This document shows positions 1 through 39,057 of a stretch of 39,057 bases of DNA, piece after piece. The translations under genes were made by a program, and so were the position numbers. The stretch lies in contig JAAWOG010000031.1 of NCBI GenBank assembly GCA_022799355.1, forward strand, positions 1-39,057. The letters run 5' to 3'. Each line of letters starts with the position of its first letter. The stretch's first letter is position 1. The DNA is from Lachnospiraceae bacterium. Its GTDB lineage: Bacteria > Bacillota > Clostridia > Lachnospirales > Lachnospiraceae. Under the pieces are notes generated by a model. It saw nothing but the letters and a program-made list of their open reading frames with translations. It made no database searches and was not told the DNA's origin.

Positions 1-1
1 T

Positions 2-328
2 GTGACAAGGGCAGGCATTCACGCGGACGGGCTGTTGAAAAACGAGGAGATTTATAATATTTTCGATACGGAAAAATTTTTGCACAGACCGGTTCTCTGT
101 GCGGTTTCCAATACTTCCGGGCTTGCGGGAATCGCTCACTGGATCAACACTTATTACAGGCTGAAAGAGGAAAGGCAGGTGGACAAGACGAGTGAGCTTG
201 TAAAAAATGTGAAGCTTTGGGTGGATGAGCAGTACGCGGAAGGGCGTGTGACTGTCCTGACTGATCATGAGTTGGTGGATGTGATCGACAAAGAGTGTGC
301 AAAGCTTGGCATCGAGAAAATGAGATGA
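2..328 (+). CDS. 2-isopropylmalate/Re-citrate synthase-like enzyme, C-terminal part
   Basis: This is the 3' end of a gene that begins before the window; the frame is open from the first base. The visible residues begin T-R-A-G-I-H-A-D-G, the metal/active-site segment of the DRE-TIM family (isopropylmalate, homocitrate, citramalate and Re-citrate synthases, which condense an acyl-CoA with a 2-oxo acid). Only about 100 residues follow, so there is no room for the LeuA C-terminal regulatory domain. That fits the short homocitrate/Re-citrate synthase type better than classical LeuA. A type II isocitrate dehydrogenase lies about 1 kb downstream on the same strand, so a role in making citrate for 2-oxoglutarate and glutamate is my inference. 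The family call is firm; the exact substrate is not. Confidence 0.75.
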   Translation: MTRAGIHADGLLKNEEIYNIFDTEKFLHRPVLCAVSNTSGLAGIAHWINTYYRLKEERQVDKTSELVKNVKLWVDEQYAEGRVTVLTDHELVDVIDKECAKLGIEKMR

Positions 329-466
329 GTGGTATAAGCAAAAAGCGGAGCGTTTGTGAGCTGACCGGATGAAATAAGTGATACGGGCAAAAGCATAGAG
401 TTTGCAAGCAGGTCAGGTGAAATAAGTGATACGGGTAAAGAGCGGAACATTTGCGAGCCGATAGAA
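325..466 (+). repeat. Intergenic repeat cluster 1, three degenerate 48-bp units
   Basis: Three diverged copies with a 48-bp period begin at about 325, 373 and 421, starting at the stop codon of the upstream gene. The core reads roughly GATACGGGCAAAAAGCG, then GAGCGTTTGTGAGC. CAAA and TTTG (GCAAA/TTTGC in the second copy) can pair around a GC-GGA-GC mini-hairpin in the first copy. The same core recurs three times at 6945-7160, so this is a dispersed family and not a local accident. Confidence 0.75.
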
Positions 467-514
467 CAAAGTGAGGAATACATGGAATTATAAAGAAGTG
501 TGGTAGAGGTCAAA

Positions 515-1192
515 ATGAGCAAGTATGATGTGAAAAATGAAGTGACAGATAAATATTCCCTCAGGGGAAGGGTATTTCATAAGCTGCGGGATGATATCCT
601 GAGCGGGAAGTATAAGGAGCACGAGGAGTTAAAGGAAGTTGCCATCGGGGAAGAGCTGGGGGTGTCGAGGACACCCGTCAGAGAGGCGTTCCGGCAGCTT
701 GAGCTGGAAGGGCTGATCCAGATCATCCCGAACAAAGGGGCTTTTGTGACCGGCATCACGGTTAAAGACGTCAAAGACATCTATATGATACGTTCCAAAC
801 TCGAAGGGCTTTGCGCGAGGTGGGCGACGGAGCATATCACAAAAGAACAGATGGAGGAGATGGAGGAAAACGTCTATCTGACGGAGTTTCATACAAAAAA
901 GGGACATATGGATCAGATTGCCGAGCTGGATAACCGATTTCATGATATACTGTATGAAGCCTGTGATTCCAAGATGCTGGAACATCTTTTGAAGGATTAC
1001 CACAATTATGTGCTGAGGGTGAGAAAGAAGAGCCTTGCCACCGACAGGGCAAGCGTCTCCAACAATGAGCACAGGCTGATTATGGAGGCAATCCGGGATA
1101 AAGATGCGGACAGGGCGGAGGAACTTGCCAACGCGCATATGGTAAAGGCCTTTGAAAACATGGTGGAGAGCGGGATTTATCAGGATTATTGA
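515..1192 (+). CDS. GntR-family transcriptional regulator (FadR subfamily, FCD domain)
   Basis: The 225-residue protein has an N-terminal winged helix (Y-S-L-R-G-R-V-F-H-K-L-R-D-D-I-L, then GVSRTPVREAFRQLE and the wing IIPNKGAFV). An all-helical FCD ligand domain follows. The FCD metal/ligand residues appear present: D and H in DNRFHDI, H in NEHRL and H in NAHM. I chose ATG 515 because AGAGGT lies about five bases upstream; an in-frame GTG at 500 has a poor site. FCD regulators usually sense small organic acids. The gene lies between a citrate-synthase-like gene and icd, so control of that carbon/glutamate module is a reasonable inference, but the ligand is unknown. Confidence 0.9.
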   Translation: MSKYDVKNEVTDKYSLRGRVFHKLRDDILSGKYKEHEELKEVAIGEELGVSRTPVREAFRQLELEGLIQIIPNKGAFVTGITVKDVKDIYMIRSKLEGLCARWATEHITKEQMEEMEENVYLTEFHTKKGHMDQIAELDNRFHDILYEACDSKMLEHLLKDYHNYVLRVRKKSLATDRASVSNNEHRLIMEAIRDKDADRAEELANAHMVKAFENMVESGIYQDY

Positions 1193-1262
1193 AGGTGCTG
1201 CCGCAATGGAAAACAATATGTGAAAAGTGAAATGATGCAGAAGATAATGGGATAGAGAATAT

Positions 1263-1281
1263 GCTTATTTCAAAAATAAGC
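1263..1281. promoter_or_regulatory. Perfect 8-bp inverted repeat upstream of icd
   Basis: GCTTATTT and AAATAAGC are separated by three bases, and AAATAAGC is repeated again at about 1291-1298. No T-run follows, so it is not a good terminator. It lies in the 150-bp gap between the GntR gene and icd, where an operator for that regulator would be expected. The assignment is inference only. Confidence 0.4.
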
Positions 1282-1342
1282 AGGTGTAATAAATAAGCGT
1301 ACAATAAGTAAATAAACTATATCAAATGTAAGGAGGAAAAGT

Positions 1343-2548
1343 ATGGAAAAAATCAGGATGACTACCCCGCTTGTTGAAATGGATGGGGATGAGATGACAA
1401 GGATTCTCTGGCAGTTGATCAAGGAGGAACTGTTACTGCCGTTTATTGATTTGAAGACGGAGTATTATGATCTGGGGCTGGAGCATCGAAATGAGACGGA
1501 TGATCAGGTGACGGTGGATTCCGCCATGGCAACGAAGAAGTACGGCGTTGCGGTAAAGTGTGCGACGATCACACCGAATGCGGCGCGGGTGGAAGAATAT
1601 CATTTGAAGGAAATGTGGAAGAGCCCTAATGGTACGATCAGGGCGCTGCTCGACGGTACGGTTTTCAGGACGCCCATTGTGGTGAAAGGGATTGAGCCCT
1701 GTGTGAAAAACTGGGAAAAGCCGATTACGCTGGCAAGACATGCCTACGGTGATGTTTATAAGAATGTGGAAATTAAGGCGCCGGGGGCCGGCAAGGCTGA
1801 GCTGGTATTTACCGGGGAGGACGGCACCGAGATCAGAGAAACGATCCATGAGTTTCAGGGTGCGGGCATTCTGCAGGGAATGCATAATACCAATGCCTCC
1901 ATCGAGAGTTTTGCGAAGGCGTGCCTTGGCTATGCGCTTGATATGAAACAGGATATCTGGTTTGCAACAAAAGATACGATCTCCAAAAAGTATGACCATA
2001 CGTTTAAAGATATTTTCCAGGAGATTTATGAGAAGGAATATCAGGAGGCTTTTGAGAAGGCGGGCATTGAGTATTTCTATACCCTGATCGATGACGCGGT
2101 GGCAAGGGTGATGAAGTCGAAAGGAGGCTTTATCTGGGCCTGCAAGAATTATGACGGAGATGTCATGAGCGATATGGTATCTTCCGCCTTTGGCTCGCTG
2201 GCTATGATGACTTCCGTGCTGGTATCGCCGGACGGCGTCTATGAGTATGAGGCGGCGCACGGGACGGTGCAGAGGCATTATTACAAACATCTGGCGGGAG
2301 AGGAGACCTCCACAAACTCCGTGGCAACGATTTTTGCATGGACAGGCGCTCTCAGAAAGAGAGGCGAACTGGATGGAAATAAGGAACTGGCGGCTTTTGC
2401 GGACAGGCTGGAGAAGGCAACTGTGGAGACCATAGAGTCAGGAAAGATGACAAAAGATCTGGCGCTGATTACGAGCCTGAAAGATGTTACCGTGTTAAAT
2501 TCTCAGGAGTTCATCAGAGCGATCCGGGAGAGACTGGAGAAGGCATGA
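1343..2548 (+). CDS. icd: NADP-dependent isocitrate dehydrogenase (type II)
   Basis: The 401-residue enzyme oxidatively decarboxylates isocitrate to 2-oxoglutarate. It starts [20 protein letters not shown] and carries [15 protein letters not shown] and SPNGTIR (substrate-binding serine loop). [16 protein letters not shown] (metal-binding aspartates) and [15 protein letters not shown] follow. These are hallmarks of the eukaryote-like homodimeric type II subfamily and not of the E. coli Icd type. The length matches the family. A very strong AAGGAGGAAAAG site precedes ATG. With the upstream synthase-like gene it would feed glutamate synthesis; aconitase is not in view. Confidence 0.96.
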
Positions 2549-2568
2549 CGAAATAGCATTGTATTGTA

Positions 2569-2607
2569 CCGCTTCCCCTGTGATTCAGAAAGGCGGCGGG
2601 GAAGCGG
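2569..2607. terminator. Stem-loop between convergent icd and ABC-F genes
   Basis: CCGCTTCCCC (2569-2578) pairs perfectly with GGGGAAGCGG (2598-2607) across a 19-base loop. It sits exactly between the two convergent genes and could end transcription from both sides. There is no T-run on either side, so intrinsic termination is not certain. Confidence 0.5.
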
Positions 2608-2623
2608 GCAGGACAACATGAAG

Positions 2624-4549
2624 CTATGCCATCTCCGAGAGCCGTTCCCATTCTTCATATAAGGCATCCAGTTCTTCCCTTATTTTTTCCTGTTCTGCAG
2701 ACAATTCTCCGAGCCTTGCGGAATTGCGGCAGACCTCGTCAGAGGACATCAGGGTATCGATGTCCGCGATTTTTTGTTCCAGTTCCGCAATTCGGGTTTC
2801 CGCTTTTTTCAGATCATTTTCCAGTTTCCGCTGTTTCGCCTGTGCCGCTTTTTTTGCCTGCCAGTCGGCTTTGGCGGAAGATATGACGGAAGTGTCGGTG
2901 CCGCCGGAAGCACCGGAGGTTTTTCCCGTGTTTGCCGCCGTATTTTCCGTCTTTTTTTCCAGATAATAATCATAGTTTCCAAGATAACCCGTCAATGCCT
3001 GTCCGCTCAACTCCAGAATGCGGTGGGCGGTGCGGTTGATAAAATAACGGTCATGGGAAACATAGAGCACGGTTCCCTCATAATCGTTTATGGCATCTTC
3101 GAGTATTTCCTTGGACATGATATCAAGATGGTTGGTCGGCTCATCGAGGATCAGGAAGTTTGCCTCGGAGAGCATAAGCTTTGCCAGAGAGATACGTCCT
3201 CTCTCCCCGCCGCTGCAGTCCCTGATCAGTTTAAACACATCATCTCCGGTGAAGAGGAATGCCGCCAGAATATTCCGGATCTCCGTTGTGGTGAGAGTCG
3301 GGTATTCGTCGGAAATCTCATCGTAGATGGACTTTTCCGCGTGGAGCACATGATGTTCCTGGTCATAATAGCCGATATGCACGTTGGCGCCGAGACGGAT
3401 CGTGCCTTCATCCGCAGGGAGCAGTTCATTGATCAGCTTTAACAAAGTGGTCTTTCCGGTACCGTTGTCCCCGATGATTGCCACATGTTCCCCTCTTTTC
3501 AGGGAAAAAGAGATTTTTTCAAACAAAACTTCCCGGTCAAAAGCCTTGCTGAGCTCCGTGATATCCAGTACGTCCTTTCCGCTTGTAATGCTGGGGATCA
3601 GGGCGATGTGCATATCGCTGCGGACTTCCGCGGGCTTCTCCAGCACCTCTATCTTTTCCAGCATTTTTTCCCGGCTCTCCGCCCGGCGGATGGATTTTTC
3701 CCGGTTGAAGGATTTTAATTTGTCAATCACTTCCTGCTGGTGTTTTATTTCCCGCTGCTGATTTAAATAGGCATACATCCGGCTGATGCGGTACTGTTCC
3801 TTTTTCTTTGCGTACTCACTGTAGTTGCCGGCAAATGTCATAACGATGCCGGCGTCGATCTCGATGATCCTCACGGCGATGCGGTCCAGAAAATACCGGT
3901 CATGGGAGACGATCAGGACAGCGCCCCTGTAAGCTGCCAGATAACCTTCCAGCCAGCGGATCGCGTTCATATCCAGATGGTTTGTGGGCTCATCCAGCAG
4001 AATAATATCAGGGGAGAGCAAAAGGAGCTTGCCCAGAGCCACCCTCGTTTTCTGGCCGCCGGAAAGGGTACGGACAGGTTTGTCATATTCCGATTCGTCA
4101 AAGCCCAGTCCCTTTAATACGCCGGTCAGTTCGCTTTTGTAGGCGTAGCCGTTTTCCATCTCAAAACGGGTGGTAAGACGGGCGTACTGATCCATCAGCG
4201 TTTTCAGCGCCTCCCCGTCTTTGTGCTTCATATCCTGTTCCATCCGCCGGATATCCTGTTCCATCACAAGCAGATAGTTTTTGACGCTCATCAGTTCGTC
4301 AAAGATCGTGTTTTCGCTGTCCAGAATGGGATTCTGCTCCAGATAGCCGATGGTTTTGCCTTTGGAGATGCTGACCACACCCTCATCAGGGGATAAGCGC
4401 CCCGTGATAATGTTGAGCAGAGTGGTCTTTCCTGCGCCGTTGATGCCGATAATTGCCGCTTTTTCGTGATCCTCTATATGGAAATTAGCCTGTTTTAAGA
4501 TGGTTTTTCCATCAAAGGCTTTTGTGATATTCTGACAGGATAAAATCAT
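2624..4549 (-). CDS. ABC-F family ATPase (YdiF/Uup type, ribosome-associated)
   Basis: The 641-residue soluble protein has two ABC domains and no membrane segments. Domain 1 has Walker A GINGAGKTT, signature LSGGQKTRVALG and Walker B DIILLDEPTNHLD. A basic linker (IKHQQEVIDKLKSFNREKS and on) corresponds to the tRNA-interacting P-site motif region. Domain 2 has GDNGTGKTT, CSGGERGRISLA and FLILDEPTNHLD. The C-terminal ~90 residues form a Lys/Glu-rich coiled coil after a Gly/Ser/Thr-rich linker. The length and coiled coil resemble B. subtilis YdiF more than the short antibiotic-protection ABC-Fs, so a translation-factor role is likelier than resistance. AAAGAGGT precedes the ATG. The gene stands alone on the minus strand. 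Confidence 0.93.
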   Translation of the reverse strand: MILSCQNITKAFDGKTILKQANFHIEDHEKAAIIGINGAGKTTLLNIITGRLSPDEGVVSISKGKTIGYLEQNPILDSENTIFDELMSVKNYLLVMEQDIRRMEQDMKHKDGEALKTLMDQYARLTTRFEMENGYAYKSELTGVLKGLGFDESEYDKPVRTLSGGQKTRVALGKLLLLSPDIILLDEPTNHLDMNAIRWLEGYLAAYRGAVLIVSHDRYFLDRIAVRIIEIDAGIVMTFAGNYSEYAKKKEQYRISRMYAYLNQQREIKHQQEVIDKLKSFNREKSIRRAESREKMLEKIEVLEKPAEVRSDMHIALIPSITSGKDVLDITELSKAFDREVLFEKISFSLKRGEHVAIIGDNGTGKTTLLKLINELLPADEGTIRLGANVHIGYYDQEHHVLHAEKSIYDEISDEYPTLTTTEIRNILAAFLFTGDDVFKLIRDCSGGERGRISLAKLMLSEANFLILDEPTNHLDIMSKEILEDAINDYEGTVLYVSHDRYFINRTAHRILELSGQALTGYLGNYDYYLEKKTENTAANTGKTSGASGGTDTSVISSAKADWQAKKAAQAKQRKLENDLKKAETRIAELEQKIADIDTLMSSDEVCRNSARLGELSAEQEKIREELDALYEEWERLSEMA

Positions 4550-4611
4550 TTGCGTGTACCTCTTTGTCCTATTGTTTGTTTTTTCAGGCAGTCCTGTTTC
4601 GGACTGTAATC

Positions 4612-4640
4612 AGTTTACTAAGGAAAGCGGGATATGTCAA
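4612..4640 (-). promoter_or_regulatory. Sigma-A promoter of the ABC-F gene
   Basis: On the minus strand a perfect TTGACA (complement of 4635-4640) is followed after 17 bases by TAAACT (complement of 4612-4617). Transcription would start near 4605, leaving a leader of about 55 bases. That start falls at the base of a small hairpin (CAGTCC/GGACTG, 4589-4606). Confidence 0.7.
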
Positions 4641-4746
4641 CAAAATGTAATGGCCGGCAGCGAACGGGTTTTGTTTATATGACGCGTCACGAATCATAGA
4701 AAATATGAGAAGAACATTTGCCGATACGCTTTAGGAGTGGTATACT

Positions 4747-5550
4747 ATGGTGTGGAAGGAAGGTGATGGGATGGATGTCGGTCAGATCATTATGATTGTC
4801 GGTTTTACCGGCGCTACCTGCCTCCTGATCCAGATCGTAAATCTGATTTTCAGGCGGCTGGAGAGAAAAAACAATGCGGCGCATCTTCGGTTTTCCCGGA
4901 GCATTATTAAAGTTATCATTATTGTGCTTACGATCTATGCCCTTGCGCAGCAGTTTGAAGTGACAAAGGATATGAGTACGGCTCTGTTGCAGAGCGGTTC
5001 GCTGATGATTGCGGTGGCTACGTTTGCGGCGCAGCAGGCGCTTGCCAATGTGATCAGCGGTTTTATTCTGGCATTTTCCAAGCCTTATAATGTCAATGAT
5101 AAGATCAGAGTCCTGCAGGGAAATAGTGTGATCGCGGAGGGTATCGTGACGGATATCACACTGCGCCATACGATCATTAACCAGTACAATGATGAAAGCT
5201 GCATTGTGCCGAATTCCGTGATGGATTCCGCGGTGATCACGAATACGAATTATACCGAGAACATCGGAAACTTTATGGAGATCACGGTGGGGTATGATTC
5301 GGATATTCATAAGGCGATGGAACTGATGAAGAAAATCTGCTCCGAAAATGAACTGACGCTCAATACAATGGAAAACAAGGTTTTCGTAAAGGGATATTCG
5401 GCTGACGGCGTTATTTTAAAAACGACGGTCTGGACCAGAAATCTGAACGACAGTTTTCAGGCGTGCAGTGAGATTCGGCTGGCACTTGTGCAGCAGTACT
5501 TAAAGAACGATATTGAGATACCTTATCAGACGGTTACGGTGAAATCTTAA
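4747..5550 (+). CDS. Small-conductance mechanosensitive channel, MscS family
   Basis: This is a 267-residue membrane protein that would open under membrane tension to release solutes in osmotic downshock. Hydrophobic segments lie near residues 12-33 and 52-67. A Gly/Ala-rich pore helix follows (GSLMIAVATFAAQQALANVISGF), matching the MscS TM3 pattern. A beta domain (KIRVLQGN, IVPNSV) and an alpha/beta C-terminus complete the fold. It is of the short, about 3-TM type. AGGAG lies nine bases before ATG 4747; an internal ATG at 4771 also has a reasonable site and would lose eight residues. It runs toward rex with a short gap. Confidence 0.9.
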   Translation: MVWKEGDGMDVGQIIMIVGFTGATCLLIQIVNLIFRRLERKNNAAHLRFSRSIIKVIIIVLTIYALAQQFEVTKDMSTALLQSGSLMIAVATFAAQQALANVISGFILAFSKPYNVNDKIRVLQGNSVIAEGIVTDITLRHTIINQYNDESCIVPNSVMDSAVITNTNYTENIGNFMEITVGYDSDIHKAMELMKKICSENELTLNTMENKVFVKGYSADGVILKTTVWTRNLNDSFQACSEIRLALVQQYLKNDIEIPYQTVTVKS

Positions 5551-5591
5551 GTGAATCATAAAGCGGGAGAATGGAAAGAGGTTTTATCAGT

Positions 5592-6242
5592 ATGGAAGAG
5601 GGAAAAGAGTTAGCAAAAGAGATATCTCAGGCGGTGGTCGGCAGGCTTCCGAGATATTTTCGGTATCTTGGGGAATTAAAGGATGAGGGAGTCACCAGAA
5701 TATCCTCCAGGGAACTCAGCAGTATCATGCATGTGACGGCTTCTCAGATCAGACAGGATTTGAACCAGTTCGGCGGATTCGGTCAGCAGGGATATGGTTA
5801 TAATGTGGAATATCTGTATCATGAGATCGGGAAAATACTGGGGCTCGACAAAACCCATCACCTGATTATAATCGGAGCGGGAAATCTGGGGCAGGCGCTG
5901 GCAAACTACATGAATTTCCAGCGGCGTGGTTTTTTATTCAAGGGAATTTTCGATAATAATCCGGCCCTTTACGGAAAAAAGATTATGAATATGGAAGTAC
6001 AGCCGATGGAACATATGGAACGGTTTGTGAAAGAAAATGATATTGATATCGCGGTGCTGACGATCCCCAAGACCTGTGCCGTGGAAGTGGCGGGAAGACT
6101 CGCCGGCTGCGGCATCCGCGCGATCTGGAATTTTGCCCACTGCGATCTGAATGTACCGTCCCATATCCAGGTGGAGAACGTACACCTTTCCGAGAGTTTG
6201 ATGAAATTATCATTTCTGTTAAAAAACGAAGGGGTAACATAA
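5592..6242 (+). CDS. rex: Redox-sensing transcriptional repressor Rex
   Basis: The 216-residue regulator senses the NADH/NAD+ ratio. The N-terminal winged helix (residues about 8-75) contains LPRYFRYLGEL and SSRELSSIMHVTASQIRQDLNQFG. A Rossmann domain follows with GAGNLGQALANY and IFDNNP, and the C-terminal swap helix is HLSESLMKLSFLL. I chose ATG 5592 because AGAGGT lies nine bases upstream. The in-frame ATG at 5571 has GGGAGA almost touching it. Rex normally represses fermentative and NADH-reoxidising genes; no convincing Rex operator was found nearby. Confidence 0.95.
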   Translation: MEEGKELAKEISQAVVGRLPRYFRYLGELKDEGVTRISSRELSSIMHVTASQIRQDLNQFGGFGQQGYGYNVEYLYHEIGKILGLDKTHHLIIIGAGNLGQALANYMNFQRRGFLFKGIFDNNPALYGKKIMNMEVQPMEHMERFVKENDIDIAVLTIPKTCAVEVAGRLAGCGIRAIWNFAHCDLNVPSHIQVENVHLSESLMKLSFLLKNEGVT

Positions 6243-6305
6243 ACTTAGGGTGCCTTTTGTCCCAAACTTTTGTTTATTAAAATGTAATAGAAAAGAGGTA
6301 ACATC

Positions 6306-6950
6306 ATGTCCAGAACAGAAGAAATCTATAAACCCGCCTTATCAAAAATGAATCTGCCGCTTTTGACGCTGGATCATAACTGGCATAAGTTGTTTACGCA
6401 GACAAATGAGACGCCGGAAATCAAAAAGCTGGAGAAAAAGTTAAATGATCTTTTGAAGGAGCAGGGAAAGTTCAATACGGACCAGAAAAAGCTGAAAGCG
6501 TTAAAGAGAAAGCTGATGGATGAGATCATAAAGCTGGCGGACTGTTACGACGGGAAGCGGGATGAAGCGATCCAGAGGGAGATGGACCGCCACAGGCGGC
6601 TTGTGGAAGAGTGCAACGGAAGGTTGGAAGATCTGCAGGACGATGCAGGAGATCTTCTGGATGAGATTGATGAGACGAATTACCAGCTGATGCTCAGAAC
6701 CATGGAACTTTGTTATAAGCGCCTGGAGGAGAATCGGAGGGAGATCGAGTATTACGATGACTGGATTAAGAAAACCCGGGAAGAACTGCGGCAGAACATG
6801 GTGCGCAAGGAGGAGCGGGAGACCAGCACCTATGAACTGTACACCTATATGCACAATATTTTCGGCAGGGATGTGATCGACATTTTCGATATGCACTACC
6901 ACCCGGAAGAATACCGCCCCAAACGCAAAGAAGAAGGGTATATAGAATAG
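6306..6950 (+). CDS. Conserved coiled-coil protein of unknown function
   Basis: The 214-residue protein was not assigned to a named family. It is highly charged and mostly helical. Heptad-rich stretches run from about residue 38 to 78 (KKLEKKLNDLLKEQGK onward) and from about 85 to 175, with little hydrophobic character and no signal peptide, so it is probably cytosolic. The N-terminus (PLLTLDHNWHKLF) and C-terminus (YTYMHNIFGRDVIDIFDMHYHPEEYRP) are non-coiled and look conserved. AAAGAGG precedes ATG at good spacing. It follows rex by 63 bases. Its stop codon is the start of the 72-bp repeat cluster. Confidence 0.8.
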   Translation: MSRTEEIYKPALSKMNLPLLTLDHNWHKLFTQTNETPEIKKLEKKLNDLLKEQGKFNTDQKKLKALKRKLMDEIIKLADCYDGKRDEAIQREMDRHRRLVEECNGRLEDLQDDAGDLLDEIDETNYQLMLRTMELCYKRLEENRREIEYYDDWIKKTREELRQNMVRKEERETSTYELYTYMHNIFGRDVIDIFDMHYHPEEYRPKRKEEGYIE

Positions 6951-7160
6951 ACCGAGCTGAAAGCGAGGGATACGAACAAAAAGCGAAGCGTTTGTGAGTT
7001 GGGATCTGCGGAACTGGAATAGACCGAGCTGAAAGCGAGGGATACGAACAAAAAGCGAAGCGTTTGTGAGTTGGGATCTGCGGAACCGGAATAGACCGAG
7101 CTGAAAGCGAGGGATACGAACAAAAAGCGAAGCGTTTGTGAGTTGGGATCTGCGGAACCG
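6945..7160 (+). repeat. Intergenic repeat cluster 2, three near-perfect 72-bp tandem units
   Basis: Units begin at 6945, 7017 and 7089, each with GAATAGACCGAGCTG, and differ by about one base. A broken partial copy trails to 7208 (TCTGCGGAACTGGAATA at about 7192-7208). Each unit holds the core shared with 325-466 and a hairpin ACAAAAAGCGAAGCGTTTGT in which CAAA/TTTG flank GC-GAA-GC. Unit 1 includes the stop codon of the upstream gene. The period is divisible by three, which creates a spurious 24-residue periodic frame on the minus strand. Confidence 0.9.
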
Positions 7161-7212
7161 GAATAAAAAACAGCAGATGCCCGTGAGGGTGTCTGCGGAA
7201 CTGGAATATAAT

Positions 7213-8661
7213 ATGTTATTTAATTCGTATATATTTATATTTTTGTTTCTGCCGCTTGTACTGGCAGGCTATTATTTCTTAAACAGCATAAAAAAGTATA
7301 CCGCCGCACAGGTTCTTGTGATCGGTATGTCCTGCTGGTTTTATGCTTATTTTAATCTTTCCTATCTGTTGCTTCTCGGGGGGAGCGTTGCGGTGAACTA
7401 TTTTTTTCATTGCAGGATATGCGGGGAGAGAAAAAGAGGCTACCTCATCGCAGGAGTCAGCTTCAATCTGCTGCTGCTATGCTATTTTAAATATTTTGAC
7501 TTCTTTACGGAAAATATCAACGCGGTTTTCGGCACTTCTTTTCTGTTCAGGAATATCATGCTGCCGCTGGGCATCAGTTTTTTTACCTTCCAGCAGATAT
7601 CCTTTCTGGCAGATACCTATAAGCAGGAGGCGGCAAAGTGCGGGCTCATCGAGTATACGCTGTTTGTCGTATTTTTCCCCCAACTGATCGCAGGTCCCAT
7701 TGTGACGCACGGGGAGATGATGGAACAGTTTCGCGCGCCGGAGAGAAAAAGGCCGGATGCGGATTTGTTTGCAAAGGGAATCCTGCTCTTTACGATGGGG
7801 CTGGCGAAAAAAGTCCTCCTGGCGGATCTGCTGGGACAGGCGGTAGACTGGGGATTTGGCGCCATAGAGGTACTGGATTCCACAAACGCGATCATTATTT
7901 CCGTGCTGTATACGTTTCAGCTTTATTTTGATTTTTCGGGTTATTGCGATATGGCTAAGGGGATCGGCCATATGCTGCATATCGAACTGCCCGTCAATTT
8001 CAATTCGCCTTATCAGTCGGCGGGAATCATCGAATTCTGGAAGAGATGGCATATTACTCTGGGGCGCTTTTTTACAAAATATGTCTATATTCCTCTGGGC
8101 GGGAACCGGCACGGAAAGTTTAAGACCTGCCGAAACAGTTTTATCGTGTTTTTCTTAAGCGGGCTCTGGCACGGGGCAAGCTGGACTTTCGTGCTCTGGG
8201 GTGTGATGCATGGGATCGGCTATATCATAGATTATCTGGGGAGGCCTTTCCTGAAAAAGCTCCCCCGTCCGGTGATGGTATTTCTGACCTTCTGTTTTGT
8301 GGATCTGGCGTTTGTGGCGTTCAGATCGCCCGACCTTGGCACGATGTGTGATATGTACAGACAGATTTTCACAGGAGGATTTGGGCTTCCGATGGCGGAG
8401 ATCGCGGTATTTTTTAAGGGAAGTGCATGGGATTATCTGTTTCAGGTGGTGCCCTGCGGCTCGGTATTTCTTGTAAATTATCTGCCCTATGTGCTGTTTT
8501 TGTGCCTGGCGTTCTATCTGGCGTTTATCGGGAAAAATGCGGTGGAGAGAGCGGAGAGGAGCCGGTTCGGCACGTTGGGAGGATTGTGCACGGCAGTATT
8601 ATTTTTATACTGTGTGATTTCTCTGGCAGGGGTGAGCTCCTTCCTGTATTTCAATTTTTAG
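7213..8661 (+). CDS. MBOAT-family membrane O-acyltransferase (AlgI/DltB-like)
   Basis: The protein has 482 residues and about ten or more hydrophobic segments, and begins MLFNSYIFIFLFLPLVLAGYY, typical for AlgI-like proteins. The family signature is clear: FWKRWHITLGRFFTKYVYIPLGGNR (His about 280), then LSGLWHGASW with the catalytic His at about residue 320. Such enzymes move acyl, often acetyl, groups across the membrane onto an extracellular polysaccharide or wall polymer. I start it at 7213. The longer frame from GTG 7138 begins inside the repeat and adds 25 residues unlike the family, though the site before 7213 is only moderate. The next gene is an SGNH-type partner, as in alginate and DltB/DltD-like systems. 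Confidence 0.92.
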   Translation: MLFNSYIFIFLFLPLVLAGYYFLNSIKKYTAAQVLVIGMSCWFYAYFNLSYLLLLGGSVAVNYFFHCRICGERKRGYLIAGVSFNLLLLCYFKYFDFFTENINAVFGTSFLFRNIMLPLGISFFTFQQISFLADTYKQEAAKCGLIEYTLFVVFFPQLIAGPIVTHGEMMEQFRAPERKRPDADLFAKGILLFTMGLAKKVLLADLLGQAVDWGFGAIEVLDSTNAIIISVLYTFQLYFDFSGYCDMAKGIGHMLHIELPVNFNSPYQSAGIIEFWKRWHITLGRFFTKYVYIPLGGNRHGKFKTCRNSFIVFFLSGLWHGASWTFVLWGVMHGIGYIIDYLGRPFLKKLPRPVMVFLTFCFVDLAFVAFRSPDLGTMCDMYRQIFTGGFGLPMAEIAVFFKGSAWDYLFQVVPCGSVFLVNYLPYVLFLCLAFYLAFIGKNAVERAERSRFGTLGGLCTAVLFLYCVISLAGVSSFLYFNF

Positions 8662-8728
8662 AGGAAATCATTCTTTGTATCTATCCGCTTGCTATGCGGT
8701 ATTACAGTTTGTAAAAGGAACGTAAATT

Positions 8729-9778
8729 ATGAAGAACAGTAAAAAGAAATGGCTGGCGGTTTTCGGAGCGGTATGCGGCATTTGTCTTGGGGCGATGGCG
8801 GCGCTTGTCATTTATGTAGATCCGTTTTTTCAGTATCATAAGCCTCTGCCGGATTTCCCGTATGTGCTGGATAACCAGCTTACGCAGAATCCGGGTATTG
8901 CGAAAAATATGGACTATGACAGCATTATCCTTGGCTCGTCCATGGTGGTGCAGTTTAATACTCTGTGGTTTGAGGATATTCTGGGGCTTCAGACAATGAA
9001 GCTGCCATACAATGCGGCCCATGCCAAAGATCAGGATCGGATCATGAGCGTTGTTGAGGAGCATCACGAAATGCCGAAGGCTGTGTTTTTGGGGATCGAT
9101 CTGCTGCCTTATACAAACGGAACGGATGTGGAGGCGTATCCTGTTCCTGAATTATATTATGACAATCATATTTATAATGATGTGGAATACTGGTGGAACA
9201 AGGATGTGCTGCTTGACTATATCATAGCGCCCTATGTGGGGAAAGATGAGGCGGATGATTTTCATATTATTTATGGAAAGAATTATTACGGGGAATACTA
9301 TAATAAGGAATATGTTCTGAGCAATTATGTGCCGGAGGAGAAGGCAGAGGAGACTGTGCCGGAGGACGCCTATGTGGAGGCGGCGCTGGCAAACATGGAG
9401 GAGCATATTCTGCCTCATATCAGAAACAATCCCGATACGGAGTTTTTTGTGTTTTTTCCGCCCTACAGTATCTTGTTCTGGTATGACTGCCTGCAGGATA
9501 ATGAGGTGGATGCGCGCCTTAAGGAATATGAGGTGATTATGCAGTCTTTGTTTCCCTGCGATAACGTGCGGGTGTTTTTCTTTCAGAATGATCCGGAACT
9601 GATCTGCAACCTGGACCGGTATACGGATTATACCCACTATGACAGGGAAGTAAACCTCTATATGGTGGAATGTTTTGCCAGCGGGGAAATGGAAGTGACG
9701 GCGGAAACTTATCAGAAGGAGCTGGATGAATTGAGGGATGTAGTCAACCGGTTTGATTTCAGTATTTGGGGGTTGTGA
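8729..9778 (+). CDS. Membrane-anchored SGNH/AlgJ-like protein
   Basis: The 349-residue protein has one N-terminal membrane anchor (about residues 9-30) and an extracytoplasmic domain. After it comes IILGSSMV (Ser70/Ser71), a GDSL-like nucleophile site. Near the end is DYTHYDREVN (Asp300, His303), matching the D-x-x-H of SGNH hydrolases. FFVFFPPYS fits the central strand. It follows the MBOAT gene by 67 bases with a good AAAGGAA site, so it most likely completes acyl transfer outside the cell, as AlgJ/AlgX or DltD do. The acyl acceptor is unknown because no polymer-synthesis genes flank the pair. Confidence 0.75.
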   Translation: MKNSKKKWLAVFGAVCGICLGAMAALVIYVDPFFQYHKPLPDFPYVLDNQLTQNPGIAKNMDYDSIILGSSMVVQFNTLWFEDILGLQTMKLPYNAAHAKDQDRIMSVVEEHHEMPKAVFLGIDLLPYTNGTDVEAYPVPELYYDNHIYNDVEYWWNKDVLLDYIIAPYVGKDEADDFHIIYGKNYYGEYYNKEYVLSNYVPEEKAEETVPEDAYVEAALANMEEHILPHIRNNPDTEFFVFFPPYSILFWYDCLQDNEVDARLKEYEVIMQSLFPCDNVRVFFFQNDPELICNLDRYTDYTHYDREVNLYMVECFASGEMEVTAETYQKELDELRDVVNRFDFSIWGL

Positions 9779-9851
9779 GCGCCTGCCGGGAGAGAGAAAG
9801 GTTGTCTGAGCGGCATTGGCAATGCATACTGTATGGGGAAGAGGTTTTGGT

Positions 9852-9974
9852 ATGAAGGTGGATCTGAGGCTTTCGGCGGGGATTTTTCAGGAGAAGGACC
9901 GGCTTTCAAAAACGGCAGGGATACAGATGGCACACCGTTACAAGGGGGGACAGCAACAGTGGAATATATCGTGA
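9852..9974 (+). CDS. Possible 40-residue small ORF overlapping the start of nnr
   Basis: An ATG with an AGAGG site seven bases upstream opens a 40-codon frame (MKVDLRLSAGIFQEKDRLSK and on) ending TGA at 9972-9974. It overlaps the first 16 bases of nnr in another frame. The peptide is basic and has no recognised family. Its ribosome site is as good as those of the real genes here, so it could be a translated leader coupled to nnr. It may equally be chance. Confidence 0.35.
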   Translation: MKVDLRLSAGIFQEKDRLSKTAGIQMAHRYKGGQQQWNIS

Positions 9975-11674
9975 GCGCTGAGGAAATGCAGAGGGCTGAT
10001 GAAAATACAATAAATTATTTCGGTATACCGCAGCTTGTTTTGATGGAGCGGGCGGCGCTTACGGCGAAGGAACTGATGGAACGAAGATGGCAGGGCATAT
10101 TGGGGGAAGGTGCCCGGGTTTTAATCGCCTGCGGAAACGGCAATAACGGCGGGGACGGCGCGGCGCTGGCACGGCTTCTTTTTCTGGCGGGCTGTGATGT
10201 GACGGTGCTTGTCAGCGGAGAGCCGGAAAAATATTCTTCGGCACTGCGAAAACAGATGGAAATACTGGAGAGGTACTGCGCGGATAAAAGATCAAAGAGC
10301 CGGGATGATGCATCGAATATAACGATGATTACGGATGACGATTGGAAGCAGGAAAGAGAGAGGGAGCGTATACGGAAAGCGGAACGGAAAACAGGGGCGG
10401 AAAAAGACGGCTGCCTCAGGGGATATGATCTGGTGGTGGATGCCCTGTTTGGGATCGGTTTATCCCGGCCGATCAGCGGGATATATCGGGAGAAGATAGA
10501 ATGGCTGAACAGGCTCGGCGGAAAGAAGGCGGCGCTTGATATTCCTTCCGGTATCTCAGCCCGGGACGGCAGTGTCCTTGGAAGTGCCTTTCGGGCGGAC
10601 CTTACGGTGACGTTTGGTTTTGGGAAAAGGGGGATGCTGCTTTATCCAGGCAGGGATATCTGCGGTGAGACGATCGTTGCGGACATCGGTATTACAAGGG
10701 AGAGTTTTCTTGGAACCTGCCCTGCCGGGGTGACGATCGGCAGAGCGCGCAGTGCAAAGAAGAGTATAAAAGACAGTGTATATCTTGGAACTATCATAAA
10801 ACGCAGTCAGAACAGCCATAAAGGGACCTACGGAAAAGTCCTTCTGTTTGCGGGAAGCGCCGGTGCGCCGGGGGCGGCATTGCTGGCGGGGGAGGCGGTT
10901 TTGAGAAGCGGCGCGGGTATGCTACGGATGGTTTCCCCGGCGGAAAACCGTGAACTGGTGATATCCGGGCTGCCGGAGGCGATGTATCAGGCGCTTAATG
11001 AAGAGACGGACTGGGAAAAACTGCTGGGATGGTGTGACGCGGTGGTTGCCGGTCCCGGTATTGGCCGGTGTGATCTCGCAGAGAGAAGTCTGGAGAAAAT
11101 ACTGACAGTTATGTCAGAAACCGGAGTCCGCAAACCCATTGTTCTGGATGCGGACGGACTGAATCTTCTGGCCTTTTCAGAACGGCTTTCCGAACTTGTA
11201 AAAGGGTATGCCGGGCAGGGCGGCATTGTGATGATGACGCCTCATATGGCGGAGTTTGCAAGGCTTCTGCGCTGCAGTGTGCAGGATCTGCAAAAAGAAA
11301 GGATGGAAAGGCTGGAGGAGTACTGCCGTAAGATGGGGGCGATTCTGGTCAGTAAGGATGCGGCCACCGTGGTCGGCTATGGGGGAGATTGCCGGAGTTT
11401 CCGGTATTATATCAACCAGACCGGAAACAGCGGGATGGCAACAGCCGGTTCCGGCGATGTGCTATCCGGGATTATGGGCGCGCTGGCGGCATTTACGGCG
11501 GTGAGCCTTCGTGAACACGGAGAGGAAGCGGACAAGGGGGCGGCATATTTTCAGGCGGCGTACCATGCCGTATATCTGCATGGGCTGGCGGGAGATGCGG
11601 CGGCGGAAAAATACGGGGAAGCTTCGATGAAGGCGGGGGATATCATAAGGGCGCTGCCCAAGCTGTTGGGGTAA
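9959..11674 (+). CDS. nnr: Bifunctional NAD(P)H-hydrate epimerase / ADP-dependent NAD(P)H-hydrate dehydratase
   Basis: The 571-residue repair enzyme turns damaged NAD(P)HX back into NAD(P)H. The N-terminal YjeF_N epimerase domain (about 1-245) begins VEYIVSAEEMQRAD and holds CGNGNNGGDGAALARLL, DALFGIGLSRP and LDIPSGIS. The C-terminal dehydratase domain (about 270-571) holds KVLLFAGSAGAPGAALL, VVAGPGIG, VLDADGLNLL, MMTPHMAEFARL and NSGMATAGSGDVLSG. GTG 9959 is the likely start: AAGGGGGG lies nine bases upstream and the family begins with this motif. An in-frame ATG at 9833 would add a Gly-rich 42-residue tail without family likeness. A low-complexity basic insert (RERERIRKAERKTG) sits in the first domain. 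Confidence 0.93.
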   Translation: MEYIVSAEEMQRADENTINYFGIPQLVLMERAALTAKELMERRWQGILGEGARVLIACGNGNNGGDGAALARLLFLAGCDVTVLVSGEPEKYSSALRKQMEILERYCADKRSKSRDDASNITMITDDDWKQERERERIRKAERKTGAEKDGCLRGYDLVVDALFGIGLSRPISGIYREKIEWLNRLGGKKAALDIPSGISARDGSVLGSAFRADLTVTFGFGKRGMLLYPGRDICGETIVADIGITRESFLGTCPAGVTIGRARSAKKSIKDSVYLGTIIKRSQNSHKGTYGKVLLFAGSAGAPGAALLAGEAVLRSGAGMLRMVSPAENRELVISGLPEAMYQALNEETDWEKLLGWCDAVVAGPGIGRCDLAERSLEKILTVMSETGVRKPIVLDADGLNLLAFSERLSELVKGYAGQGGIVMMTPHMAEFARLLRCSVQDLQKERMERLEEYCRKMGAILVSKDAATVVGYGGDCRSFRYYINQTGNSGMATAGSGDVLSGIMGALAAFTAVSLREHGEEADKGAAYFQAAYHAVYLHGLAGDAAAEKYGEASMKAGDIIRALPKLLG

Positions 11675-11703
11675 AAGTATGTTGCGGGAAATGAGGTATC
11701 AGT

Positions 11704-12855
11704 ATGAAAGATATATCGGATAAATATAAGCGTGTCTGTGCGGTGGTGGACCTGGATGCCGCTTTGAAAAATATGGAGTGCCTGAGGGAAAATCTGCTGC
11801 CGGAGACAAAAATGCTTGCGGTGATCAAGGCGAACGGCTACGGGCACGGCGCGGTGCGGATTGCGAAAAAACTGGACCATCTGGACTATGTGTTCGGCTA
11901 TGCGGTGGCAACTGTGGAGGAGGCGCTGGAACTTCGGGAAAACGGACTGTATAAACCGATCCTGATTCTGGGCTACACCTTTCCCGACTGTTATGAAAGG
12001 CTTGTGGAGGAGGATATCCGCCCCACGGTATTTCGGATGGATATGGCGAAGCAGCTCTCGGAAGAGGCGCTCAGGCAGGGAAAGCGGTTAAAGGTTCACA
12101 TAAAGGTGGATACGGGCATGTCCCGGATCGGCATTTTCCCGGACCGGAGAGGGTTTGACTTTGTAAAAGCGGTGTGCGGGATGCCGGGGCTTATAATCGA
12201 AGGAATCTATACCCATTTTGCCCGGGCGGATGAGAAGGATAAGACAGACGCTTTAGAACAGTTTCAGCGGTTTACGGACTTTACGGAGCGGCTGCGCAGG
12301 GAACTGTCCCTTACGATTCCGCTGAGGCATTGCGCCAACAGCGCGGCGATCATGGAACTTCCCCAAACCCAGCTTTCCCTTGTGCGGGCGGGGATTGCGA
12401 TGTACGGGATCTGTCCCTCGGAGGAGGTGGATAAGGAAAAGACGGCGCTTTCTCCTGTCTTTGCCCTGTACAGTCATATTGTTTATATAAAGACGGTGCC
12501 GGCGGGCGTGGCGGTCAGTTACGGCGGTACATATGTGACCGAAAAAAGCCGGCGGATCGCAACGATTCCGGTAGGATATGGGGACGGCTATCCCCGGGGG
12601 CTGTCAGGAAAGGGCGCGGTTTTAATCCGGGGAAAGAGAGCGCCTGTGCTTGGCAGAGTATGCATGGATCAGTTTATGGTGGATGTGACGGAGATTCCGG
12701 AAGCGGCGGAAGGGGATAAGGTGACGCTGATCGGAGCGGACGGATCGGAGCGGATTACAATGGAAGAGTTAGGAGAGCTGTCAGGGCGGTTTCACTATGA
12801 ACTTGCCTGCGATCTGGGCAGCCGGATTCCGCGGGTGTATATCGAAGGAGAATGA
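11704..12855 (+). CDS. alr: Alanine racemase
   Basis: This 383-residue PLP enzyme makes D-alanine for peptidoglycan. AVIKANGYGHG carries the PLP lysine (Lys42). SYGGTYVTEKSRRIATIPVGYGDGYPR carries the second catalytic base tyrosine and the PLP phosphate region. RVCMDQFMVDVT and the ending CDLGSRIPRVY are standard. It follows nnr by 29 bases and probably shares its transcript. Downstream is mazF, the same order as alr and ndoA in Bacillus. Confidence 0.97.
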   Translation: MKDISDKYKRVCAVVDLDAALKNMECLRENLLPETKMLAVIKANGYGHGAVRIAKKLDHLDYVFGYAVATVEEALELRENGLYKPILILGYTFPDCYERLVEEDIRPTVFRMDMAKQLSEEALRQGKRLKVHIKVDTGMSRIGIFPDRRGFDFVKAVCGMPGLIIEGIYTHFARADEKDKTDALEQFQRFTDFTERLRRELSLTIPLRHCANSAAIMELPQTQLSLVRAGIAMYGICPSEEVDKEKTALSPVFALYSHIVYIKTVPAGVAVSYGGTYVTEKSRRIATIPVGYGDGYPRGLSGKGAVLIRGKRAPVLGRVCMDQFMVDVTEIPEAAEGDKVTLIGADGSERITMEELGELSGRFHYELACDLGSRIPRVYIEGE

Positions 12856-12856
12856 G

Positions 12857-12952
12857 ATGCCGCGGATGCATATTGAAAGAGAAAGGGATTCTGCGCGGGG
12901 CGTGTCGAAAAAGAAGGAAAGTGAGTGTCATTTTATCAGACGCTTTATCTGA
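12857..12952 (+). CDS. 31-residue small ORF between alr and mazF
   Basis: An ATG lies one base after the alr stop (TGAGATG), with AAGGAG six bases upstream inside the end of alr. The peptide is very basic (MPRMHIERERDSARGVSKKK and on, ending HFIRRFI). It occupies the slot held by the mazE/ndoAI antitoxin in Bacillus. It is far too short for a ribbon-helix-helix antitoxin and I see no similarity to one. It may be a real small protein, an antitoxin remnant, or chance. Confidence 0.4.
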   Translation: MPRMHIERERDSARGVSKKKESECHFIRRFI

Positions 12953-13071
12953 TATCGGCATGAAATCAGAAACAAATTTCATATTCCGTGTATGAAATAA
13001 AAACCACGGGAAATACTGTAAATATCACCTGCAAAACCAGAAGGCAGGAAAAAAATAAGAGGTGAGTTTCT

Positions 13072-13431
13072 ATGAAACGCGGAGATATTTACTATGCCGA
13101 CTTAAGGCCCGTGGTAGGTTCCGAACAGGGCGGCGTGAGACCGGTACTTATCGTGCAGAACGACACGGGAAACAGGCACAGCCCCACAGTGATCTGTGCG
13201 GCAATTACATCGAGACAGAATAAGGCGAAACTGCCCACTCATATCGAGCTTCGGGCGGATCAGTACCAGATGGAGAAAAATTCGGTTATTTTACTGGAAC
13301 AGTTAAGGACGATAGATAAAATGAGATTGAAAGACAGGGTTTGCCATCTGGATGAGAAAATGATGCATCAGGTAAACCACGCGCTGGCGATCAGCCTGGA
13401 ATTAAACAGCAGAAGTTCATCTGCCGGCTGA
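13072..13431 (+). CDS. mazF: MazF/PemK-family endoribonuclease toxin
   Basis: The 119-residue protein begins [31 protein letters not shown], the full N-terminal signature of Firmicute MazF/Endo[10 protein letters not shown] and THIE follow, and then [17 protein letters not shown], which forms the dimer/RNA face. Family members cut mRNA at short specific sites. AAGAGGTGAG precedes ATG. The usual partner would be a MazE-type antitoxin directly upstream. None is present in the 216 bases after alr, apart from a 31-codon frame. A strong terminator ends the unit. Confidence 0.94.
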
Positions 13432-13454
13432 GCTCGGCGGAAACTGAAAAACTG

Positions 13455-13508
13455 AAAAAAGTGTAACGAGCGATTTGATTATATCAGGTTCGCCGTTACA
13501 CTTTTTTT
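13455..13508 (+). terminator. Rho-independent terminator after mazF
   Basis: AAAAAAGTGTAACG (13455-13468) pairs perfectly with CGTTACACTTTTTT (13494-13507), and the T-run extends to 13508. It would work on either strand and cleanly separates the housekeeping block from the catabolic regulon. Confidence 0.92.
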
Positions 13509-13542
13509 GTGAGAATTTGTGCAAAACTACTAAAAATTCACC

Positions 13543-13563
13543 ATGAAAAAAGTGTGAAAACGA
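13543..13563 (+). promoter_or_regulatory. Conserved 21-bp upstream box of the GRE promoter
   Basis: This block contains two direct TGAAAA half-sites and ends GTGTGAAAACGA. It is matched at 20 of 21 positions by 16748-16768. In both places the block ends 18 bases before the -35 hexamer. TGAAAACG is also the half-site of the 17-bp operators downstream. It may be an auxiliary repressor or activator site. Confidence 0.6.
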
Positions 13564-13581
13564 TAAAATGATATAAGGAGA

Positions 13582-13610
13582 TTGACAGAGAATAAGTTAT
13601 GCCATACTAT
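13582..13610 (+). promoter_or_regulatory. Sigma-A promoter for the activase/GRE unit
   Basis: TTGACA (13582-13587), a 17-base spacer, then TACTAT (13605-13610). The predicted start is near 13617, which puts the operator at 13624 just downstream of it. Confidence 0.8.
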
Positions 13611-13623
13611 AGAGATACAGGAA

Positions 13624-13640
13624 ATAAAAACGTTTTCATT
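13624..13640 (+). promoter_or_regulatory. LacI-type operator, copy 1
   Basis: ATAAAAACGTTTTCATT contains the palindrome AAAACGTTTT with a central CpG, the pattern bound by LacI/PurR-type proteins. Identical 17-mers occur at 16827 and 16893. Its position about +8 to +24 would block transcription. Confidence 0.8.
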
Positions 13641-13675
13641 AAACGACAGGAGAAAAAAAGGAAGAACAATCACTT

Positions 13676-14530
13676 ATGGAGACGATCACAGGCACCGTAT
13701 TTGATATCAAACAACTGGCAGTATTCGATGGTCCCGGCATCCGCACCACGGTTTTTTTAAAGGGCTGTCCTCTGCGCTGTGCCTGGTGCCATAATCCGGA
13801 AGGGCTGTCGCCCTCAAGGCAGCTTATGGTCAGTACAGGGAGCTGTATACGGTGCGGGGAATGCAAAAAGATCTGTGAACATCCTGAGCACTGCGTAACA
13901 TGCGGTGCATGTATCCTGTCCTGTCCGCTCCATATCAGGAAAATATGCGGCGTGACATATACGGATAAGGCGCTGGCGGAAAAGCTGCTGAGAGATAAGG
14001 ATATTCTGGAAAAAAACGGCGGTGGAATCACTTTTTCGGGCGGCGAGCCGACAATGCAGGCGGCGTTTCTTCTGGCAGTGCTGAAAAGGCTGAAAGGGAT
14101 GCATCGCGCCATCGAAACCTGCGGCTATTGCAGACCGGATATTTTTCAAGCGATATTAGGAGAACTTGAATTGGTTATAATGGATATCAAGCTGGCAGAT
14201 CCCCGGGAGCATAAAAAATGGACCGGGAAGGATAACGCCGTTATTTTACATAATCTTGAGATTCTGAAAAACAGCCGGATTTCCTTTCGCATCCGGATTC
14301 CGGTGATTCCGGGAGTGAATGATTCCGAAAAAAATTTTGAGGAGACGGCAGGACTTCTGCGGGGCGCATCCGCTCCAGAAAAGGTGGAACTGCTTCCTTA
14401 CCACAGAACGGCAGGTGCAAAGTATACCATGGTGGGAATGGCGTACAGGCCCGGGTTTGAAGAGGAGAGGGCGCCTTATCTCCATACGGATATTTTTGAA
14501 AAGTACGGAATTTCGGCAAAAATACTATAG
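13676..14530 (+). CDS. Glycyl-radical enzyme activating protein (radical SAM)
   Basis: The 284-residue enzyme uses S-adenosylmethionine and a 4Fe-4S cluster to install the glycyl radical on its partner. The radical SAM motif is CPLRCAWC (C-x3-C-x2-C). It is followed by two further cluster motifs at about residues 57-87: CIRCGECKKIC and CVTCGACILSCP, each C-x2-C-x2-C-x3-C. This two-cluster insert is typical of activases of dehydratase-type and other non-PFL glycyl-radical enzymes. TFSGGEPTMQ is the SAM-binding GGE motif. The start DGPGIRTTVFLKGCPLRC is canonical. The gene is first in its unit and lies 14 bases before the GRE gene, its evident substrate. Confidence 0.95.
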   Translation: METITGTVFDIKQLAVFDGPGIRTTVFLKGCPLRCAWCHNPEGLSPSRQLMVSTGSCIRCGECKKICEHPEHCVTCGACILSCPLHIRKICGVTYTDKALAEKLLRDKDILEKNGGGITFSGGEPTMQAAFLLAVLKRLKGMHRAIETCGYCRPDIFQAILGELELVIMDIKLADPREHKKWTGKDNAVILHNLEILKNSRISFRIRIPVIPGVNDSEKNFEETAGLLRGASAPEKVELLPYHRTAGAKYTMVGMAYRPGFEEERAPYLHTDIFEKYGISAKIL

Positions 14531-14544
14531 AGGAGGAACAGGGG

Positions 14545-16617
14545 ATGACACCGAAAATTGAGACGATGTTGGAGTACTATGTGGTAAAAAAGGAGCATCG
14601 GAAATACCGGCAGGAGAAAAAGGACGCTTACCGTTATGCCGGTGAATATGCAGGGAAGGGACTGGGAGATTTGGAGCGCAGCGTGTGCAGGCTGCGGGAT
14701 GTGCTGGCAGAGGAGACTCCGGTGGTGCTTCCCGGCGAGTCCATTGCCTTTCTGCGCACGGTTCCGGTACTGCCGGAGATTTTTACCAAAGAGGAGATGG
14801 AGCGGATCGCGGCGGCGCATTATATTCACGAACAGGGAAAGGTATGCAATATCAGCCCGGATTATGAAAAACTGTTATCCTGCGGTACAAGGGCAAAAAA
14901 GCGGCAGATTTCGGAGAAGATAAAAGTGTTTGAGGAAAAGGGGCAGCTGAAAGAGGCGGAAACCGAAAGAGCCATGTATGATACGCTCCGCATCATGGAA
15001 GAATTTGCGGAGAGATACCAAAAAGAAGCGGAACGTGTGGGGAATACCGAAATTGCGGAAATGCTACGCCGTATACCGGAGGAAAAACCGGCATCTTTTC
15101 AGGAAGCCCTGCAGTTTTTGAGAATCATTCACTATTGTCTGTGGTGCAGTTTTCAATATCATAATACGCTGGGAAGGTTTGATCAGTATATGTATTCCTT
15201 TTATGAGGAAGATATCAGGGCGGGAAGGCTGACAAAGGAGGGCGCCCTCGAACTGCTGGAAGAATTTTTTATATCCCTGAATAAAGACAGCGACCTCTAT
15301 ACCGGCATGCAGCAGGGAGATAACGGACAGAGCATGGTGCTCGGCGGCATGTGCCCGGACGGAACCGAAAGTTATAATGAGCTGTCGGATCTCTGTATGC
15401 AGGCTAGCCTTGAGTTGAAGCTGATCGATCCGAAGATCAATCTGAGAGTCCATAAAAATACGCCGCTGTCTCTGTATGTGCGGGGGACGGAGCTGACGAA
15501 GGAAGGGCTGGGATTTCCCCAGTATTCCAATGACGATATTGTGATAGAGGCGCTGAAAAACTGGGGCTACGAGGAGAAGGATGCCTATCGCTACACGGTA
15601 GCGGCGTGCTGGGAGTTTATCATTCCGGGCTGCGGCATGGATATCTCCAATCTGAACGGGTTATCTTTCCCGGCCTGTGTGATGGAAGCCGTAAGCAGGC
15701 TGGAGGAGACAGGGGATTTTGAGGACCTGATGGCAAATGTTAAAAAAGCCGTCTTTGCACAGGCGGATAAACTCCGGGCAGGGGTACACGATATCTATAT
15801 GGAGCCGGCGCCGCTGATGAGCATACTGATGGACGGCTGTGTGGAAAAGGGCACGGATATCAGCAAAGGAAATAAATATAACAATTTTGGCTTCCACGGC
15901 ACGGGGATCGCTACGGCGGTGGATTCCCTTGCGGCCATCCGAAAATATGTGTTTGAGGAAAAGAAGATCACGAAGTCGGAACTTCTTGAGGCTCTTCATA
16001 CAAACTTTGAGGGCAGGGAGCGGATGGCGAATATGCTCCGCTATGAAGCGCCCAAGATGGGCAATGACGATGATGAGACGGATCAGATTGCCGTAACCTT
16101 ACTTAACTGGTTTGCGGATTCCATGGAGGGGCATGTGAACGAGCGCGGCGGCAGATACCGGGCGGGAACGGGTTCCGCCATGTACTACATCTGGCAGTCA
16201 AAGGATATGCCGGCAACGCCGGACGGCAGAAGGGCGGGAGAAGAATTTGCCGCCAACTACAGTCCCAGCCTTTTCACCAGGTTAGAGGGACCGTTCTCCA
16301 TTATCAAATCCTTTGCAAAGCCCGATCTTACAAGGGTGGCAAACGGCGGCCCTCTGACCATTGAGTTGACGGACAGCATGTTTCGGAATGCGGAAAGTAC
16401 GGAGAAGACGGCGCAGTTTGTGAAAACCTTTATTGACCTTGGCGGGCACCAGATGCAGATCAACGCGGTGAACCGGGAAAAACTGCTGGATGCGAAGAAG
16501 CATCCGGAGAAGTATAAAAACCTGATCGTGCGCGTCTGGGGCTGGAGCGGTTATTTTGTGGAACTGGATGAATGTTATCAGGACCACATTATCAAGAGGA
16601 TGGAACTTGTGTGCTGA
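14545..16617 (+). CDS. Glycyl-radical enzyme of unknown specificity (short PFL/dehydratase-like)
   Basis: The 690-residue protein is shorter than most pyruvate formate-lyases and diol dehydratases (roughly 760-850). The C-terminal glycine loop reads RVWGWSGYF, with radical Gly at about 666; most families have R-V-x-G-Y there, so tryptophans flank the glycine. The thiyl cysteine is in AACWEF (Cys355, Glu357), close to the G-C-x-E of radical dehydratases, where the Glu acts as base. A second Cys363 follows. YNNFGFHGTGIATAVDSLAAI is the usual dehydratase-like core. These features suggest dehydration or C-O chemistry and not PFL activity, but the substrate cannot be read. It follows its activase and shares an operator with the sugar operon downstream. 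AGGAGG precedes ATG. Confidence 0.9.
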   Translation: MTPKIETMLEYYVVKKEHRKYRQEKKDAYRYAGEYAGKGLGDLERSVCRLRDVLAEETPVVLPGESIAFLRTVPVLPEIFTKEEMERIAAAHYIHEQGKVCNISPDYEKLLSCGTRAKKRQISEKIKVFEEKGQLKEAETERAMYDTLRIMEEFAERYQKEAERVGNTEIAEMLRRIPEEKPASFQEALQFLRIIHYCLWCSFQYHNTLGRFDQYMYSFYEEDIRAGRLTKEGALELLEEFFISLNKDSDLYTGMQQGDNGQSMVLGGMCPDGTESYNELSDLCMQASLELKLIDPKINLRVHKNTPLSLYVRGTELTKEGLGFPQYSNDDIVIEALKNWGYEEKDAYRYTVAACWEFIIPGCGMDISNLNGLSFPACVMEAVSRLEETGDFEDLMANVKKAVFAQADKLRAGVHDIYMEPAPLMSILMDGCVEKGTDISKGNKYNNFGFHGTGIATAVDSLAAIRKYVFEEKKITKSELLEALHTNFEGRERMANMLRYEAPKMGNDDDETDQIAVTLLNWFADSMEGHVNERGGRYRAGTGSAMYYIWQSKDMPATPDGRRAGEEFAANYSPSLFTRLEGPFSIIKSFAKPDLTRVANGGPLTIELTDSMFRNAESTEKTAQFVKTFIDLGGHQMQINAVNREKLLDAKKHPEKYKNLIVRVWGWSGYFVELDECYQDHIIKRMELVC

Positions 16618-16627
16618 GCAGAATGTA

Positions 16628-16665
16628 CGCCAAAAGCCCGGAAGTGGTTTTCCGGGCTTTTGGCG
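16628..16665 (+). terminator. Stem-loop terminator after the GRE gene
   Basis: CGCCAAAAGCCCGGAA (16628-16643) pairs perfectly over 16 bp with TTCCGGGCTTTTGGCG (16650-16665) across a six-base loop. No long T-run follows, but the strength and location, 10 bases after the stop codon, support termination. Confidence 0.8.
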
Positions 16666-16681
16666 GCGGTTTGAAATAGCA

Positions 16682-16733
16682 AAATGATATAATCCGCACA
16701 AATGATATGATGTGCAAAAAATTATATCATTTG
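16682..16733. promoter_or_regulatory. Cluster of AAATGATAT boxes upstream of the GH78 promoter
   Basis: AAATGATAT occurs at 16682-16690 and 16700-16708 (18-bp phase). It also occurs inverted as ATATCATTT at 16724-16732. The last two form a 10-bp inverted repeat CAAATGATAT/ATATCATTTG. One more AAATGATAT lies at 13566-13574, upstream of the GRE promoter. A second regulator could bind here; none is identified. Confidence 0.45.
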
Positions 16734-16747
16734 CACAAAAAACGGTT

Positions 16748-16768
16748 ATGAAAAACGTGTGAAAACGA
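16748..16768 (+). promoter_or_regulatory. Conserved 21-bp upstream box of the GH78/ABC promoter
   Basis: Same block as 13543-13563, with one A-to-C change, and at the identical distance from its -35 hexamer (18 bases between). Confidence 0.6.
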
Positions 16769-16786
16769 CAAAGATGTATAAATTGA

Positions 16787-16815
16787 TTGACATAATACAA
16801 TATCAGGTGTAATAT
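16787..16815 (+). promoter_or_regulatory. Sigma-A promoter for the GH78/ABC-transporter operon
   Basis: TTGACA (16787-16792), a 17-base spacer, then TAATAT (16810-16815). The expected start is near 16822, giving a leader of about 100 bases that carries two operator copies. Confidence 0.8.
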
Positions 16816-16826
16816 AAAGGCATGCA

Positions 16827-16843
16827 ATAAAAACGTTTTCATT
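16827..16843 (+). promoter_or_regulatory. LacI-type operator, copy 2
   Basis: ATAAAAACGTTTTCATT, identical to copies 1 and 3, begins 12 bases after the -10 hexamer, which is nearly the same placement as copy 1. Confidence 0.8.
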
Positions 16844-16892
16844 AAAACCTGAACTATAACATATTTAAGATACTTAATTTTTTTTGTTGTCA

Positions 16893-16909
16893 ATAAAAAC
16901 GTTTTCATT
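16893..16909 (+). promoter_or_regulatory. LacI-type operator, copy 3
   Basis: A third identical 17-mer, 66 bp after copy 2 and just before the ribosome binding site of the GH78 gene. The pair could allow cooperative binding or looping. Confidence 0.78.
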
Positions 16910-16925
16910 GAGAGGACAGAAGGAA

Positions 16926-19658
16926 ATGCGGGTTATCAATTTAAAGTGTGACGGGCTGAGAGAGGCAATACAGGTTTCGCCTGATAAACTCTTCTTTAGC
17001 TGGAATCTGGAAAGTGAAAGAGAAGGTGTCTTCCAGAGCGCCTATCAGCTTATCGTGAAACGGGAAGAGGATGTGTTGTGGGATACGGGGAAGGTAAGTT
17101 CGGAGGCATGTCTGTATATTCCTTATGAGGGAAAAGGGCTTGCAGAATCTTCCCGCTATGAATGGCTGGTCAGAGTCTGGGATCAGTCAGGCCGGGCGAC
17201 GGACTTTGCGGCATCTTTTTTCGAGACGGGGCTTTTGCACTGGGGCGGGGAGTGGATCGGATACGACGAACCGGCTGACGGAAAGGTATTTGATCCGAAA
17301 AAACCTTTTTACTGTGCCGACGATTTTGACAAGGGGGAAAATGATTACTTTCTTCCGCCGGCGCCTTATCTGAGAAAAGAGTTTGCGCTGGAACGAAAAG
17401 TAAAGTCCGCAAAGATTTATATCTCAGCCTTTGGGCTGGCGGATGTCAGGATCAACGGAAAGCCGGTCGGAAGCGAACGTTTTGTACCAGGGATGTCAAA
17501 CTATACCGAAACGGTTTACAGCGCCGCTTTTTCGGTGACAGACCTTGTGAAGGAGGGAAAAAATACGCTGTCCGTTATACTGGCGGACGGCTGGTATGCC
17601 GGATATATCGGCTTGAACAACCGGGAATGGTACGGCAGGGAGCCGAGGGTGCTGGTCAATCTGGTAATCACCTCGGAGGATGGGGAACAGAGTACCATCG
17701 TCACGGACGGCACATGGAAGGCGGCTTACGGCGGTGTCCGGGAGGCGGACATCATGGAAGGGGAAAAATTCGATGCGCGCATGGAACCTGCCGGTTGGCG
17801 GGAGAATGGCTTTGATGATACCGGCTGGGACAGGGTTCGGACGGGAAGCGAATATGATCTGACGCCGCAGCCCCACCCCGGCGTGGGCGTCACGGTACAT
17901 GGTGTGGTTCAGCCTGCCGGGATCAGGGAAGTAAAGAGGGAAGGCGGAAACAATCCGGATCGGCAGCAGGGATGCCGGGAGCGCAGGACAATCCGGATCA
18001 GGTTCGATCAGTACATATGCGGTGTGCTCCGCCTGAGCCTGAGAGGAGAAAGAGGCGCGAAAGTCGTGATACGCCATGCGGAAACGCTGAATGAACAGGG
18101 AGAGCTTCATGTAACAGGAAACCGCTCGGCGCGCAGCCAGGACGAGTATATTTTAAGCGGTGAAGGGGAAGAGTCCTTTTCCCCCCGATTTACCTATCAT
18201 GGTTTCCGGTTTGCGGAGCTGACGATGGAGGGAAAAGCGGAACTGATCAAAGCGGAGGGCGTCCGGATCGGAACACGCCTTCTACATACCACAAAGTTTC
18301 ATACAAACCGGGAAATCGTCAACTGTATTTACGGGATGGTGCTGGCAACGGAAAGGGCAAATCTTTTCGAGGTTCCCACGGACTGTACGGCGCGGGATGA
18401 GCGGCTTGGCTGGGGGAATGAAGGCAACCATTTTCTTTCCGCCATGACTTATATAAACGACCAGTACCGGATGATCCGCAAGTGGACAAAGGATATCTGG
18501 GACGGCCAGAGAAAGGACGGGGCGCTGGAAGCCATCGCGCCGACCATGATGATGAAGGATGTGGAAGGGTTTGTGGGAGATATCCAGTCCAACCACGGTA
18601 TCTACATGATATATACACTGTACAGAATGTATGGTGACACAAATGTCATAAAAGAGTATTTCCCGCAGATGCTGAAATTCTTTGATTTTCTGGAGCGAAA
18701 CAGTGACCGGCATATCCGGACTTCCATCGGCTGTGACTGGCTCGGTATTTTGGAGGAGACCGGATATTCCGATGAACAGCACGGCTACGGAGACAGCTGT
18801 CCGACGATAGTGGGAACGGCGCACTATGTATTTGTAGTGAAGATGATGGCTGAGATGTGCCGGGCACTTGGCAGCCGGGAATATGAGGAAAAATTTGAGA
18901 ACCTGCGCAGAGAGATACTGAGAACTTTAAGAAATCACTACATCCAGAGGGATGGAAGCCTGCGCAGTAAAAAACAGGGGGATTACCTGATCGCGCTGGC
19001 GTGCGGTATGTTTGAAGGACGGGAGGAGGAGGCAGCGGCTGATTTTCTGGAACGGAAGATGACGGAGAAAGGATATGTCCGCTGGTTTGGCGGAACAGCC
19101 ATCACACCGTATATGCCCATCACCCTGAAAAGACTTGGAAAAACGGATCTTGTGAACCTCTTTCTCATATCGGAACGGTATCCGGGCATCGGCTATATGA
19201 GCAAAATGGGCTATGACACGATCTGGGAGAGATGGGATGGCGTCAGGGAGGACGGCTCGCTCCATCCCCAGGCGATGAACGCCATGTGCCACGAGGGCTA
19301 TGCCGTCATCGGCGCCTATCTGATATCCGGGCTTGCGGGGATTGATACCATATCCGGCGGTTTTCGGGAAATCCTGATCTGTCCCGGGATATCAAAGGAG
19401 ATCACGGCGTGCAGTTGTTCTTATCAGAGTGTATACGGAGAAATTTCCGTGGACTGGAACCTGACGGGAGATTGTTTTGAGATAACAATAAAAATCCCCT
19501 GCAGCACAAACGCCCGGCTGATCCTGCCCTGTACGGAAAAAGGAAGCCTTAAGACGGCGGAAGGATATGTCGGGGAGGCGGAATATGGGGAGGGCACGGT
19601 GAAGGCGAAAATCAGATCCGGCAGATATCGTATCAGGACAACTTATATACCATCGTAA
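16926..19658 (+). CDS. GH78-type alpha-L-rhamnosidase, cytoplasmic
   Basis: The 910-residue protein has the GH78 layout: N-terminal beta domains (WGGEWIGYDEP; KIYISAFGLADVRINGKPVG; LADGWYAGYIGLN), then an (alpha/alpha)6 barrel starting near residue 450, then a C-terminal beta domain. EVPTDCTARDERLGW (Glu about 492) is the family's acid-residue signature. It normally continues T-G-D, but here reads G-N-E-G, so one usual aspartate is replaced. There is no signal peptide, so it would act on imported rhamnosides. ATG 16926 was chosen because AGAGGA is nine bases upstream. A start at 16884 would run through operator 3 and add unrelated residues. It is first in the operon with the sugar transporter. 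Confidence 0.88.
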   Translation: MRVINLKCDGLREAIQVSPDKLFFSWNLESEREGVFQSAYQLIVKREEDVLWDTGKVSSEACLYIPYEGKGLAESSRYEWLVRVWDQSGRATDFAASFFETGLLHWGGEWIGYDEPADGKVFDPKKPFYCADDFDKGENDYFLPPAPYLRKEFALERKVKSAKIYISAFGLADVRINGKPVGSERFVPGMSNYTETVYSAAFSVTDLVKEGKNTLSVILADGWYAGYIGLNNREWYGREPRVLVNLVITSEDGEQSTIVTDGTWKAAYGGVREADIMEGEKFDARMEPAGWRENGFDDTGWDRVRTGSEYDLTPQPHPGVGVTVHGVVQPAGIREVKREGGNNPDRQQGCRERRTIRIRFDQYICGVLRLSLRGERGAKVVIRHAETLNEQGELHVTGNRSARSQDEYILSGEGEESFSPRFTYHGFRFAELTMEGKAELIKAEGVRIGTRLLHTTKFHTNREIVNCIYGMVLATERANLFEVPTDCTARDERLGWGNEGNHFLSAMTYINDQYRMIRKWTKDIWDGQRKDGALEAIAPTMMMKDVEGFVGDIQSNHGIYMIYTLYRMYGDTNVIKEYFPQMLKFFDFLERNSDRHIRTSIGCDWLGILEETGYSDEQHGYGDSCPTIVGTAHYVFVVKMMAEMCRALGSREYEEKFENLRREILRTLRNHYIQRDGSLRSKKQGDYLIALACGMFEGREEEAAADFLERKMTEKGYVRWFGGTAITPYMPITLKRLGKTDLVNLFLISERYPGIGYMSKMGYDTIWERWDGVREDGSLHPQAMNAMCHEGYAVIGAYLISGLAGIDTISGGFREILICPGISKEITACSCSYQSVYGEISVDWNLTGDCFEITIKIPCSTNARLILPCTEKGSLKTAEGYVGEAEYGEGTVKAKIRSGRYRIRTTYIPS

Positions 19659-19744
19659 TATCATAAAATTTTTTCGGTTAAACTATGGTCAACCGGCAGA
19701 TATGCCATGACAAATACATTTTTAAATACTAAAGGAGGAAGAAA

Positions 19745-20857
19745 ATGAAACGAAACATGTTAGCAGCTTTATTATGTGTGTCTTTGACGGCAGCAATGCT
19801 GACCGGATGCGGTTCCGCGGAACCGGAAGCGGCAGAGCCCGCACCAGAAGCAGCCGGGGAGGCGGAGGCGCCTGCCGAGGAGACGCCGGCGGCAGAGGAA
19901 GAAGCACCTGCCGGGGAAGCGCCTGCGGCAGAAGGGAATACCTGGAATATCGGCTACTGTAACCAGCAGATGAAGGAGGACTTCTTTATTACGGTGGAGA
20001 GCGCAATTTATACGGCGGCAATGAATGCCGGCCACGAGTACAATCTGGCAATCACGGACCGTGACTCGACAAAGATGGTGACCAGCATCGAAACCCTTGT
20101 CACAAAGGGCGCGGATATCATCGTTGACTTTAACTGCCTGCCGGAACAGGGCGCGGCGACGGGAGAAAAACTTGCGGCGGAAAATATTCCGATGCTGTCC
20201 ATCGACTCCGATTACGGCGAGAACGTTTATTTCTTCGGTGTGAACAACTATGACGCCGGCACACAGCTCGGTAAATCGCTGGAAGCTTTCGTGGATGAGA
20301 GATTCGGCGGCGAAGTGGACTTTGTCGTAGCGCTCTGGGATTCCCAGGCGGGCGATGTCGTAAAGATGCGCTGTGAGGGCGCCACCGATGAGATTCAGGA
20401 GAAGTACGGCCTCAGTGACGACCAGGTGGTATGGCTTGACTGTATGGCGGACGATACCAAGACACAGTCCATGACAAGAGACTGGCTGGATGCCCATCAG
20501 GATGCGGAGCATATCGTATTTGTAGGACAGAATGACGACAGAGGCTATGCGATCAATCAGGCTGTCATCGCGGCGGACAGAGTGGCAAACTGCCTGATCG
20601 GTTCCCACAACGCAGATCCCTCCTCCGTGGAAAATCTGCAGAAAAACACGGAAGATCCCACGGCAACGGCCTGGGTGACGACCATGGCTTATAACTCTTT
20701 CTTATATGGTGAGCAGATCATCGCCTATGTGGAAGATATTATGGCAGGCGGTGCAGAAATGCAGCGCTATGCGGAGATCTCTCCTCTGACAACGGAAAAC
20801 GTAGATGACTACATTGCAGAACGCGACGAAGTACAGGCTAATTTTATAGAACACTGA
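19745..20857 (+). CDS. Sugar ABC transporter substrate-binding lipoprotein (RbsB/Peripla_BP_4 type)
   Basis: The 370-residue protein has a lipoprotein signal peptide ending LTGC (Cys about 22). A roughly 40-residue Ala/Pro/Glu linker follows, and then a two-lobed periplasmic-binding-protein fold starting WNIGYCNQQMKEDFF. KGADIIVDFN, IPMLSIDSDYG, VGQNDDRGYAINQAVIAA and LIGSHNADPS are typical of ribose/galactose-type binding proteins. It would sit outside the membrane and deliver a sugar or small glycoside to the permease. A near-perfect AAAGGAGG site precedes ATG. It lies 86 bases after the rhamnosidase gene. The ligand is not predictable from sequence alone. Confidence 0.92.
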   Translation: MKRNMLAALLCVSLTAAMLTGCGSAEPEAAEPAPEAAGEAEAPAEETPAAEEEAPAGEAPAAEGNTWNIGYCNQQMKEDFFITVESAIYTAAMNAGHEYNLAITDRDSTKMVTSIETLVTKGADIIVDFNCLPEQGAATGEKLAAENIPMLSIDSDYGENVYFFGVNNYDAGTQLGKSLEAFVDERFGGEVDFVVALWDSQAGDVVKMRCEGATDEIQEKYGLSDDQVVWLDCMADDTKTQSMTRDWLDAHQDAEHIVFVGQNDDRGYAINQAVIAADRVANCLIGSHNADPSSVENLQKNTEDPTATAWVTTMAYNSFLYGEQIIAYVEDIMAGGAEMQRYAEISPLTTENVDDYIAERDEVQANFIEH

Positions 20858-20876
20858 TTTTTTGCGGTAATCAGTG
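20852..20876 (+). terminator. Intercistronic stem-loop after the binding-protein gene
   Basis: CACTGATT (20852-20859, spanning the stop codon) pairs perfectly with AATCAGTG (20869-20876). Such hairpins commonly protect or attenuate transcripts, so that the binding protein is made in excess over the ATPase and permease. The T-run is in the loop and not after the stem, so it is more likely an mRNA-processing or partial-stop element. Confidence 0.5.
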
Positions 20877-20982
20877 ATCCTTCCGTTTCCGCAGCCTGTT
20901 ATGCCGGGAATCCTGTCATGGCGGGTTGTGGAATAAAAAGGAAAGAATCGTCTGTAACGGAGTATGGGAAAGGTAAAAAAAC

Positions 20983-22476
20983 ATGGATAAAGTGCTTGAA
21001 ATGAAACAGATCTATAAAGCATTTCCGGGCGTAGTGGCTGTTGATAAGGTAGACCTGACATTATATAAGGGTGAAGTGCTGGCTCTTATGGGGGAAAACG
21101 GCGCAGGAAAATCGACGCTGATCAAAATACTTTCCGGTATGTATACGCCGGATTCGGGAGAGATCATCATTGATGGAAAAAGCCATGGCAGCCTGACGAC
21201 AAAGCAGTCTCTTGACGAAGGAGTGGCTGTGATCTATCAGGAACTGAATTATTTGAATGATCTGTCGATCGCGGAAAATATACTGCTCGGACAGGTGCCG
21301 GTGAAAGGACCTTTCCGGAAGGTGGATTATGCGAAAATGTATGACAGTGTGCGCAGCATTATGGAGGAAGTGGGCTTAGGGCACAGGGAGCCGACGGATA
21401 TGGTAAGGATTCTGTCCGTGGCGGAAAAACAGTTGATAGAGATTGCCAGAGCCTTTTCCCATCATGTGAAAATTCTTGTTATGGATGAGCCGACCTCCGC
21501 TCTGAACGAGACGGAAACGGAAAAGCTGTTTGAACTGATCTTCAGGATTCGGGAAAAAGGAATCGGCATTATCTACATATCTCACCGGATGGAGGAACTT
21601 TTTAAAGTCGCGGACCGGGTGGAAGTCATGCGTGACGGTAAATATGTGACCGACAGGCCCGTGTCGGAGATGACTACGGACGACGTGGTGGCCGCAATGG
21701 TAGGGCGGCAGGTGAAGGAGATGTACCCCGGACGGGAGTGCGGGATCGGAGAGACCGTACTGGAGGTAAAAAATTTAAGGACCGCCTTTTTGAAAGATCT
21801 GTCCTTTCATATCAGGGCAGGGGAAGTTGTGGGATTTTTCGGCCTGATGGGGGCGGGACGATCCGAGACTGCCAGATGCCTGTTCGGCGCACAAAAGCCC
21901 GAGAGCATGGAAATAACGATGGAAGGCAAAAAGATCGAAAACAAAACGCCGAAGGAAGCCCTTTCACATGGTATGTCCTATGTGCCGGCGGAGAGAAAAA
22001 CGGAAGGGTGTAATCTGGTCATGTCGGTGAAGGACAATATCACGTTGTCGGATTTAAAGGGCATTACAAAACACCGCCTTCTGGATCTGAAATATGAGCG
22101 GGAAGTGGCAGGGAAATGGTCTGAGAAACTGAAGGTAAAAACGCCCACGCTGGATACACCTGCCGACAGCTTAAGCGGCGGCAATCAGCAGAAACTGGTC
22201 ATTGCGAAATGCCTGAATACGAATCCGAAGTTTTTGATCCTGAACGAACCCACAAGAGGGATCGACGTGGGCGCGAAAGTGGAGATTTATGATCTGATCA
22301 ATGAAATCTGCAAAGATGGCAGGGCGGTTATGATGATCTCTTCCGAGCTGCCCGAGATTATGGCGATGAGTGACAGGATCTATGTAATGTGTGAGGGACG
22401 TATTACGGGAGAAGTGGCAAAAAAGGATTTTACACAGGAAAGGCTGATGAAATTGGCAATTGGTGAGGTGGATTGA
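20983..22476 (+). CDS. Sugar ABC transporter ATP-binding protein (RbsA/MglA type, two ABC domains)
   Basis: The 497-residue ATPase has fused domains. Domain 1 has Walker A GENGAGKST, the Q-loop in YQELNYL, signature LSVAEKQL and Walker B ILVMDEPTSAL. Domain 2 has the degenerate Walker A GLMGAGRSE usual in this family. Its signature is LSGGNQQK, and its Walker B reads FLILNEPTRGIDVG, with Asn where Asp is common. Domain 1 is therefore probably the main ATP hydrolysis site. It drives the permease encoded directly after it, with one base between the genes. The 125-base gap before it contains the stem-loop at 20852. Confidence 0.95.
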   Translation: MDKVLEMKQIYKAFPGVVAVDKVDLTLYKGEVLALMGENGAGKSTLIKILSGMYTPDSGEIIIDGKSHGSLTTKQSLDEGVAVIYQELNYLNDLSIAENILLGQVPVKGPFRKVDYAKMYDSVRSIMEEVGLGHREPTDMVRILSVAEKQLIEIARAFSHHVKILVMDEPTSALNETETEKLFELIFRIREKGIGIIYISHRMEELFKVADRVEVMRDGKYVTDRPVSEMTTDDVVAAMVGRQVKEMYPGRECGIGETVLEVKNLRTAFLKDLSFHIRAGEVVGFFGLMGAGRSETARCLFGAQKPESMEITMEGKKIENKTPKEALSHGMSYVPAERKTEGCNLVMSVKDNITLSDLKGITKHRLLDLKYEREVAGKWSEKLKVKTPTLDTPADSLSGGNQQKLVIAKCLNTNPKFLILNEPTRGIDVGAKVEIYDLINEICKDGRAVMMISSELPEIMAMSDRIYVMCEGRITGEVAKKDFTQERLMKLAIGEVD

Positions 22477-22477
22477 T

Positions 22478-23428
22478 ATGAGCAGAGTAAAGAATATATT
22501 GAAAAACGCAAGAGGGGAACTGAGTGCCCTGATCATGCTGACTATTTTATGGATCATTTTCGGAGTGGGCTCCCCATACTTTCTGACCTTCCGGAATATT
22601 ATGAACATCGGTTCCTATATGTCGATCATGGGAACGCTTGCCGCCGGGCTCACGGTAGCGATGCTGCTTGGCGGACTGGATGTGTCCCAGTACGCGCTTG
22701 CGGCGCTGGGCGGCATGATACTCGGTGTTTTATATGAGGCGGGGCTGCATCCCGTTTTGATCCTTTTGTGTGTTTTGATACTCGGTATCGTGGGCGGAAG
22801 CTTTAACGCCTTCATTATTACGGTGATGAAGGTAAACCCGATCATCTGTACCATGGGGACAAGTTTTATCTTCCGCGGATTTGCCTACCTGTTAACCAAC
22901 GGCAGATATATCCGTATCGACGATCCGGTCTTTTATTTTATCGGCAACGGCAGGATCGCCGGCGTGCCTACCTGTCTGATCATTATGCTGGTCACCTACG
23001 GGGTGATCTGGTATGTGCTGAAATATACGGTTTACGGGAGGTCCGTATTTGCGGTGGGCGGCAACCTGACGGTGGCAAAGCTTGCCGGCATCAACACGAA
23101 TATGGTTAGGTTTATCTCCCATATCCTGGCGGGGATCTGCGCGGTCCTCGGCGGCATTATCACGGTATGTCAGGCTTCTTCCTGTATGGCGAGCCAGGGA
23201 TACGGTAATGACATGAACGGCATATCGGCGGTTATCCTTGGCGGTATCTCCATGGCGGGCGGCAGAGGCAATGTCTGGGGCACCCTGATCGGCGTTGGCA
23301 TCTTATCCACCCTTGTCAACGGTATGACGCTGCTGGAAGTAAACGCCTACTGGCAGCAGATCATCCAGGGGCTCGTTCTGGTCAGTGCGGTATTTATCGA
23401 TGCCATGAGAAATGCCAAACGTTCCTGA
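22478..23428 (+). CDS. Sugar ABC transporter permease (BPD_transp_2, RbsC type)
   Basis: The 316-residue protein has about eight to ten membrane helices. VAMLLGGLDVSQYALAALGGM and the ISAVILGGISMAGGRGNVWGT motif are those of RbsC/XylH-type permeases. The homodimer would form the channel for the neighbouring ATPase and binding protein. I start it at ATG 22478, preceded by GAGGTGG at the end of the ATPase gene. The in-frame ATG at 22460 would overlap that gene. A weak AT-rich terminator follows. Confidence 0.93.
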   Translation: MSRVKNILKNARGELSALIMLTILWIIFGVGSPYFLTFRNIMNIGSYMSIMGTLAAGLTVAMLLGGLDVSQYALAALGGMILGVLYEAGLHPVLILLCVLILGIVGGSFNAFIITVMKVNPIICTMGTSFIFRGFAYLLTNGRYIRIDDPVFYFIGNGRIAGVPTCLIIMLVTYGVIWYVLKYTVYGRSVFAVGGNLTVAKLAGINTNMVRFISHILAGICAVLGGIITVCQASSCMASQGYGNDMNGISAVILGGISMAGGRGNVWGTLIGVGILSTLVNGMTLLEVNAYWQQIIQGLVLVSAVFIDAMRNAKRS

Positions 23429-23462
23429 AAAAGGGATTTTTATCCGGCATCGGACAAAGGCA

Positions 23463-23481
23463 AAAAAGTCGGAAACTTTTT
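23463..23481 (+). terminator. Weak terminator between permease and lacI-type gene
   Basis: AAAAAGT (23463-23469) and ACTTTTT (23475-23481) pair around five bases, ending in T residues. The stem is AT-rich, so some readthrough into the regulator and downstream catabolic genes is likely. An extended -10 (TGGTATGAT, about 23491-23499) follows and may give the regulator its own weak promoter. Confidence 0.5.
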
Positions 23482-23523
23482 CTGGTTTTGTGGTATGATT
23501 GAGTTAACAGCGGAGGTTTTACC

Positions 23524-24594
23524 ATGAAAGAGATAAAAAGCAGTTCCCGGGCGAAAGTAACGATAGTAGATGTTGCGAAATATGCGGGCGTTGTGCCGAG
23601 CACGGTATCTCATGTGCTGAACGGGACCGCCCAGATCACCGATGAGACGAAGGCAAAGGTGCTTCACGCCATAGAGGTGCTGCACTATACGCCGAACGCA
23701 TCCGCCAGAAACCTGCGGCAGAAGAGAACCCGGCTGATCGGCGTGGTTTTGCAGGATATTTCCAGTGAATTTTACGCCAAATGTACGGCAAGTATGCTGA
23801 AAGAGGCGCTGAAGGACAATTACGCGCTGATGGTTATGGACGCCTGTTTTGACAATAACAATGTGAAGGCGCAGGTATCCGCCCTGATCGAGAGGAGGGT
23901 GGAGGGCATCGTGTTTGTGGGCGGCGGCAACGACGAGGATATTTTGCAGGAAGTGGAGAAATACAATATTCCGGTTGTACTTGGAGACCGGAATGACGGA
24001 AGGCATCCCTGCGTGGAGTTTAATAATGAGGAGACGGTCTATCGGCTGATCTGCGCCCTGCATGAGAGCGGCTACCGGAAATTTGCCTATGCGGGCGAAC
24101 CGCTGGAAATTCAGGAGAACCTGAAATTCCGGTATCAGGGGTTTGTCAGAGGGCTGGACGCCTGCGGCGTCCCCCAAAAGGACCGGATCAACATTGTGAC
24201 AAAGGATCTCCATATCGATAAGATCGATGCGGCGTACGCCGCGTTTATGAGGCTGTTTACGGATGAACGTCAAAAACCGATACCGGATGTGATACTGACG
24301 TCCAACGATCTGATTGCCCAGGGATTTGTGGCGGCGGCTCTCTCTAACGGGATCAAGGTGCCGCAGGAGGTGGGCATTGTGGGGTTCGATGATATTTCCA
24401 TCTCAAAGTTTTTTCAGCCGCCCCTGACGACGATCTGCCAGGACAAGGATGAGTTGGGCATCCACTGCTACCGACTGCTGAAAAAGGTAATAGAGGGCAG
24501 CAAAGAACAGGAACATGTGATCCTGAAACAGAAGATTAAGAACAGAAAAACGACGAACATACCGGATGAGATCATGGTAAAATATCTGACCTGA
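23524..24594 (+). CDS. LacI/PurR-family transcriptional regulator
   Basis: In this 356-residue protein the N-terminal helix-turn-helix reads VTIVDVAKYAGVVPSTVSHVLN. Its recognition end TVSHVLN is nearly that of PurR (TVSHVIN), which binds AAACGTTT-centred sites. The hinge helix TPNASARNLR contains the leucine that LacI proteins insert at a central CpG. Both features fit the operators AAAACGTTTT at 13624, 16827 and 16893. The C-terminal domain is a periplasmic-binding-like sensor (LIGVVLQDISSEFYAK; VPQEVGIVGFDDISISKFFQPPLTTI). It is probably the local repressor of both catabolic units, released by a sugar from the pathway. GGAGG precedes ATG. Confidence 0.92.
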   Translation: MKEIKSSSRAKVTIVDVAKYAGVVPSTVSHVLNGTAQITDETKAKVLHAIEVLHYTPNASARNLRQKRTRLIGVVLQDISSEFYAKCTASMLKEALKDNYALMVMDACFDNNNVKAQVSALIERRVEGIVFVGGGNDEDILQEVEKYNIPVVLGDRNDGRHPCVEFNNEETVYRLICALHESGYRKFAYAGEPLEIQENLKFRYQGFVRGLDACGVPQKDRINIVTKDLHIDKIDAAYAAFMRLFTDERQKPIPDVILTSNDLIAQGFVAAALSNGIKVPQEVGIVGFDDISISKFFQPPLTTICQDKDELGIHCYRLLKKVIEGSKEQEHVILKQKIKNRKTTNIPDEIMVKYLT

Positions 24595-24627
24595 CCTCTT
24601 TGATGCCGGTATGGAAGAGGACAGGAT

Positions 24628-25632
24628 ATGAAAATAGAAAAAACGGATCAACAGGAAAAGGTGCTGAGAGCCATGCTCTGTATGACAAGACAGTGCTGGG
24701 AACAGGGGATGGCGGCGCAGTGCCTTTCGGAGCTCGGCAGGGAGGAGGAACTTTCGCTGGTCGTATATGATATGGTGCGGCGTCAGAGTTCCGACGGCAG
24801 GCTTTGCAATATAGAAAATACACCGGCCGTTACGGATTCCGCTTTTTGCATCCCGGCGGTGATGGACTATGCCCGGAAAACGGGGGATGACGCCTGCAGG
24901 AAGGCGGCGGAAAAAAACATACGGTTTCTGCGGGAGGATGCGGAGCGGGCAGAGGACGGCACTTTGTACCATATGATCCATACAAAGGAGATCTGGGCGG
25001 ATTCCGCGGCGTATATGCCCTACGCCCTGGCAAAGGCAGGATATGCGGAGGAGGCGCTTGTACAGATGGAAGGGATCTGCCGCCGGCTCTATGATGAAAA
25101 GACGGGACTTTATGCCCACAAATGGGACGAGGGGCAGAAGGATTTTATCAGGGCGGATTTATGGGGGATCGGAAACGGCTGGATACTGACCGGACTGATG
25201 CGTTTATATTCTGAGATTCCCCCATCCCGTGCAAGAGAAAGGGCGGAGCTTTTACGCCGGATGCGCTCCCTTTTGGATGCGCTCCTCTCCCATGAGACAA
25301 AGGACCATGTCTTTCATGATGTGCTGGATAGGCCGGAGACCTTTACGGAATCCGAGACAGGAGCCATGACGGCATACACGATCTACAAATGTATCGGGGA
25401 AGGCATTCTCGACAAGGCATACGCAGGGCGTGCCGACCGGATCTGCGATGCCCTTAAAGGGAGGGTGTCCGATGCGGGACTGGTATGCCAGGCGGCAGGC
25501 TCCCCGGACTTTTTAACGCCCGGTACCTCCGTAGAATGTCAGGCACATTTTCTGTTAATGCAGCACTATCGAAATGGGAGGAGGGCCTTAAGCAAAACCA
25601 TTTCATCAGGAAGGAATCAGCCGGAAACCTGA
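24628..25632 (+). CDS. GH88/GH105-type unsaturated uronyl hydrolase
   Basis: The 334-residue protein has an (alpha/alpha)6-barrel pattern. IWADSAAYMPYALAKAG and ADLWGIGNGWILTGLMRLYSEIP match the conserved substrate-pocket segments of the YteR/YesR (GH105) and GH88 hydrolases, which remove a 4,5-unsaturated uronic acid from oligosaccharides by hydration. There is no signal peptide, so it works on imported material. It follows the regulator by 33 bases and precedes deoC by 28. Together with a rhamnosidase it suggests rhamnogalacturonan- or rhamnosyl-glucuronate-type substrates. The family is fairly sure; the exact linkage is not. Confidence 0.8.
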   Translation: MKIEKTDQQEKVLRAMLCMTRQCWEQGMAAQCLSELGREEELSLVVYDMVRRQSSDGRLCNIENTPAVTDSAFCIPAVMDYARKTGDDACRKAAEKNIRFLREDAERAEDGTLYHMIHTKEIWADSAAYMPYALAKAGYAEEALVQMEGICRRLYDEKTGLYAHKWDEGQKDFIRADLWGIGNGWILTGLMRLYSEIPPSRARERAELLRRMRSLLDALLSHETKDHVFHDVLDRPETFTESETGAMTAYTIYKCIGEGILDKAYAGRADRICDALKGRVSDAGLVCQAAGSPDFLTPGTSVECQAHFLLMQHYRNGRRALSKTISSGRNQPET

Positions 25633-25660
25633 GCGATTCAAAGAAAGGAGCATATAAATT

Positions 25661-26359
25661 ATGAAAAATCCGGAAAAACTCACAGTCCGGGAACTGGCGG
25701 CAATGATGGACCATACGCTTTTGAAAGCCTACGCCGTGAAAGACGATTTCAAAAAGCTGTGCGGGGAGGCGGCGGAAAACGGGTTTGCCATGGTGGCAAT
25801 CAATTCCTCCCAGGTGCGTACATGCAAAGAATTTTTGAAGGGCACAAATATCCATGTGGGAGCGGCGATCTCTTTTCCGCTGGGGCAGACCGAACCGGAT
25901 GTGAAAGTCTTTGAGACGAAAAAGGCGATCGAGGACGGCGCCGATGAAATCGATTATGTGATTAATATCGGGGAACTGAAAATGGGGCATGACGATTATA
26001 TCCGGCGGGAGATGGAGGCGGTCGTAAAAGTCTGTCGTGAGAATCATGTGCTGAGCAAGGTGATCTTTGAAAACTGCTATCTGACAAAAGAGGAGATCGT
26101 CCGCGCGGCAAAGATCGCAGGGGAAGTTAAGCCCGATTTTATCAAAACGAGTACGGGTTTCGGTACTTCCGGTGCGGATGCGGAAGATGTGAGGCTGATG
26201 AAGCAGACCGTGGGAGATGCCGTGAAAGTGAAGGCTGCAGGCGGTATCCGGGACTGGGAAACATGTAAAAAGATGCTGGAGGCGGGCGCGGAGCGGATCG
26301 GTACAAGCAGCAGCATAAAGATCTGTGAAGAGTTCAGAAGGGAAAGAGAGGGAAAGTAA
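25661..26359 (+). CDS. deoC: Deoxyribose-phosphate aldolase-family enzyme (DeoC)
   Basis: The 232-residue class I aldolase has MDHTLLKA at its start. DEIDYVINIGEL carries the catalytic Asp region, DFIKTSTGFGTSGA carries the Schiff-base Lys (about 162), and VKVKAAGGIRDW carries the second lysine. Classical DeoC splits 2-deoxyribose-5-phosphate to acetaldehyde and glyceraldehyde-3-phosphate. Here it lies between a glycosidase and a lactonase-like gene, away from nucleoside genes. It may act in sugar catabolism on a related deoxy-sugar phosphate. AAAGGAG precedes ATG. Confidence 0.92.
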   Translation: MKNPEKLTVRELAAMMDHTLLKAYAVKDDFKKLCGEAAENGFAMVAINSSQVRTCKEFLKGTNIHVGAAISFPLGQTEPDVKVFETKKAIEDGADEIDYVINIGELKMGHDDYIRREMEAVVKVCRENHVLSKVIFENCYLTKEEIVRAAKIAGEVKPDFIKTSTGFGTSGADAEDVRLMKQTVGDAVKVKAAGGIRDWETCKKMLEAGAERIGTSSSIKICEEFRREREGK

Positions 26360-26360
26360 T

Positions 26361-27359
26361 ATGCAGATATCCAGATTGTTTACGCTTCTTCCGGAGGAAT
26401 ATGTCTGTACTCCGGACGGAATGGAGATTGATAAAAACGGGGATCTGATCTTATCCTGTCCCAACTTTGCGCAGGATGATATGTCAGGGTGCGTGATCAG
26501 GATCACAAAAGATAAAAAGATCAGTAAGTGGTTTGACGTGCCGGTGCATCCCGGGACCGGTATTGCCAGAAATATGGGAATCGCCTTTGACGATGACTGG
26601 AATATGTATATCTGTGACAACCAGGGCTGGTCCGGGAACCCTTCTCTTGTGGGAAAGGGCAGGATGCTCAAGGTCCTCTTTGATGAGGAGAGAAACGTGA
26701 AGGACTGGTATACCGTGGCTTATGATATGGAGCATCCCAACGGCGTGCGTATTTATAAAGGCTATATGTATGTAACCCAGAGCTGTATGGAGAAGGTGCG
26801 GGACAAATCGGGAAAACTGGTGAGCTGTGTGTACAGGTTCCCGCTGGATGCGAAGGATATCAAAATTTCCAATACGCTGGAAGATCCCTATATCTTTACG
26901 ACTTTTATCACCCACAATCCGAAGTGCCAGTACGGTGCGGACGGTATTGAGATTGACAGTAAGGGAAATCTGTATGTGGGCAACTTCGGGGACGGGGAGG
27001 TATGGAAATTCCGTCTGGATGAGAAGGGTGATATTCTGGAACAGGAAGTTTATGCGAAAAATCCGGCGGAGCTTATTTCTACGGACGGTATGATTATGGA
27101 TGAGAATACGGGAAACCTCTATATCGCGGATTTTAACAATAACGCCATTGTAATGGTGGACAAAGACCGTGTGACAAGGCGGGTGGCACAGTCGCCGGAC
27201 TGCGACGGTTTTCACGGAGAACTGGATCAGCCGGGAGAACCGATCATCTGGAACGGAAAGATCATCGCTTCCTGCTTTGACCTTGTGACGGATGAGACAA
27301 AGGTAAATACGGCGCATGAGATGCCTGCTACGATGGCGGAGCTGGATCTTGAGGCGTAA
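26361..27359 (+). CDS. SMP-30/gluconolactonase-like beta-propeller protein
   Basis: The 332-residue protein has repeated propeller blades: CTPDGMEIDKNGDLILS, MGIAFDDDWNMYICDN, YGADGIEIDSKGNLYVGNFGDG and STDGMIMDENTGNLYIADFNNN. The acidic and Asn residues would bind the metal. Such proteins hydrolyse sugar lactones to aldonic acids; some have other roles. ATG 26361 lies one base after the deoC stop codon with GAGGG upstream, so the genes are translationally close. There is no signal peptide. It pairs logically with the MDR dehydrogenase that ends the operon. Confidence 0.78.
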   Translation: MQISRLFTLLPEEYVCTPDGMEIDKNGDLILSCPNFAQDDMSGCVIRITKDKKISKWFDVPVHPGTGIARNMGIAFDDDWNMYICDNQGWSGNPSLVGKGRMLKVLFDEERNVKDWYTVAYDMEHPNGVRIYKGYMYVTQSCMEKVRDKSGKLVSCVYRFPLDAKDIKISNTLEDPYIFTTFITHNPKCQYGADGIEIDSKGNLYVGNFGDGEVWKFRLDEKGDILEQEVYAKNPAELISTDGMIMDENTGNLYIADFNNNAIVMVDKDRVTRRVAQSPDCDGFHGELDQPGEPIIWNGKIIASCFDLVTDETKVNTAHEMPATMAELDLEA

Positions 27360-27370
27360 CTGTTAAAATA

Positions 27371-27384
27371 TATCATATATGATA
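27371..27384. promoter_or_regulatory. Perfect 14-bp palindrome before the FGGY kinase
   Basis: TATCATATATGATA is a perfect palindrome in the 38-base gap before the kinase ribosome site. It resembles the ATGATAT boxes at 16682-16733 and could be an operator or an mRNA processing hairpin. No promoter was recognised beside it. Confidence 0.35.
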
Positions 27385-27397
27385 AGAAGGGGCAAAT

Positions 27398-28945
27398 ATG
27401 GGGGATTATATTCTTGCCCATGATCTGGGCACTTCGGGGAATAAGGCGGTGCTGTTTTCCGCGGACGGCAGGCTGATCGGCAGCATGCAGACAGGTTACG
27501 GCGTATTTTATGAGCGGAAGCTTTGGGCAGAGCAGGATTCCGAGGACTGGTGGCGGGCGGTGTGCACATCTACGAAAAAACTGCTGGCACAGTATAATAT
27601 TGCGGCGGAGGATGTAAAAGCGGTGAGTTTCAGCGGACAGATGATGGGAGCGCTTCCTGTGGACAAAAACGGAAAGCCGCTGACAAGAGCCATCATCTGG
27701 GCGGACATGCGGGCGCAGAAACAGTCCGACATGCTGCGGGAAAAAATTGACGACGAGAGGTTTTATCGCATTACCGGCCACAGAAATACGGCCTCCTACG
27801 GCATTCAGAAAGCCATGTGGATACGGGAAAATATGCCGGAGGTTTATGAGCGGACATACAAATTCTTAAATGCCAAGGATTATATGGTTTACAGGCTGAC
27901 CGGAAAGTTTTACACGGACGCTTCGGATGCCTGCGGCATGGATTGTCTGGATCTTGCGGGGCGTACCTGGTCTGAGGAGATCGTGGAAGCGTCCGGTATC
28001 TCTTATGAGAAACTGCCGAAGATCGCGGAATCCGTCTTCTATGTGGGAAATGTTACAAAGGAGGCGGCAAAGGAGACGGGGCTGTCCGTCCATACCAGGG
28101 TGATTTTAGGCGCCGGGGACGGTGTTGCCGCCAACGTGGGAGCCGGCTGCATAGCACCAGGGAAGGCTTACTGCTGTATGGGAACGTCGGCCTGGGTGGC
28201 GTCCACTTCGGAGAAGCCTGTGTTTGACGAAAAGAGGCGGATCGTCTGCTGGGCACATGCGGTGCCGGGGCTCTATTCCCCCAACGGTACGATGCAGTAC
28301 GCGGGTGGTTCCTATAGCTGGCTGAAACAGACGATCTGCTTGGATGAGGCAAGGCGCGCGGAGGATGCCGGCATCTCGCCGTATGAACTGATGAACAGGG
28401 AAATACAAAAGAGCGAAAGAGGCGCCGGCGGCGTTCTGTTTCTGCCCTATCTGATGGGGGAGCGGGCGCCGAAGTGGAACGAGGATGCAAAAGGCGTATT
28501 TTACGGTATCACGGCAAAGACCACAAGGCAGGATATGCTGCGCAGTGTGATGGAAGGGATTGTTATGAATCTGGCGGAATGCTTTTCGGTTCTGCGGGAG
28601 AGTTCCGATATCGAGGAACTGACGCTGATCGGCGGCGTGGCAGGGAGCGACATCTGGCAGAGGAGCATTGCGGATATCTTTGGCGTCAGAGTGCATGTTC
28701 CCGTGTTTACGGAAGAGGCAAATTCCATCGGAGCGGCGGTGATCGCCGGAGTGGGAAGCGGGCTGTTAAAAGACTTTTCAGCGGTGGAGAGATTCCTTCC
28801 GGGCAGGGAGAAGATTTTATACGACAGGGAAGCCCACCGGTTTTATAAGGGGCAGATGGAACTGTTTGGCGAAGTTTACGGGGCGCTGATGCCGGTCTAT
28901 ACAAAGAAATGGGAGGATGCGGGGAAAGGAGACAAAGAGCAATGA
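27398..28945 (+). CDS. FGGY-family carbohydrate kinase (xylulokinase-like)
   Basis: The 515-residue kinase has two actin-like domains. Domain 1 begins ILAHDLGTSGNKAVLF (phosphate 1 loop), with SFSGQMMGALPVD and AIIWADMRAQ for sugar binding and catalysis. Domain 2 has VILGAGDGVAANVGAGC, CCMGTSAWV, GGVLFLPYLMGERAP and LTLIGGVAGSDIWQRSIADIFG. The overall pattern is closest to xylulokinase-like members, but FGGY kinases vary in substrate and this one could phosphorylate a ketose, polyol or aldonate. It overlaps the next gene by ATGA. It would supply the phosphorylated substrate for the aldolase. Confidence 0.9.
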   Translation: MGDYILAHDLGTSGNKAVLFSADGRLIGSMQTGYGVFYERKLWAEQDSEDWWRAVCTSTKKLLAQYNIAAEDVKAVSFSGQMMGALPVDKNGKPLTRAIIWADMRAQKQSDMLREKIDDERFYRITGHRNTASYGIQKAMWIRENMPEVYERTYKFLNAKDYMVYRLTGKFYTDASDACGMDCLDLAGRTWSEEIVEASGISYEKLPKIAESVFYVGNVTKEAAKETGLSVHTRVILGAGDGVAANVGAGCIAPGKAYCCMGTSAWVASTSEKPVFDEKRRIVCWAHAVPGLYSPNGTMQYAGGSYSWLKQTICLDEARRAEDAGISPYELMNREIQKSERGAGGVLFLPYLMGERAPKWNEDAKGVFYGITAKTTRQDMLRSVMEGIVMNLAECFSVLRESSDIEELTLIGGVAGSDIWQRSIADIFGVRVHVPVFTEEANSIGAAVIAGVGSGLLKDFSAVERFLPGREKILYDREAHRFYKGQMELFGEVYGALMPVYTKKWEDAGKGDKEQ

Positions 28946-29985
28946 GAACATTGATCGTAGATGAAAACGGAACATTGTCCGTAAAAGAAATTCCGAAACC
29001 GGTTTACGGCGATAACCAGGCGCTTGTGAAAATGATAAGCTGCGGCATTTGCAACGGGACCGACGCAAAGCTGATCCACCGGACATTCAAAGGGATCGGG
29101 GCTTCCGAATATCCTCTGATGCTGGGACATGAGGGCGTCGGAAGGGTTGTGGAGACCGGAAAAAATGTTACCGGTTATAAAGTCGGGGATATTGTGCTGC
29201 TTCCTTTTGTGGATGCGGATGAGGCGCAGTACGGAAAACTGGGCTCCGCCTGGGGCGCCTACGGTGAGTATGGAGTGGTGACGGACCGGTATGCCGGCGG
29301 CGAGGTCCCGGAGTGCGCCTGTGCGCAGACCATCGTGCCCGAAGATATCGATCCGGTGGATGCGGCGATGATCGTGACACTGCGGGAGGTGCTGAGTTCC
29401 ATCAAACGGTTCGGTATCAGGGAAAACAATTCTGTGGCGGTATTCGGCTGCGGTCCCGTGGGGCTTACCTTTATCCGTTTTATGAGCATTCTGGGGGTAC
29501 ACCCCATTATCGCTTTCGATATTGTGGATGAGAAAGTAAATGAGGCGCTGGAGAAGGGAGCGGACTATGCTTTCAACAGTAAAAACTGCGATCCGGGAGA
29601 AGAGATAAGAAAGATCTGCCGGGAAGGCGTTGAGTTTGTGCTGGACGCCGTAGGGATGCTCAGCCTGATCAACCAGGCGATGGGGTTTATCTGCGATCAG
29701 GGAAAAATCTGCTGTTACGGCATCGCGCCCGAATGCCACATGGATATCGACTGGACAAAAGCCCCCTATAACTGGCAGCTTCAGTTCCAGCAGTTCCCCA
29801 GCAAAGCGGAAGAGGGTGAGGCAAATGCCCAGATCCTCTCCTGGATCAGAAGCGGCATTATCAACCTGAAAGACTATATCTCGGATTATTTCGACTTTGA
29901 AGATATACTGGAAGCCTTTGAGAGGCTGGAGGAGAGAAAGATTTCAAAGAAAGGGATTATTGTATATAAAAACTCGCTTGATTGA
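28942..29985 (+). CDS. Zinc-dependent alcohol/polyol dehydrogenase (MDR superfamily)
   Basis: The 347-residue protein has the catalytic zinc ligands in CGICNGTDAK and GHEGVG. The Rossmann NAD(P) motif is in VAVFGCGPVGLTFIRF, with an acidic FDIVDEK after it that points to NAD. The lobe that usually carries four structural-zinc cysteines lacks them (FVDADEAQYGKLGSAW), which fits sorbitol- or threonine-dehydrogenase relatives lacking that metal. ATG 28942 overlaps the kinase stop as ATGA, so the pair is translationally coupled. It likely oxidises a sugar or polyol in the same pathway. A strong terminator follows. Confidence 0.87.
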   Translation: MRTLIVDENGTLSVKEIPKPVYGDNQALVKMISCGICNGTDAKLIHRTFKGIGASEYPLMLGHEGVGRVVETGKNVTGYKVGDIVLLPFVDADEAQYGKLGSAWGAYGEYGVVTDRYAGGEVPECACAQTIVPEDIDPVDAAMIVTLREVLSSIKRFGIRENNSVAVFGCGPVGLTFIRFMSILGVHPIIAFDIVDEKVNEALEKGADYAFNSKNCDPGEEIRKICREGVEFVLDAVGMLSLINQAMGFICDQGKICCYGIAPECHMDIDWTKAPYNWQLQFQQFPSKAEEGEANAQILSWIRSGIINLKDYISDYFDFEDILEAFERLEERKISKKGIIVYKNSLD

Positions 29986-30023
29986 TACAAAGAGGAAAAA
30001 CGAAACAGGTGCAAAACCGCAGA

Positions 30024-30075
30024 AATAAAGGGCTTTCGGCATATTGGAGATGTGACCGAAGGCTCTTTATTTTTT
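30024..30075 (+). terminator. Rho-independent terminator ending the catabolic operon
   Basis: AATAAAGGGCTTTCGG (30024-30039) pairs with CCGAAGGCTCTTTATT (30056-30071) over 16 positions, including two G-T pairs, and a T-run follows. It lies 39 bases after the dehydrogenase stop codon. Confidence 0.92.
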
Positions 30076-30103
30076 GCATATCTTATGGTTGTGGGGGCCC
30101 GCT

Positions 30104-30314
30104 TCATATCATAATTTCTTTTTGCGCTTCTTTCAGTTGGGCCATGAATTTTTCAGACGCTTTAGAAAACACCTGATATTTTTTCCATATAATGCACATT
30201 CCATCTTCCATTCGTGGGTTGAGAGGGCGGAAACAGAGATTGCTGTTCCCGGAAGCGGACAATGCTTTGTTCTCTTGCCACTGCAAGAAAATATTGAAGT
30301 ACACGTAATTCCAT
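30104..30314 (-). pseudogene. LysR-family regulator remnant with large internal deletion
   Basis: On the minus strand, ATG at 30312-30314 (with GGAGAG upstream) opens MELRVLQYFLAVAREQS, the classic LysR N-terminus. The next bases are in another frame and encode LCFRPLNPRMEDGMCIIWKK followed by QVFSKASEKFMAQL, the usual LysR C-terminal end. About 220 codons are missing between the two and the frame is shifted (211 bases in total). The junction lies near 30262. This is a deletion derivative and cannot make a regulator. The 566-base gap between the dehydrogenase and the next gene holds only this, a terminator and one promoter. Confidence 0.8.
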
Positions 30315-30397
30315 GTGCTGCTCTCCTTTTTGGTTTTCTGCATTATAGCATGAAACTGAATAGGTTTCGACTATTGAAAATGATAAGATATAAGTAT

Positions 30398-30425
30398 TTG
30401 TTATTATTATGGAATAGAATATAAT
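30398..30425 (+). promoter_or_regulatory. Sigma-A promoter for the hypothetical gene at 30552
   Basis: TTGTTA (30398-30403), a 16-base spacer, then a perfect TATAAT (30420-30425). It overlaps the region just upstream of the decayed lysR gene, so it may once have been one side of a divergent promoter pair. Confidence 0.6.
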
Positions 30426-30551
30426 GAAATTAAGGGAGAGGAAAAGTAAGGATACATGAGGAAGAAAAACAGATTGATTGTCCGGACTATCTGGCATACC
30501 AGATTAAAAACAGACACGTTGAAATATGTTAAATTTAGGAGGATGATGCAT

Positions 30552-31043
30552 ATGGAAGAAATGATAGATAAAATAGTAAACATGCTGCATGAGAGAAAGT
30601 ACACCTTAGAGGATATCCAAGAATTGGAAAAAGGGGAATTGCCTCATCTTGCCGAGCCCACTGTGAAGAGAGTAGTGGATTTGCTTGCAGAAAGAAAGTA
30701 CGGTGAAGTCTTTGAGATTGTCGAGATGGCGTCATGGCCGGTTGGTCCTAATACGGAAGAAATGTCAACATGGTCAGTTGAGGATTTACAGGAAGAGGTG
30801 GATGGTTTTCTGGAACTGAATGAACTGCCCTATATGGATAAATTTGGTGTTCCATGTGATTTTCACCCGCAGTATGAGTATCATCAGCTTTCTTGCATTT
30901 TATATAGGGATGGCAGGGGATTTTCTGCTGATTATGATTTGACTACGGAGGGTGAATTAAATGACCTGACTTTGCAGATGGAGTTTTTATTTACGGATGC
31001 AAACACGATGAATCCCATATTTTTGGATGTTCATGTGATGTAA
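30552..31043 (+). CDS. Hypothetical protein, AT-rich accessory gene
   Basis: The 163-residue acidic protein was not recognised. The N-terminal half holds two similar helical units, DKIVNMLHERKYTLEDIQELE and KRVVDLLAERKYGEVFEIVE, which look like an internal duplication. The C-terminal half (FGVPCDFHPQYEYHQLSC, then GELNDLTLQMEFLF) looks like a small beta-rich domain. There is no signal peptide or membrane segment. AGGAGG nine bases before ATG 30552 fixes the start; a frame open from 30456 adds an unlikely basic tail. Base composition is more AT-rich than that of its neighbours, which suggests acquisition. Small acidic proteins of this shape are often immunity proteins, but nothing here proves it. 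Confidence 0.7.
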   Translation: MEEMIDKIVNMLHERKYTLEDIQELEKGELPHLAEPTVKRVVDLLAERKYGEVFEIVEMASWPVGPNTEEMSTWSVEDLQEEVDGFLELNELPYMDKFGVPCDFHPQYEYHQLSCILYRDGRGFSADYDLTTEGELNDLTLQMEFLFTDANTMNPIFLDVHVM

Positions 31044-31068
31044 TTGGGGATGACATAAAACATTATAG

Positions 31069-31158
31069 AACAAAATTTACTATCCAACAAGAGGGTTAAA
31101 AGAGGGCAGACTTCCTCTTGACGAAGTGAAAAAATTGATAGCAGAGCGTACAGCATAA
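31069..31158 (+). pseudogene. Possible C-terminal coding remnant
   Basis: A 29-codon open stretch without a start codon encodes TRGLKEGRLPLDEVKKLIAE followed by RTA and a stop codon. The stop runs straight into a strong terminator. The protein-like helix and placement suggest the tail of a lost gene. Too short to assign. Confidence 0.25.
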
Positions 31159-31201
31159 AACAAAGCCGGGAATCTAAAAACAGGTTCCCGGCTTTGTTTT
31201 T
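31157..31201 (+). terminator. Strong rho-independent terminator
   Basis: AAAACAAAGCCGGGAA (31157-31172) pairs perfectly over 16 bp with TTCCCGGCTTTGTTTT (31185-31200). It closes the accessory zone. Confidence 0.93.
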
Positions 31202-31250
31202 GCCCTGAAATGTAAATTTTCTGAAACTGCGGCTCAAGGGTTTCTTCTTA

Positions 31251-31279
31251 TTGACTGAAACCGCGATAAATGGTATAAT
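31251..31279 (+). promoter_or_regulatory. Near-consensus sigma-A promoter upstream of the CorC-like gene
   Basis: TTGACT (31251-31256), 17 bases, TATAAT (31274-31279). Expected start near 31286, leaving a leader of about 130 bases. Confidence 0.9.
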
Positions 31280-31296
31280 ATCTGCCGATATTGCAT

Positions 31297-31384
31297 ATTA
31301 CAGGAACCGCTTCGCGAACCCTGTAATCGATTTCGACGCGAAAAACGCGTCTTTTATGAGAAGTTGTTTCGCATCTTCTCATAA
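31297..31384 (+). promoter_or_regulatory. Structured 5' leader with three consecutive hairpins
   Basis: Hairpin 1 (31297-31327): ATTACAGG/CCTGTAAT with a symmetric AAC/AAC internal loop and an inner CGC-TTC-GCG tip. Hairpin 2 (31335-31351): GACGCG-AAAAA-CGCGTC followed by TTTT, terminator-like. Hairpin 3 (31354-31384): TTATGAGAAG/CTTCTCATAA, 10 bp perfect, 11-base loop. The element lies entirely between the promoter and the ribosome site (AAGGAGA, 31404-31410). It could be a cis-regulatory RNA. I cannot match it to a named riboswitch class. Confidence 0.65.
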
Positions 31385-31417
31385 GTTATATTACGGTGTA
31401 AATAAGGAGATGAGAAA

Positions 31418-32308
31418 ATGACTGATGAAAACCCCGATACTTTCAGGCTGGGTGACATCGTAAGATCCGTCAAAAAAGGATTGGAAAACAGACGGCATGG
31501 AAAGCCGGAAGAAGTGGAAGAAGATATTCTTACCATGGTCAGCGAAGGACAGGAACAGGGTACGATTGAGGACGATGAGGCAGAGATGATCTCCAATATT
31601 TTTGCCCTCAACGATAAGGAAGCCGGTGATATTATGACGCACCGCTCCCAGATCACCGCGATTTCCGCGGAAATGACGCTGAAAGAAGCGCTGGATTTTA
31701 TGCTGGACGGAACAAACAGCAGATTTCCTGTCTATGAGGAAAACATTGACCACATTATCGGCATCTTATTCTTGAAGGATGCCTTTCGGATGAACCGGAT
31801 CGCGGCGAACCGGAAGATGGCGGTGAAGGATATTCCCGATCTGCTCAGGAAAGCGGTCTTTGTGACGGAGAAAAAGAAAATTGATACGCTGTTTCGGGAG
31901 ATGCAGCAGAAAAAAGTGCAGATGGCGATCGTGATCGATGAGTACGGGCAGAGCGCGGGACTTGTGACGATGGAAGATATTTTGGAGGAGATCGTCGGTA
32001 ATATTCTGGATGAATATGACGAGGAAGAGAGCCACATCCATAAAAAAGGCCAGGATGAATATATAATCGACGGCATGTCGGAACTGAAGGAACTTGAGGA
32101 GCGGTTCGGCATTGACTTTGAAGAGGAAGAGTTTGACACCTTAAACGGTTTCCTGATCGCGAAGATGGACAGGATTCCGGAGGAGCATGAAGAATTTTCC
32201 ATCATTGTGGGCGATTATCGGTTCCGGATCCTGAAGGTGGAAAACAGAAGGATCGAGAAAGTGCTTGTGGTAAAATTGACGCGGGATGATGGCGGATCAG
32301 AGGATTAA
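31418..32308 (+). CDS. CorC/HlyC-like CBS-domain protein
   Basis: The 296-residue protein has two CBS domains (about 65-190: MTHRSQITAIS and SRFPVYEENIDHIIGILFLKD, then VQMAIVIDEYGQSAGLVTMEDILEEIVGNILDE). A C-terminal CorC_HlyC transporter-associated domain follows (about 205-290: YIIDGMSELKELEERFGIDF). It lacks the DUF21 membrane domain of full-length HlyC/YtfL relatives, so it is the soluble CorC form. Members are linked to magnesium/cobalt efflux or ion homeostasis and the CBS pair may bind adenine nucleotides. It stands behind its own strong promoter and a structured leader. YebC follows 39 bases later. Confidence 0.9.
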   Translation: MTDENPDTFRLGDIVRSVKKGLENRRHGKPEEVEEDILTMVSEGQEQGTIEDDEAEMISNIFALNDKEAGDIMTHRSQITAISAEMTLKEALDFMLDGTNSRFPVYEENIDHIIGILFLKDAFRMNRIAANRKMAVKDIPDLLRKAVFVTEKKKIDTLFREMQQKKVQMAIVIDEYGQSAGLVTMEDILEEIVGNILDEYDEEESHIHKKGQDEYIIDGMSELKELEERFGIDFEEEEFDTLNGFLIAKMDRIPEEHEEFSIIVGDYRFRILKVENRRIEKVLVVKLTRDDGGSED

Positions 32309-32347
32309 AATAAACAGTTTTATTACATAATAAAGGAGATGACACAA

Positions 32348-33076
32348 ATGTCAGGACATTCAAAATTTGCGAATATCAAACACAAAAAAGAGAAAAACGA
32401 CGCGGCAAAGGGTAAGATCTTTACGATCATCGGCAGAGAGATCGCCGTTGCGGTGAAAGAGGGAGGACCTGATCCTGCCAATAACTTTAAACTGGCCCAG
32501 GTGGTGGCGAAGGCAAAGGCAAACAACATGCCCAACGACACAATAGAGCGGGGCATCAAAAAAGCTGCCGGCGAGGACGGCAATGTGAATTATGAGTATG
32601 TCACCTACGAAGGCTACGGCCCGAACGGTATCGCGATCATCGTGGACGCACTGACGGACAATAAAAACCGTACCGCGGCCAATGTCAGGAACGCCTTTAC
32701 CAAAGGACAGGGCAATGTTGGCACCCAGGGCTGTGTGTCCTATATGTTTGATAAAAGAGGGCAGATCATTATCGACAAGGAAGAATGCGACACGGATGCG
32801 GATGAGGTGATGATGCTGGCTTTGGACGCGGGCGCGGAGGATTTCAACGAGGAAGAGGACAGCTATGAAGTGCTGACGGCGCCGGACGACTGCGAGAGTG
32901 TAAGACAGGCTCTGGAAAAGGCCGGTATTTTGATGGTTTCCGCGGAAGTGACAATGATTCCTCAGAATTATGTGGACCTGACAGATGAGATCGCCGTAAA
33001 GAACCTGCAAAAGACGCTGGATCTGCTGGAGGATGACGATGACGTCCAGGCGGTGTATCACAACTGGAACGAATAA
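32348..33076 (+). CDS. YebC/PmpR-family (TACO1-like) protein
   Basis: The 242-residue protein begins [26 protein letters not shown] and includes [54 protein letters not shown] and FTKGQGN, all invariant YebC blocks. The family was described as transcriptional regulators. More recent work ties it to translation of difficult (proline-rich) sequences on the ribosome. ATG 32348 is chosen because AAGGAG lies about nine bases upstream; the in-frame ATG at 32339 is too close to that site. Confidence 0.95.
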
Positions 33077-33097
33077 AATGCTGTGAAAGGATAAAAC

Positions 33098-34072
33098 ATG
33101 GAAACCGTATTGATCAAATGTCCCCATTGTAAAGAACAAATGCAGGCTCCCACAGGCAGGGAATCAATCCTGTGCATGTTCTGCGGAGAAAAGATCGACT
33201 TGAGAGAGACTGATGTTATACAGCCGGATGTCGAAACCGATTTAAAGAAGCCTGCCGGAAAGGCGAAGGATGCCGGCAAGTGCTATGAAAACTTAAACTT
33301 TGTTCTGGAACATGCGGGCGCGGCGTGCAGGGATTATTCCGCGAAGGTGCGTGCCTTTAGAAAGGATTCCTACCACGAGCTGTTCGAGCGCTATAAGGAG
33401 GAGAACTATGCTTTTTATACCGCCATCAAGCTGGTGCTTGATAATGCGCCGGAGGATGCGGAAAGCTTCGACGGGATCTGCCATCAGATAGCGGGCGGTT
33501 TTATCCGGGCGCAGGAAGCGGAACTGGAGCAGGTGAAGAAAAAGAATGAAAAATTCACCGTGCAGATGGATAAAAATATGTTTATGGCCGTCTATGTGCT
33601 GCCCTCCGTTAAGGAGATCGGCGGGACTAGGGCGGATGAACTGGCTGAAGCAATCTGTAAGGAGTGGGGGAAGAGTTTTAAGGACAGCAACATTATCGCC
33701 TCCGACTATGACTCCATTGTCAAAGGATTTAAACGGAAACTCTGTTATGTGACAACGGCGGTCTGTCAGAATCTGAACAAGGGAGAGGACTGCGAAGAAC
33801 TGCGGCTGATCAAGGAGTTTCGTGACGGATATCTTTCCGCCACAAAAGAGGGACAGGCCCTGATCGGGGAATACTATGATATCGCGCCGACTCTGGTAAA
33901 GCGGATCGCAAAGGATGCGGAGGCTGAGGCAAAGTATATCTGGCTCTGGGATCATTACCTTGCGCCCTGTGTGGCTTTTATCAGGGCGGGCGCGCAGGAA
34001 GAATGTAAGGAAACGTACTGTGAGATGATGGAGGAACTTCGGAAAGAATATATGCCGGTGCGGAAGAAATAA
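33098..34072 (+). CDS. Zinc-ribbon protein with CFI-box-like C-terminal region, function unknown
   Basis: The 324-residue protein has an N-terminal zinc ribbon, CPHCKEQM and then CMFCGEKID (two C-x2-C pairs). A helical middle follows. A segment LCYVTTAVCQNL, then LRLIKEFRDGYL and GEYYDIAPTLVKRI, resembles the CFI-box C-terminal domain (C-x-I-x-T-A followed by L-x-x-F-R-D and Y-Y-x-x-x-P). No catalytic role is known for either part. No signal peptide. It follows yebC by 21 bases with a GAAAGGA site. The domain likeness is my reading and has not been searched. Confidence 0.7.
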   Translation: METVLIKCPHCKEQMQAPTGRESILCMFCGEKIDLRETDVIQPDVETDLKKPAGKAKDAGKCYENLNFVLEHAGAACRDYSAKVRAFRKDSYHELFERYKEENYAFYTAIKLVLDNAPEDAESFDGICHQIAGGFIRAQEAELEQVKKKNEKFTVQMDKNMFMAVYVLPSVKEIGGTRADELAEAICKEWGKSFKDSNIIASDYDSIVKGFKRKLCYVTTAVCQNLNKGEDCEELRLIKEFRDGYLSATKEGQALIGEYYDIAPTLVKRIAKDAEAEAKYIWLWDHYLAPCVAFIRAGAQEECKETYCEMMEELRKEYMPVRKK

Positions 34073-34126
34073 CCGTAAGGGATGAAACCGGCAGGACCGG
34101 GGCTGCGGAAAGGGCAGGATTTTTAT

Positions 34127-35413
34127 ATGAGCGGATATAAAAAAGATACTATTTGTGTGCAGGCGGGATGGAAGCCCGAAAACGGGCAGCCGAGGCTTGC
34201 GCCGATTATACAGAGCACTACCTTTAAATATGACAGTTCGGAACAGATGGGCAGGCTTTTTGATTTGGAGGATACCGGCTATTTCTATACCAGGCTGCAG
34301 AATCCTACCAACGATATGGCGGCAGCGAAAATCTGCGAACTGGAGGGCGGCTTCGCGGCGATGCTGACCAGTTCCGGGCAGGCTGCAAATTATTATGCGG
34401 TATTCAACATCTGTGAGGCGGGGGATCATGTGGTCATGTCCTCCACGGTCTACGGCGGCACCTTCAATCTTCTGACCTGTACGATGAAGAAAATGGGGAT
34501 TTCCTGCACCGTGGTAGATCCGGATGATTCGGAGACGGAGCTTGAGAAGGCGTTTCGGGACAACACAAAATGTGTGCTGGCGGAGACGATAGCAAATCCG
34601 GCGCTGGTGGTGCTGGACATTGAGAAATTTGCAAGGCTTGCCCATGCCCATCACTGTCCGCTGATCGTGGACAATACGTTTGCGACGCCGATAGGCTGCA
34701 ATCCGTTCGAGTTTGGCGCCGATATCGTAACTCATTCCACCACAAAATATATGGACGGCCACGGTGCCGCGGTGGGCGGCTGCATCGTGGACTCCGGCAA
34801 TTTTGACTGGGCGGCTTATCCCGATAAATTCCCGGGGCTCTGCACGCCGGATGAGTCCTATCACGGCATCATTTATACGGAAAAGTTCGGTAAGGGTGCC
34901 TATATAACAAAGGCAACTTCCCAGCTTATGCGGGACCTTGGTTCCATTCAGGCTCCCATGCATGCTTTTTTGCTGAATCTTGGGCTGGAGACGCTGGCGC
35001 TGCGGATGGAGAGGCATTGCGCAAACGCGTTGCGGGTGGCGCAGTTTCTGGAAAGCAATGAAAAGGTGGCATGGGTGAATTATCCCGGCCTGCCGGGGAA
35101 TAAATATTATGATCTGGCGCAGAAATATATGCCGGCCGGAACCTGCGGCGTGATCGCTTTCGGCTTAAAGGGCGGAAGAAGCGCGGCGGGAGAGATGATG
35201 GACAGGTTGAAACTGGCCGTGATCGCCACCCACGTGGCGGATTCTAAGACCTGTGTGCTGCATCCTGCAAGCCATACCCACAGGCAGATGACCGATGAAC
35301 AGCTTGTGGAAGCGGGCGTTGCACCGGATCTGATCAGGCTGTCGGTGGGGATTGAGAACGCGGATGATATCATTGCGGACCTGGCACAGGCGATGGGAAC
35401 AGGATTGATTTGA
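34127..35413 (+). CDS. O-acetylhomoserine sulfhydrylase / Cys-Met metabolism PLP enzyme
   Basis: The 428-residue protein begins MSGYKKDTICVQAGWKPENG and holds PIIQSTTFKYDSSEQMGRLF. GYFYTRLQNPT is the PLP phosphate and neighbouring-subunit site, LTSSGQAANYYAVFNI and VDNTFATPIGCNPFEFGADIV bind PLP, and THSTTKYMDGHG carries the PLP lysine. The ending HVADSKTCVLHPASHTHRQM, then IRLSVGIEN is typical of the MetY-type group making homocysteine from O-acetylhomoserine and sulfide. MetB or gamma-lyase activity cannot be fully excluded. I start it at ATG 34127; the in-frame ATG at 34082 adds 15 residues not typical of the family. Confidence 0.9.
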   Translation: MSGYKKDTICVQAGWKPENGQPRLAPIIQSTTFKYDSSEQMGRLFDLEDTGYFYTRLQNPTNDMAAAKICELEGGFAAMLTSSGQAANYYAVFNICEAGDHVVMSSTVYGGTFNLLTCTMKKMGISCTVVDPDDSETELEKAFRDNTKCVLAETIANPALVVLDIEKFARLAHAHHCPLIVDNTFATPIGCNPFEFGADIVTHSTTKYMDGHGAAVGGCIVDSGNFDWAAYPDKFPGLCTPDESYHGIIYTEKFGKGAYITKATSQLMRDLGSIQAPMHAFLLNLGLETLALRMERHCANALRVAQFLESNEKVAWVNYPGLPGNKYYDLAQKYMPAGTCGVIAFGLKGGRSAAGEMMDRLKLAVIATHVADSKTCVLHPASHTHRQMTDEQLVEAGVAPDLIRLSVGIENADDIIADLAQAMGTGLI

Positions 35414-35445
35414 TGTAAAGGCGGATGCGGAAAGGATAAAGCGGC

Positions 35446-36417
35446 ATGGACAGACTTGCACTGGTAGTACCCTGTTATAATGAAGAAGCGGTGATGAAGA
35501 TTTCTTCGGAGGCGCTGCGGGGTGTACTGCAGGATTTGATCGGAAAACAGAAGATTGCCGGGGACAGTTTCATTCTCTTTGTGGATGACGGCAGTAAGGA
35601 TAAGACCTGGAAGCTGATCGAAGAAGAGCACAGGCTGCATGAGAACGTGAAGGGCTTAAAGTTGGCCGGTAATGTGGGACATCAGTTTGCGCTGACGGCT
35701 GGGCTGATCACGGCAAAGGACTACAGTGATGTGACGGTTTCCATCGACGCGGACCTGCAGGATGATGTGACGGTGATCGAAGAGATGATCGATAAGTTCC
35801 ACGCCGGAAACGATATTGTGTACGGTGTCCGCAACGACAGGTCATCGGATTCTTTTTTCAAGCGGTTTACCGCCCAGAGTTTTTATAAAATGATGGCTGT
35901 AATGGGCGTTAAAACGGTGTATAACCATGCGGATTTCCGACTGATGTCAAAGCGTGCCGTGGAACAGTTTGCGAAGTACAGGGAATCCAATCTGTTTTTG
36001 CGCGGGATGATGCCGCTGATCGGCTATCAGACGGACTGCGTTTATTATGAGAGAAAAGAGCGGGTGGCGGGCGAGTCGAAATATCCGTTGAAAAAGATGC
36101 TGGCGCTGGCGTTTAACGGGATCAGTTCTTTCAGCGTAAAACCCATCAGCCTGATTACGGCATTCGGCGTTATGATTATCTGTCTGTGTTTTCTGGCGGC
36201 GGTCTATGCGCTGTGGAGTTATTTTACCGGGCATGTGACGGCGGGATGGACTTCTCTGATTTTGTCCATCTGGTTTCTGGGAGGCGTGCAGCTTGTCAGC
36301 ATCGGACTGATCGGGCAGTATATCGGTAAGATTTATATCGAGGTAAAACAGAGGCCGAGATATAATGTGGAAACGTTTTTGAATGACGTCAGTGCTGACG
36401 AAAATAAGGAAAGATAA
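35446..36417 (+). CDS. GT2-family glycosyltransferase (GtrB/dolichyl-phosphate-sugar synthase-like)
   Basis: The 323-residue protein begins LALVVPCYNEEAV. It has FVDDGSKDKTW and VSIDADLQDD, the D-x-D-type nucleotide-sugar and metal site. YGVRNDRSSDSFFKRFTAQSFYKMM and ERVAGESKYPLKKM are typical of GtrB/DPM-like enzymes. Two C-terminal membrane helices (about 232-255 and 266-290) anchor it. Such enzymes load a sugar onto undecaprenyl phosphate for use outside the membrane. The next gene is a polytopic membrane protein that could be the partner flippase or transferase. Confidence 0.9.
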   Translation: MDRLALVVPCYNEEAVMKISSEALRGVLQDLIGKQKIAGDSFILFVDDGSKDKTWKLIEEEHRLHENVKGLKLAGNVGHQFALTAGLITAKDYSDVTVSIDADLQDDVTVIEEMIDKFHAGNDIVYGVRNDRSSDSFFKRFTAQSFYKMMAVMGVKTVYNHADFRLMSKRAVEQFAKYRESNLFLRGMMPLIGYQTDCVYYERKERVAGESKYPLKKMLALAFNGISSFSVKPISLITAFGVMIICLCFLAAVYALWSYFTGHVTAGWTSLILSIWFLGGVQLVSIGLIGQYIGKIYIEVKQRPRYNVETFLNDVSADENKER

Positions 36418-36453
36418 AGCGGCGGCGGTGCATGGCGCCGTGCCGGAAAATGT

Positions 36454-38115
36454 ATGGATTTGAAAAAAAGTATATTCAGTTATATAACCTGGGCGGCTTT
36501 GGCGCCGCTTTGCCTGCTGGGCATTGTTTTTGCCCTGGAAAGGGCAGGAATCACCGAAGTATCGGGGATGTCTTCCGCCGCTGTTGTGGGCGGTGTATGC
36601 GTCTATCTTTTATTTGCCGCGGCGGTTTTTATGGCGCTGCGCACGATCTGCATGGAGATCGAAAGGCATATCCGGGACATAAAAAAGCTTGAGGCGATAT
36701 GTTCGGTTTTGCTGCCGGTATTGGTTCTGATCGGCACCTGTGTATATCTTGCATTTCATTTTATGCATCGGACGCCTTTTACGCCGGGGGAGGATGGTTT
36801 TTACAATCTGGCGCTGGTTTCCGACGAAAAAAACGTTCTTTATTCCGCCCATGGCGCCTCCTGGATCTATACCTGTCTTTTGCATATGATGCTGCTGATT
36901 TTCGGCAATACGCCTTTTGCCGGGATCGTGCTGCAGATTCTGTTGTTTTTATTCAGTCTGTTGTTTTTATATATCGGTATGAAGGCTTTTGCAGGCGTAT
37001 TTCCGGCAGCGGTTTCGATGGCGGCGTTTGGATTTCTGCCTGTTACGATGGAGTATGTTTTTTCCCTGACGCCGGAGCTGTTTTTCCTTGCGGTCTATCT
37101 GCTGGGATTTTGCTTAAGCGGAGCGCTGTACGGAAAGTACAAACTTCAGGGCATTTCTCATCCGGCGTGGTATATTCTGTTCTTTTTAGCAGGGATGTAT
37201 ATTGGATTTTCCTGCTGGCTCGATATTTCCGGTGTGTTTTTGGTTTTCTTTTTCGCCCCGTTGTTTTCCGTGGAGGGAAGGCGGAGAAAACAGGCGGTTT
37301 TGGCGAATTTTTTGGTTTTGCTTGGGGCGGCGGGCGGATTTTTTGTGTCAGTGCTTGCCCTTTCTCTGACAAAGCAGATAGATCCTCTCGGCTATCTGAC
37401 GGAATTTGCCTCTCTCTATTTACAGAATATGGGGGTAGCGGCCGAGTCTGTCCGGCAGGGGTTGTTTCTGCCTGATATTACGTTGGCAGGTTCCATGGTG
37501 CTGATCACTTTTGCGTTCTTTTGTATTCCCGCCTTTTTTCTGTGGAAAAGAAATCAGAACAGTGTGTTTATTGTTCAGTTGTTTTGGATATACGCCCTGG
37601 CGATGTTTTCCGTTTTTCGCTTTGATGCGCAGATGGCGGTCACACTGGGATGGAGTATGCTGGCAGGGCTCGGGCTGTATGGAGCAGTGCGTCTTCCCGG
37701 GGAAGATGCCGCCGCGGATAGAGATACATCCGGGGAGGATGATGCTGCGGATCAGGATACATCCGGGGAGGATGAGGAAAAGGGGACAAAAGCGGAAGAA
37801 ATTTCTGTAGATAACGTGAAAGATATTTCCGCAGATAATATGAAGGATATTTCTGCGAAAAAGACAGGGGAGAATAAAAAATCCCATATTGATCATAAAG
37901 CTAACGCCCCTGATGGAGCGGGGGAGAAAAAGAAAAAAGGACAGCCCGCTAAAAAGCAGGAGCAGGAAAAACCTGCCCCCGGTGCGCCTCTTCATAATCC
38001 TCTGCCGGTCCCGAAGAAGAAGAAACGTCCTGCTCAGGACTTCGGCTATCAGGTGGAAGAGAAGGATATGGATTTTGATTTTGATATAAAGGAAGAGGAT
38101 GATTTTGACTGGTAG
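36454..38115 (+). CDS. Polytopic membrane protein with long charged C-terminal tail (possible GT-C-like)
   Basis: The 553-residue protein has about ten to twelve hydrophobic helices through residue 410, with HRTPFTPGEDGFYNLA between the early helices as an outside loop. That acidic loop after the first helices is reminiscent of GT-C glycosyltransferases that use lipid-linked sugars. The tail (about 415-553) is hydrophilic. First come acidic DTSGED repeats and paired DNVKDIS/DNMKDIS units, then Lys/Pro-rich stretches, and finally NPLPVPKKKKRP and an acidic end MDFDFDIKEEDDFDW. It follows the GT2 gene by 36 bases, so the two probably form a lipid-linked sugar transfer pair. The function is inferred from context and topology only. 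Confidence 0.7.
   Translation: MDLKKSIFSYITWAALAPLCLLGIVFALERAGITEVSGMSSAAVVGGVCVYLLFAAAVFMALRTICMEIERHIRDIKKLEAICSVLLPVLVLIGTCVYLAFHFMHRTPFTPGEDGFYNLALVSDEKNVLYSAHGASWIYTCLLHMMLLIFGNTPFAGIVLQILLFLFSLLFLYIGMKAFAGVFPAAVSMAAFGFLPVTMEYVFSLTPELFFLAVYLLGFCLSGALYGKYKLQGISHPAWYILFFLAGMYIGFSCWLDISGVFLVFFFAPLFSVEGRRRKQAVLANFLVLLGAAGGFFVSVLALSLTKQIDPLGYLTEFASLYLQNMGVAAESVRQGLFLPDITLAGSMVLITFAFFCIPAFFLWKRNQNSVFIVQLFWIYALAMFSVFRFDAQMAVTLGWSMLAGLGLYGAVRLPGEDAAADRDTSGEDDAADQDTSGEDEEKGTKAEEISVDNVKDISADNMKDISAKKTGENKKSHIDHKANAPDGAGEKKKKGQPAKKQEQEKPAPGAPLHNPLPVPKKKKRPAQDFGYQVEEKDMDFDFDIKEEDDFDW
37723..37775 (+). repeat. Short in-frame tandem repeat in the tail coding region
   Basis: GATACATCCGGGGAGGATGA occurs at 37723-37742 and 37756-37775 (33-bp phase, 11 codons), giving D-T-S-G-E-D twice. 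A second diverged repeat follows (DNVKDIS and DNMKDIS, 24-bp phase). Copy number could vary between strains. Confidence 0.75.
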
Positions 38116-38217
38116 AATCCTGAAAAAGCCGTATTAATTGATGTTTACAGTGATGAGGAAGTATAGATACCATGAAAGAATCGTTTTAATGATATGTTTA
38201 GAAAAATAAATATATGC

Positions 38218-38255
38218 AAATGCATATTTACTATAGTAAATGCATATGGTATAAT
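38218..38255 (+). promoter_or_regulatory. Promoter with direct-repeat operator for the HTH-Fic gene
   Basis: TTTACT (38227-38232), a 17-base spacer, then a perfect TATAAT (38250-38255). Two identical AAATGCATAT boxes at 38218-38227 and 38238-38247 (20-bp phase) flank the -35 and fill the spacer. A TTTACTATAGTAAA palindrome lies between them. This looks like an autoregulatory site for the HTH domain of the gene that follows. Confidence 0.6.
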
Positions 38256-38282
38256 TAAGCGGTAGAAAGGATGCGATAAAAA

Positions 38283-39057
38283 TTGAAGATTTCTTATAAT
38301 AAACTGTTTAATATATTGGAACAAAGGAATATTACAAAAACGGAGTTAAGAGAAAATATAAGAATTTCTACTGCTACCCTTGCGAAATTATCGAAAAATG
38401 AACTTGTAGCAATGAAAGTGATTGAGGATATTTGTAATTTTCTAAACTGTCAGCCAGGAGACATTATGGAGATGGAAAAGGAAATTGATAAAACAACATT
38501 ATTGTACCGGTTGCAGGAAGAGAAACAAATTAGATTAAAGGGTGGAATCTATCACCAGACACAAGTGAAACTTGCGTATAATTCTAATCATATGGAGGGA
38601 AGTAAACTTACAGAGGATCAGACAAGATATATTTATGAAACGAATACTATTGGATTAGCGAAAGAACCTGCAAATATAGATGATATTATAGAAACCGTAA
38701 ATCATTTTCAATGTTTTGATTATGTTTTAGACTGTGCGGAAGAGGTATTAACTGAAAATATAATAAAAAAGATTCATCAAATATTGAAATCTAATACATC
38801 AGATAGCCGCTTGGAATGGTTTAATGTTGGAGACTATAAACAACGTTCTAATATGGTAGGTGATTCAAAAACTACTCCACCTAGTAAAGTGAAAAAGGAA
38901 ATGCAACAGTTATTATTTGAATATCAACAGAAGGAAACAGTTACTTTTGAGGATATCATAGAATTTCATTATCATTTTGAAAAAATACATCCGTTTCAAG
39001 ATGGCAATGGAAGGGTAGGACGTTTGATAATATTCAAAGAATGTTTGAAATATAACA
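38283..39057 (+). CDS. HTH-Fic fusion protein (class II Fic AMP/NMP-transferase), 3' end cut
   Basis: The frame is open to the window edge (258 codons seen). It starts at TTG 38283, since an in-frame stop lies two codons upstream and GAAAGGA lies 11 bases before it. Residues 1-60 form a Cro/Xre-type helix-turn-helix (YNKLFNILEQRNITKTELRE, then STATLAKLSKNE). A class II inhibitory helix follows with S-N-H-M-E-G (101-106). HPFQDGNGRVGR (236-247) is the complete Fic active site with catalytic His236, so enzyme and inhibitor are in one chain. Fic proteins transfer AMP or other groups to target proteins. The gene is clearly AT-rich against the rest of the window, a sign of recent acquisition. Confidence 0.9.
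   Translation, partial: MKISYNKLFNILEQRNITKTELRENIRISTATLAKLSKNELVAMKVIEDICNFLNCQPGDIMEMEKEIDKTTLLYRLQEEKQIRLKGGIYHQTQVKLAYNSNHMEGSKLTEDQTRYIYETNTIGLAKEPANIDDIIETVNHFQCFDYVLDCAEEVLTENIIKKIHQILKSNTSDSRLEWFNVGDYKQRSNMVGDSKTTPPSKVKKEMQQLLFEYQQKETVTFEDIIEFHYHFEKIHPFQDGNGRVGRLIIFKECLKYN

Follow-up and report, generated by a model that had tools for sequence, protein, structure and literature searches.

Among described glycyl-radical enzymes (GREs), the CxE motif is the conserved feature of the eliminases, and the pocket contains an aromatic residue packing against the substrate, Phe395 in the case of CutC, according to PMC8473560. Many of the GREs abundant in the gut have unknown functions, according to PMC11574389. 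None of the substrates given for GREs in the literature and PDB titles that we compared is a free sugar. By PDB titles, YbiW/PflD are GREs bound to sugar-like cyclic substrates (1,5-anhydroglucitol-6-phosphate and 1,5-anhydromannitol-6-phosphate). Here, we compared these enzymes with a short GRE encoded in a 39,057-nucleotide stretch of a Lachnospiraceae genome (hereafter the window; Table 1).

Relation of the window GRE to described enzymes

The window protein carries a PFL-like domain and a C-terminal glycine radical domain (Pfam E-values of 2.8e-105 and 4.8e-21, both above the cut-off) as well as an active-site cysteine, and its gene adjoins that of an activase, all of which places it in the GRE superfamily. 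The original prediction described a 690-aa GRE with RVWGWSGYF and ACWE loops, and the reading frame and both loops proved exact. The AlphaFold model of the protein has a mean pLDDT of 91.6 and a pTM of 0.91, with residues 255-260 as its least sure part. By Foldseek, CutC, propanediol dehydratase, glycerol dehydratase and HypD lie at a similar distance (23-26% identity, TMq 0.83-0.88), while some substrate-free CutC chains score lower. The first match, CutC (5fau), shares the CxE motif but only 24% identity, and the column equivalent to its Phe395 is occupied by Gly261. The B12-independent glycerol and 1,2-propanediol dehydratases (1r8w, 5i2g, 9rco; TMq 0.85-0.87) have the PFL-like fold, the CxE motif and the glycine loop in common with the window GRE, but are ~100 residues longer and 24-26% identical. 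HypD, an eliminase, also shares CxE.

None of the NCBIfam GRE models reached its cut-off for the window GRE. Scores were 362.9 bits versus 678.2 for PFL2/glycerol dehydratase (TIGR01774), 266.6 versus 1050 for CutC (TIGR04394), 318.1 versus 1100 for HypD (NF043068), 278.9 and 279.8 versus 1000 for (2S)-3-sulfopropanediol dehydratase (NF048009 and NF048011), and 201.8 versus 1150 and 217.7 versus 1100 for HPAD/indoleacetate decarboxylases (NF033715 and NF033718). On PRK09983, which we compared for YbiW/PflD, the window GRE scored 297.2 bits versus 1109.

Relatives were collected by a scan of GTDB contigs, in which at least 592 stretches matched, at least 559 of them with a gene related to the query. 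We kept the 80 best of these loci (50-83% identity to the query), which come from six phyla: Bacillota, Spirochaetota, Bacteroidota, Verrucomicrobiota, Lentisphaerota and Planctomycetota. Going by record titles, many clade records derive from rumen and gut. Within the same family, 12 of 299 genomes searched, the window's own included, had a near full-length match, namely the query and 11 others at 41-67% identity, after which matches drop to 36% identity with the query aligned in part only. The clade gene is rare in Bacteroidales, being found in 2 of 344 genomes surveyed (E 1e-150), one of them the survey's centre genome. Plasmid records gave 28 matches, all below 60% identity; among these, the ten listed either bear the annotation of another GRE or have none.

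Both loops are clade-wide. Motifs were counted over 80 ORFs (the window and 79 of the best 80 GTDB loci; no ORF was picked at L080, which was left out), and R(V/I)WGWS(G/A)YF was found in 77 and AACWE in 79, with 78 fitting a pattern that also demanded a later Pro. The miss at L065 was a wrong pick, a second and unlike GRE, and the clade member there has both motifs; L096 has His in place of Tyr; and in L088 (8504-10504), where the gene abuts the end of a MAG contig, Asp takes the place of the radical Gly (RVWDWSCYF), perhaps through a mistake in the sequence or because this copy is inactive. Being short is typical of the family, as 55 of the 80 first-start ORFs (one of which, at L065, was wrongly picked) encode 684-694 aa.

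A quick maximum-likelihood tree with 61 rows recovered the 30 clade rows (the window, 25 of the 80 GTDB loci and 4 of the 11 family-draw loci) as monophyletic, with one label change and an SH-aLRT of 99, and placed YbiW, PflD, PflB, HypD, CutC and HPAD outside. The tree carries a long-branch warning, and L017, inside the clade, is among the long branches. Isethionate lyase, benzylsuccinate synthase and the N-methyl-hydroxyproline dehydratases were left out of the tree rows and were seen only among remote structural matches in the PDB, at 20-25% identity. The proposal of a separate GRE subfamily with unassigned substrate is thus borne out by the single tree clade, the NCBIfam scores and the similar structural distances, and the check for clustering within a characterised family, which covered the enzymes placed outside the clade in the tree, gave no such grouping. 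The subfamily was not recognised by name among the open-licence papers listed by literature searches.

Nearest to the clade in the tree, on long branches, is a pair of sister short GREs (L029 and L031; contexts L158-L162). They resemble the clade in being short and in having ACWE, a Trp before the radical Gly, and the (D/E)PK and GDTGQ motifs, but differ in the Phe that follows the radical Gly (RVWGFS) and in their 30-35% identity to the window GRE. Four of the sister GREs at L158-L162 have 642-677 aa and RVWGFS, and the copy at L162 has an internal stop. Apart from a match to MalF at one end of L159, no seeded sugar genes were found beside the sister GREs in these five stretches.

Table 1 Features of the window, with positions counted from its first letter
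Feature	Position	Strand	Basis or remark
Palindromic operator candidate ATAAAAACGTTTTCAT, copy 1, 16 bp	13624..13639	.	before activase-GRE
Operator candidate, copy 2	16827..16842	.	before GH78 unit
Operator candidate, copy 3	16893..16908	.	inside TTG-started GH78 ORF
Sigma-70-like promoter TTGACA-17-TACTAT before activase-GRE	13582..13610	+	consensus match, 10/12
Sigma-70-like promoter TTGACA-17-TAATAT before GH78	16787..16815	+	consensus match, 10/12
Radical-SAM GRE activase, 8-Cys insert	13676..14530	+	TIGR02494 above cut-off; Radical_SAM (Pfam)
Glycyl-radical enzyme (GRE)	14545..16617	+	690 aa, ATG start; PF02901, PF01228
CxE motif codons, Cys355-Trp356-Glu357	15607..15615	+	invariant, 46/46 aligned clade rows
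Radical glycine loop codons, Trp665-Gly666-Trp667	16537..16545	+	invariant, 46/46 aligned clade rows
15-bp inverted repeat just after GRE	16629..16664	+	by eye; no T run, absent from terminator scan
GH78 alpha-L-rhamnosidase-like protein	16884..19658	+	Pfam; ORF from TTG start
Sugar-binding protein, Peripla_BP_4	19745..20857	+	Pfam
RbsA/XylG-type ATPase of monosaccharide ABC importer	20983..22476	+	Pfam; no equivalog cut-off reached
RbsC-type permease	22460..23428	+	Pfam; no equivalog cut-off reached
LacI-family regulator	23524..24594	+	Pfam; candidate operator reader
GH88/GH105-like hydrolase, YteR relatives	24628..25632	+	Pfam and further search
DeoC-type aldolase	25661..26359	+	TIGR00126 243.1 bits, cut-off 117.3
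SMP-30/NHL-type propeller, possible lactonase	26325..27359	+	PF08450 48.2 bits; only weak NHL-type PDB matches
FGGY kinase	27398..28945	+	xylulokinase model TIGR01312 above cut-off
Zinc alcohol/polyol dehydrogenase (ADH)	28909..29985	+	profile matches

Active-site residues and activase

Active-site positions were compared in a MAFFT alignment of 46 clade rows (the window and 45 of the 80 GTDB loci) with 31 other GREs, the sister pair included. Cys355 and Glu357 are retained throughout the clade rows, so that all 46 carry the CxE motif of GRE eliminases. PflB lacks the Glu, whereas the HPAD decarboxylase row shown keeps the motif (GGCLET), and CxE is therefore necessary but not sufficient, allowing elimination without proving it. 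The likeness to radical dehydratases that had been drawn from this motif holds for the retained Cys and Glu, but does not separate them from the HPAD decarboxylase.

As predicted, Trp flanks Gly666 on both sides (W665-G666-W667), in 46 of 46 clade rows, while the residue preceding the radical Gly is Ala in 25/31 and Trp in 2/31 of the other GREs, and the residue following it is Tyr in 24/31, in line with the R-V-x-G-Y expected of most known GREs, and Phe in 5/31. The middle residue of CxE is invariably Trp356 in the clade versus Val in 23/31 others (Val, Leu or Ile in 28/31) and Trp in 2/31. The two Trp exceptions are the sister GREs L029 and L031, and CWE, although clade-wide, is accordingly shared with a sister group. 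Four further positions are invariant in the clade: Asn102 (His in 22/31 other GREs), Gly261 in all 46 rows (Phe, Tyr or Trp in 26/31), Glu607 (Lys in 26/31) and Gln636 (His in 25/31); Asn369 and Gly543 are likewise invariant replacements. In this alignment the clade has lost the packing aromatic of strand 3 (now Gly261) and gained a Trp beside the catalytic Cys, suggesting that the pocket has been remodelled and made more polar; Trp356 could plausibly serve as a stacking platform for a sugar ring.

The activase translation contains CX3CX2C and eight more cysteines in two CX2CX2CX3C blocks. These are the two extra 4Fe-4S motifs that had been noticed and taken as a sign of dehydratase-type systems. 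The 8-Cys motif is termed widely conserved in PMC6453916, so by itself it is no marker of dehydratases, and that part of the claim falls.

Gene neighbourhood and a candidate regulon

An activase homologue was found in 76 of 81 stretches (the best 80 GTDB loci and the window). Neighbours were counted with homology seeds and compared with a control of 20 hand-chosen loci of other GREs, a contrast that is somewhat flattering because the seeds came partly from clade loci and the stretches are of unequal length. Transporters for sugars (XylE-type porters and ABC systems of the ribose or maltose type) occur near 51/80 of the best GTDB loci versus 2/20 other-GRE loci, sugar isomerase, kinase, aldolase or epimerase genes near 23/80 versus 1/20, glycosidases near 20/80 versus 0/20, and arabinofuranosidase-type genes (GH51, GH127, GH43) near 14/80 versus 0/20. 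The corresponding counts among the 11 same-family clade loci are 7, 8, 2 and 0. LacI genes are not enriched (19/80, 3/11 and 4/20, respectively). At 29 of the best 80 loci, no seeded sugar transporter was found in the fetched stretch, and the gene chain around the GRE has two genes at 17/80 and one gene at 6/80. Partner enzymes differ by lineage, and comprise DeoC, a FucI-like isomerase with an aldolase, XylA/XylB, or none. DeoC as a universal partner was rejected, as 13 of 43 GRE genomes searched had no DeoC match at E 1e-15.

The window unit downstream of the GRE combines hydrolases, a monosaccharide importer, a regulator and catabolic enzymes (Table 1). In Diplocloster, GRE, GH78, ABC, GH88, LacI, ADH, FGGY and DeoC again occur together in a different order; L038 has most of the window set with the GRE, but DeoC and FGGY are absent from the stretch read; and in L047 and L048 DeoC lies ~10 kb downstream. 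A lactonase reading of the SMP-30/NHL protein was set aside, given its low-scoring matches. Upstream, a small ORF at 13072-13431 follows an alanine-racemase-like gene and appears to resemble a MazF/EndoA-type protein.

The palindrome ATAAAAACGTTTTCAT has three exact copies in the 3.79-Mb genome (97.9% complete), all at the GRE locus, and these are the only sites at ≤1 mismatch; in the window, ≤2 mismatches gave 6 strand-wise matches (3 sites) versus 0.06 expected in shuffles. One copy stands before activase-GRE and two before the GH78-sugar ABC-LacI-GH88-DeoC-FGGY-ADH unit. In the L047 and L048 genomes, 3/3 and 4/4 sites are at the GRE locus, one per genome with a mismatch, while a reversed control had 1 match in each of the three Lachnospiraceae genomes. 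Copies 1 and 2 each follow a promoter-like TTGACA-17 pair, at a distance of 13 and 11 bases, respectively; the region has 10 promoter-like sites versus 5.7 in shuffles, so that these promoter calls are suggestive only. Since copy 3 falls inside the TTG-started GH78 ORF, translation probably starts at ATG 16926. The inverted repeat after the GRE is a possible end of the first transcription unit. With locus-specific sites before both units, activase-GRE and the sugar unit encoding LacI look like one dedicated regulon, and the LacI protein is the likely reader of the operator candidate. If it does read this palindrome, its inducer should be the GRE substrate or a close relative.

A comparable arrangement with another palindrome, ACATTAACGTTAATGT, was found in the spirochaetes L104 and L110, before LacI-activase-GRE and before GH127-SBP-MalF-MalG, and twice in L054, once with a mismatch, before activase-GRE-isomerase-aldolase-kinase. 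At ≤1 mismatch there are two sites per genome and none elsewhere in these three genomes, versus one site for the reversed control in L110 and none in L104 or L054. The GH127-like protein of L104/L110 is a distant member: 7 of 9 PDB matches are named beta-L-arabinofuranosidase or similar, the best match not among them. Repeated palindromes also turned up in L042 and L064, where they do not precede the GRE.

Other regulators and neighbours were seen at single loci or small groups of loci. In 8 loci (e.g. L116:8773-9816) there is a regulator of the GntR type whose C-terminal region is large; it is divergent from and adjoins the clade GRE in six of them and lies farther away in L082 and L092. In a goat omasum MAG (L069:12081-14747), a TIR-domain protein with WD40-type repeats directly follows the GRE. 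In E. coli K-12 (L134), yjjI-yjjW, another GRE-type pair, lies beside deoC.

Proposed function and competing readings

The candidate regulon and neighbours place the GRE in the breakdown of an intracellularly released monosaccharide, and its CxE motif fits an eliminase. We therefore favour, tentatively and with confidence just short of even, a radical C-O eliminase with a free, probably plant-derived monosaccharide or one of its close derivatives as substrate. Aldose 1-epimerase genes near 13 of the best 80 loci and a XylE-like sugar porter among clade neighbours indicate free sugars. In the proposed scheme, the dedicated importer and intracellular glycosidases would supply the monosaccharide or close derivative, the activase would install the radical on Gly666, and the radical would move to Cys355, whose thiyl would abstract H from an OH-bearing sugar carbon. 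Glu357 would accept the OH proton as the neighbouring C-O group departs. The resulting deoxy-keto sugar (alternatively a deoxy-aldehyde or a lactone) could pass to the kinase, the aldolase and the dehydrogenase of the adjoining genes. The substrates first suggested for assay (sugars, sugar alcohols, deoxy sugars and aldonates) fit both neighbourhood and candidate regulon.

A pentose such as L-arabinose is weakly the leading single candidate. Arabinose-releasing enzymes are commonest over the 80 loci, but such genes are absent from the 11 same-family loci. The window's own hydrolases are of rhamnosidase and GH105-like type, and its genome encodes AraA and RhaA. These two isomerases also count against a sugar eliminase, because free arabinose and rhamnose would have ordinary routes, as does the lineage-dependent choice of partners, which fixes no single pathway. 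AraA occurs in 5 of 9 tested genomes with the GRE beside GH51 or GH127. Replacement of AraA by the GRE was also considered, and the counts show no clear pattern, with AraA in 19/33 and RhaA in 27/33 chosen GRE genomes, among which completeness is given for the window's own genome alone.

A more specific and doubtful extension is that the subfamily performs radical deoxygenation of unphosphorylated monosaccharides. An aldopyranose, for example, would lose its 2-OH to give a 2-deoxy-3-keto sugar or a 2-deoxylactone, by the chemistry of anaerobic ribonucleotide reductase minus the reductant; the Trp of CWE would be a sugar platform replacing the strand-3 aromatic, and the reaction would be an entry route of anaerobes for plant-cell-wall sugars. 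If the subfamily does act on sugars, its spread over six phyla among the best 80 GTDB loci would make it a new entry into carbohydrate fermentation.

An unlikely alternative is that the GRE dehydrates a small diol that arises in sugar breakdown, for instance 1,2-propanediol (rhamnose) or ethylene glycol (pentoses), with ADH or AKR taking the aldehydes. GH78 and GH106 rhamnosidase-type genes near some clade members, AKR and ADH in some GRE operons, and propanediol dehydratases among the nearest folds are in keeping with this, but the pocket is not. The substrate-pocket residues of glycerol and propanediol dehydratase, His164, Tyr339 and Asp447, align with Asn102, Gly261 and Asn369, each invariant in 46/46 clade rows; the Tyr339 column meets Gly261 in the MAFFT alignment and a gap in another. 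Moreover, the same genome has another GRE (L001, contig 39) with motifs like those of these dehydratases (GH, GHSIS, SLFQN, CVEPQ, WHD), and the operator candidates of L104/L110 mark only LacI, activase, GRE, GH127 and the ABC importer.

We consider it similarly unlikely that, as in the ring opening catalysed by YbiW/PflD, the GRE breaks a C-O linkage of ether type (in a glycoside, a methyl ether or an anhydro ring) instead of removing water. The PDB titles of YbiW and PflD with bound anhydrohexitol phosphates (8id7, 8id0) imply that ring-shaped polyols fit GREs; the GRE and a glycosidase are, in addition, the only catabolic enzymes beside the L104/L110 operator candidates. Against this, YbiW and PflD lie outside the clade, a Pfam scan of 19 window proteins found no PTS genes, and an ether substrate is without direct evidence.

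About as unlikely is a radical alditol route, in which loss of water at C1-C2 turns a pentitol into a 2-deoxypentose that is phosphorylated by FGGY and split by DeoC into acetaldehyde and glyceraldehyde 3-phosphate. The window, L047/L048 and Diplocloster have DeoC, FGGY and ADH together with the GRE, and all but the window have an AKR as well; the window genome has two further DeoC copies; and the Lys motifs KTSTG and VKAAGG are present. Yet the GRE genomes lacking a DeoC match, DeoC-FGGY-ADH sets without the GRE in the stretches read (L148-L151, L157) and aldose epimerase genes, which indicate an aldose, all speak against it, as do the FucI-type isomerases of other clusters, which cannot use 2-deoxy aldoses. 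Radical chemistry other than elimination (C-C cleavage, decarboxylation or isomerisation) is slightly more unlikely still, since the CxE Glu is present in all 46 clade rows and absent from PflB and the HPAD rows fall outside the clade, even though many conserved GRE positions are altered (with Glu607 in place of Lys and Gln636 in place of His, for example) and the HPAD decarboxylase row also has the CxE loop.

As a separate observation, a second, unlike GRE (793 aa, with AGCQEP and an RIHGTF loop) directly follows the clade GRE and activase at L065:3501-5879 and is itself followed by FGGY and PfkB kinases, and a GRE with loops of these types is also encoded in the window's own genome (L003, contig 52).
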